Shown here one piece after another: positions 1-36,056 of a stretch of 36,056 bases of DNA. The stretch is taken from positions 1-36,056 of the forward strand of contig JAJRQE010000212.1 in NCBI GenBank assembly GCA_024280415.1, in the 5' to 3' direction. This stretch comes from Spirochaetota bacterium. Its GTDB lineage: Bacteria > Spirochaetota > Spirochaetia > B11-G9. The notes beneath the pieces are model-generated. The model was not told the origin of the DNA and ran no database searches. It was given only the letters and a program-made list of their open reading frames with translations. The position numbers were made by a program, and so were the translations under genes. Each line of letters begins with the position of its first letter. Position 1 is the first letter of the stretch.

Positions 1-137
1 ACCTCCAAAGGAGGTGGTTTGTAAGGAGCGCCCCATAGGGGCTTACATTGTTGCTAAAGCCACAAAAGAGGAGAGGTAATTTTTAAGGCTAAGCCCTCTA
101 CCATAACCACCACCAAAGGTGGTGGCTTTAGCTCTAG
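1..137 (+). mobile_element. Possible right end of an IS200/IS605-type element (hairpin cluster)
   Basis: This stretch is packed with short perfect hairpins: ACCTCC/GGAGGT at 1-15, GCCCC/GGGGC near 30-42, and CCACCACC/GGTGGTGG near 107-125. An 11-nt inverted repeat joins GCTAAAGCCAC (53-63) to GTGGCTTTAGC (122-132). Such hairpins and long-range pairing resemble the right end of IS200/IS605 or TnpB-only elements, where the end overlaps a structured guide RNA. Immediately after it, the sequence becomes the middle of an oxidoreductase gene, as expected of an insertion junction. A short open frame (2-79) runs in from the left edge, but I do not recognise it as a TnpB C-terminus. No transposase is visible in the window, so this is tentative. 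Confidence 0.33.
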
Positions 138-391
138 TAAACAAAGTTTCCCATGACTATTTTGGAGGTGAGTCTATGGATTACTCAATTAATGGAGAGT
201 CTCATATGCACGGAAATGCAGACCCTAAAATAATGGCAGATTTACTGGATTCTATGCAAAATGGAACTAGTCCGAAGAGCAGCGGAAATGAAGGATTATT
301 AAGTACTGTCACAGCTCTGGCAATGGAAAAATCAAGAAAAACAGGCAAAATTGTTAACTTATCGAAAATTTGGCGTAAACTACAGCTTTAA
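133..391 (+). pseudogene. Gfo/Idh/MocA-family oxidoreductase, C-terminal remnant
   Basis: Only about 85 C-terminal residues remain. They include the typical end of these NAD(P)-dependent sugar/inositol dehydrogenases: a HGNADPKIMADLLDSM segment, then a conserved helix and a final KTGKIVNL strand. The N-terminal Rossmann fold and catalytic lysine region are missing. The 5' break coincides with the hairpin-rich element end, so an insertion probably removed or displaced the front. A GTG at 119 could formally start the frame, but it lies inside a hairpin and has no convincing ribosome site. The next remnant begins 17 nt downstream behind a good ribosome site, so the two were probably one catabolic operon. 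Confidence 0.68.
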
Positions 392-408
392 AAGGAGAGA
401 AGACTGGA

Positions 409-691
409 ATGAAATCTGATAATATCTACACGTTTTAATCCCGAATCTTTGAAGGGAGTGCTGGGTAAGCTTATAATGGAAGCAGGTGTCACAATCCGAT
501 ATTTCACTCATATCATTGATGTAGATGCTGACAGGAATATAGGTAAAATTAAGGGTATAATTGTAAAACAGGCTGAAGACCTGAGATATGTTGAAACTCC
601 TTTTTTTATTGATGCAACAGGAAGTGCCGGAATTGCGATGCAGGCAGGTGCAAAATGTTCATATTGCCGACAGTTACAGAAAAATAAGTAG
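409..691 (+). pseudogene. FAD-dependent oxidoreductase remnant with internal deletion
   Basis: A good ribosome site (AAAGGAGAG at about 391) precedes ATG 409, which encodes only MKSDNIYTF before a TAA. In another frame, from about 428, the sequence continues as FNPESLKGVLGKLIMEAG, then IRYFTHIIDV and a FIDATGSAGIAMQAGA segment. This matches the middle of the FAD_oxidored family (PF12831-like), including the D-A-T-G-x-A-G motif before FAD contacts. The N-terminal GxGxxG and Cys cluster are absent, so roughly a hundred codons have been deleted. The frame ends at 691, well short of the usual length of more than 400 residues. Possible further debris follows to about 780. The gene is not functional. 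Confidence 0.62.
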
Positions 692-866
692 ATAATGTTT
701 TATATTTAGGAAAGAAAACCCAGAGGATGGATTTGACTCTGGAGCCTGTGCTCGGCCATTGATTATGTAGTTTAAAAAACTACAGGTCTAACCTTCCGGT
801 GGAAGTAAAATCGAGGGAAATAATCCCAATGGAAGTATTATTATTGGGTTTAAATCTTGAAAAGAC

Positions 867-895
867 TTGAAATATGATATTATATATGCTATCAT
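867..895 (+). promoter_or_regulatory. Promoter with dyad for the PIN toxin-antitoxin pair
   Basis: The -35 is TTGAAA (867-872), the spacer is 17 nt, and the -10 is TATCAT (890-895). An inverted repeat ATGATA (874-879) / TATCAT (890-895) overlaps the -10 and would suit autoregulation by the antitoxin. The predicted start of transcription falls at about 902, on the ATG itself, so the toxin message may be leaderless. Upstream, 692-866 holds debris and a 7-bp hairpin (767-783), but no gene that I can support. Confidence 0.5.
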
Positions 896-901
896 TAGGG
901 G

Positions 902-1345
902 ATGAGAGTTACAATTGATACAAATATAGTATTTCAAGCTCTATACAGCAGTACTGGTGCATCACATCAAATTTTGAAAATGATAAGGACTGGAGATTTA
1001 TCACTGGCAATTTCAATTCCAGTCTATAAAGAATACCAGGATGTTTTAAAAAGAAAAAGATCAATGGATTTTATTGGGAAAACTGAAGATGAAATTGACA
1101 CAGTATTAGAATTTATTGCATTAGTATCTGAACCATTCGTGATGAACTATTTATGGAGACCGAATCTTAAAGACGAAAAGGACAACATATTTGCTGAGTT
1201 GGCTTTTAATAGCGGAAGCAGATACTTAATTACAAAGAATATTAGGGATTTCACAATAGGAAATGAACTGATCCTGGATTCGTTCGAAATTATTACCCCA
1301 AGTTATTTCTTGTATAAATGGAGGAGTAATCATGAAAAAGAGTAA
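902..1345 (+). CDS. PIN-domain toxin (PIN_3/COG1569 type)
   Basis: A 147-residue protein with the PIN ribonuclease fold. The start VTIDTNIVFQAL holds the first catalytic Asp. There is a central acidic E/D stretch (DEIDTVLEF), LKDEKDNIFAELA holds the acidic pair, and LITKNIRDF holds the last conserved Asp-containing segment. Length and motifs fit the 'putative toxin-antitoxin system toxin component, PIN family', metal-dependent RNases that cut RNA when not neutralised. It overlaps the next gene by 14 nt, and the toxin precedes the antitoxin, the reverse of classical vapBC. It sits between decayed genes and a metal island, typical of a mobile addiction module. Confidence 0.85.
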   Translation: MRVTIDTNIVFQALYSSTGASHQILKMIRTGDLSLAISIPVYKEYQDVLKRKRSMDFIGKTEDEIDTVLEFIALVSEPFVMNYLWRPNLKDEKDNIFAELAFNSGSRYLITKNIRDFTIGNELILDSFEIITPSYFLYKWRSNHEKE

Positions 1346-1595
1346 GAATGTTATGACAATCCGTGTTCCGGAAGATCTTAAAGAGAGAATTGAGAAATTT
1401 GCATTACTTCAGGGAGTTTCAATTAATCAATTTGCTTTATATACATTTACAAAAGAACTTGCTGAATTAGAAACAAATAAATTTTTTAGAAATGAACTAA
1501 AAAGTAAAAAGAAAGATACGCTGAAAAATTTTGATATATTAATGAGTACAGTTCCAGCGAGAACAAATCCTGACTGGGACGAGATAAGAGAATAA
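1332..1595 (+). CDS. Antitoxin partner of the PIN toxin (RHH/HicB-like)
   Basis: An 87-residue protein that starts with VMTIRVPEDLKERIEKFA, a strand followed by a helix, then GVSINQFALYTFTKELAEL. This is the ribbon-helix-helix/HicB-type DNA-binding pattern. The C-terminal Lys- and Asp-rich tail (KKKDTLKNFD, then WDEIRE) would wrap the toxin. It starts inside the toxin gene (14-nt overlap, ribosome site GGAGTAAT), so translation is probably coupled. By analogy it neutralises the toxin and represses the dyad at 874-895. Assignment rests on fold pattern and pairing, not on a specific named family. Confidence 0.75.
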   Translation: MKKSKNVMTIRVPEDLKERIEKFALLQGVSINQFALYTFTKELAELETNKFFRNELKSKKKDTLKNFDILMSTVPARTNPDWDEIRE

Positions 1596-1736
1596 AACTC
1601 CGGTGGGAGAATAGTTATTTTAAGGATGAGGTAATGTATGCATATTCTGGTGAAAAAAGGATGTTTCACTGGCGGAAAAAGCCAAAACAAGTTAAATTTA
1701 TAGACATTTAAAATACCTCTATTTTAATTCAAAACA

Positions 1737-1771
1737 TTGATTTACCCGTCGATCCTTAGTATTATACTAAG
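1737..1771 (+). promoter_or_regulatory. Promoter with a perfect 17-nt palindrome over the -10
   Basis: The -35 is TTGATT (1737-1742), the spacer is 17 nt, and the -10 is TATTAT (1760-1765). CTTAGTAT-T-ATACTAAG (1755-1771) is a perfect dyad with 8-bp arms covering the -10, a classic repressor position. It would drive the small membrane protein at 1893 with a leader of about 120 nt. The rest of 1596-1892 holds no gene that I can support. Confidence 0.52.
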
Positions 1772-1853
1772 TGTTAATAATTCCAGTTATTAAAGAAAGG
1801 TCACTCGTAGAATTAGTTTTTGCAGAAACCCCAAAAACAGGATATCGGTTAAA

Positions 1854-1866
1854 ATACCCGGGGTAT
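1854..1866 (+). promoter_or_regulatory. ATACCC-G-GGGTAT dyad before the 1893 gene
   Basis: This is a short dyad with the same TACCC/GGGTA half-sites as the CsoR-type operator at 2944-2964, but with a one-base centre instead of five. It sits 27 nt before the start codon at 1893. It may be a related metal- or persulfide-sensor site, but the spacing differs from canonical CsoR operators, so I keep it tentative. Confidence 0.33.
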
Positions 1867-1892
1867 ATTCTTACACAATCAGGAGAAAATAT

Positions 1893-2234
1893 ATGATGTA
1901 TTCGGGCGGAAATTTTTTTGGTTTTTTTTGGATTTTACCATTATTGGGCTTTACTGCCTTTCTTTTTATGATCTTTTTAAGAGGAAAACATTCCTCCTCT
2001 TCCGATAATTCTTCTCACTACTTTGAGAAGAAGCACGCAAAAGAACCAAGAGCAATACCGGAAGAAATAAGACAGGCTGGCCAGGATGTTCTGGATAATC
2101 TTGACTGGGAAATACGATTATTGGGAAAACAACGCCTTGATACAGATAACAGAAAAGAAAAAGAAAAAATTGAGCTGGAGCTTAAGGGTAAAAAAGCAGA
2201 CTACAGATCTGTTATAGAACGACTGGAACTGTAG
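1893..2234 (+). CDS. Small membrane protein with cytoplasmic coiled-coil tail, function unknown
   Basis: A 113-residue protein. Residues 8-30 form one hydrophobic segment (FFGFFWILPLLGFTAFLFMI), preceded by the short MMYSGG start typical of SHOCT-type small proteins in metal loci. A Ser/Lys-rich linker follows, then from about residue 53 a charged helical region (EEIRQAGQDVLDNL to the C-terminus) likely to form a coiled coil. No catalytic motif is visible. The start has a good ribosome site (AGGAGA). It is preceded by two dyads (1755-1771 and 1854-1866), and it belongs by position to the metal-response island. I do not recognise a named family. Confidence 0.74.
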   Translation: MMYSGGNFFGFFWILPLLGFTAFLFMIFLRGKHSSSSDNSSHYFEKKHAKEPRAIPEEIRQAGQDVLDNLDWEIRLLGKQRLDTDNRKEKEKIELELKGKKADYRSVIERLEL

Positions 2235-2251
2235 TCAGGGGGAGGATACGT

Positions 2252-2344
2252 ATGAAATGGGACGACTTACATATATATTTCCCATCTCATACAATCTCCA
2301 GGTATAGTTTGTCTGTTTTTATAATCCGTCTACTACAAAAATGA
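2252..2344 (+). CDS. Possible 30-residue ORF behind a strong ribosome site
   Basis: GGGGGAGG sits 7 nt before ATG 2252, which opens a 30-codon frame beginning MKWDDLHIYF and ending KTGA-like at TGA 2342. It starts just after the 1893 gene and runs into the convergent DUF302 gene by 26 nt. The same DNA contains an imperfect 13-bp inverted repeat (2250-2262 / 2280-2292), so the region might instead fold as a weak terminator between convergent genes. There is no homology that I can name. Confidence 0.22.
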   Translation: MKWDDLHIYFPSHTISRYSLSVFIIRLLQK

Positions 2345-2705
2345 GCTTATCCCTTATTTGAGCAGCAATATCTTTCAAAGCGTCATTATCAATTGCAGTC
2401 ATCGATGCTACAGGATCTACAACCGAGACATCAATGAGACCATCTCCCATCTCCTGTACTACAAAGTTGCAGGGAAGCATAAGTCCAACTCTCTCTTCTG
2501 CAGTAATCGCTTTATTTGAAAAAACCGGATTACAAGCACCTAAGATTCGATATGGTCTGAATTCAACATCAATCTTCTCTTTAAAAAGATCCTTTATATT
2601 TATGTCGGAGAGTATACCAAAACCCTCTTTTTTCAGGCCTTCAGCAATTTTTTCTACAAGCTGGTCAATAGTTCCTTCAATTTTCCTTGAATAATAGTAG
2701 TTCAT
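2319..2705 (-). CDS. DUF302 domain protein
   Basis: A 128-residue cytosolic protein that is essentially one DUF302 domain: an N-terminal strand YYYSRKIEG, a helix (DQLVEKIAEGLKKEGFGIL), then the family core LGACNPVFSNKAI around the single Cys and LPCNFVVQEM. DUF302 proteins often occur beside metal, thiol or sulfur-stress genes, and their biochemical role is unknown. Its ATG overlaps the stop of the upstream SHOCT gene (ATGA, 2702-2705). The two are thus one transcriptional unit, presumably under the CsoR-type operator at 2944-2964. Confidence 0.86.
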   Translation of the reverse strand: MNYYYSRKIEGTIDQLVEKIAEGLKKEGFGILSDINIKDLFKEKIDVEFRPYRILGACNPVFSNKAITAEERVGLMLPCNFVVQEMGDGLIDVSVVDPVASMTAIDNDALKDIAAQIRDKLIFVVDGL

Positions 2706-2923
2706 AAATTTCCATCCTTTAAAATTGTATTTTTCATTTCATCATATTCAATCCGGGAGATCTCCCCGGAGGCAAATCTTTTTTGCAGGATTTCCAGGGA
2801 TGATTTACTGCTGTCTCCCCCGGAACTCTCCCCGAATCCATCAATACTGAGACCCGGTTTACCTCTTAGATAATTAACCAGATAGACAGCACCAATTACT
2901 CCGGCTATTAAAAATATTATCAT
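2702..2923 (-). CDS. Small SHOCT-domain membrane protein
   Basis: I place the start at 2923 (MIIFLIAGVIGAVYLV, ribosome site GGAGGT), giving 73 residues. A longer frame to 2995 would put its first codons inside the promoter and operator. Residues 1-20 form one membrane segment, then there is a Gly/Ser-rich linker. From about residue 44 comes a SHOCT motif (LEILQKRFASGEISRIEYDEMK), the short C-terminal helical domain found on many small membrane and metal-resistance proteins. It is translationally coupled to the DUF302 gene. It has its own promoter and CsoR-like operator just upstream, so it probably responds to copper or sulfane sulfur. Confidence 0.8.
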   Translation of the reverse strand: MIIFLIAGVIGAVYLVNYLRGKPGLSIDGFGESSGGDSSKSSLEILQKRFASGEISRIEYDEMKNTILKDGNL

Positions 2924-2943
2924 CACTTCGCTACCTCCTGTAG

Positions 2944-2995
2944 GTATACCCCCCTTGGGTATACATAAGATAAATATAATCCGCTGAATAGTCAA
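2944..2995 (-). promoter_or_regulatory. Promoter with CsoR/CstR-type operator
   Basis: On the minus strand, the -35 TTGACT (2990-2995), 17-nt spacer and -10 TATCTT (2967-2972) form a good sigma-70-type promoter. Over the expected start lies GTATACCC-N5-GGGTATAC (2944-2964), a perfect dyad with 8-bp arms. It carries the TACCC/GGGTA half-sites typical of operators of the CsoR/RcnR/FrmR/CstR family of copper, nickel, formaldehyde and persulfide sensors. The position fits repression of the SHOCT-DUF302 pair. No CsoR-family gene is in the window, so the regulator must be encoded elsewhere. Confidence 0.74.
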
Positions 2996-3010
2996 GTATT
3001 ATTTATAAAA

Positions 3011-5473
3011 TCATTCAACACTCACCTTCCGGTCAAGAACAAGTAGAAGTATTGGCACAAATGTAATTGAAGCAGCCAGGCTGAATAGTGTACCGAAAAA
3101 CAACAGTATCCCAAGACCGGAAACAAGAGGATCATGGACAAAATAAAGAGATCCAAATCCAATCATAGTTGTCAGTGATGTAATAATAACAGCCTTCCCT
3201 GATTTTTGAAGCATAGTGCTTATCGATTTATCAGGATCGGAAATATAACTTTGAACCATATGAATTCCGTCATCTACAGCTATACCAAGAATCAGAGGAA
3301 ATGCTGTTATATTGGCTGCATTAAAACTTATCTCAAAAAAAGACATGTATCCAAGAAGGAAAGCAAACCCCGCAAGAACAGGAGACATTACTATAAAAAT
3401 GTATTTTACATTTCTAAAAACCAGGGAAACAATCAATAGAATTGCAAAGAATACCAGAGAAGAACTCCGGACAAGATCAGATCGGATATACTCTACAAGT
3501 TTTACCCACATAAAGGGAGTACCTGTAGATTCAGGATGAATTTCTGTCAGTTCTCTGACTGTCCCCTTCATTTCAGCCTCGTCCCACATATCCGGTTTAC
3601 CATATACAAATATTGCCAGAGAACCATCTTTCCCAAGATATTTATTTTTAAGCTGATCCGGAAGTGATTCAAATGTTACAGGGCCATAATCCTTTATACC
3701 CAGAAGATTCTCGGACAGTATACCCCAAAATGATACAAGCTTCATTTCCAACTCTGAGGGGTTAATATTTATGGAAGAACTGTTCCTATAATAGTTCGAA
3801 AGGACAGGGAGATATTCAGCTATACTGGTATTTTCTCTAAGAAATTTTCTGACCTCTTCTATTCTCAAATCCTGCCCGGTTGGTATAATTGTTGATGGTG
3901 AATCGATGAGTGAATATCTACCGCTCTTTTTTAGTTTTTCGTAGACTTCCCCTGCCTCAGCAATATCTTTAGTACTGACAATACTATACTCAAAGGACAT
4001 TCCCATCTCTTTAATAAGCTCACGCTGCCGCAGAACTGAAGGTATTTCAGGAAGCAGCTCGAAAGCATTATAATTATAACCTATGTTAAAACCTGTAAAA
4101 TATGGAACTGCCATGACTATCAGAAGAACTGAAAGTACTGCAATTTTCTTTTTATTTAAAAATTTAGTATAGATCCTGGAAATACTGATCCCATTATCTG
4201 CCGTCGTCTTACTCCTGGTCTTTAATACCCTCAAAATAACAGGGAGAATAATCAAGACAAGGACTAAACACATTAAAATTCCAGTACCTGCTATAAATCC
4301 CAGCTCCTTAATACCTTTAAATTCTGAAAACATGAGGAGAAAGAAGGCGGCTGCAGTAGTAATTGCTCCTGCGGCAATACCCGGTACAACATTTTTAAAA
4401 ACTTCAGCTACTGCATCAAAATGGCTTTTCCCCTTATCAATTTCATGAAAATAATGGGAAATAAAGTGAATTGAAAAATCGATACCAAGACCCAGTAATA
4501 TTACAGCAAATATACTCGTAACAAGATTAAGCCTCCCAATGACCAATTGGTTTATTCCCAGAGTCCAGACAATTGCTATTAAAACAGGTATGGATGCTAT
4601 CAGAGAGGACCATACTCTTTTGAAAGCTGCCATAAACAGAATAACAATACCCACCAGAGAGAGTAAAGAAACAATCAATATCCTGTTATTCAACAGGGAC
4701 TGCTGCTCTTCCATCATCTTTGCCATGCCATTTACATCTACACTTATTTCGGGATAATCCGGTTTTAGTTCACCTAGAATAGTATTTACATCTGCAGTCA
4801 TCTCTTTGAAAAAAAACATATCATGATTGGGGTTAGTAGGCCTGAGAAACATAATCATTCTATTACTGCTGCTAATATAGTAGTAACCGTTCTCTGTAGT
4901 TAAACTGGATCCACTACCGTTTTTGCTGGATATAAAATTTGAATTATCAGACAAATTCCATCTATTAATTTGTTTCCGCAGCTCAGTATTTCTCTCAACC
5001 AGAAGCTGAAGATTCTTAAAAAACTGAGTACCCTCCGGTTTCTTCATCATAGAACGGTTCAGTATAACTTTATATTTATTGAGAAAGGAGATTATTTCTC
5101 TATAATCATTCTCTCCTGCATAGAGCAAAAAGTTATCCGTAAAAAAATCTACAGGAATACGGTAATCCACAGATAATATCGTATTAGTAAAATCTGACGC
5201 TTTGTTATTTATTTCATTGGCAAATAATTCCATTCTGGATTTATCAGGACCCTCCAATACCAGTATGATATTATCAAATCCACCAAAATTTTTCGAAATT
5301 CTGTTAAATTTAATTATATCTTCGTCCTGGTCCGGAAGTAATGTATAGGTTCCCATTTCTATATTGGTTTTTGAGGCTATGATCCCCCAGAATACAGTAC
5401 CAAGAAGGATCAGAATAACAATAAAGATAGACATATTTCTACTAAAGTTACCGTCAAAAGCTTTTATAGCCAT
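3011..5473 (-). CDS. RND-superfamily exporter of the MMPL/HpnN type
   Basis: An 820-residue inner-membrane protein with the duplicated RND layout. It has an N-terminal membrane helix (14-34), a first large periplasmic domain (about 35-260) and a cluster of five helices (about 265-420) with the family motif LGLGIDFSIHFISHY. Then come a second helix near 445, a second periplasmic domain (about 465-665) and five final helices with LGIAVDDGIHMVQSY. The Asp residues in both motifs are those of the proton-relay region. MMPL/COG1033 proteins move lipids or hydrophobic compounds outward using the proton gradient; the substrate here is unknown. It lies 21 nt after the rhodanese gene, so the two are one operon. 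Confidence 0.9.
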   Translation of the reverse strand: MAIKAFDGNFSRNMSIFIVILILLGTVFWGIIASKTNIEMGTYTLLPDQDEDIIKFNRISKNFGGFDNIILVLEGPDKSRMELFANEINNKASDFTNTILSVDYRIPVDFFTDNFLLYAGENDYREIISFLNKYKVILNRSMMKKPEGTQFFKNLQLLVERNTELRKQINRWNLSDNSNFISSKNGSGSSLTTENGYYYISSSNRMIMFLRPTNPNHDMFFFKEMTADVNTILGELKPDYPEISVDVNGMAKMMEEQQSLLNNRILIVSLLSLVGIVILFMAAFKRVWSSLIASIPVLIAIVWTLGINQLVIGRLNLVTSIFAVILLGLGIDFSIHFISHYFHEIDKGKSHFDAVAEVFKNVVPGIAAGAITTAAAFFLLMFSEFKGIKELGFIAGTGILMCLVLVLIILPVILRVLKTRSKTTADNGISISRIYTKFLNKKKIAVLSVLLIVMAVPYFTGFNIGYNYNAFELLPEIPSVLRQRELIKEMGMSFEYSIVSTKDIAEAGEVYEKLKKSGRYSLIDSPSTIIPTGQDLRIEEVRKFLRENTSIAEYLPVLSNYYRNSSSININPSELEMKLVSFWGILSENLLGIKDYGPVTFESLPDQLKNKYLGKDGSLAIFVYGKPDMWDEAEMKGTVRELTEIHPESTGTPFMWVKLVEYIRSDLVRSSSLVFFAILLIVSLVFRNVKYIFIVMSPVLAGFAFLLGYMSFFEISFNAANITAFPLILGIAVDDGIHMVQSYISDPDKSISTMLQKSGKAVIITSLTTMIGFGSLYFVHDPLVSGLGILLFFGTLFSLAASITFVPILLLVLDRKVSVE

Positions 5474-5494
5474 ACCCTGCCCCTCCCATATCTT

Positions 5495-5977
5495 TTATCT
5501 GCTTTTTATAATAAGATCATTTCCAGACCTTTTCCATGCGTTTGAACCACCTGCCAGTTCCACAATATTTGTATATCCAGATTTGACCAACTCTCTGCTT
5601 GCATACTGGCTCATAGGACCACTCATACAGTACAGTACAATAAGTGCATCTTTACGGGGATACTGTTCCATAATATCATTAATTCTATTAAAAGCAATGT
5701 TTGCATCTGTTTTTGGAATTTCACCCTGATAAGGAATATGGACATTAATCAGGTCAAAGTTCTTATTCTCCAGCATTCTTTTCAGCTGATCAGAACTTAC
5801 CTGCCTGTAACCATATCTATTTACGGGAATTTCCTGTAGGAATATACCATTGGGACTAATCGCAAAAGAAGGACTGATCCCAGCCCCATTCATCATACTG
5901 CCGGATTCATTCCCTTCAGGAAAAATCATTCCCACTGTTAAAATACTAAATACTGCAAATGTTAAAATTTTTCTCAT
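5495..5977 (-). CDS. Exported rhodanese-domain protein
   Basis: A 160-residue protein with a signal peptide (MRKILTFAVFSILTVGMIFP, cleavage near residue 20) and a Met-containing mature start (NESGSMMNGAG). One rhodanese domain follows: DLINVHIPYQGEIPKTDANI is the usual 'DVR..E...GHI..A' region in altered form, and LIVLYCMSGPMSQYASREL supplies the active-site Cys loop. The loop CMSGPMS lacks the Arg usual in sulfurtransferases, so the substrate may differ. It probably handles sulfane sulfur or thiols in the periplasm. It is first in an operon with the MMPL exporter. A direct-repeat regulator box lies upstream at 6028-6047. Confidence 0.86.
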   Translation of the reverse strand: MRKILTFAVFSILTVGMIFPEGNESGSMMNGAGISPSFAISPNGIFLQEIPVNRYGYRQVSSDQLKRMLENKNFDLINVHIPYQGEIPKTDANIAFNRINDIMEQYPRKDALIVLYCMSGPMSQYASRELVKSGYTNIVELAGGSNAWKRSGNDLIIKSR

Positions 5978-6009
5978 AAAAACTCCTTAAACCCGAATAC
6001 CTTATTATC

Positions 6010-6047
6010 CTTATAGTTAAGCATAGTTTGTGAAAATAATATGAAAG
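6010..6047 (-). promoter_or_regulatory. Response-regulator direct-repeat box and -10 for the rhodanese operon
   Basis: Read toward the rhodanese gene, 6047-6028 is TTTCATAT-TAT-TTTCACAA, preceded by C. The two half-sites have an 11-nt period, typical of OmpR/PhoB-family binding. A TATAAG -10 (6010-6015) lies 12 nt further on, and the box covers the -35 position, as for class II activators. It differs by only two bases from the box before the 15175 gene. Confidence 0.58.
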
Positions 6048-6069
6048 TTAAATAATTATCTATCACTTA

Positions 6070-6098
6070 TTGACTTAGGTATAAAACTTGTGTAATTT
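6070..6098 (+). promoter_or_regulatory. Promoter for the 6113 gene
   Basis: The -35 is TTGACT (6070-6075), the spacer is 17 nt, and the -10 is TAATTT (6093-6098). It is divergent from the rhodanese promoter and leaves a leader of only a few nucleotides before ATG 6113, with no clear ribosome site. Confidence 0.45.
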
Positions 6099-6112
6099 TA
6101 TAGTAGTAAACC

Positions 6113-6487
6113 ATGAATATATTCCGATTCGGCACAGTAATAGCGCTACTTGCTTCACTTTCTACAACTTCACTTTTTTCAGATAACTATACATTGAATC
6201 TCTGTCTGGAGGAAACCTTTTCTCCCAATGAATTTTCTGAACCTGAAGAAATTTCCGGACAAATAAAACTGGAAACTAAGAAATATTTCTGTAATGATGA
6301 ATTGACCATTGATAATGGAATTATAGATAAAACTACCTACATTAAAAATTATCAATACTTCCATTCTAAGAACTTTTCTCCAACTATTAATAATATTCTG
6401 TCAGAGCTTATCCTAGTAGAAAGTTCTTCTAATATTATTAATAATACCGAACTATTATATCTAATTAACAGCTCCTTTCTAATCTAA
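6113..6487 (+). CDS. Hypothetical exported protein
   Basis: A 124-residue protein with a likely signal peptide (residues 1-23, hydrophobic TVIALLASLSTTSLF, then SDN). The mature part is rich in Asn, Glu, Thr and Ile, has two Cys (31 and 60), and has no motif that I recognise. The YTLNLCLEE start of the mature part faintly recalls the first helix of outer-membrane efflux proteins, but nothing else supports that. It has a promoter just upstream but no ribosome site. It lies 62 nt before tlpA in the same direction, so the two may be co-transcribed. Confidence 0.52.
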   Translation: MNIFRFGTVIALLASLSTTSLFSDNYTLNLCLEETFSPNEFSEPEEISGQIKLETKKYFCNDELTIDNGIIDKTTYIKNYQYFHSKNFSPTINNILSELILVESSSNIINNTELLYLINSSFLI

Positions 6488-6549
6488 ATCCTTCATACTC
6501 ATTAACAGTAATTTTAAATTAATTCATTTATTTATCAGGAGGATACATC

Positions 6550-7077
6550 ATGAAAAAAATAATTTTAGTATTAATTATCACCATTTCTATTTCAACTGCT
6601 ATTTCAGCCGCTACCATTCAGGAAAAATTAGCGGAGAACGGGTTTGCTGTAGCAGACAAAACAGTTCCATCAATTAACTTTAAACTGGAAAATATAGAAG
6701 GTATTGAGGAGGAGCTGACCGATTATCGGGGAAAAGTAGTTTTTCTTAACTTCTGGGCAACTTGGTGTGGTCCCTGCCGGTATGAGATGCCCTCTATGGA
6801 AAAACTCTATAAAGAATTCAAGGATGATGGTCTGGCGATACTGGCAATAAACCTGGGAGAAACAGCTCCTGATGTAAGAGAATTTATGGAGAAATATAAG
6901 CTCTCCTTCCCGGCACTTCTGGATACTGACAGATCTGTTTCCTTAAAATATGGAGTCAGAAGCATTCCAACAACCTACCTGATTGGAAGAGACGGCAATA
7001 TTCTTGGGATGGCAGTTGGTGCAAGGGAATGGGATTCCAATGCTATAAAACAGTTGTTCAGAGAGATTCTGGAATAG
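6550..7077 (+). CDS. TlpA/ResA-like periplasmic thioredoxin
   Basis: A 175-residue protein with an N-terminal signal or anchor helix (residues 4-20). The thioredoxin fold has the active site WCGPC at 72-76 (Cys73, Cys76) within FLNFWATWCGPCRYEMP, and cis-Pro in SIPTTYLI. TlpA/ResA proteins reduce disulfides outside the cytoplasm, for cytochrome maturation or metalloprotein assembly, using electrons delivered by CcdA. The ccdA gene follows 28 nt later, so the two form a redox pair. Ribosome site CAGGAGG. No cytochrome gene is nearby, so the client may be one of the Cys/Met-rich metal proteins of this island. Confidence 0.92.
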   Translation: MKKIILVLIITISISTAISAATIQEKLAENGFAVADKTVPSINFKLENIEGIEEELTDYRGKVVFLNFWATWCGPCRYEMPSMEKLYKEFKDDGLAILAINLGETAPDVREFMEKYKLSFPALLDTDRSVSLKYGVRSIPTTYLIGRDGNILGMAVGAREWDSNAIKQLFREILE

Positions 7078-7105
7078 AGATTTATTTAAGTATATAGGAC
7101 ATATC

Positions 7106-8065
7106 ATGAATATAAATATCTTTCTTGCTTTTACGGCAGGACTAATATCATTTCTTTCTCCCTGTATTTTTCCTGTTATCCCATCCTATCTTTCATATAT
7201 CAGTGGTCTTAGTATTTCCAATTTTACCAGTCAGAAAGGTAACAAGTGGAATCTACTGATGAATTCAATACTCTTTGTTTTCGGGTTTACAATAATCTTT
7301 GTTCTAATGGGTATTTTTTTCAGTAGTTTAGGCATCGCACTAAGCGGAATAACCAGGTATATCAATATGGTTGCCGGAGTTATAGTTATATTTCTGGGGT
7401 TTAATTTTATTTTTAATTTCTGGAAGATTTTGAACCTGGAAAAAAGAATCCATTTTAAACACAGACCAGCTGGAAAACCGGGTTCTGTTCTTCTTGGAAT
7501 GGCATTTGGTGCAGGATGGACCCCCTGTATAGGCCCCATCCTTGCATCAATCCTTATTGTAGCCGGTTCCTCAGGATCTGTTTACAGAGGAGCTGCTCTG
7601 CTCTTTGCATTTTCAACAGGACTAGGGATTCCCTTTATTTTAGCAGGACTGTTTTTTTCTTTTTTTCAGAAAACTATAGTCAAAATACGCCCACATTTAA
7701 ACCGGATAAAAACTCTAAGTGGATTGTTTCTTATTATAATTGGAATTCTAATTTTCAGTGGCCAGCTTTCAAAAATGAATATTCTTCTGTATGCATATGC
7801 CAATAAATTACATAACTGGGAGATAAACCATTTATATGCATCAAGAGCTGTTTACGGATCAATTTTCTTTATTCCTTCATTATTTGCTGCAGCAGGAGCC
7901 TGGAGATCCTTCACTAAATATACAAAAATGAACCTGAAACACTTTACCCCTATTTTATGGTTCGGGCTATTCCTGATTCTGGTGAGTGCTGCAGTACTTA
8001 TCTATTCCGGTTTTTTTGAAATTGGAAAACTGATACAAAAATGGCTTACTTTTCAGGGAATATAG
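7106..8065 (+). CDS. ccdA: CcdA/DsbD-type thiol electron transporter
   Basis: A 319-residue polytopic membrane protein. The hallmark cysteines are Cys20 in FLSPCIFPVIPSYLSY and Cys141 in GAGWTPCIGPILASIL. They relay electrons from cytosolic thioredoxin to periplasmic TlpA-like partners. Six helices of the CcdA core occupy about residues 1-215. About 90 extra C-terminal residues hold further hydrophobic segments (about 247-265 and 283-306), making it longer than typical CcdA. It follows tlpA by 28 nt. A response-regulator box for the next gene begins 12 nt after its stop. Confidence 0.92.
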   Translation: MNINIFLAFTAGLISFLSPCIFPVIPSYLSYISGLSISNFTSQKGNKWNLLMNSILFVFGFTIIFVLMGIFFSSLGIALSGITRYINMVAGVIVIFLGFNFIFNFWKILNLEKRIHFKHRPAGKPGSVLLGMAFGAGWTPCIGPILASILIVAGSSGSVYRGAALLFAFSTGLGIPFILAGLFFSFFQKTIVKIRPHLNRIKTLSGLFLIIIGILIFSGQLSKMNILLYAYANKLHNWEINHLYASRAVYGSIFFIPSLFAAAGAWRSFTKYTKMNLKHFTPILWFGLFLILVSAAVLIYSGFFEIGKLIQKWLTFQGI

Positions 8066-8076
8066 TTTTACTGTCT

Positions 8077-8096
8077 CTTTCACAATATTTTCATAA
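8077..8096 (+). promoter_or_regulatory. Response-regulator direct-repeat box before the 8159 gene
   Basis: C followed by TTTCACAA-TAT-TTTCATAA, two half-sites with an 11-nt period. It differs by one base from the box at 15229-15248 and by three from that at 6028-6047, and has the same orientation relative to its gene. The downstream -10 is not clear (TAAGTT at 8105 is a weak candidate). Confidence 0.6.
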
Positions 8097-8158
8097 TTGT
8101 TAAGTAAGTTCGAGCCATCAAAATGAGGTACAGAGTAAAAAATTTATGGAGGTGGTTT

Positions 8159-8857
8159 ATGAGTAAAAAAAGGAAATGGATCCTTACAACTGTTGCAGTT
8201 GCTGCAGTTATACTGGCCGGTGGTGGATATGCCTGGGGCAGATTAGGTTATTCCGGTTTTGGAATGATGGGGGGATTCGGTACAGGTTCGGGTATGATGG
8301 GTTTCAGCACCTCTAATATCAGTTCATCGGGTAAAAGGTTAACCCCGGATAGAGTCGAAGCAGAACTGGAAAATTTTTTACTCTCCTACTATGACAATAG
8401 TTTTTATATCGAGGAAGTAATGGAGTTCAGTAATAATTATTATGCCCAGATAGGACATAAGGATGAGGAAACACTGGCTTTTGAACTTTTAATTGATCCC
8501 TACAGCGGTTCAATAAGTGAAGAACCCGGTCCCAATATGATGTGGAACAGGAGCTATGGTCAGATGCGATGGAGATTCTGGAACAAAAACCGAAAGATGT
8601 CCGTATCCGAACCTGAAGCAGTAACGGCAGCACAGGAATATCTTGACCGCTATCAGCCCGGCAGCAAAGCAGAACCCCATGCTGACAAGTTCAATGGTTA
8701 CTACACAATACATACTGTCAACAAAAAAGGAGAGGTAACGGGTATGTTGAGTGTTAATGGATACAACAGCAGGGTCTGGTACCATAACTGGCATGGCGCA
8801 AACTTAGCTGTGCTTAGTTCTGGTACCTTATCAGAGGAAGATAATGAAGAATATTAA
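8159..8857 (+). CDS. Exported Met-rich PepSY-like protein (paralog of the 14399 gene)
   Basis: I choose ATG 8159, with GGAGGTGG just upstream, over an in-frame ATG at 8123, giving 232 residues. A membrane or signal helix (about 8-27) is followed by a Met/Gly/Phe stretch (GFGMMGGFGTGSGMMGF). Then come two PepSY/YpeB-like repeats: one at about 58-125 ending EPGPNMMWN, one at about 140-215 with YYTIHTV and GMLSVNGYNSRVWYHNWHG. The same two signature segments occur in the protein encoded at 14399-15175. Met-, His- and Trp-rich exported proteins beside a copper ATPase suggest periplasmic Cu(I) binding or sensing, which is inference. A response-regulator box precedes it. Confidence 0.8.
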   Translation: MSKKRKWILTTVAVAAVILAGGGYAWGRLGYSGFGMMGGFGTGSGMMGFSTSNISSSGKRLTPDRVEAELENFLLSYYDNSFYIEEVMEFSNNYYAQIGHKDEETLAFELLIDPYSGSISEEPGPNMMWNRSYGQMRWRFWNKNRKMSVSEPEAVTAAQEYLDRYQPGSKAEPHADKFNGYYTIHTVNKKGEVTGMLSVNGYNSRVWYHNWHGANLAVLSSGTLSEEDNEEY

Positions 8858-8898
8858 AACAAATAGGTTTATAAATTATTTCTGTGTAAACTATTATA

Positions 8899-8927
8899 TT
8901 GATTTAACAGGAAATCAGACTTATACT
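8899..8927 (+). promoter_or_regulatory. Promoter of the copper ATPase gene
   Basis: The -35 is TTGATT (8899-8904), the spacer is 17 nt, and the -10 is TATACT (8922-8927). A small dyad ACTAC-N7-GTAGT lies just downstream (about 8926-8942) and could be an operator. The leader to ATG 8968 is about 35 nt. Confidence 0.58.
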
Positions 8928-8967
8928 ACTTTTACGGTAGTCTTTAAAAAATCCAATGGAGGGAGTT

Positions 8968-11385
8968 ATGTCAGAATACAAATGTCCAATGTCATGTGAA
9001 GGTGATAAAACCTATGAAAAACCGGGGTCCTGTCCGGTTTGTGGTATGTTTCTTAAAGCCGCAGGTGATGAAGAAGATCACTCGGGTCATGATCACTCGG
9101 GTCATGATCACTCAAGTCACTCACACTCAAGTCATGATCACACTCAAAAGACTCTGTGCATCTGCGGTGATGAGGATTGTTCAGGATCCTGTAAAACAAA
9201 CTGCCAATGTACTTTCCAGGAATTGGTTCTTAACCAGGAAGTAATAACAGATGTCGCCCCTGAAAAAAATGGTGAATTTATCTGTCCAATGAGATGTGAA
9301 GACGATAAAACATACCCTGAACCGGGTTCCTGCCCTGTCTGCGGGATGCACCTTAATAGGGTAATTGCTTTTGGAGTACCTCAGCCTGAAAAAGAAACAG
9401 ATGAAGTCAAGGCTTTCAAGGATATGCGGCTCAAGTTTATAGTTGGAGCAATATTCTCTTTTCCAATACTTATCCTTGCCATGTCGGAACTTATACCCGG
9501 GGCATCTGAATTGATAAAAACCTACATCAGTCCTCAGGCAAATCAGCTGGCTCAATTTATACTTTCCATTCCTGTAATGTTCTATGCAGGTTTCTTTATT
9601 TACAAAAGGGGAGTACTTAGTCTGATTACCAGAAACCTGAATATGTTTACCCTAATAATGATCGGTACCGGCGCTGCCTGGATATACAGCTTTTTCGGCT
9701 TGTTCTTTCCAGAATTTTTTCCAAACTCCCTGCTGAATGCAGAAGGTCAGATTCCGGGATATTTCGAAGCTGCCTCTGTTATTATTACTCTCGTTATTCT
9801 GGGACAGCTGCTGGAACTTCTTGCCCATGTAAGAACCAATTCGGCTATTAAAGAGTTATTAAATCTTGTTCCCGCAACAGCCTTTGTTATTCGTAACGGA
9901 GAGGAGAAAGAAGTTCCACTTTCGGAGGTTCATGTTAATGATATTCTAAAAGTAAGACCTGGAGACAAAATTCCTGTTGACGGAGTAATTCAGGAAGGAA
10001 ACGGTATTGTTGATGAGTCAATGATTACTGGAGAACCTCTGCCTGTCGATAAGGAAGTGGGTGATGAAGTAACAGGTGGGACGATCAACTCCAATGGCAG
10101 TTTTTTAATGACTGCAGTTAAGGTTGGCGGAGAAACCCTGCTGGCAAGAATTATTAATATGGTTAATGAGGCCTCCCGGTCAAAGGCACCTATCCAGAAA
10201 ATAGCCGATAAGGTATCCGGAGTCTTCGTTCCTGCGGTAGTGGCAATTGCAGTAATTACAATGATTGTCTGGGGACTGAACGGATCCTGGGATCTGGGCT
10301 TTGTCTATGCCATTGCTGTTCTCATAATTGCCTGCCCATGTGCTCTCGGACTGGCAACCCCTGTTTCCATAATGGTAGGAACAGGTCGTGCCGCCCAAAC
10401 AGGAATTCTTATAAAGAATGCCAGAGCACTGGAACAGATGAGAAAAGTTACAGCCGTAATGGTGGATAAAACAGGAACACTTACAGAAGGAAAGCCTGCA
10501 GTCCATATGTTTAAAAGCCTCGGTTCATATTCGGATAAAGAAATCCTGCAGATTGCGGCTTCTGTGGACTCAAACAGTGAGCATCCTCTTGCAAAAGCAA
10601 TTATTGATGCTTCCAAAGAAGAAAATCTGGAACTTAAAAAGACATCGGACTTTACTTCCATTACAGGAAAGGGTGTTCTTGCTAAAATTGGGAACAAACA
10701 GATTGGAGTAGGCAGTTTAAAATTACTGGAACACTTCAATATAGAATTACCAAAACTGGAAGATTCTATTACTGACCTGCAGAAAAAAGGCCACACACTG
10801 ATATACATTTTATCGGATGAGAAACTTGCCGGAGTACTAAGTATTACTGATAAAATAAAGGCTTCCACTCTTGCAGCAGTAAAAACTCTGCAGCATAATC
10901 ATATTAAGGTAATTATGATGACCGGAGATAATAAAATGACTGCTGCTGCTGTTTCCGAAGAGCTACATCTGGATGATTTTTATGCAGAATGTATGCCCGA
11001 GGATAAATACCGCCTGGTCAAAGAACTACAGGAAAAAGGCGAGATTGTGTGTATGGCTGGTGACGGTATAAATGATGCACCTGCTCTGGCTCTGGCGGAT
11101 GTTGGAATTGCCATGGGTACCGGAACTGACGTCGCCATGGAGAGTGCCTCTATTACCCTGGTAAAGGGAGATCTTATGGGGATATCCAAATCCAGCATTC
11201 TCAGCACAAGGGTAATGGGCAACATAAAACAAAACCTTTTCTTTGCATTTGTTTATAACGGGATTGGGATTCCTATTGCAGCTCTGGGACTGCTTAATCC
11301 AATATTTGCAGGACTGGCAATGTCATTCAGTTCCGTATCTGTCCTTGTAAATTCTCTCAGATTAAAGAGAGTCTCTTTTGATTAG
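8968..11385 (+). CDS. copA: Cu+-exporting P1B-type ATPase with double HMBD and His/Cys-rich N-terminus
   Basis: I choose ATG 8968 because GGAGGG sits 5 nt before it (an in-frame ATG at 8956 lies in front of that site), giving 805 residues. The order is HMBD-type metal site (5-30, with CPM and CPVCGM), a His-rich run (38-58), a Cys cluster (Cys64, 66, 71, 75, 79 and 81), a second HMBD (105-130), then the ATPase core. Its CPC motif is at 456-458, the phosphorylated Asp is at 500 in DKTGT, and SEHPLA and [19 protein letters not shown] follow. The last helices carry YNGIGIPIA and MSFSSVSVL, the Cu(I)-specific signature. It pumps Cu+ out of the cytosol. The next gene overlaps it by 8 nt. Confidence 0.93.
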
Positions 11386-12076
11386 AGGGTTTTCTCCAAG
11401 GCTGAAGCTTTCCGTCTTTTTTATATTGATGGCTGCTTTAGCCATAGGAACCCCTCATCTGTTTGACGGGCATCTTTTTTTAAATAAAAAGTATGCCCAG
11501 TCAGCAGTAATATTTTTAGATTTTGCCTTGTCGTTTTTTTTAGGCTATAACTATCTGAAAGATCTGGATAAAATTAATAAAGAAAAAAAATATTCTGAAA
11601 GACTACTCAATAAATCGTATAAGCACCTGGGAGTAACCAACCGTAAAATTGGTATTCTACAGGATTTTATCAGTATAATGGCAGATGAAAATATAGATTC
11701 AAGAAAAATAATTATGTCTCTGACAGAATACCTTGTCTATTCAATTACCAAGTCTTCCAATGGCATAGTCAGATTTATAGACAGAAGTAACAGCAGAACT
11801 ATGACGGAGTGGAATATTCTGGCCAAAGGGCCGGAAGTAATTAAGATATCAAATAGAAAAATCCTTAACGGAGAGCAGTCCGGATCACTTAATGAAAATT
11901 TTCAATACATTAAAAGCAGACTGGCACATACTAAAGTGGAATGTGCTTTTATTTTTGACTCGGACTGCAGTGATTTTGATTCTTCATTCCTGATGATACT
12001 GTTAACACAAATACACTCCCTTGGAATTGTACAGAAGCAGATACCACATATAAAAACAGAAGTATCTTCTTTATAA
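11378..12076 (+). CDS. Two-helix membrane protein with coiled coil and GAF-like domain, function unknown
   Basis: A 232-residue protein starting at TTG 11378, which overlaps the stop of the copper ATPase gene by 8 nt, so translation is likely coupled. Two membrane helices (about 10-29 and 41-57) are followed by a charged helical linker (residues 60-95). A mixed alpha/beta region (about 96-225, with [15 protein letters not shown] and [16 protein letters not shown]) resembles a degenerate GAF or sensor-input domain, but no output domain follows. It may be an accessory sensor working with the two-component system next door, or a regulator of the ATPase. That is inference from position; I do not recognise the family. 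Confidence 0.66.
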
Positions 12077-12113
12077 GAATAATAATTAAGGTATTGTGCA
12101 GTTAAAATAGGTT

Positions 12114-13580
12114 TTATACTGATTCACTTAGATTAAAAATACAGCTGATAGTTGTACCCTCTCCCACAACACTTTCTGCTGTAATTCTCCCCCCATGGGA
12201 TTCCACAATAGTTTTGGAGATTGAAAGGCCAAGTCCTGTGCCTCCACTCCCCCTGGAACGTGATGTGTCCACCCTGTAGAAACGGTCAAATATCATAGGA
12301 AGCTGTTCCTTCTCTATACCTATTCCGGAGTCTGTAACAGAAATTACAAGCTCATTTTCGTCACTATTCCGAACTAATTGAGCTGCGATAATTATTTTAC
12401 TTCCTCCGGGACTGTATCTAATAGAATTCGAGAGTAAATTATTAAGAACCTGCCTGATTCTCCTCTCATCAAGCCGTACAAGAGGAATATCCCTGTCATA
12501 TTTCTTTACAAGTAATATTTTCTTCTCCATAGCAGAACTCTTGAATGATTTAAAAACATTATCCAGAATATTATAAATATTTTCATCTTTTAAATTTAGA
12601 AGTTTTGTACTTACTTCAAAACTTTCCAGAAGCTGAAGATCCTCCACTATACTGGACAGAATTACGGTGTCCTGATAAATATTTTTTATTGTTCCTATCT
12701 CCAGAGGATAGACACCATCCAGAATTGCCTCAAGTTCCCCCTGAATAGTAGTAATAGGAGTACGGATCTCATGGGCAATATCTGCAGTCAGCTGGCTCCG
12801 CCATTTCTTGGCTTCTGATAATTTGCTGCTCATTTCATTAAAATTATTTGCAAGATTATTTATCTCATCTTCACTGTCAATCGATACCTGAACATCAAGA
12901 TCTCCTTCTGTAATCTGGCTTATTGCTTTTGACAGATGATTAAGGGGAGACACAATTGACGACACAAAGTAATACCCCAGAACTATGGAAATTAAAACAA
13001 TTATCAATGATGACAAGCCAATAGCCCAGTTTACAGATCGCAAAAAATATTTATCCATGGGATTCAAAACCGGATCAATCATACTCCCATAAAGAACTGT
13101 TCCAACTATTATTTCTGCAGACCGTATGGGAACCCCCTTAAGCCAGTGCTCAGGGGGGTGGACTTCTCCCACCTTTAGGTTCATGGAATCTGTAATTATC
13201 TGACCGCTATTGTTAATAAGAATGAGTCTTTGAGAATTCTCCAGAAGAGGGATCGCAGCAGGCTCCATCATATTCTGATGATTAGTATAGCGGCCCATAA
13301 GCATACTCATTCTGTCCCGTGAGTCCTTCCAGATTGTATGAACGAAGTTATTAACATTTTCCCAGGAATTATCATTTATCTCGTAATATTTTTTTAGCAG
13401 AATTGCATAATCTTTTGCAATTATCAGATCACTGTCCAGTATAAAACGTTTAAACTGCCGGGTCGTTAAAAGATTTACCGAAATGAGCATTATTGAAGCA
13501 ACTGAAATTATTAATACAGCAAATATTCCGAGAAGCTTAACAGTTAGTTTACTCCTTCGGGTTTTGGTAAAGTTACTCAA
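12114..13580 (-). CDS. Sensor histidine kinase (OmpR-system partner, CusS/BaeS-like)
   Basis: A 488-residue membrane kinase. It has helix 1 (about 14-36), a periplasmic sensor (about 40-180), helix 2 (about 185-207), a HAMP linker (about 208-260), the HisKA box with His270 in ADIAHEIRTPI, and HATPase motifs near the C-terminus (NNLLSNSIRYSPGG, DSGIGI, GGTGLGLSIS). The sensor contains MSMLMGRYTNHQNMM, a Met/His cluster that could bind Cu(I)/Ag(I). It starts at TTG 13580, overlapping the regulator stop by 8 nt. The copper ATPase and Met-rich proteins on both sides suggest it senses periplasmic copper or envelope stress. Confidence 0.92.
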   Translation of the reverse strand: MSNFTKTRRSKLTVKLLGIFAVLIISVASIMLISVNLLTTRQFKRFILDSDLIIAKDYAILLKKYYEINDNSWENVNNFVHTIWKDSRDRMSMLMGRYTNHQNMMEPAAIPLLENSQRLILINNSGQIITDSMNLKVGEVHPPEHWLKGVPIRSAEIIVGTVLYGSMIDPVLNPMDKYFLRSVNWAIGLSSLIIVLISIVLGYYFVSSIVSPLNHLSKAISQITEGDLDVQVSIDSEDEINNLANNFNEMSSKLSEAKKWRSQLTADIAHEIRTPITTIQGELEAILDGVYPLEIGTIKNIYQDTVILSSIVEDLQLLESFEVSTKLLNLKDENIYNILDNVFKSFKSSAMEKKILLVKKYDRDIPLVRLDERRIRQVLNNLLSNSIRYSPGGSKIIIAAQLVRNSDENELVISVTDSGIGIEKEQLPMIFDRFYRVDTSRSRGSGGTGLGLSISKTIVESHGGRITAESVVGEGTTISCIFNLSESV

Positions 13581-14256
13581 ATTTATACCCTACCCCGTGA
13601 ACTGTATGAATAAGCCCCGCTTTGTTCCCCGATTCTCCAATAAGCTTTCGAATATTTTTAATATGCGCATCGATAGTCCGTTCAAAAATCTCCCCCTCTG
13701 CCTGAATCTGCTCAAGCAGTGCAGCTCTGGAAAAAACCTGTCCCGGAGACTTAATGAATGTTTCTAGTATTCTGAACTGCAGTGCAGTAATATCGATCTC
13801 AATGTTTTTATAAAACACTTCCTGTCGTTCAGAATCCAGAATTAAATCCTTATACTTTATCTGTCTGGAAATACCCCGGGATCCGGGCTGATCATATTCA
13901 ACTCGCCTGAACAAAGCATCCACTCTTGCTACCATCTCGTTGGGACTAAATGGTTTTACAATATAATCATCTGCTCCAAGCTTCAGTCCGGTCAGTTTAT
14001 CGTTCTCTTCAGATTTAGCTGTCAGCATGATTATCGGAACCGAGGAATTTTTTCTAACTCTCTTTACTATCTCCAGACCGGATAATCCCGGAAGCATTAC
14101 ATCCAGTATAAGAAGATCCGGCTGATTTTTTTCAAAGGATTTAACTGCCGACAGGCCGTCAAAAGCAAGAAGTGTATTATACCCGTCTCGTTTCAGATAC
14201 GACTGAATTAATAATGCTACCCTGGAATGATCCTCAACAATCAACACTGTTTTCAT
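13573..14256 (-). CDS. OmpR/PhoB-family response regulator
   Basis: A 227-residue protein. The receiver domain (1-117) has acidic Glu8/Asp9, the phosphoacceptor Asp52 in LLILDVMLPG, switch Thr79 and Lys101 in DYIVKPFSP. The winged-helix DNA-binding domain (about 130-227) ends with HTVHGVGYKFE. Partner of the overlapping kinase gene. OmpR-family proteins bind direct repeats with a period of 10-11 nt. The three TTTCAYAA-N3-TTTCAYAA boxes at 6028, 8077 and 15229 are the obvious candidate targets. No such box precedes its own gene. Confidence 0.94.
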   Translation of the reverse strand: MKTVLIVEDHSRVALLIQSYLKRDGYNTLLAFDGLSAVKSFEKNQPDLLILDVMLPGLSGLEIVKRVRKNSSVPIIMLTAKSEENDKLTGLKLGADDYIVKPFSPNEMVARVDALFRRVEYDQPGSRGISRQIKYKDLILDSERQEVFYKNIEIDITALQFRILETFIKSPGQVFSRAALLEQIQAEGEIFERTIDAHIKNIRKLIGESGNKAGLIHTVHGVGYKFE

Positions 14257-14344
14257 TATTAACTATTCTCCTCTTGGCATACTATATCACATTAGGCAGA
14301 GTGTCATTCCAGCAAGTGATTTCCCACAGTATTCATTAATTTAC

Positions 14345-14383
14345 AAAAGGCTCCCCGAATATTGATAGCCGGGAAGCCCTTTT
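14345..14383 (-). terminator. Bidirectional-looking intrinsic terminator
   Basis: AAAAGGCTCCCCG (14345-14357) pairs with CGGGAAGCCCTTTT (14370-14383) with one mismatch, leaving a 12-nt loop, with A/T tracts on both outer sides. It terminates the Met-rich gene (stop at 14399) before the regulator-kinase operon, which starts at 14256. Confidence 0.76.
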
Positions 14384-14398
14384 GAATTCGAATTGTTA

Positions 14399-15175
14399 TC
14401 AGGAGTGATCGTCATCACCCTCTTCCATCTGTACAATTGAACCATGCCAGGAGTGATACCAGATATCCCCGGTATAACCATTTACGCTGAGCATACCTTC
14501 GACTTTACCATCCTTTACGGTATGGATTGTATAATATCCGTAAAATCTGTCAGCATGTTCCTCTGCCACAAGATCAGCAGAATTAGCAGAGAGAAACTCA
14601 CCTGCTTTTATTATTGCATCTTCTTCTGTAAGAGTCATCTCTTCCGAACTAAAGCCACCCATAGGACCATACTTTGCATTCCACATCATATTCGGACCTG
14701 GCTCACCACTAACATAACCGTAGTAGGGGTCAACTAATAGTTCGAAAGCGTTGATACCTGTGTCAGATTCTTTAATCTGTGCATAAAAATTACCCTGGAA
14801 TTCCATTATTTCGTTTAGTTCAAGATTTTCCATTCTTCTGTCATTTAAATACTCCAAAACTTTACCTTTTGCCTCATCAATGGAAAGGCGTTCACCTGGA
14901 GGATTATCTGTATTAATTCCAAATCCACCCATCGTCCCGAAAGAACCGTTTCCTCCCATCATACCATAGGATCCATTTCCTCCCATCATACCGTAGGAAC
15001 CATTTCCTCCCATCATACCGTAGGAGCCGGAGCCGTTGAAGGATTCCTCATCCATCATTCCATTTCCCCAGTACCTGCCCTCTGTATTTTCCCTTTCTCC
15101 TTCTGCCGATACAAACGTAACTGCTGTAAGTAATAACAGTGTTGATAAAACAAGAGTATAAGCTATTCTCTTCAT
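14399..15175 (-). CDS. Exported Met-rich PepSY-like protein with GSYGMMGGN tandem repeats
   Basis: I choose ATG 15175 (ribosome site AAAGGAAGG) rather than a frame reaching 15301, giving 258 residues. A signal peptide with cleavage after VSA (about residue 22) is followed by an acidic segment. Three near-identical copies of GSYGMMGGN and a fourth variant (GSFGTMGG) follow, at about residues 50-85. Then come two PepSY/YpeB-like units with EPGPNMMWN, YYTIHTV and GMLSVNGYTGDIWYHSWHG, shared with the 8159 protein. A Met/Gly repeat in the periplasm suggests Cu(I) or Ag(I) binding (inference). It is driven by the box and -10 at 15210-15248. Confidence 0.85.
   Translation of the reverse strand: MKRIAYTLVLSTLLLLTAVTFVSAEGERENTEGRYWGNGMMDEESFNGSGSYGMMGGNGSYGMMGGNGSYGMMGGNGSFGTMGGFGINTDNPPGERLSIDEAKGKVLEYLNDRRMENLELNEIMEFQGNFYAQIKESDTGINAFELLVDPYYGYVSGEPGPNMMWNAKYGPMGGFSSEEMTLTEEDAIIKAGEFLSANSADLVAEEHADRFYGYYTIHTVKDGKVEGMLSVNGYTGDIWYHSWHGSIVQMEEGDDDHS
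14930..15030 (-). repeat. 27-nt in-gene tandem repeats encoding GSYGMMGGN
   Basis: Four consecutive units of 27 nt, three nearly identical, encode the Met/Gly-rich repeat of the exported protein. Synonymous differences are few, so the array is recently amplified or kept homogeneous. It is a probable site of copy-number variation between strains. Confidence 0.8.
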
Positions 15176-15209
15176 AAATTTCCTTCCTTTAAGATTTTTC
15201 TTTTTGCTG

Positions 15210-15248
15210 ATTATAATGTAGAGATACGTTATGAAAATATTATGAAAG
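15210..15248 (-). promoter_or_regulatory. Promoter with response-regulator box for the 15175 gene
   Basis: Read toward the gene: C-TTTCATAA-TAT-TTTCATAA (15248-15229), a 13-nt gap, then -10 TATAAT (15215-15210). The box replaces a recognisable -35, the usual arrangement for activation by a PhoB/OmpR-type regulator. This copy is the most symmetrical of the three, with identical half-sites. Confidence 0.65.
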
Positions 15249-15288
15249 AAAAAATTAAATTGTTTTTTAATTTTAACTCCTCTGTCCC

Positions 15289-15337
15289 TTGACGGCAGCA
15301 AATATATATATTATATATGAACACATGATCATATATA
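15289..15337 (+). promoter_or_regulatory. Promoter and ArsR/SmtB-type operator
   Basis: The -35 is TTGACG (15289-15294), the spacer is 17 nt, and the -10 is TATATA (15312-15317). Overlapping the -10 is TATATATGA-N8-TCATATATA (15312-15337), perfect 9-bp arms in the style of SmtB/CzrA/CadC operators. It gives metal-relieved repression of the arsR-family and ATPase genes. Confidence 0.82.
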
Positions 15338-15350
15338 GGGAAGTAATAAG

Positions 15351-15710
15351 ATGAAACAGGACGAAGGAAAATGCAAGACATATTTAATTCACCCGAACAC
15401 AGTGGAAAAAGTGCTGCAGGATATTCCGCAAGAGGAACTTTTAATAGATCTTGCAGATTTTTTTAAAATATTTGGAGATACCACACGTATAAGGATACTC
15501 AGTGCACTCTTTGTTACCGAGATGTGTGTGTGTGATCTTTCTGAAGTCCTTGGGGTAAGTCAGTCAGCAATGTCCCATCAATTAAAAACACTGCGTCAGG
15601 CAGGGCTTGTAAAATACAGAAAAGAGGGAAAGTCAGCTGTCTACTCTCTCAAAGATAATCATGTAAAGCAGATTATCGATACAGGAATTATCCATATCAC
15701 AGAGCAATAA
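15351..15710 (+). CDS. ArsR/SmtB-family metal-sensing repressor
   Basis: A 119-residue winged-helix repressor. It carries both classic metal sites: the alpha-3 type with Cys59-x-Cys61-Asp62 in EMCVCDL, as in CadC/ArsR, and the alpha-5 type with Asp102, His104, His115 and Glu118, as in SmtB/CzrA. The recognition helix is VSQSAMSHQLKTLRQAGLV. The presence of both sites suggests a sensor for Zn plus softer Cd/Pb. It is the first gene of an operon, 10 nt before the P1B-ATPase, with its operator at 15312-15337. It should repress its own operon until metal binds. Confidence 0.93.
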   Translation: MKQDEGKCKTYLIHPNTVEKVLQDIPQEELLIDLADFFKIFGDTTRIRILSALFVTEMCVCDLSEVLGVSQSAMSHQLKTLRQAGLVKYRKEGKSAVYSLKDNHVKQIIDTGIIHITEQ

Positions 15711-15720
15711 GGAGAACGAG

Positions 15721-17799
15721 ATGGAAAAATATAGATTAAGGAACCTGGATTGTGCAGACTGTGCATTAAAAATTGAGACGGGCCTTAAAAAACTGGATAG
15801 CGTAAACTTTGCTTCTATAAATTTTGCAACAGCCCAGCTCCGGATAGATACAGAAAACATAGAGGAAGCAGAAAAGCTGATTAAGGATCTGGAGCCTGAA
15901 GTAGAACTTGTTGGTCAGACAGCTCATAGTCATGAGCAGGATGAAGACCTTAATTTAAAAACTGAACTGATCCGTCTGGGTCTGCTGCTTGCCTCATTTG
16001 CAGGAGGTTTAATATTTATAGACAAACTGGAGGCCACTCCATTTCATCTGGGAGAATGGGTTGTATTCCTTGCTGTCTATCTTTTCAGCGGTTGGAAAGT
16101 TCTCCGGGCTGCCGGGCGTAATATACTTAAGGGTCGTATTTTTGACGAAAACTTCCTTATGGCAATCGCTACTATTGGTGCAATGTTCATTCATGCTCTG
16201 CCTGAAGCTGCAGGGGTCATGATTTTCTTTACTGTAGGAGAATTTTTCGAAGATCTTGCCCTTGCCAGATCCAGGAAATCAATAAAAGCCCTTATGGAAA
16301 TACGTCCGGATTCAGCCAGAATACTAAAAGATGGCGAGTATGTAGATATTAGCCCTGAGGGAGTGAAAACAGGTAGTACAATTCTGGTCAAACCCGGAGA
16401 ACGTGTACCTCTGGATGGAGAAGTTATCTCGGGAGATTCCCAGGTTGACACATCTGCCCTGACAGGAGAATCTGTACCGAGAACTATTAATAAAGGTTCA
16501 GTAATTCTGGCAGGAATGGTTCTGCTTTCCGGTTCTCTGACTATAAAAACAACAAAAACTTTTGCAAATTCATCTCTTTCCAGAATTCTTGAACTTGTGG
16601 AAGATGCTCTTCAGAAAAAAGCAAAAACAGAAAAATTCATTACAACATTTGCACGTTACTACACCCCCATAATAGTTTTTTCTGCTCTTGGAATAGCTCT
16701 CCTGCCACCTTTGCTTGTTCCTGGAGCACTTTTTAGCACATGGATCTACCGTGCGCTGGTAATCCTTGTAATTTCCTGTCCCTGTGCTCTGGTTATAAGC
16801 ATTCCCCTGGGATATTTCGGTGGAATTGGAGGCGCATCCCGAAAAGGTATTCTTATAAAAGGTTCCAACTACATTGATATTCTGGCTAAGGTTAAAACAG
16901 TTGTGTTTGATAAAACAGGAACCCTCACAACAGGAACTTTTGAAGTAACAGAGATCAATCCAAGAAACGGTTTTTCCAGAGATGATATTATTAAAACCGC
17001 TGCTCTTGCCGAAGCACATTCAAACCACCCCGTTGCTCTCTCCATAAAAAAAGCCTGGGGAGGAGAGGTTCGTGAATCAGACGTAACTTCCCACGAAGAT
17101 ATACCTGGTTATGGAATAAAAGCAATAATCGATGGAAAAACTATTCTTGTAGGTAATGACAGACTTCTTCATAGAGAAAATATTAAACATACCGACTGTG
17201 AGATAGCGGCAACAGTAGCATATGTTGTAATAGACAGCGTTTACAGCGGATATATTATTATCAGTGACCGAATAAAGGAGGATTCTGCAAAAGCCCTTAG
17301 GGAATTAAAAAAACTAGGTATCCAAAAGACAGTGATGCTGACAGGTGACAACGAAAAAACTGCAAAAAGTGTCGCTGCAGAAATTGGTATTGACGAATAC
17401 TATGCAGAACTTCTACCGGATGACAAAGTTAAGAAACTGACAGAGATTATATCTGCAAATAATGGTTATACAGCATTTGTCGGAGACGGTATCAATGATG
17501 CTCCGGTAATTGCCCTGGCAGATGCCGGTATTGCAATGGGAGAACTGGGATCGGATGCTGCAATAGAAACAGCAGACATTGTTCTTATGACAGACGCTCC
17601 GTCTAAAATAGCCCAGGCTGTTAAAATAAGCAGAAAAACCCGCACAATAGTAATTCAGAATATTACCATAGCACTTGTTATAAAACTGGTTTTTGTAGGA
17701 TTAGGTATAGCAGGTCTTGCAGGAATGTGGGAAGCAGTATTTGCAGATGTAGGAGTTGCGCTTATAGCAATTTTTAATGCCTTAAGGGTTTTAAAGTAG
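15721..17799 (+). CDS. zntA: Zn2+/Cd2+/Pb2+-exporting P1B-type ATPase
   Basis: A 692-residue pump. Residues 1-65 form an HMA-like domain with Asp10-Cys11-x-x-Cys14 in LDCADCALKIE, the DCxxC form favoured by Zn/Cd pumps. Membrane helices follow, then the CPC motif at 353-355 in VISCPCALVISIPLGY. The phosphorylated Asp397 lies in DKTGT, the HP motif in AHSNHPVAL, and the hinge in [19 protein letters not shown]. The C-terminal helix contains FADVGVALIAIFNALR, with the Asp typical of the Zn/Cd class. It exports divalent soft metals from the cytosol. It is co-transcribed with the ArsR-type repressor and ends at a strong terminator. Confidence 0.93.
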   Translation: MEKYRLRNLDCADCALKIETGLKKLDSVNFASINFATAQLRIDTENIEEAEKLIKDLEPEVELVGQTAHSHEQDEDLNLKTELIRLGLLLASFAGGLIFIDKLEATPFHLGEWVVFLAVYLFSGWKVLRAAGRNILKGRIFDENFLMAIATIGAMFIHALPEAAGVMIFFTVGEFFEDLALARSRKSIKALMEIRPDSARILKDGEYVDISPEGVKTGSTILVKPGERVPLDGEVISGDSQVDTSALTGESVPRTINKGSVILAGMVLLSGSLTIKTTKTFANSSLSRILELVEDALQKKAKTEKFITTFARYYTPIIVFSALGIALLPPLLVPGALFSTWIYRALVILVISCPCALVISIPLGYFGGIGGASRKGILIKGSNYIDILAKVKTVVFDKTGTLTTGTFEVTEINPRNGFSRDDIIKTAALAEAHSNHPVALSIKKAWGGEVRESDVTSHEDIPGYGIKAIIDGKTILVGNDRLLHRENIKHTDCEIAATVAYVVIDSVYSGYIIISDRIKEDSAKALRELKKLGIQKTVMLTGDNEKTAKSVAAEIGIDEYYAELLPDDKVKKLTEIISANNGYTAFVGDGINDAPVIALADAGIAMGELGSDAAIETADIVLMTDAPSKIAQAVKISRKTRTIVIQNITIALVIKLVFVGLGIAGLAGMWEAVFADVGVALIAIFNALRVLK

Positions 17800-17821
17800 G
17801 AACTTACTATTTACTGAATGT

Positions 17822-17861
17822 ATAAGTACCTGTGTGCATTATGCTACAGGTACTTATTTTT
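17822..17861 (+). terminator. Strong intrinsic terminator after the Zn/Cd ATPase
   Basis: A perfect 12-bp stem ATAAGTACCTGT / ACAGGTACTTAT (17822-17833 and 17846-17857) with a 12-nt loop, followed by T residues. It separates the ATPase operon from the Zra-like module. Confidence 0.92.
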
Positions 17862-17872
17862 AAGGGGAATAT

Positions 17873-19618
17873 ATGATTCAAAAAAATAAATCCTACTTCA
17901 AAGTCCCATCTCCACGATTCTTCAGTTACCCAATTCTTGGTCTTATAGTTTCAACAGCTCTATTGTTAATAATTGTTGGTATTTTAACGTGGACTAACTA
18001 CAACAGAGAATCACAACTACTGGAAGATTCCCTAAAACGGCAGGGTGAAACTGTCATAAGTGCAATGAAGGCAGGATTCCGTTCCGGCATGGATATTATG
18101 TGGAAAAAATCACAGCTTAATTTATTATTCAAGGAAACTGCCACAGGTCCAAATATTGACAGAATCCTGCTGGTTGATAGTAATGGCTCTGTCCTGAATG
18201 ATAGCATGAATCCCAGTACAAATTGGTATGACAAATTCTTTTTTAACCCTGATAAAAACGGTTAAACAGTAACTTTGGTATACCAGAATTCAAACAGGGA
18301 GAATATATTTCGTTTAATAAGCCCTTACGTATTTACAGGTAATCAGATGAATCAATTTAGAAAAGGGCAGTTTTGCAAAGAAGGGGGAGAAATAAATTCA
18401 GTGGGGTTTAGTACTGGTAGTTACTATATTATCCTTGATTTAAAAATGTTTGAGTACCAGGAAGCTCAGGCAGAAGATATTCGCTTTTCCATACTTTATG
18501 GTTTAATACTTCTTGTAGTAGGATCAGCCTCCTTCTATTTTTTACTTCTGGCTCAAAACTATTATGTAACAAACCATACTCTTAAAACAATGGAAAGTTA
18601 TACACAGAATATTCTGGAAAGTATGCCCAATGGCCTTATATCTCTGGATAATGAAGGAAAGATTGAATCTATTAACCATAACGCCCTTCAATTACTTAAA
18701 CTTGATTCAGACAAGATAAAAGGGAAAAAGATTGATGTTGTTCTGCAGAACTGTAAACTACCGGAACCTTCTTTATTGGATAATAATATTCTTCAAAAAC
18801 AAATAGAATGCCAGTTAAATGACAACTCAGTAATTCCTCTTAATATAACAGTAAGCAAGTTAAATAATGGATTGGGAGAGAAAATTGGGCTTGTAATTAT
18901 TCTTAGTGATCTCCGGGATATTCGTTCCCTGGAAAAGCAGATACTGAGATCAGAAAGACTTGCCAGTCTGGGAAGAATGGCAGCAGGGATTGCCCACGAA
19001 ATTCGAAATCCTCTAAGTTCTATAAAGGGCTTTGTTCAGTACTTTAGAAATAGATTCCCTGATAATTCCAGGGATCGTGCCTATGCGTCTGTTGTGGTTA
19101 ATGAGGTGGATCGTCTGAATCGTGTAATTCAGGACATGCTGAACTTTGCAAAACCAAAAGAACCAAAACTTGAAAAAATTATACTCCAGGACGTTATTGA
19201 CCATAGTTTAAAACTTATGAAACCCGATATAAGCGGAAATGCTATAGAGGTATCAACAAATTATTCAGAAACCAGTCCAATATATATTTTTGGAGATTTT
19301 GATATGTTAACACAGGTTTTTCTAAATCTCTTATTAAATGCTATCGATGCAATGAAAACCAATGGGAAGCTAAGTATATCAATTTTCCGTAAAGCTGAAA
19401 TTACCAATGTCATTATGACTGATAATGGGGAAGGGATACCTGACAAAAATATTCGAAAAATATTTGATCCATTTTATACTTCCAAAAAAGAAGGAGCTGG
19501 TCTGGGACTGGCTATAGTACACAGGATTATTGAGAGTCATGAAGGCGAGATTAGTGTTGAAAGTATTCCAGGAAGTACAATTTTTCGAATAACTTTTAAA
19601 ACAAGTAGGAAATATTGA
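17873..19618 (+). pseudogene. ZraS/HydH-like sensor histidine kinase interrupted by an in-frame TAA
   Basis: Codons 1-130 give a membrane helix (about 20-43) and the first part of a periplasmic sensor. TAA at 18263-18265 then stops translation. The same frame continues without any shift (TTG 18275 is in phase) through the rest of the sensor, a second helix (about 210-230), a PAS domain (about 240-330), and HisKA with His375 in GIAHEIRNPLSS. HATPase motifs (NLLLNAIDAM, DNGEGIPD, GAGLGLAI) end at 19618. The whole frame is 582 codons with one internal stop. A CAA-to-TAA change is the simplest cause; readthrough or restart at TTG 18275 are alternatives. It is the partner of the NtrC-type gene 17 nt downstream. 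Confidence 0.8.
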
Positions 19619-19634
19619 ACAGGAGTAAGAACAG

Positions 19635-21001
19635 ATGAACCTAGTGATAAAAAAATCAATACTTATTATTGATGATGATACAGGCCATAGATTAATGCTT
19701 AGGGCATCTCTTGATGGAAAAGAATATGAAATAAGTGAAGCGGAAAGCGGGGAAGAAGCTATTGAAATGGTCACTGATAAATTCTTTGATTTAGTTCTTC
19801 TGGATTTAAAAATGAAAGAGATGGATGGGATAGAAACTCTCAAATTTATCAAAAAAATAAGCCCATCCATTCCAGTCCTAATAATGACAGCATACGCCAG
19901 TGTCGACACAGCAGTACAAGGTTTAAAACTGGGAGCCATCGATTATATGGTGAAACCTATGGATATGAATCAGTTACTCGTAAGTATTGAAAAGATCTTA
20001 AATTCAAATCAACTTAAAGTAGATAATACGGTATTAAAAGAGCAGTTTCATTATAACTTTGATTTTTCAACAATTATAGGAGAAAGTAAAAAAATTAAAG
20101 ATGTTTTTGAAATACTTGCCATGGCTGCACCCAGTGATGCAACAATACTAATTTTAGGGGATAGTGGCACTGGTAAAGAATTAATTGCAAATGTTGTTTA
20201 TCGCAACAGCTTTCGAAAAGAAAAATCCTTTATTAAAATAAACTGTGCCTCACTGGCCGAAAACCTTCTGGAAAGTGAATTGTTCGGCCATGAGGAAGGG
20301 GCATTTACCGGTGCAGTAACAAAGCGTTTGGGAAGATTTGAGCAGGCCGATGGAGGCACTCTCTTTCTGGATGAAATTGGCGACATGAGTCTTGAAACAC
20401 AGGCTAAGATCCTGAGAGTTCTACAGGAGGGAGAATTTGAACGTCTGGGTGGAGAACAATCCATTAAAACAGATGTAAGAATTATAGCCGCCACTAATAA
20501 AAATTTGGAAGAGGAAATACAGCAGGGGAAATTCCGTAAAGATCTATTTTTTAGATTGAGTGTTGTAACAGTCCATATTCCACCACTCAATGAACGAAAA
20601 GAAGATATACCTGCCATTGCAGATTATTTTTTAAAAAAATATACAAAAAAAATAACCGCCTGATCAATGGGTTCACCCCTGCAGCAATAGATCTGTTTAT
20701 GAGATATGAATGGCCCGGAAATGTTAGAGAGTTGGAAAATATTGTAGAAAGGGCTGTAATTCTTTCCAGAGAAACATTTATATCACCGAATGCCCTGCCT
20801 ATAAATCTAACAAAGGAATCAGCTCAAAGAGAGATCGTATTGGAAAATACTCTTGTAGGTCGCTCAATAAAGGATGTTGAAAAAGAATTAATTACCAATA
20901 CCCTAGAGCAAACTGGAAATAATATTACAAAAACAGCAGAAATTCTGGGACTGACCCGGCGTGGATTACAATATAAATTAAAGGAAATGGGCATTCGTTA
21001 G
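19635..21001 (+). pseudogene. ZraR/NtrC-like sigma-54 activator with a -1 shift at an A8 tract
   Basis: The first frame (19635-20663) encodes a receiver domain (Asp57 in LVLLDLKMKE) and an AAA+ domain with Walker A GDSGTGKE (175-182), the sigma-54 loop GAFTGA (222-227) and Walker B GGTLFLDEIGD. It stops soon after YTKK. The -1 frame continues as NNRLINGFTPAAIDLF, then RYEWPGNVRELENIVERA and a Fis-type helix-turn-helix ending LGLTRRGLQYKLKEMGIR at 21001. The switch lies at A AAA AAA (20645-20651), in the exact register for -1 slippage. It is therefore either a one-base deletion in a homopolymer, a sequencing error, or programmed frameshifting. The full product would activate the sigma-54 promoter at 21158. 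Confidence 0.82.
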
Positions 21002-21002
21002 T

Positions 21003-21060
21003 GTGAATAAATATCACGATTAAAAATATTTCCCACTAGAACAGCGTGAAATATTTTCAC
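21003..21060 (+). promoter_or_regulatory. Candidate upstream activator sites (two GTGA-N7-TCAC dyads)
   Basis: GTGAATAAATATCAC (21003-21017) and GTGAAATATTTTCAC (21046-21060) share the GTGA-N7-TCAC plan, with centres 43 nt apart, about four helical turns. They lie 100-150 nt before the sigma-54 promoter, where NtrC-type activators usually bind. A 10-bp inverted repeat (21023-21032 / 21048-21057) overlaps them and may be a folding alternative. Confidence 0.48.
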
Positions 21061-21157
21061 ATTAAAGATATTTACTTTTCGTTTATTTTCAAATATAAAC
21101 CTTAATAAATTTTTAATTCCTTACATTGCAAGTATTTAGCGTGCCAACCCTTAAAAG

Positions 21158-21175
21158 TTGGCACACTAAATGCAT
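21158..21175 (+). promoter_or_regulatory. Sigma-54 promoter (-24/-12)
   Basis: TTGGCACACTAAATGCAT has the -24 GG at 21160-21161 and the -12 GC at 21172-21173 with correct spacing, a near-consensus RpoN promoter. It lies downstream of the NtrC-type activator gene and drives the zinc-ribbon and ZraP-like genes. Its -24 half is one arm of a long inverted repeat (21135-21148 / 21157-21170, one mismatch). That repeat does not create a second promoter, because the opposite copy lacks the -12 GC. Confidence 0.82.
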
Positions 21176-21209
21176 ATATAATGACATCAACTTGTAAGGA
21201 GGTAGAAAA

Positions 21210-21521
21210 ATCAACTGTTTCTGGGATGACATTACATATCGTATGGGGTGGGTTTTCAGATTACCTGTTCTTTGGCTGCTGATACTAGTAGCCGCAGGTG
21301 CTTTCCTGTTTATAATTATATACCAACGGTTTTCGAACCATTCGTTATATCCAGGAACCCGACTGAAAGAGAACTGTCCAAATTGCAATAGTTCTTTGGA
21401 AGAATCTTATCTGCTTTGTCCGGAATGTCATTTCAGACTAAAGGAGAACTGCATGTCATGCAGTAAAATTATCAAGACAGAATGGGATATTTGTCCATAC
21501 TGCGGTGAAAATTTAACTTAG
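21210..21521 (+). CDS. Zinc-ribbon membrane protein with an apparent ATC start
   Basis: The strong ribosome site AAGGAGGT (21196-21203) is 6 nt before ATC 21210. From there the frame reads NCFWDDITYR into the ATG at 21243, which itself has no ribosome site. One membrane helix (FRLPVLWLLILVAAGAFLF) is followed by two or three Cys pairs: CPNC, CPEC, CMSC and CPYC, a double zinc-ribbon. It could be a zinc-binding partner or sensor tied to the Spy/ZraP-like protein encoded 54 nt downstream. It is transcribed from the sigma-54 promoter. Translation would need a rare ATC start or the weak ATG 21243 (92 residues), so expression may be reduced. Confidence 0.68.
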   Translation: MNCFWDDITYRMGWVFRLPVLWLLILVAAGAFLFIIIYQRFSNHSLYPGTRLKENCPNCNSSLEESYLLCPECHFRLKENCMSCSKIIKTEWDICPYCGENLT

Positions 21522-21575
21522 TTAAATAACTGGGTTAAAAATAAAATTAACAACAATTTAAGCGGAGGCTACAGC

Positions 21576-22136
21576 ATGTTACATTCAAAAACATTTAAAA
21601 CTATTTTTATGGTAGGAGTATTCCTGCTAATTTCAACACTGGCATTTTCTCAGGGAATGCGTAACTGGAATGACTGGGATCGTGGAGCAGGATCAGGTTG
21701 GTGGAATAACGGGGTATCTGCTCAATATTCATTATCTGCAGATCAGATTCAAAATATAAATAAGATCAGGCTGCAATATAATCAGAGACTTCTTCCTCTG
21801 CAGAACGAACTGGATTCAGTCCTGTACGAAGCAAGGTCGTACTCATTAACTCCAAATGCCGATACAAACAGGATAAAAAATTACAATAAAAAGAGTCGGG
21901 ATCTTGAAGGGAAAATTGCAGATATCAGAGTCGACATGCAGGCTGATATAAACAAGCTCATGACTTCTGACCAAATACTCAACTTTAATAACGGCGGATA
22001 TGGATGGTGGGATTCAGACAGAGACTGGTGGTACGAGAGGTCGGGTATGGGCTACGGGATGTCATCCGGAATAGGCAGGACAGGATCATTTGGCATGAGA
22101 AGAAGTACTATGAGGGGTAATCCATATTGTTGGTAA
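21576..22136 (+). CDS. ZraP/Spy-like periplasmic protein (LTxxQ-type)
   Basis: A 186-residue protein with a signal peptide (cleaved near AFSQG, residue 26) and an aromatic, Trp-rich start. The helical Spy/CpxP/ZraP core runs from about residue 48: YSLSADQIQNINKIRLQYNQ, then LLPLQNELDSVLYEARSY, and a second helix pair to about 133. The tail is Gly/Trp/Met-rich with a terminal Cys. ZraP is a zinc-binding chaperone and feedback partner of ZraS. Here it lies with ZraS/ZraR-like genes and behind a sigma-54 promoter, as in enteric zraP. Ribosome site GCGGAGG. It ends at a strong terminator. Confidence 0.82.
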   Translation: MLHSKTFKTIFMVGVFLLISTLAFSQGMRNWNDWDRGAGSGWWNNGVSAQYSLSADQIQNINKIRLQYNQRLLPLQNELDSVLYEARSYSLTPNADTNRIKNYNKKSRDLEGKIADIRVDMQADINKLMTSDQILNFNNGGYGWWDSDRDWWYERSGMGYGMSSGIGRTGSFGMRRSTMRGNPYCW

Positions 22137-22153
22137 AAGGTTTATGACAAAGG

Positions 22154-22193
22154 AAAAAGGGCAGATGAGGTACGACTCTATCTGCCCTTTTTT
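22154..22193 (+). terminator. Strong intrinsic terminator after the ZraP-like gene
   Basis: AAAAAGGGCAGAT (22154-22166) pairs perfectly with ATCTGCCCTTTTT (22180-22192), leaving a 13-nt loop and a T6 tract. It marks the end of the metal island's Zra-like part. Confidence 0.94.
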
Positions 22194-22216
22194 ATTCACC
22201 AGGAATTTTCAAATAT

Positions 22217-22251
22217 GTACATTAGTCTATTAATTTCCAGAATATTACTGG
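22217..22251 (+). repeat. Direct repeat, left copy (flanks the Phd/PIN module)
   Basis: GTACATTAGTCT, 3 nt, AATTTCCAGAAT, then ATTACTGG. It matches 23179-23211 at 29 of 33 positions with one 2-nt gap, in the same orientation. Neighbouring DNA (to about 22340) contains further GGTAATTT/GGTAAAATCT-like units on the minus strand, reminiscent of the multiple end repeats of IS21-type elements; that is a guess. Confidence 0.65.
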
Positions 22252-22376
22252 TACTCACTTGTAATGGAACCATTCAGTCAGTATCTCAAAAGTTGAAAAT
22301 CTACCAGCAGTTCCGGAGATTTTACCGATAAATTACCAGTGTCATTGTTGATTTGATGAATTTTGAAATAAGATAT

Positions 22377-22796
22377 TTATATTTCAGTTATCTTTATTCC
22401 TAAATCAGCTGCAGCTTTTGCCAATATGATATCTGATGTAACAAGTTCCAGTTTGTTAGTAAATGCAACGGCCAAATGCAGGGCATCAAGGGATCTCAGA
22501 GCTGTATCAAAGCTTCCAATCCAGCTTTGGGCAAGCTCATACTCCCTTTGAAGAATGGGAAAGCTTTGATATATACGTTCCTTTATATGCAGCTGAAAAA
22601 AAGAAATAATTCTAATCCCATCTGCCCTGGAAATATCCTTCATCCGGACACGCCTGGATACAGCAGAGTTAAATTCAATTTTACTTAAAGGGCTAATTGA
22701 CATTTTAGCCTTTCCTGTAATGAAATCCTGAATTTTACTGCTATTTATTTCGGGAATATAGAGAGCAACCAGAACACTTGTATCAAGATAGTACAT
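22377..22796 (-). CDS. VapC-like PIN-domain toxin
   Basis: A 139-residue PIN-fold ribonuclease: YLDTSVLVALYIPE holds the first Asp, the Glu of KIEFNSAVSRR is the second acidic residue, and SLDALHLAVAF and LVTSDIILAKAAADLGI carry the C-terminal acidic residues. The length and the pairing with a Phd/YefM antitoxin fit VapC. Its ATG overlaps the antitoxin stop (TAATG around 22794-22798), so translation is coupled. The module sits between direct repeats (22217 and 23179), consistent with acquisition as a unit. Confidence 0.88.
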   Translation of the reverse strand: MYYLDTSVLVALYIPEINSSKIQDFITGKAKMSISPLSKIEFNSAVSRRVRMKDISRADGIRIISFFQLHIKERIYQSFPILQREYELAQSWIGSFDTALRSLDALHLAVAFTNKLELVTSDIILAKAAADLGIKITEI

Positions 22797-23032
22797 TAAT
22801 AACGTTCTTCATTCCGTATATCAAGAACAACCTCACTGGTCGGCTTCCCATTGACCATTATCGAGTTTCTGAATTCAGTAATATCAGGAAAGTGAATTCC
22901 ATCTACGCCAGGAGGAACAAGACGGGCAACCTCATTTCCACGACGAGTAATCGATATTACCTGACCCTGTTCTGCTTCAGTTAACAGAGAACTTAATGAC
23001 TTCCTTGCTTCTCTGGCAGTAATAGTATGCAT
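22796..23032 (-). CDS. Phd/YefM-family antitoxin
   Basis: A 78-residue protein with the family N-terminus MHTITAREARKSLSSLL and the core VISITRRGNEVARLVPP, a beta-hairpin dimer that binds DNA. The C-terminal tail (GKPTSEVVLDIRNEERY) would thread into the PIN toxin. It is the first gene of the pair, behind a consensus promoter at 23060-23088. GTGTACAC and AGTATACT palindromes there are likely autoregulation sites. Confidence 0.88.
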   Translation of the reverse strand: MHTITAREARKSLSSLLTEAEQGQVISITRRGNEVARLVPPGVDGIHFPDITEFRNSIMVNGKPTSEVVLDIRNEERY

Positions 23033-23047
23033 GTATGCCCCCTGTAT

Positions 23048-23088
23048 GTGTACACTTAAAGTATACTCATGTAGTAAAATCTTGTCAA
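23048..23088 (-). promoter_or_regulatory. Consensus promoter and palindromes of the Phd/PIN module
   Basis: On the minus strand: -35 TTGACA (23083-23088), a 17-nt spacer, -10 TATACT (23060-23065). GTGTACAC (23048-23055) and AGTATACT (23060-23067) are perfect 8-nt palindromes 12 nt apart centre to centre, suitable for antitoxin dimers. Confidence 0.78.
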
Positions 23089-23095
23089 ATAAATC

Positions 23096-23171
23096 TTTTT
23101 GCGCTGTCTCATCTATCCTACTTTAAAGATAGCTCTTCTTTATTATAAGGCCAGTACACTGGCGCAAAAAA
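23096..23171 (-). repeat. 75-76-nt folded repeat, copy 1
   Basis: The ends TTTTTGCGC and GCGCAAAAA are perfect inverted repeats. An internal hairpin-prone segment (AAAGATAGCTCTTCTTT) lies between them. Its reverse complement aligns with the copy at 25533-25608, sharing GCGCCAGT at one end and an ACAGCGCAAAAA end preceded by AAGTAG. It lies directly upstream of the toxin-antitoxin promoter. Confidence 0.7.
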
Positions 23172-23178
23172 CAAATCA

Positions 23179-23211
23179 GTACATTAGTCTGCAAATTTCC
23201 AGAATTACCGG
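23179..23211 (+). repeat. Direct repeat, right copy
   Basis: Second copy of the GTACATTAGTCT...AATTTCCAGAAT...GG repeat described at 22217-22251. The preceding CAAAT is also shared. It sits 19 nt beyond the stop of the ankyrin-like gene. Confidence 0.65.
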
Positions 23212-23230
23212 CAATTGCAGCTTTTAAAAG

Positions 23231-23491
23231 TTATGCAATATCATTAGGATCTTCCATCTCAGCAATATCCACATAACCCTTCTGAATACTGTATGTGGCA
23301 ATAGATAGCTTTCTGCCCTCGTCCAGTGGAATATAAACATCAATATCCTCTGTCAGTCCGGCAAGATAAAAAACTGCCCCCTGGGCTTCACTTAAGACTG
23401 CTGCTGCAATGGGCACAAGACCATCATCAAATGGTTCATTCGGATCAGCACCCTCTTTAATCAGTAAATCCAGGTCATCAATTTTCTTCAC
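23231..23491 (-). CDS. Small ankyrin-like protein, possibly truncated
   Basis: An 86-residue protein. The start MKKIDDLDLLIKEGADPN is a good ankyrin-repeat signature (LLxxGADPN), followed by GLVPIAAAVLSEAQGAVFYL, another helix pair, and then a strand region (DVYIPLDEGRKLSIATYSIQKG). It could be a single divergent ankyrin unit or the end of a larger gene. No convincing ribosome site or promoter is seen. Its flanks hold repeat copies (23096-23171 and 23179-23211) and a TGTACA-ended segment near 23530. Confidence 0.5.
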   Translation of the reverse strand: MKKIDDLDLLIKEGADPNEPFDDGLVPIAAAVLSEAQGAVFYLAGLTEDIDVYIPLDEGRKLSIATYSIQKGYVDIAEMEDPNDIA

Positions 23492-23597
23492 TCTTCAGGA
23501 AGCTCCATTCTAGCAGAAATTTTACCATTGTACATGGAAGGAGAAAAATTTAATTAGTATCAGAGCCAATTTCAAAAATAGAGTTTTATGTTTTCCC

Positions 23598-23628
23598 TTG
23601 ACTCTGCACCATGGTGCCAAGTTTATAT
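23598..23628 (+). promoter_or_regulatory. MerR-type promoter and operator for merA
   Basis: The -35 TTGACT (23598-23603) and -10 TTATAT (23623-23628) are 19 nt apart, the over-long spacing that MerR-family activators correct by twisting DNA. GCACCATGGTGC (23606-23617) is a perfect dyad in the centre and fits the GYAC-N4-GTRC core of mercury MerR operators. The rest of 23492-23692 shows no gene. Confidence 0.78.
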
Positions 23629-23692
23629 TACTGTTATAGTCTGTTACTGAAGAAGATTAATTACAATTTTTTGGAGTTAAAGGAGTTAATAA

Positions 23693-25084
23693 ATGATTAA
23701 ATATAAAAAATCAGGAAAATCCGGTGAAAAAACAGATTTCGATATAATTGTTGTAGGGGGAGGTTCAGCAGGATTTTCCGCTGCTATCAGAGGCGCAGAG
23801 ATGGGAAAAAAAGTTGCCCTTATTGAAAACAGGACAATAGGAGGAACTTGTGTAAATATAGGCTGTGTTCCATCAAAATTTATTATCAGTGAAGCTTTTT
23901 CGGGTACCAGCTGGAATAAAATCAAGGAGGGAAGAGACAACCTTGTCAGAAATTTACGAAATGAGAAATATATAAAAGTTTTGGAAAGCTACTCTGACAA
24001 TGTAACTTATATTCATGAGACCGCCACTTTTACAGATAACAATTCCGTTATCCTATCCAGTGGTAAAACCGTTACTGCAGATCTTTATATTATAACAACA
24101 GGATCAAAACCCTCATTTCCTGATATTACGGGTATTCAGGAAATCGACCCACTGGATAGTACTGGCCTCCTTTTTATAGAAAATCTCCCGGAATCACTGA
24201 TTATCGTTGGGGGGCGTTTTATTGCCCTTGAACTCGGTCATGTTTTTGCAAAACTGGGAGTAAGGGTAACAATACTCCAGCGTAGTAAAAAATTAATACC
24301 AGACTATAATACGAATATAAGTGACGAGGTAGAGAAATTGTTTCGGGATCAGGATATAGAAGTAATTACAGGAACAAAACTTCTTAAGGCTTCTCCAAAA
24401 GGGAGTCTGAAAACTCTCACATATAGTAAAGAGGGGAAAGAGAAGGAGATCAGCGCAGATAGAATAGTTTTTGCCACAGGCAGAACTGGTAATACAGACT
24501 CCCTTAACCCTGGAGCAGCTGGTATAAAACTGGACGACTCCGGTCATATTATTACCGATAAATATCTGAGGACATCCAATCCTAAAATCTTCGCAGCCGG
24601 AGATGTGCTGGCTTCACCAGGCCTTGTTTATGTAGCAGCCAAGGAGGGTCAGACTGCTGTAACAAATGCTTTTTCCGAACTGCCTCTCCCTTTGAAATAT
24701 GACAGTGTTCCAGAGGTTATTTTTACCCATCCACAAATAGCAAGGGCAGGAATAAGAGAACAAGATGCGGTAACCAGAGGAATCCCTGTATCGATAAGTA
24801 AATTTTTCATCTCGGATACTCCCTACGGTCTTGCCAACAATGATAAAAAGGGAGTTATTATTTTAATAAAAAACAGGGACAGCGGAGAACTGATTGGCGG
24901 AGAGATATTTGCTAAAGATGCGGGGAATATGATTCAGACAATCACAATTGCAATAAAAGCACATATGACAATTGAAGATATTGTAGGCACCTACTTTCCC
25001 TATCTTACAGCCGTCGAAGGTATCAAACTTGGTGCCGTTGTATTTAATAAGGATGTTAAAATGCTGAGCTGCTGTGCGGGTTAA
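23693..25084 (+). CDS. merA: Mercuric reductase lacking the N-terminal HMA domain
   Basis: A 463-residue flavoprotein disulfide reductase. It has an FAD-binding GGGSAGFSAA (22-31), the redox-active Cys53/Cys58 in GGTCVNIGCVPSK, an NAD(P)H site near 172-200 and a second FAD motif FAAGDVLASPG. The dimer domain ends in LSCCAG (Cys460/Cys461), the C-terminal Cys pair diagnostic of MerA rather than dihydrolipoamide dehydrogenase. It reduces Hg2+ to volatile Hg0 with NADPH. The NmerA metal-binding domain of many MerA proteins is absent. Ribosome site AAGGAG. The MerR-type promoter is at 23598, and a broken merR follows. Confidence 0.93.
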   Translation: MIKYKKSGKSGEKTDFDIIVVGGGSAGFSAAIRGAEMGKKVALIENRTIGGTCVNIGCVPSKFIISEAFSGTSWNKIKEGRDNLVRNLRNEKYIKVLESYSDNVTYIHETATFTDNNSVILSSGKTVTADLYIITTGSKPSFPDITGIQEIDPLDSTGLLFIENLPESLIIVGGRFIALELGHVFAKLGVRVTILQRSKKLIPDYNTNISDEVEKLFRDQDIEVITGTKLLKASPKGSLKTLTYSKEGKEKEISADRIVFATGRTGNTDSLNPGAAGIKLDDSGHIITDKYLRTSNPKIFAAGDVLASPGLVYVAAKEGQTAVTNAFSELPLPLKYDSVPEVIFTHPQIARAGIREQDAVTRGIPVSISKFFISDTPYGLANNDKKGVIILIKNRDSGELIGGEIFAKDAGNMIQTITIAIKAHMTIEDIVGTYFPYLTAVEGIKLGAVVFNKDVKMLSCCAG

Positions 25085-25104
25085 TCTGTATATGGAGGTA
25101 AAGG

Positions 25105-25275
25105 ATGACCAGATCTGAAATTTCCCGAAAAACCGGAATATCAGTACGAACCATTCGGTTTTACGAGGACAAAAGGATTATCCTTATGTTCCTGTACACT
25201 GTTTCTGCCAAACACCTTATCCATTTCCAGAAAACAATATTCCTTTTCTGCCCTGGCAGCTTCATAAAATGTTGA
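25105..25275 (+). pseudogene. merR remnant (N-terminal helix-turn-helix only)
   Basis: ATG 25105 behind GGAGGT starts MTRSEISRKTGISVRTIRFY-EDKRII, the MerR-family helix-turn-helix and first wing. After about residue 26 (nt 25183) homology ends, and the frame runs through unrelated DNA to TGA 25275 (56 codons). The dimerisation helix and metal-binding cysteines are lost. It is very probably the former regulator of merA, cut by a deletion or insertion. Confidence 0.78.
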
Positions 25276-25480
25276 TTTCAAATATTCATGATGATATTGC
25301 AGGCAGATTCAGAAAAGACAATGAATATATACGTGTAGGAAAACATACCGCGCCAAGTCCTAAAAAGCGGTAGAACGTTTGGTAAAAATGCTTTCAGCAT
25401 ACAATGCTGCAAGGCATAAGAATATTATAAACAAGGCGAACAGGCAGACAATTGAAGCTTTTTTAGAAAGGGGTATTTAG
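25187..25480 (+). pseudogene. Probable Fic-family gene remnant
   Basis: In a second frame the DNA reads FLPWQLHKMLISNIHDDIAG, RFRKDNEYIRVGKH and TAPSPKK, resembling the region before the Fic motif (LHxxL..., aGrfR...vrVG...P.P). After TAG 25371 a one-base shift restores VERLVKNMLSAYNA, ending at TAG 25478. The catalytic HPFxxGNGR motif is missing, so it is at best an inactive fragment. It is fused directly to the end of the merR remnant. Identification is by pattern only. Confidence 0.42.
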
Positions 25481-25532
25481 AAAATTGGTCAGTAAGGCTT
25501 TTGAGATGTCTATGAGCTCGGTCTGCTTTGGC

Positions 25533-25608
25533 TTTTTGCGCCAGTTGTAAGCACTCCGGATTAGAGAAAAAGTACTTTTTAAGTAGAAGATGTAATACAG
25601 CGCAAAAA
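25533..25608 (+). repeat. 76-nt folded repeat, copy 2
   Basis: The ends TTTTTGCGC / GCGCAAAAA match copy 1 (23096-23171) in inverted orientation, again with an internal hairpin (AAAAAGTACTTTTT). It lies 12 nt before the -35 at 25620. The intergenic stretch 25481-25789 holds this repeat, a promoter, and otherwise no gene that I can support. Confidence 0.7.
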
Positions 25609-25619
25609 GTAGGAAATAT

Positions 25620-25648
25620 TTGACACTATTGAATACTTATAGTATACT
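25620..25648 (+). promoter_or_regulatory. Consensus promoter upstream of the decayed cyclodeaminase and GntR genes
   Basis: -35 TTGACA (25620-25625), a 17-nt spacer, -10 TATACT (25643-25648). AGTATACT is palindromic, and a CATAGT/ACTATG inverted repeat lies just downstream (about 25649-25676). Both could be operators, for example for the GntR-family protein encoded at 26251. Confidence 0.65.
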
Positions 25649-25807
25649 CATAGTTTTTGTATAGTATATGACTATGTCATTTATAATCAGCTGATTATTC
25701 GGAAGATAATATAAATTGAAATAGTTCCTTCATCTGCAAATTTTAAGGAATAAGGAGGAAAAGTACATCACACACGGAAAATCACAGTATTGGATAAGGA
25801 AACGTAT

Positions 25808-26195
25808 ATGGAGAAAATCTGGTTTCTCTGTTTATCCCAGAAAGATGTGATTGAGACGGATGTGAACTGGGTTAGCGGTTTCTCCAACAGTTTCCACTAT
25901 GGCTTGCCGTCTGTTATGGGGCTTATGATTTTGAACAACGTGCAAAAAGGCCAACCCCCTCGCAGTAATGGTCTGCCCCTGGATTACCGTAATAAAATCA
26001 AGAGCTGTTTACGCTGTCGCGGCAAAGTTTGGAGCAATAAGAGACACAGAGGCTGTGAGGGTCTATGATGTAAATCAAGGTATTTCCGAACACTACATCG
26101 ATTCCATAAGTAAAAAGGTTCCATTCGGAATTGAAACGGGCATATCTCTAAAGGATGTAATTGGTGGATCTGGATCTCCTATTCTTGTAAAATAG
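25808..26195 (+). pseudogene. Ornithine cyclodeaminase/mu-crystallin-family gene, decayed
   Basis: Two overlapping frames carry pieces of this NAD(P)-dependent family in order: LSQKDVI (N-terminus), VNWVSGFSNSFHYGLPSVMG and LMILNN (substrate region), then, after a frameshift near 25970-26000, VYAVAAKFGAIRD, TEAVRVYDVNQ and ISLKDVIGGS. The GxGxQA nucleotide-binding loop and much of the rest are deleted, leaving under 130 codons of about 320. Upstream, AAGGAGG (about 25753) is not followed by a usable start. It may once have worked with the opine-dehydrogenase-type gene in this locus. Confidence 0.62.
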
Positions 26196-26250
26196 TAAAG
26201 TTAATAAGCATTGGAACTTATACAACCAAAGCCTGAAGGAGGGCATTTTT

Positions 26251-26868
26251 ATGGAGAACGATGTATGCAGCATTATAAGAGAACGAATTGTCAATCTCTA
26301 TTATCAACCTGGTGAACATCTTAACGAGGCTAAATTAGCGGAGGAACTTCAGGTTAGCCGAACACCTATTCGAGAAGCTCTGATACGTCTCTCATCGGAA
26401 AAATTGGTTATCATTGTACCTCGCTCAGGGGTTCGGGTTTCTGAAATCAATCTTCATGACTTTAAGGTATTAATGGAAATAAGGTTGATCCTGGAGCGAG
26501 GAGCAGTTCGACTTGCCACCCTGAAGGCTAATAAGTATCAGATTCATAGTCTGGAAGAACTGGATATGAAGGTCAAACAGGCTGATTATGAAGACTCGTC
26601 TACAATGCTTAACTACGATACCCAATTCCATAAAATTATCTATGAAATTGCCGATAATTTCTATCTAAGTGACTACCTTTCCATAGTGATGAATCAATTT
26701 ATCAGGATAGAAAAAATAATTTCCTACAAGCCAGCTGTTTTTCAGGCTCAACTCACAAAGTTCATTCAGGCAATGAAACAAAAGGATCTGGATCAAACAG
26801 AGAAACTGATCGAACATCATCTTGAAAACATTGTTAAAAGAGTCGAAACCTATATTAGAACTACATGA
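26251..26868 (+). CDS. GntR-family transcriptional regulator, FCD (FadR) subfamily
   Basis: A 205-residue protein. The winged helix-turn-helix (1-70) has the GntR signature PGEHLNEAKLAEELQVSRTPIREALIRL. The FCD effector domain (about 75-200) is all-helical, with the metal- and ligand-binding Asp/His pattern: Asp111 in YDTQFHKIIY and the C-terminal HHLENI. Such proteins sense carboxylates or amino acids and repress catabolic or transport genes. It lies convergent to the hydrolase/ABC operon, and the operon and the opine-dehydrogenase gene are its likely targets. Good ribosome site GAAGGAGGG. Confidence 0.93.
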   Translation: MENDVCSIIRERIVNLYYQPGEHLNEAKLAEELQVSRTPIREALIRLSSEKLVIIVPRSGVRVSEINLHDFKVLMEIRLILERGAVRLATLKANKYQIHSLEELDMKVKQADYEDSSTMLNYDTQFHKIIYEIADNFYLSDYLSIVMNQFIRIEKIISYKPAVFQAQLTKFIQAMKQKDLDQTEKLIEHHLENIVKRVETYIRTT

Positions 26869-27028
26869 TATAGGCTCAGTGAGGATAAACAAATGATACA
26901 CAAGGCTGAAAAACATTTCTACCTATATAGGCTCCTGGTAATAAGCAAATAGAGAAAATACATGCACCAAACCAGGTCGCTTTAAACCATGACCAAACTT
27001 AATATGTGGACTTTGCCTGCTCTAATGA

Positions 27029-28594
27029 TCACCGATGGGTTACTGGTCGCTCAGTCACACCTTCCGATCCTACAATCGTATGTACCAGGGTTCGTTCATC
27101 GTTGAGCATACGCCAGGATAACATCTTTTGGGCATATTTGAGAACCAGCTCCGTGTATGCCTTATCTCCAGCCAAATTATGCAATTCGTCAGCATCTTTT
27201 TTAAGATCAAATAATAATGGGGGAAGATCAGCAAAATGAACATACTTGTATTGTTCATCCCGGATCACATTAAATGAACATGCTTCAAAATCGATACCCA
27301 GCTCTTTATCCGGTGAAGCTGAATATCCCCAGGCTTCTTTCATATAGCGGAAATCGACTTCCCAATGAACCTCAGTTCGCCATTTTTCCGGTGTCTTTCC
27401 CAAAAGAAAAGGAACAAGGGAACGACCGTCACACTGTATCGGAATATTAGCATCAAAAATATCCAAAATAGTCGGTAAAATATCTACGTTTTCGGTAAAG
27501 TCTTCCACCACAAGCCCGTGAGGATATTTCTCTTTCTCATCTGGTAGGCGTATGATACAGGGTACATGAAAACTCTCATCAAAGTAAGCCGCAGGTGGCA
27601 ATAGATGATGATCTCCCAGTTGAGCGCCATGATCACTTACAAATACGATGACAGTGTTTTCATACTGGCCATTCTCTTTAAGCAATGTCAGGATCTTGCC
27701 AATATTATCGTCAAGTTCTGTCATTAGTCCGTAATAAGTGGCACGCAACTGTCGCATCGATTTTTCATCTCTGGGGTATATACCGGTATGATAATAGCCA
27801 CTATTTAAATCCTGATTCAGTAAATAAGCAAGATACGGGTGTTGTTTTGCCTCTACTTCCAGCGAAGATGCTCGCTTAAAATCAGGAACATCATCTGGAT
27901 GATAAAGAAGATTGTAAGGCTCCGGTGCAAGATAGGGGCGATGAGGCTTAAGATAACTGACATGAAGAAACCATTGTTGTCTGCCAGACCTTCTAATAAA
28001 CTGAAGCGCCTGATCCGTAATAAAGGCGGTATCGCTTTCTTCTTTTGAATAACAAGCGGGAGCATAGGCTTTCCCCCGTGTTTCTACCCCTGGATATCCC
28101 TCTACGGATTTATAATAGAGATCACGAGAATTTTTTGGAACCGTATATCCCCGTTTTTCGAGCCATAAAGCCCAGGACTCTGTACAGATGGTCGATACGT
28201 TCAGAACTTTTTGAAACCCGGGAAGAACGCCACAACTGTTTTTGATCGCCGGATCCTGTGAAGAATACGAACGAGGATCCGGCGTAGTATCAGTGTATCC
28301 GATTAAGGCAGGATCATAACCCAGTTTCCTGAGCTCCAGGGCAATGTTGGTGTGGCGTGCATCAAGGGGTGTTCCATTTTCAACCGTACGGTGGTTCTGA
28401 AGATACATTCCAGTGTAGAGTGAAGCCCGGCTCGGACCACATGGCGTGCATTGAGTAAAGTGGTTTCGGAACAGAACACCATCAGCGGCAAGAGAGTCAA
28501 GATTCGGCGTTTTAACTGTGGGGTGGTCTAAGATAGATAAACATTCCCCTCTCCATTGATCTACAGTAATGAATAATATATTATTCTGTTTCAT
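27029..28594 (-). CDS. Phosphonate monoester hydrolase/sulfatase-family protein
   Basis: I choose ATG 28594 over a GTG at 28621 that lacks a ribosome site, giving 521 residues. Alkaline-phosphatase superfamily: FITVDQWRGE (metal Asp), CTPCGPSRASLYTGMYL with the formylglycine Cys in CGPSR (Cys52), NHRTVENGTPLDARHTNIAL, PALIGYTDTTPDPR, LKPHRPYLAP and VFVSDHGAQLGDHHL (metal Asp/His). The NGTPLDARHT and GYTDTTPDPR segments are typical of phosphonate monoester hydrolases, which split phosphonate and phosphate diesters, with sulfatase side activity. It is the last gene of the ABC-transporter operon, so it probably acts on the imported compound. Confidence 0.9.
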   Translation of the reverse strand: MKQNNILFITVDQWRGECLSILDHPTVKTPNLDSLAADGVLFRNHFTQCTPCGPSRASLYTGMYLQNHRTVENGTPLDARHTNIALELRKLGYDPALIGYTDTTPDPRSYSSQDPAIKNSCGVLPGFQKVLNVSTICTESWALWLEKRGYTVPKNSRDLYYKSVEGYPGVETRGKAYAPACYSKEESDTAFITDQALQFIRRSGRQQWFLHVSYLKPHRPYLAPEPYNLLYHPDDVPDFKRASSLEVEAKQHPYLAYLLNQDLNSGYYHTGIYPRDEKSMRQLRATYYGLMTELDDNIGKILTLLKENGQYENTVIVFVSDHGAQLGDHHLLPPAAYFDESFHVPCIIRLPDEKEKYPHGLVVEDFTENVDILPTILDIFDANIPIQCDGRSLVPFLLGKTPEKWRTEVHWEVDFRYMKEAWGYSASPDKELGIDFEACSFNVIRDEQYKYVHFADLPPLLFDLKKDADELHNLAGDKAYTELVLKYAQKMLSWRMLNDERTLVHTIVGSEGVTERPVTHR

Positions 28595-28719
28595 AATGTT
28601 CTTATTACTCCTCAAACTCACTATTACGATAGAGACTATGTTCCATACCCCTTTTCAGGATTACAACCATAGCAGGAAAATATCTCCGAAAACGTTTTTT
28701 TCATTTTTTTATGCGACTA

Positions 28720-29628
28720 TTACATCAGTGTCGGATCCAGCCGATCGCGGACCCAATCTCCCAGTATACTCATAGAGAGGGTTGCCAGAAAAATAGCGAC
28801 TCCTGGAAAAACGGTTATCCACCATGCAGTAGTCAGGTAGTCCCTTCCGAATCCAAGCATATTTCCAAGACTCGTCAGTGGTGGCTGGACTCCGATGCCG
28901 AGAAAACTTAATGAACTCTCCAGAATGACTGTACCTGGAAAGTTAAGTGTCATATTTACAATTAATGCACTGGATATATTTGGAAGAATATGCCGCAGGT
29001 AAACCCTTATTGGAGTTGCACCAAGGGTGTTGACCGCTATCGCATAACCATGGGTTATTGCAGATAATGTAAGTCCCCGTGTTATTCGGGCATAGCGCTC
29101 CCATCCATAGATACCCATCAGTCCAATAAACAGCACCAGGTTGTTTCCAAAAAATGCAAGCAATGTCAGCGAAATAATGAAAAAGGGCAAAGAAGCCTGA
29201 AAATCAATACCGGCCATCACAACGTCGTCAACCCAGCCGCGAAAGTGCGCTGCAAGAAAACCCAGTGCTGTACCCAGAATTGCACCGATGACGGTACCTA
29301 AAAATGCAATCAATAGACTCATACGAATTGAAAAAATGAGGCGGCTTAGAACATCACGCCCGAGATCGTCAGTACCAAACAGATGATTCCAGTCCCCTCC
29401 CTCCATCCAAACAGGCGCTTGCAACCTTGTCCTCAGGTCGATCGACGTGAAATCATAGGGAGAAATAAGCGTTGCGAAAACAGCGACAAAAATCATAAAC
29501 AATAACCATAACGCTGCAATTATGACAATTGGTGGGTAGCGGCCAAAAAATCGGTGAATTCGGATTTGAAAGTTTTCCTGTGGCTTCTCTTCAGAATGTG
29601 TCAATTCAACTTCTAGTTTATCAGTCAT
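28720..29628 (-). CDS. dppC: Peptide/nickel-type ABC transporter permease (DppC/OppC)
   Basis: A 302-residue permease starting at ATG 29628, 8 nt after the DppB-type gene ends. The N-terminal region has one helix (about 35-57) and the OppC linker HLFGTDDLGRDVLSRLIFS. The BPD transmembrane domain follows with the conserved EAA-like loop (YAIAVNTLGATPIRVYLRHILPN), and ESSLSFLGIGVQPP near the end. It forms the membrane channel with the DppB-type subunit. A 126-nt gap separates it from the hydrolase gene, without an obvious terminator. Confidence 0.92.
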   Translation of the reverse strand: MTDKLEVELTHSEEKPQENFQIRIHRFFGRYPPIVIIAALWLLFMIFVAVFATLISPYDFTSIDLRTRLQAPVWMEGGDWNHLFGTDDLGRDVLSRLIFSIRMSLLIAFLGTVIGAILGTALGFLAAHFRGWVDDVVMAGIDFQASLPFFIISLTLLAFFGNNLVLFIGLMGIYGWERYARITRGLTLSAITHGYAIAVNTLGATPIRVYLRHILPNISSALIVNMTLNFPGTVILESSLSFLGIGVQPPLTSLGNMLGFGRDYLTTAWWITVFPGVAIFLATLSMSILGDWVRDRLDPTLM

Positions 29629-29636
29629 GGCAGATC

Positions 29637-30572
29637 CTATAATTCTTCTGATCGGAGATCGCGAACCCGTGGATCCAACCATCCATAAGCAATATCAACG
29701 ATTAAATTAGCAGTAACCATCGAAACCGCAATTAATAGTATGGTCACCTGCACCACTGCCAGGTCTCGATTAGCCACTGCAGTAACCAACAACCGCCCCA
29801 CACCGGGCCATGCAAATACATTTTCGGTAATGACACCCCCAACAATCAGACTACCAATAAAAAAACCCGCTATAGTTACGATCGGAATTGCTGCGTTAGG
29901 GAGCGCATGTTCGCGTACTACTTTTTTCCAGGGGACACCCTTGGCTATTGCGGTGCGAATGTATGGTTGATTTAGTATTTCCAGCATCGCTGACCGTGTA
30001 AACCGGGCAAATACAGCAGCTTCCGCAGTGGCCATCGTTATGACCGGCATAATGTAGTGCTTCCACGAATCACTTCCGGCACTAGGCAGTACTCGCCAGG
30101 TCACTGAAAAAAGGAGAATTAAAAGTACACCAAGAAAAAAGTTTGGGATACTCAAACCCATAACAGCCAGTGTCATTGTTACGCGATCCCTTTTTGTGTT
30201 GTGATGAAGCGCCGATTGAATACCCGCCGGAATTCCAATCAGCAGAGTAACAGCAGCAGTGACCCACATCAGAGAGAGAGTTTTCGGAATACGTTCCGCC
30301 ACTACTTCAACAGCGTCTCGGCCGTCGAGGTATGATTTACCTAAATCACCGTGAAAAACATTACTTATGTAAATTACATATTGCTGCCAAATAGGTTTGT
30401 TAAGACCCCAAGCCTCACGAAGTATTTCAAGAGACTCTGAGTCTGCATCGGGGCCAAAAATTAGTAACGCAGAGTCACCGGATAGTCGCAGAGCGACAAA
30501 AATAAAGGTGACAATAAGACAGATCGTTAGCAGAGCGCGAAATATTTTTCTTATGAAAAATCGAATTGACAT
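29637..30572 (-). CDS. dppB: Peptide/nickel-type ABC transporter permease (DppB/OppB)
   Basis: A 311-residue permease with six predicted helices: a first helix (about 12-30), a periplasmic domain, then the BPD domain from about residue 95. The EAA-like loop reads RTAIAKGVPWKKVVREHALPNA. The C-terminal YGWLDPRVR is the usual DppB ending. It lies 18 nt after the DppF-type ATPase gene. Together with DppC it makes the pore of an importer for peptides, nickel chelates, opines or similar solutes. Confidence 0.93.
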   Translation of the reverse strand: MSIRFFIRKIFRALLTICLIVTFIFVALRLSGDSALLIFGPDADSESLEILREAWGLNKPIWQQYVIYISNVFHGDLGKSYLDGRDAVEVVAERIPKTLSLMWVTAAVTLLIGIPAGIQSALHHNTKRDRVTMTLAVMGLSIPNFFLGVLLILLFSVTWRVLPSAGSDSWKHYIMPVITMATAEAAVFARFTRSAMLEILNQPYIRTAIAKGVPWKKVVREHALPNAAIPIVTIAGFFIGSLIVGGVITENVFAWPGVGRLLVTAVANRDLAVVQVTILLIAVSMVTANLIVDIAYGWLDPRVRDLRSEEL

Positions 30573-30590
30573 GGTACTTCCTCGTTCACA

Positions 30591-31616
30591 TTAAATTTCA
30601 CCGTGGGCAAGATGGCAAGCGACCAACTGTCCATTCTTCAGAGACTTTAACTCAGGTATACGTTCTGCACAGCCGGGTTTAGCCCGATGACAGCGCGTAT
30701 GGAAGCGACACCCTGAGGGTAGATCGATAGGACTCGGAGGATCGCTTTTTAGAAATATCCGCTGGCGGTTAAGTCCGGGCTCAGGAATCGGTATGGCAGA
30801 AAGCAATGCCTGTGTATATGGATGTGCAGGACTATTAAATAACAGATCAATTTGTGCCTGTTCAACGACCTTACCCAGATACATCACCGATACACGTTCA
30901 CAGATATGACGCACTATATTCAGGTCATGGCTGATGAATATCATCGTTAGCCCCATCCGCTCTCGCAGCCTGGCGAGTAAATTAATAACCTGAGCCTGGA
31001 TAGATACATCGAGAGCCGAAGTGGGTTCGTCACAAACCAGGAGTTGAGGCTCCATAATCAATGCCCGGGCCAGTACCACTCTTTGCCGTTGCCCTCCGCT
31101 CAATTCATGAGGATACCGGTAGAATGTGTGGTCTTTCAAATCTATTGAACGAAGAAGCTCAGCCGCCTTATCATGACACTCGGATTTGGACGCAATGTTG
31201 TGTATGATCAGTGGTTCGGTAACCTGATCGATGATTTTCATGCGTGGATCCAGAGCTCCCAGAGGATCCTGGAATACATACTGCATATGTTGACGGAGTT
31301 TGCGTAACTCAACCGGCAGTAGCCCGGAAAGCTTCCGTCCATTAAACTTAATCACACCCGATGTCGGGTTATCGATTTTAAGCAGCAGCCGCGCTATTGT
31401 GGATTTACCGGAACCACTTTCACCAACGATGCCTAAAGTTTCACCCCTGCTTACCGAAAATGAAACACCATCAACCGCTTTGAGATTGTTTTTCTTACCG
31501 AATAATCCACCACTACTTCGAACTCGAAAGTACTTATGAAGATCAGTAACTTCCAACAAAGGCAGTCCGTTTTGATTCCGGAGGGATACAACTGAGGAAC
31601 CTTCTTGCTTATTCAA
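30591..31616 (-). CDS. dppF: Peptide/nickel-type ABC transporter ATPase (DppF/OppF)
   Basis: A 341-residue ABC ATPase with Walker A GIVGESGSGKST, Q-loop VFQDPLGALDP, signature LSGGQRQRVVLARAL and Walker B LLVCDEPTSALD. The oligopeptide C-terminal extension holds CRFHTRCHRAKPGCAE, the Cys residues that may bind a small Fe-S or zinc site in this family. It overlaps the DppD-type gene by 4 nt (ATGA, 31613-31616). It energises the importer as a heterodimer with DppD. Confidence 0.94.
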   Translation of the reverse strand: MNKQEGSSVVSLRNQNGLPLLEVTDLHKYFRVRSSGGLFGKKNNLKAVDGVSFSVSRGETLGIVGESGSGKSTIARLLLKIDNPTSGVIKFNGRKLSGLLPVELRKLRQHMQYVFQDPLGALDPRMKIIDQVTEPLIIHNIASKSECHDKAAELLRSIDLKDHTFYRYPHELSGGQRQRVVLARALIMEPQLLVCDEPTSALDVSIQAQVINLLARLRERMGLTMIFISHDLNIVRHICERVSVMYLGKVVEQAQIDLLFNSPAHPYTQALLSAIPIPEPGLNRQRIFLKSDPPSPIDLPSGCRFHTRCHRAKPGCAERIPELKSLKNGQLVACHLAHGEI

Positions 31617-32695
31617 ACCTGAAACCCTCCATATTGGGGATTGAAGCAGGATATACTGCGACCGTGCGATTCTGTTGTTGGTGCCGGCTGCCTTATTTTA
31701 CATACATTCAGCGCAACATTGCAACGTGGTTCAAATGCGCAGCCTCGGGGCATTTCGTGAGGAGCTGGTACTGATCCTTCTACAGGAAGCAGCATATCAA
31801 TCTGCCTGTCTATACGAGGTAATGATGCGAGCAAGCCTCGTGTATATGGATGATGGGGATCAGCGAAGATACCCTCAACTGTACCTTTTTCAATGATGAG
31901 TCCACAATACATTACAGCCATACTGTCGCAGGTTTCTGCTACAACACTTAGATCATGTGTAATCAATATTATTGACATTTCCATTTCATTACGAAGGCTG
32001 CGAATTAGTTCTAGTATCTGTGCCTGAATGGTTACATCCAGGGCTGTGGTCGGTTCATCTGCAATAAGCAGCTGAGGCCGACCGGCCAAAGCCATAGCGA
32101 TCATCACTCGCTGGTTCATCCCGCCGGATAGTTCGTGAGGATATTGCTTTAAACATTGTTTTGTTTCAGGGATGCCTACACGGTTCAATAGGCGCTCGGC
32201 CTCGATACGGGCAGCCTGTACTGTCACCCTCTGATGCTTTTTTACCATCTCTGTTTTTTTCTTTCCCATCACCTTATTATTCAAAAAGGGTATCGCGGAG
32301 TTGTAGATGATCGACTCAACCACCTGGCGGCCAATTGTGTGAACGGGATTGAGAGAACTCACAGGATCCTGAAAAATCATCGCGATGTCACGACCCCGCA
32401 TTTTTGTAAGCCCATTCTCATCCAAGGTCAATAGATCTTGATTCTTATATCGAACATTGCCGCCGATACGAGCTCTGGGATCCAGCAACTTCATCACAGC
32501 CATACTGGTGATGCTTTTACCGCAACCGCTTTCACCCACCAAACCCAGAATCTCGCCCGGATAAACTTCAAATCCTACTCCATGCAGACACCGAATCCAG
32601 CCGGTGGGCGTATTAAAATCAATAGTCAGATCTGAGATTTGAAGCAGTGGCGCTCGTTGCGATTTTATTACAGATTCCGTCAGTTTTTCATTCAT
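31613..32695 (-). CDS. dppD: Peptide/nickel-type ABC transporter ATPase (DppD/OppD)
   Basis: A 360-residue ABC ATPase with Walker A GLVGESGCGKS, Q-loop MIFQDPVSSLNP, signature LSGGMNQRVMIAMAL, Walker B LLIADEPTTALD, and the C-terminal extension with CAFEPRCNVALNVCK. A lysine-rich insertion (about residues 140-170) lies between the Q-loop and the signature. It follows the solute-binding-protein gene after a 107-nt gap that contains a hairpin (32746-32776). No close ribosome site is visible at ATG 32695. Confidence 0.93.
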   Translation of the reverse strand: MNEKLTESVIKSQRAPLLQISDLTIDFNTPTGWIRCLHGVGFEVYPGEILGLVGESGCGKSITSMAVMKLLDPRARIGGNVRYKNQDLLTLDENGLTKMRGRDIAMIFQDPVSSLNPVHTIGRQVVESIIYNSAIPFLNNKVMGKKKTEMVKKHQRVTVQAARIEAERLLNRVGIPETKQCLKQYPHELSGGMNQRVMIAMALAGRPQLLIADEPTTALDVTIQAQILELIRSLRNEMEMSIILITHDLSVVAETCDSMAVMYCGLIIEKGTVEGIFADPHHPYTRGLLASLPRIDRQIDMLLPVEGSVPAPHEMPRGCAFEPRCNVALNVCKIRQPAPTTESHGRSISCFNPQYGGFQV

Positions 32696-32745
32696 TTTAA
32701 AATATTTTACCCAACTCCTATAAATAATAATAAACAGTATTTATA

Positions 32746-32776
32746 AACTATAGCGCCATGAAATAACGCTGTAGTT
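32746..32776 (-). promoter_or_regulatory. Intra-operon hairpin between binding-protein and DppD genes
   Basis: AACTATAGCG (32746-32755) pairs with CGCTGTAGTT (32767-32776), a 10-bp stem with one G-U pair. It has no T tract on the minus strand. Such REP-like hairpins after a binding-protein gene usually protect the upstream mRNA and lower expression of the downstream genes. Confidence 0.5.
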
Positions 32777-32802
32777 CCATTATCGTGCGTGAAACACAGA
32801 TA

Positions 32803-34413
32803 TTATTTAAAACTCAAATTGGCTGCAGAAAGATCCATACTTGCATCGGGGTATGGAATCCAATCAATCTCATCACGCTTACCGTAAAACATAGTCAGTG
32901 CGTGCAGATTAATCTGAGCCGGATTTTCATACTCAACATAGTTAAGCATGCTACGCACCACTTTCCTACGCGTCTCAAGATCGGTACTGGTTTCCAGCGT
33001 TCTGCCCCACTCATCGAACTCCTTACTAAAATTATATACAGGCTCTTTCCCACCGTACTTATCTTCAAGTCGCATCCATGATTTAGGACCCAGGCGACGC
33101 CAAATCTGCCCTACCGGGTCACTATAGTTTGCAGTGTTCGACACGTTGAAAAGATGGCGGGTTTCGTCGTTTTTCAGGATTTGTGACCAATTCTCTTTCA
33201 TTTCAATTTTCACATTTATACCAACCGCTTTCCACATTTCAACCAGAACCTGTGCTGTAGCCACCTCCAGGGTGTAATAGTCGGGTAGTATTCGATAATA
33301 TATCGTCTCACCATTATAGCCTGACTTCTTAATTAACTCCCGCGCCTTATCTGGATCGTAGGTAAGGGCTTTGAAGTCTTCCAGATACATATCGCCGAAC
33401 AGTTTCATTTGATAACCATTAGGAACCGTCGTACGACCATGATAGAGACTATCGACAATAAGCTGACGATCGATAGCCATGATCATTGCACGGCGCAGGT
33501 CGGGGCTTTTTAATATTTCGTTTGTTTCATCGAATTGAACAGTTCGAATGTTGGGAATCGGCCCTCCAATCGACGAGACACCCTCAGCCTTGTCTATACT
33601 CTCGAGCTGATCAGGAGGGATTTCTGTGATTATATCATATTCACCTGTTTTTAACCCCGCTATTCGGGCGGCAACTTCGGGCACAACTTTGAACGTAACA
33701 GTCCTGGCCGGTGCTTTTTTGCCCCAATAATCATCAAAAGCCTCCAGCTTAATGTAATCATCAGTCCTGATCTCAACAAGTTTATAAGGACCGGTGCCGA
33801 CGACGTTCCGGCTCCAGGCTTCCCAATCAGTTGCTTCGAGAAAGGCCTTTTTACTGATAATTTCGCTCATATAATTGGCAAAGCGCTTTTCAAGTAAAAA
33901 ATCAGGTAGTTTACTTCTTATACGGATGGTATAACGATCAACAACTTCCGGCAGTTCTATGCCGCCCAAATACATTTGACCAAACGTCCCTCCCTTTTCC
34001 TTGTTAAAGAGACGTTCCTGACCGAAGCTGAAGGCAACATCCTCAGCCGTCATCTCTTCGCCATTATGGAATTTTACACCTTCACGTAGTTTAAACTCAA
34101 GAGTCCTGTCGTCGAGACGCTTCCATTCTGTAGCCAGACCCGGTATGAACTTTTGGTTATCTTTAAAGTCGATGAGAATTAATGTTTCTGCAATGCTGTA
34201 GAGAACTCGCTCATGCACATTGCTATTCTCTCGCATCGGCTCCAGCACAGGAGGGTTCTTTTGAACTGCAACCACCAGATCAGGACGGCTTGCCTCCCCT
34301 CCAGCAGGTGTAGCAGGCTCCTCTGCCTTACCGCCGGCCATTACAAATCCTACGGAAAACATCAGTACTGTGACAAAAATCACTGTTCGAAATACTTTAG
34401 ATAAATTTCTCAT
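32803..34413 (-). CDS. ABC transporter solute-binding protein, family 5 (DppA/OppA-like)
   Basis: A 536-residue exported protein. The signal peptide ends at about FVMA, followed by the GGKAEEP start; no lipobox Cys is present. The SBP_bac_5 fold shows EWKRLDDRTLEFKLREGVKF, HNGEEMTAEDVAFSF and WGKKAPARTVTFKVV, then DLRRAMIMAIDRQLIVDSLY. It binds the solute in the periplasm for the Dpp-type importer. The ligand is unknown, and the hydrolase and opine-dehydrogenase neighbours suggest a non-peptide. Ribosome site TGGAGG. It is the first gene of the six-gene operon. Confidence 0.93.
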   Translation of the reverse strand: MRNLSKVFRTVIFVTVLMFSVGFVMAGGKAEEPATPAGGEASRPDLVVAVQKNPPVLEPMRENSNVHERVLYSIAETLILIDFKDNQKFIPGLATEWKRLDDRTLEFKLREGVKFHNGEEMTAEDVAFSFGQERLFNKEKGGTFGQMYLGGIELPEVVDRYTIRIRSKLPDFLLEKRFANYMSEIISKKAFLEATDWEAWSRNVVGTGPYKLVEIRTDDYIKLEAFDDYWGKKAPARTVTFKVVPEVAARIAGLKTGEYDIITEIPPDQLESIDKAEGVSSIGGPIPNIRTVQFDETNEILKSPDLRRAMIMAIDRQLIVDSLYHGRTTVPNGYQMKLFGDMYLEDFKALTYDPDKARELIKKSGYNGETIYYRILPDYYTLEVATAQVLVEMWKAVGINVKIEMKENWSQILKNDETRHLFNVSNTANYSDPVGQIWRRLGPKSWMRLEDKYGGKEPVYNFSKEFDEWGRTLETSTDLETRRKVVRSMLNYVEYENPAQINLHALTMFYGKRDEIDWIPYPDASMDLSAANLSFK

Positions 34414-34447
34414 GAGACCTCCATAAATCTTTATTATTGTCGTTCGG

Positions 34448-34516
34448 ATCTTTCAATATTGAAAGATATTTACACTTACCTCCTTCAAATAATATATTCA
34501 CATAGTCACAAGACAA
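34448..34516 (-). promoter_or_regulatory. Promoter and perfect 20-nt palindrome before the binding-protein gene
   Basis: On the minus strand: -35 TTGTCT (34511-34516), a 16-nt spacer, -10 TATTAT (34489-34494). About 15 nt after the expected start lies ATCTTTCAATATTGAAAGAT (34448-34467), a perfect 20-nt palindrome that looks like a roadblock-type operator. An unused AAGGAGGT lies at about 34479-34486. Confidence 0.6.
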
Positions 34517-34624
34517 TTACGTTAAACTGTTGTTAGATTTTTGTTAAATTGTAATCACTCAGCTATATATCTTCATAATAGGCAGTTACAGTCTTTACCT
34601 CTATAAAAAGAGCTTTTATACATA

Positions 34625-35728
34625 CTACATATCAGGATGTTCTCCTGTTTCCAAATATCGTTTAATCTGTTCTACCCCTAACCCATCAATACCCATTTTC
34701 TCCAGATTTCTACCCTGTTTCCAGCAATCCTCACCAATAATAACACTTCCAATACCAATAAGAGCATCCATAGTAGGTGTTGCAATTCCAACAGCATTAC
34801 CAATACTTGCCCATACCACCAAACCATAGGGAACATCTTCAGTAACATATCGATTGGCTAATGAATCAGGTCCTTTTATAGGAGTAAGACCCTCACTTGC
34901 ATTAATGGCCTGCCATAGAGTTCCCTTAGGTCCATATCCTGATTCCACCATCATCTCGACAGCTGAAAGTAACTTTATTCCCATCTTTTCACCTATAGCG
35001 ATCCGCTCTTTATCGATCGCCTCAATTACTTTTACAACCGAAGGGGTCATCCCCTCTTCATACATATAGAAATTACCATGTGATCTCTCAATTCTTCCTG
35101 TATTCAGTAAAACCCCTGCTGGATGAAGAAGAGGATTAAGAAACCCAAGGCCCGTTTCTATAATGTTATTCCTGGCTCTAAAAGAGGGATAGAGTTCTTT
35201 TATTTTGTCATAAACTACGCTTGTTTGATTACCTGGATGTGTTGCAAATGGACAAATAGACCTGATATGAAATGTTTTTACTTTACCAGGACCGACCAAT
35301 CTGGTAGCAAAAGGAAGACCTCCAACCTCGGCTAAAATAATATTATTTTTATTACCTTTGTCCCTCAGAATTTTTCTAAATTCAAGAGTTCCCAATGTAC
35401 CGGGCATAATTATTACGAGCTGATCCTCTCTCAAATATGGTGCTAATAATTCGGCGTATGTACCGATTGCAAATCCTGGCAAAGGAATAAAGATTATTTC
35501 AACATCTTCAATTGCTCTCCTTATATCCGTTGTAACAAGATTCAAATTAGCTTTTCCATGACCTGCTACACCAGATATTTCTATCTGGCAAGATTCAAAC
35601 ACTCCTTTCATTTGTACTGCAAATTCCTCTTTCTCGAACATATTGACCTGATGGCCTTTAAGAGAAAGATCTGCAGCTATTGTATGTGAACCATTCCCTC
35701 CTCCCATTACAGCAATCTTCATAGTCAT
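34625..35728 (-). CDS. Octopine/opine dehydrogenase-family protein
   Basis: A 367-residue NAD(P)-dependent dehydrogenase. The N-terminal Rossmann fold is IAVMGGGNGSHTIAADL (residues 4-20), and EIIFIPLPGFAIGTYAELL follows. The C-terminal helical octopine/nopaline dehydrogenase domain has GFLNPLLHPAGVLLNTGRIE with the catalytic His, and MYEEGMTPSVVKVIEAIDKER. The family makes or oxidises opines (N-carboxyalkyl amino acids) or related 2-hydroxy or imino acids. Ribosome site GTGGAGG. Being next to the importer, it may oxidise the imported compound. The decayed ornithine cyclodeaminase fits an opine-catabolic past (inference). Confidence 0.88.
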   Translation of the reverse strand: MTMKIAVMGGGNGSHTIAADLSLKGHQVNMFEKEEFAVQMKGVFESCQIEISGVAGHGKANLNLVTTDIRRAIEDVEIIFIPLPGFAIGTYAELLAPYLREDQLVIIMPGTLGTLEFRKILRDKGNKNNIILAEVGGLPFATRLVGPGKVKTFHIRSICPFATHPGNQTSVVYDKIKELYPSFRARNNIIETGLGFLNPLLHPAGVLLNTGRIERSHGNFYMYEEGMTPSVVKVIEAIDKERIAIGEKMGIKLLSAVEMMVESGYGPKGTLWQAINASEGLTPIKGPDSLANRYVTEDVPYGLVVWASIGNAVGIATPTMDALIGIGSVIIGEDCWKQGRNLEKMGIDGLGVEQIKRYLETGEHPDM

Positions 35729-35764
35729 CGTCTTTTTCCTCCACTTTACCTTAATATTTCCTTT

Positions 35765-36055
35765 TTAGATAACAGACCAGCAATAATATAAAGTATTAAT
35801 TCTTTCTGTATATTCTAAGTATACTTTATGTATTCTAACGCTGTCAAGATATTTTTCTCTCCTAGGAGTCTGTCGCTCTTCAACTCCCTCTAAATTCGAT
35901 TTTTTAAATATTGCCGCTGCTATGTAAAACTTCAGCAGATAGTTTGTATCTACTCTCAGTTGCCATACCTTTTTGTTACCGTAAAACCTCTTTAATTCTC
36001 CTTTTCTTAACGATACTTGCCATCTTTCATCAATTAAAGCACTTTTCGGGCAAAC
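35765..36055 (-). other. Open frame entering from the right edge (partial, unidentified)
   Basis: Minus-strand frame of 97 codons, open to the window edge, stopping at TAA 35765. Residues such as ALIDERWQVSLRKGELKRFY and LLKFYIAAAIFKK look protein-like, but I recognise no family. Its last 30 codons overlap the -35/-10 of the opine-dehydrogenase gene, so it may be a decayed gene end or chance. The rest of 35729-36056 shows nothing else. Confidence 0.28.
35818..35847 (-). promoter_or_regulatory. Promoter of the opine-dehydrogenase gene
   Basis: On the minus strand: -35 TTGACA (35842-35847), an 18-nt spacer, -10 TATACT (35818-35823). The -10 lies in the palindrome AAGTATACTT. TTAGAATA occurs on both sides as a direct repeat 20 nt apart (35812-35819 and 35832-35839), a possible regulator site. 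Confidence 0.68.
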
Positions 36056-36056
36056 C

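Follow-up and report, generated by a model that had tools for sequence, protein, structure and literature searches.

The SHOCT and DUF302 genes of the window, i.e. of the whole stretch of 36,056 nucleotides that was analysed, are most probably (we put it at roughly 0.8) a copper-inducible, CsoR-repressed pair that represents a pump-less remnant of a copB operon. Both the operator in front of the pair and its copper reading are well supported by comparison. In the model that we favour, the dyad would be the operator of a copper-responsive CsoR encoded elsewhere, most likely by the csoR gene next to copA. Without excess copper, CsoR would occupy the operator over the expected transcription start and block the promoter, and Cu(I) bound by the Cys-His-Cys ligands of CsoR would lead to its release, upon which SHOCT and DUF302 would be made. 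The pair would descend from a copper-resistance operon of the order SHOCT-copB-DUF302-HMA chaperone-multicopper oxidase from which the pump was lost. Our guess is that Cu(I) might be handled at the membrane, or handed to a pump, by SHOCT as a membrane protein and by DUF302 as a cytosolic protein with two invariant cysteines. The DUF302 family is widespread and has members of solved structure, and we found no role assigned to it. What assigns it to a copper regulon here is the operator, together with a paralogue, a complete operon of orthologous genes and the neighbours of the family in distant phyla.

The operator, the promoter and the gene pair

The perfect dyad GTATACCC-CCCTT-GGGTATAC (Table 1) is the sole match in the window at up to three mismatches, where 0.06 would be expected. 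The looser pattern TATACCC-N2-7-GGGTATA also matches once in the window, compared to no match in 100 shuffles, and the single match to RTATACCC-N3-6-GGGTATAY in the whole genome (3.91 Mb) is again the window dyad, which is the most symmetrical operator found in this genome. Note that the symmetry by itself is no proof, since one perfect inverted repeat of 8 bp with a 5-base spacer was found in the window and 0.79 are expected by composition; what decides is the CsoR letters and the spacing. CsoR type 2 sites are given as ATATACCCCTNAGGGGTATAT, with TAC-X9-GTA, in the available sections of PMC3902906. The window dyad has the register of this streptomycete consensus as well as its spacing, i.e. 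it is a pseudo-palindrome of about 21 nt in which a TAC-X9-GTA inverted repeat flanks G/C tracts. The near-ideal CsoR-type operator on a SHOCT-DUF302 pair that the preliminary description had claimed is in this way confirmed as a real candidate site at the sequence level.

Table 1. Positions of the features discussed in the text (window coordinates unless another locus is named)
Feature	Position	Strand	Basis
CsoR-type operator GTATACCC-N5-GGGTATAC, inner TAC-X9-GTA	2944..2964		sequence; genome and window scans; published spacing rule (PMC3902906, available sections)
-35 element TTGACT	2990..2995	-	promoter scan; same layout in relatives
-10 element TATCTT, two bases before operator	2967..2972	-	promoter scan
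Ribosome-binding site AGGAGG	2934..2939	-	sequence
SHOCT protein, 73 aa, hydrophobic N-terminus	2702..2923	-	Pfam E 4.5e-07; ATG 2923
DUF302 protein, 128 aa	2319..2705	-	Pfam E 5.6e-20; ATG overlaps SHOCT stop (ATGA)
Palindrome ATACCCGGGGTAT	1854-1866
113-aa ORF	1893-2234
MMPL gene	3011-5473
Rhodanese domain	5495-5977
CopA-type ATPase	8956-11385
ArsR/SmtB-type regulator and Zn/Cd-type P1B ATPase	15351-17799
ZraS-like kinase and sigma-54 response regulator	17873-21001
PIN-domain and HicB/RHH-like genes	902-1595
MMPL-like transporter region, locus L294	6788-9195
MMPL-like transporter region, locus L299	1-2600

The preliminary description had also proposed to scan the genome for the same operator. 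In its strict form the dyad is unique, and a near-identical second operator is present on contig C262 (see below). A relaxed scan of the own genome with up to three mismatches gave 258 sites versus 256 in the control; as there is no excess, no large regulon is visible and the regulon is not delimitable by such a scan. The half site GGGGGGTATRS occurs nine times in the genome (control 3), three of these sites belonging to the window unit, the C262 locus and the csoR gene on contig C88, and no copper link was seen at the remaining six. Sites on contigs C62, C212 and C278, as well as a site from the relaxed scan that lies inside an open frame on C225, were left without assignment to copper. A second palindrome of the window, ATACCCGGGGTAT, was rejected as an operator, its halves being arranged as TAC-X5-GTA instead of X9; it precedes a 113-aa ORF that has no Pfam family.

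A sigma-70-like promoter can be read on the minus strand, with TTGACT and TATCTT separated by 17 bases and 9 of 12 consensus positions matched. As these elements end two bases before the operator, transcription is expected to start inside it. Nine sites of the 9/12 type are found within 1700-3200, compared to 5.0 +/- 2.5 in shuffles, so the promoter is unremarkable alone. Of the earlier statement that the operator sits on the start of a strong promoter, the promoter-like -35 and -10 elements beside it stand, and the strength is not established. The TTG start listed for the SHOCT gene at 2995 falls within the promoter, and the ATG at 2923 was taken as the start. Profile matches (Table 1) bear out the identities given earlier for the two proteins, DUF302 scoring 71.4 bits against the PF03625 cut-off of 23. 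The window unit consists of SHOCT and DUF302 only, i.e. it contains no P1B ATPase.

CsoR proteins and copper operons in the genome and its relatives

The preliminary description had implied a distant regulator and had let its proposal depend on a CsoR/RcnR/FrmR-family protein somewhere in the genome. A profile search of the assembly, which is 97.7% complete, revealed two CsoR-family proteins above the Pfam cut-off, both outside the window contig, and none was found among the scanned window genes. On contig C149, the genes behind csoR encode a CopA-type ATPase with the metal motifs CASC and CNHC and, next, a multicopper oxidase (these neighbours were named from sequence, the ATPase also by a match); the csoR gene on C88 stands alone, near ffh. 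Both proteins retain the copper ligands Cys, His and Cys, i.e. the genome encodes copper-type CsoR; when the C149 protein is aligned with 4adz and 4m1p, which are structures of copper CsoRs, the ligands are its Cys42, His66 and Cys70. At the C149 csoR-copA promoter we find a degenerate site, TAG-X9-GTA, and the C88 csoR promoter is without a clear TAC half; given these degenerate sites, recognition of the TAC-GTA dyad by the two CsoRs is something that we infer from relatives.

The C262 locus is the closest counterpart of the window unit within the genome. Its operator, ATACCCCCCTAGGGTAT, has a 17-base core that is one base off the window operator and stands 28 nt before a SHOCT paralogue of 72 aa that is 43% identical to the window SHOCT. 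Directly behind this gene, all that is left of a CopB ATPase is its C-terminal 64 residues, shortly preceded by a stop codon; this remnant is 79% identical to the CopB of G006, a genome of the same family. In G006 the operon is complete. Behind an operator (TAC-X9-GTA) come SHOCT, a protein of 223 aa whose end is itself SHOCT-like, CopB with a CPH motif, a DUF302 protein 69% identical to that of the window, an HMA chaperone and a multicopper oxidase. A similar arrangement is seen in G107, where the operator is located 44 nt before a SHOCT orthologue, followed by a 222-aa protein resembling the 223-aa one of G006. G001, which belongs to the same genus, has an operator-like site (one dyad change), a broken SHOCT gene whose two halves are in different frames, csoR and copA, and its DUF302 gene lies about 0.5 kb from csoR-copA. 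TTGAC is located 44-50 nt before the operator GTA in seven of the eight promoters tried, namely those of the SHOCT units of the window, C262 and G006 and of the csoR-copA units of C149, G001 (two) and G003 (one); at the eighth, in front of the C88 csoR, this arrangement was not found. The arrangement is common to the csoR-copA promoters of the genus. The simplest history would be an ancestral operator-SHOCT-copB-DUF302 unit whose pump was lost in the window copy and of which C262 kept the CopB tail alone.

At the level of the class, CsoR-family genes are present in 63 of the 118 genomes searched, own genome included. A G-tract-GTA element was found within about 330 nt upstream in 18 of the 30 csoR loci read, among them the own two; 30 of 31 loci were used, L216 being left out as the motif did not recognise its csoR, and the 12 loci without the element include L222, where the motif apparently took the wrong frame. 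The csoR genes of G080 and G111 are preceded by TATACCCCCCTGGGGTATA and TATACCCCCCGGGGGTATA, respectively, which are nearly the window site. The left half at csoR promoters is often TAG, not TAC, as in TAGGGTAGGGGGGTA, whereas the window and C262 sites are fully inverted. TAGGGTAGGGGGGTA recurs before csoR in several families of the class (L203, L209, L214, L215, L220, L223, L226), and there both G-tracts are on one strand, as opposed to the inverted tracts at SHOCT units.

The exact form ATACCC-N5-GGGTAT occurs at 66 sites in 44 of the 118 genomes, while reversed controls total 26. Twenty of the 66 have a csoR, DUF302 or SHOCT match no more than 5 kb away, where well under one of 66 would be expected by chance (arithmetic from feature counts). 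At least 22 of the 66, the own two included, precede csoR, copA, copB or an orthologue of the SHOCT gene by no more than 300 nt; this is a lower bound, as all sites were compared with csoR, DUF302 and SHOCT positions and a fetched subset was read for ATPase genes. Of the 21 sites that contain at least five Cs or five Gs in a row, 13 are placed in this way. The same element is thus found at csoR and copper-export genes of the lineage, and it is degenerate at the own csoR genes. An MMPL-like transporter gene begins 40 nt past such a site in G069. Another such site, in G117, has an HMA-like gene and a gene for a similar transporter beside it, and the gene immediately upstream of the window operator is of the MMPL type as well; MMPL-like pumps may be part of the copper regulon in the class.

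The DUF302 protein and its genomic company

The structural model of the DUF302 protein (mean pLDDT 95.5) matches 1q9u (Z 20.9, rmsd 1.3 over 127 residues) and 1j3m (Z 20.3, rmsd 1.1 over 124 residues) over its whole length. These two DUF302 structures in the PDB share the fold and both conserved cysteines with the window protein, and their entry titles give no function. The only clear fold match besides DUF302 itself is 7tj1, an entry deposited under the name of a CrcB transporter; matches of medium strength, to kinase-associated domains, were set aside. Cys58 and Cys79, in the motifs ACNP and LPCN, are present in every sequence of two DUF302 alignments, one of 13 and one of 43 members, and the two cysteines are compatible with both a Cu(I)-thiolate site and a role in sulfur carriage or transfer.

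A DUF302 match, weak in two cases, was obtained in 17 other relatives. In 8 of them a P1B (heavy-metal) ATPase adjoins DUF302 or is one gene away; G001 has the gene near csoR-copA, and in the remaining 8 the stretch read shows neither. In more distant bacteria, the best 80 of 586 relatives were considered. Here tblastn detected a P1B ATPase at no fewer than 16 loci, a multicopper oxidase at 12 or more and either of them at 24 at least, compared to 0 of 80 for the control protein Ffh; an earlier motif count of P1B ATPases (10 of 80) had missed cases, and the tblastn count is used. Neither enzyme was found in the flanks of 56 of the 80 loci, many of these flanks being short. A DUF302 frame was available in 77 of the 80 loci, and all 152 nearest-neighbour proteins, each trimmed to at most 350 aa, were scanned. 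Recurrent neighbours are SHOCT (5/75), HMBD (5/77) and DUF3347 (2/75 and 4/77), followed by E1-E2 ATPase (1/75 and 3/77), Cu-oxidase_3 (1/75 and 3/77) and rhodanese (2/75).

In the available excerpts of the literature, DUF302 genes are also described in sox or sulfur-oxidation clusters of other bacteria (PMC5037610, PMC11034169) and in an Arthrobacter sulfur module, and DUF302 is likened to a gene of the Synechocystis sqr1 operon; similar excerpts place DUF302 at the flank of a heavy-metal cluster in Acidihalobacter and list it beside ccoG in Bradyrhizobium. The occurrence in sulfur clusters speaks against a role in copper alone and makes a sulfur role of the DUF302 protein itself conceivable. 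We speculate, with odds that we would place somewhat against it, that DUF302 might be a cytosolic Cu(I)-thiolate buffer or a delivery partner of CopB-type ATPases, acting via the two cysteines and docked to the membrane by SHOCT, and that members in sulfur clusters might use the same pair for sulfur transfer.

Alternative readings, known systems and the surroundings

It is unlikely, though it deserves some weight, that the pair is regulated by a copper CsoR and is nevertheless a decaying leftover of the lost copB operon that no longer matters; the regulatory part of this reading is the same as in our preferred one. Decay would agree with the sister locus C262, which keeps only the CopB tail, and with the broken SHOCT behind the operator of G001. 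However, the two window genes are both open, they overlap by stop and start codon and have a ribosome-binding site, the alignment-invariant DUF302 residues are kept, and it is this locus that carries the most symmetrical operator of the genome.

Far less probable is that a CstR-like persulfide sensor reads the operator and that the pair serves in sulfane-sulfur detoxification. CstR-type sensors keep the Cys pair and lack the copper-ligand His. The profile search recognised no CstR-like protein in the 97.7% complete assembly, its only two family members both having the His and the other copper ligands. At first sight there are several links to sulfur: CstR and TTHA1953 belong to the same protein family as CsoR and use TAC/GTA inverted repeats (PMC10318464, available sections), DUF302 genes occur in sox clusters and in the Arthrobacter module, rhodanese turns up in two of 75 nearest-neighbour proteins at distant DUF302 loci, and a rhodanese domain lies about 2.5 kb from the pair, as had been described. 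The same sections show a different effector and operator spacing for the sulfur regulators, the Thermus thermophilus member using TACNNTACNNNNGTANNGTA, which the window site does not match. CstR regulons contain genes for rhodanese, sulfite exporter or sulfide:quinone oxidoreductase, often near cstR (PMC10318464, in the parts available), and neither gene behind the window operator is of this kind. Copper pumps are encoded in the orthologous units, along with an HMA chaperone and a multicopper oxidase, and the csoR-copA and SHOCT-copB units of relatives are headed by the same operator layout; the rhodanese 2.5 kb from the pair does not belong to these units. The window rhodanese itself was dropped as a member of the system: no TAC-X9-GTA site with G/C tracts precedes its gene, and no relative of it was found in the 80 distant DUF302 loci. 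The earlier link of DUF302 and SHOCT to copper or sulfane-sulfur stress is accordingly narrowed, the copper part being retained on the strength of the operator, the copper-type CsoRs and the units of relatives, and the persulfide part finding no support here. Very improbable is an origin of the dyad by chance, or its use by a different factor. In favour of chance, about one such 8-bp repeat with a 5-base spacer is expected per window of this size; against it stand the exact CsoR letters and spacing at a promoter, recurring at paralogous and orthologous copper genes.

It is useful to compare the copper-regulated pair that we propose with known CsoR systems. In Staphylococcus aureus, the copB-mco operons under CsoR are copper units that encode a CopB-type ATPase together with a multicopper oxidase. 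The same two proteins occur together in G006, which adds SHOCT, DUF302 and an HMA protein; the window unit, in contrast, is without pump and without oxidase. The CsoR-controlled copZA/csoR genes of Streptomyces lividans (PMC3902906, available sections) share with our case the 21-bp pseudo-palindrome, TAC-X9-GTA, the G/C tracts and the copper ligands of CsoR. There, a pump and a chaperone are controlled, whereas the window operator would control SHOCT-DUF302, with csoR on another contig. Full-text searches for DUF302 or SHOCT together with copper, covering titles and the beginnings of abstracts, returned no CsoR-controlled DUF302 or SHOCT unit.

A few further genes of the window should be mentioned. 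A CopA-type ATPase (TIGR01511, 547 bits against a cut-off of 397) carries two heavy-metal-binding HMBD stretches and has no CsoR-type operator directly before it. Further on, an ArsR/SmtB-type regulator is followed by a Zn/Cd-type P1B ATPase. The genes behind it, for a ZraS-like kinase and a sigma-54 response regulator, are each broken into two ORFs, which looks like the effect of a frameshift or of misassembly. Near the start of the window, overlapping PIN-domain and HicB/RHH-like genes probably constitute a toxin-antitoxin pair.

Follow-up and report, generated by a model that had tools for sequence, protein, structure and literature searches.

A conserved direct-repeat box as the putative operator of a BaeR-like copper/silver stress regulon in Spirochaetota

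A 20-nt direct repeat recurs ahead of three gene clusters in a 36,056-nt stretch of a Spirochaetota genome (hereafter the window, part of the 3.91 Mb genome G000), and we asked whether it marks a single regulon and which regulator might read it. All three copies given in the preliminary description were re-found, differing by 1-3 bases per pair over 20 positions. Box 1 (15229..15248, minus strand) reads CTTTCATAATATTTTCATAA, which divides into CTTTCATAA-TAT-TTTCATAA. Box 2 (8077..8096, plus strand) reads CTTTCACAATATTTTCATAA, or CTTTCACAA-TAT-TTTCATAA, and box 3 (6028..6047, minus strand) reads CTTTCATATTATTTTCACAA, or CTTTCATAT-TAT-TTTCACAA. Each box consists of two tandem half-sites of the form TTTCAYAW that repeat every ~11 nt. 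The box pattern matched the window three times at ≤ 2 mismatches, compared to 0.40 matches expected from shuffles.

Each box was indeed found upstream of a gene for an exported protein, which is the first gene of its cluster. Box 1, the putative operator of a PepSY1-regulator-kinase operon, precedes the gene for the Met-rich PepSY-like protein PepSY1 (14399..15175, minus strand). No Pfam family matched PepSY1, and its AlphaFold model predicts two helix-plus-sheet units; the best fold match of PepSY1 in the PDB is the YpeB C-terminal domain. The operon continues with a BaeR-like response regulator of the OmpR/PhoB family (13573..14256, minus strand), comprising a receiver (PF00072) and a winged-helix Trans_reg_C domain (PF00486) with recognition helix ERTIDAHIKNIRKL, and a BaeS-like sensor histidine kinase (12114..13580, minus strand) having a Met-rich periplasmic stretch, MSMLMGRYTNHQNMMEP. 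The regulator is the candidate binder of the boxes, and we propose that box 1 is the operator of its own operon (i.e., autoregulation). Box 2, the putative operator of a PepSY2-copper ATPase operon, precedes genes for PepSY2 (8159..8857, plus strand), an exported Met-rich PepSY-like protein 42% identical to PepSY1, and a copper-type heavy-metal P-type ATPase with HMBD domains (8956..11385, plus strand), the end of which is overlapped by the gene for a 232-aa protein of unassigned family (11378..12076, plus strand). Box 3 is the putative operator of a minus-strand cluster encoding an exported rhodanese-domain protein (5495..5977), an MMPL/RND-type exporter (3011..5473), a small SHOCT-like membrane protein assigned to its family by eye rather than by profile search (2702..2995; SSLEILQKRFASGEISRIEYDEMK), and a DUF302 protein (2319..2705).

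To quantify how rare the box is, we scanned the genome with patterns and used reversed patterns as controls. The exact pattern TTTCAYAWNNNTTTCAYAA occurred four times in 3.91 Mb, compared to about 0.1 expected from base composition. The preliminary description had raised the prospect of hundreds of unrelated hits, and the scan in pattern form gave no such background at zero mismatches. Beyond boxes 1-3, the exact match (contig C199, 2415-2433) lies upstream of a cytochrome c maturation operon, and a near-identical fifth copy 140 bp away (C199, 2572-2590) forms the divergent promoter. The divergent pair comprises a gene for a 293-aa membrane protein and a gene for an exported protein with ccmE and ccmF. 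Four matches with one mismatch (C112, C200, C263, and C313) were inspected, and promoter-like placement was not seen in them; a further match of this kind, outside the inspected set, occurs at C37. The shared box could in principle be a chance AT-rich resemblance among three promoters, given that the octamers are AT-rich and that at two mismatches the pattern was no longer enriched relative to its reversed control. Relaxed scans (2-3 mismatches, no -10 required) were rejected, as their matches were dominated by background.

Spacing to the -10 element added a second line of evidence. Among 20 boxes chosen independently of any -10, the hexamer TANNNT began 8 nt past the second octamer in 17, and any other offset accounted for at most 3. 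This conserved offset replaces the earlier placement of the -10 at 12-13 nt. The hexamers 8 nt past the boxes are TACATT for box 1 (15215..15220, minus strand), which is identical in the related genome G002, TAAGTT for box 2 (8105..8110, plus strand), and the -10-like TAACTA for box 3 (6014..6019, minus strand), which deviates from TANNNT in its last base. Box 1 is also followed by a second -10 candidate, TATAAT, 13 nt past the box.

We searched seven relatives (G001-G007), making eight related genomes with G000 included. An ortholog of the window's regulator was present only in G002, which has three exact boxes, each located at an orthologous gene, plus a near copy at a copper locus. The six relatives without the ortholog had no exact boxes. 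Hence, boxes and regulator ortholog co-occur across the eight related genomes. At the three sites compared between G000 and G002, box identity was 20/20, 19/20, and 15/20, and -10 identity was 6/6, 6/6, and 4/6, whereas the upstream flanks were 36-44% identical. Box 1 was identical throughout while its upstream flank matched at 22/59 positions, and it heads the regulator's own operon in both species carrying the regulator. Box 2 retained 19/20 positions and still stands ahead of the ATPase in G002 even though PepSY2 is missing there; the ortholog of the 232-aa protein remains positioned after the ATPase. G002 also has a DUF302 gene behind a boxed PepSY fragment. Box 3 is the least supported of the three, because no orthologous counterpart was found for the rhodanese-MMPL site. 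A one-mismatch match in G006 was discarded, as it falls inside a transporter gene. Across 297 genomes of the class there were 14 matches, 9 of them in G000 and G002 and the remaining 5 at the level of the reversed control. The pattern used for the related genomes and the class was derived from G000 sites that it then re-finds, and therefore independent evidence comes only from the sites on C199, in G002, and in distant genomes.

Recognition helices, located by alignment, distinguished the regulators that have boxes. Across the eight related genomes, the box was present at 7/7 HIKN regulators with complete promoters and at 0/48 other regulators, so that box and helix go together within this group. 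However, G000 also encodes a paralogous HIKN regulator on contig C292, whose near-identical helix (ERTIDVHIKNIRKA) and similar box at its own promoter make it a second possible reader. The paralog's genes have an NTTCAYAN-type box at their own promoter in all related genomes where that promoter is complete, and its kinase, as read in G006, has a Met-rich loop. We nevertheless consider it improbable that the paralog reads the window's boxes, either alone or together with the window's regulator: the paralog is present in G001 and G003-G007, yet window-type boxes are absent there, and box 1 precedes the operon of the window's regulator in both species that have this regulator.

Sites in distant genomes extended the pattern. 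The general form NTTCAYAN-N3-NTTCAYAN-N8-TANNNT was seen in Spirochaetota and Chloroflexota ahead of genes for PepSY-like proteins, CopA, multicopper oxidase, and Met-rich exported proteins, accompanying BaeR-like regulators with recognition helix D-x-H-(I/V/M)-K-N. In other phyla, boxes of the same geometry also precede PepSY-regulator operons. Some HIKN regulators in distant genomes had no linked box, and hence the helix alone is insufficient. The strict box with its -10 was found upstream of 11 of 87 PepSY homologs, compared to 0.005 in shuffles, and altering the half-site gap to N5 or N7 gave no matches upstream of the same 87 homologs. PepSY homologs with an adjacent regulator had the box far more often (13/21) than those without one (9/73; Fisher 1.4e-5). 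Scanning 19 single genomes resulted in 14 matches, with none in the control, and 12 of these were at PepSY, CopA, multicopper oxidase, or Met-rich genes. The other two were at an exported nitroreductase-like gene inside the island of Rectinema subterraneum, a named strain carrying an island of the same kind, and at an archaeal adenylate kinase. Chance resemblance is thereby reduced to a very slight probability and is already refuted as far as sequence allows, by blind recovery of the C199 sites, the G002 sites, and distant boxes with zero control matches, and by footprint conservation in G002. Since the same box and spacing precede distant copper genes, they probably mark a widespread, unstudied copper-stress regulon. 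Within the library searched, no earlier publication was found to describe the box or a PepSY regulon linked to copper.

We then considered whether the system belongs to a known class. PHO boxes likewise place a pair of 11-nt direct repeats over the -35, with strict spacing to the -10 (PMC4415409, PMC10294691); in the E. coli phoA promoter, too, the -10 begins 8 nt past the second octamer. However, the PHO half-site is (C)TGTCAT rather than TTTCAYAW, and its targets are phosphate genes rather than metal and envelope genes. PhoB Arg201 contacts guanine (PMC3973317), and the window's regulator has Asn at this position. Membership in the Pho regulon was rejected on the half-site (TTTCA, not TGTCA) and on a TIGR02154 score of 212 bits against a cut-off of 296. 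The CreB/BlrA tag, TTCACN6TTCAC (PMC4689548), shares its core half-site and period with the general box TTCAY-N6-TTCAY, but CreB has an HIKT helix in place of HIKN, its targets differ, and TANNNT at +8 was not seen in the E. coli creD promoter when judged by eye. Although the tag matches, the regulator scored 190 bits against a cut-off of 273 for NF008296, and CreBC was rejected. BaeR is the closest solved regulator (4b09, 40.5% identity), with the HIKN helix shared (RTIDSHIKNLRRKL in E. coli BaeR, ERTIDAHIKNIRKL in the window) and a half-site, TCTNCANAA, that resembles TTTCAYAA (PMC3799227). BaeSR membership was rejected despite the helix, with 206 bits against a cut-off of 380 for NF007982, and the window system differs in its copper-type targets. 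The Synechocystis copMRS operon, which functions in copper resistance, combines an exported Met-rich protein with a response regulator and kinase (PMC4335983), the same three-part content as the PepSY1 operon. Its first protein is the DUF305 protein CopM, whereas PepSY1 has a PepSY-like predicted fold. CusR/CopR regulators are also of the OmpR family and respond to periplasmic copper stress, but the cusC-cusR region of E. coli contains a palindrome, AAAATGACAATTTTGTCATTTT, instead of a direct repeat, and the heavy-metal class was rejected at 147 bits against the TIGR01387 cut-off of 279. The linked regulator domains, tandem half-sites of ~11 nt, and fixed -10 spacing are those of an OmpR/PhoB direct-repeat operator. 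The putative regulon is new and of a known kind.

Together, the rarity and conservation of the boxes, their fixed spacing, their co-occurrence with the regulator, and their association with copper genes in two phyla make it quite likely that the repeat is the operator through which the BaeR-like regulator at 13573-14256 activates a copper/silver envelope-stress regulon that includes its own operon. Two of its DNA-binding domains would bind head-to-tail on both octamers, covering the -35 region, and the bound regulator, acting as a presumed activator rather than a repressor, would recruit a sigma-70-type RNA polymerase in the manner of PhoB to the -10 at its fixed position 8 nt downstream. The Met-rich kinase at 12114-13580 probably senses periplasmic Cu(I)/Ag(I) and would then phosphorylate the regulator; the choice of metal follows solely from the gene content. 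The predicted targets in the window are the PepSY1-regulator-kinase operon, PepSY2 with the copper-type ATPase, and the rhodanese-MMPL-SHOCT-DUF302 cluster; elsewhere in the genome, the divergent pair on C199 would also be induced. A less likely reading that we still take seriously is a true BaeR-like operator whose regulon is not specific to copper but responds to damage to periplasmic proteins, metals being one of several inducers. Among the proteins compared, BaeR and BaeS come closest to the regulator and kinase, and the targets include the MMPL exporter, rhodanese, and cytochrome c maturation genes. Yet copper ATPases, a multicopper oxidase, and Met-rich proteins make up most of the targets in the genomes compared, and the loop of the sensor is also rich in Met.

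With respect to the regulon first proposed, its control by the island's OmpR-type regulator is supported by co-occurrence, conserved sites, geometry, and the pairing of helix and box. The proposed members (the PepSY pair, rhodanese, and MMPL exporter) were retained, with the rhodanese-MMPL site the weakest, but the proposed extent was too narrow: further candidates are the copper-type P-type ATPase, SHOCT-like and DUF302 proteins, 293-aa membrane protein, and ccmE/ccmF operon. A broader reading, which we consider somewhat more likely than not, is a copper/silver stress regulon spanning Spirochaetota and Chloroflexota in which an unnamed clade of BaeR-like regulators (D-x-H-(I/V/M)-K-N) acts on the general box, with Met-rich PepSY-like proteins as hallmark targets and, in this lineage, copper export coupled to cytochrome c maturation.

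These results provide concrete, testable candidates for an operator and a regulator through which uncultured Spirochaetota and Chloroflexota may handle copper. The contrast between an HIKN helix paired with a TTCAY box and PhoB Arg201 paired with TGTCA is a natural difference in specificity that is testable with purified domains. Shared control also suggests roles for the Met-rich PepSY-like proteins, the DUF302 and SHOCT-like neighbors, and the 293-aa membrane protein.

The three boxes of the preliminary description, each a direct repeat of two TTTCAYAA-type octamers with an 11-nt period, are present in the sequence exactly as described, and the box is real. Allowing up to two mismatches, TTTCAYAANNNTTTCAYAA matched three times in the 36-kb window compared with 0.40 times in dinucleotide shuffles. 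Box 1 (15248-15229, minus strand) lies upstream of an operon, all on the minus strand, encoding the Met-rich exported protein PepSY1, a BaeR-like response regulator (13573-14256; hereafter the window regulator) and its partner sensor kinase (12114-13580), so autoregulation would result. The genes that follow box 2 (8077-8096) encode PepSY2, a copper-type P-type ATPase with HMBD domains, and a protein of 232 aa; those that follow box 3 (6047-6028) encode rhodanese, MMPL, SHOCT-like and DUF302 proteins. Transcribed away from the box-1 operon, and without a box, are the genes for an ArsR-type repressor and a P-type ATPase of the Zn/Cd type (15351-17799); the two units are adjoining metal systems whose control differs. 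Downstream of the Zn/Cd ATPase lie genes for a histidine kinase with a PAS domain and a response regulator of the sigma-54 type (18275-20663).

A Pfam search of the PepSY-like proteins matched no family. The fold that AlphaFold predicts for PepSY1 has a disordered Met-rich stretch followed by two helix-plus-sheet units, and the top PDB match is the YpeB C-terminal domain. Because TM-scores were low, this match and the model back the PepSY-like label only moderately.

Exact matches to TTTCAYAWNNNTTTCAYAA numbered four in the whole 3.91-Mb assembly, against ~0.1 expected from base composition, with three being the window sites that were the source of the pattern and the fourth found blind. The latter is on contig C199, 42 nt upstream of an operon whose first gene encodes an exported protein of 321 aa and which continues with ccmE and ccmF. 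A further box 140 bp away points in the opposite direction, upstream of a gene for a 293-aa membrane protein with no known Pfam family, giving a two-box divergent promoter between the operon and this gene (locus L031, 991-3520). At two mismatches, the pattern was not separable from background in the genome scan.

Among the seven other family genomes, only G002 (a Spirochaetia MAG; contig JAQIBN010000262.1) has an ortholog of the window regulator (82% identical). It contains three exact boxes, located upstream of the PepSY1-regulator-kinase operon, the ATPase (the PepSY2 gene is absent there) and the ortholog of the 293-aa gene, while no exact box was found in the six relatives without the window regulator. 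On G002 contig C149 (locus L071, 441-686), a one-mismatch box stands before a PepSY fragment and a DUF302 gene, and the genes for a CsoR-type repressor and a CopA-like ATPase point the other way; this truncated PepSY gene is probably a decaying copy. Between the two genomes, boxes were identical at 20/20, 19/20 and 15/20 positions and -10 elements at 6/6, 6/6 and 4/6, compared with 36-44% identity in the 59 nt upstream of the box. Functional constraint on the box is well supported. Across 297 class genomes, the box plus -10 matched 14 times at one mismatch or fewer, nine times in these two genomes and five times elsewhere, the same number as in the reversed control (5). This contrast arises partly by construction, since the pattern was derived from these sites; the C199 and G002 sites, together with the absence elsewhere, are independent of its derivation.

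In 20 boxes picked without regard to the -10, TANNNT starts 8 nt past the second octamer in 17 and at any other offset in at most three. The E. coli phoA promoter, with CTGTCATAAAGTTGTCACGG, 8 nt and TATAGT (a sequence matched in 5,212 E. coli genomes), has the same layout and 8-nt spacing. The PHO box consists of two 11-nt direct repeats (PMC4415409), and spacing is strict in PhoB promoters (PMC10294691). The shared spacing and repeat layout suggest that the box would act as a PhoB-like operator with TTTCA replacing TGTCA. Arg201 of PhoB touches a guanine in the DNA-bound structure (PMC3973317), whereas the window regulator has Asn at the same position, and this substitution may account for the altered half-site.

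Other systems have related half-sites: that of the CreB tag, TTCACN6TTCAC (PMC4689548), is equal to the box half-site, and that of BaeR, TCTNCANAA (PMC3799227), is similar. Upstream of E. coli mdtA (locus L219), CTCCATTT and CTCCCTTA are 11 nt apart and ~9 nt ahead of TACACT, by which the BaeR operator may have the same geometry as the box. BaeR was nearest to the window regulator both among solved structures and among four E. coli regulators compared, and the window regulator fell below the curated cut-offs of the BaeR, CreB, PhoB and heavy-metal CopR/SilR models. The operon layout resembles that of Synechocystis copMRS (PMC4335983), with CopM's place taken by the PepSY-like protein. No description of this regulon was found in the literature searched.

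Boxes also occur in distant genomes. Among 87 PepSY homologs, drawn from Spirochaetota, Chloroflexota, archaea and others, 11 had TTCAY-N6-TTCAY-N10-TANNNT upstream (0.005 in shuffles), although three of the 11 loci belong to the window's own genome or G002; half-site gaps of 5 or 7 gave no matches upstream of the same 87. A box with at least 13/15 core positions was present at 13/21 PepSY loci with an adjoining regulator and 9/73 without one (Fisher 1.4e-5). Scanning 19 of these genomes returned 14 matches, compared with none in the reversed control, of which eight were already known from the PepSY-upstream search. Of the six new matches, three lie upstream of Met-rich exported proteins, one upstream of a multicopper oxidase and one upstream of a CopA-like ATPase in Rectinema subterraneum; the sixth, before an archaeal adenylate kinase, is probably chance. 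The Rectinema copper island (locus L299, 1-18001) has three boxes and is of the same kind as the window's. It encodes PepSY, an HMBD ATPase, CopA and a regulator with recognition helix DAHIKNIR, along with an FTR1-like permease and a TauE-like fusion protein. One of its boxes is upstream of an exported nitroreductase-like gene. Small Met-rich SHOCT-like membrane proteins adjoining PepSY genes in Spirochaetota and Chloroflexota are also preceded by boxes (L163 2611, L166 2496, L108 4855 and L093 7735), and the SHOCT-like gene of the box-3 cluster is at 2702-2995.

The HIKN motif of the window regulator's recognition helix occurs in 9 of 58 OmpR-family regulators inspected in eight related genomes. 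All seven HIKN regulators with a complete promoter had a box of their own (at least 13/15), versus 0/48 others, which implies that a family-wide paralog, a second BaeR-like regulator, uses a TTCAY-type box too. Its regulator/kinase pairs (L294 on contig C292 of the window's genome, L257, L265, L272, L280, L283 and L289) have an NTTCAYAN-type box at their own promoter; in some members the second repeat is TTTAC and the -10 spacing differs. The G006 paralog kinase has a Met-rich loop. The main rival explanation is that this paralog, present across the family with its own TTCAY-type box, reads the window boxes, but it is disfavoured because six genomes contain the paralog yet have no window-type box. 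The window regulator is the likely reader. Several HIKN regulators in distant genomes are without any linked box, so the helix alone is not sufficient.

Gene content and the Met-rich sensor loop make copper or silver the best reading of the putative signal. Through the C199 boxes, the regulator of the window boxes would also control cytochrome c maturation.
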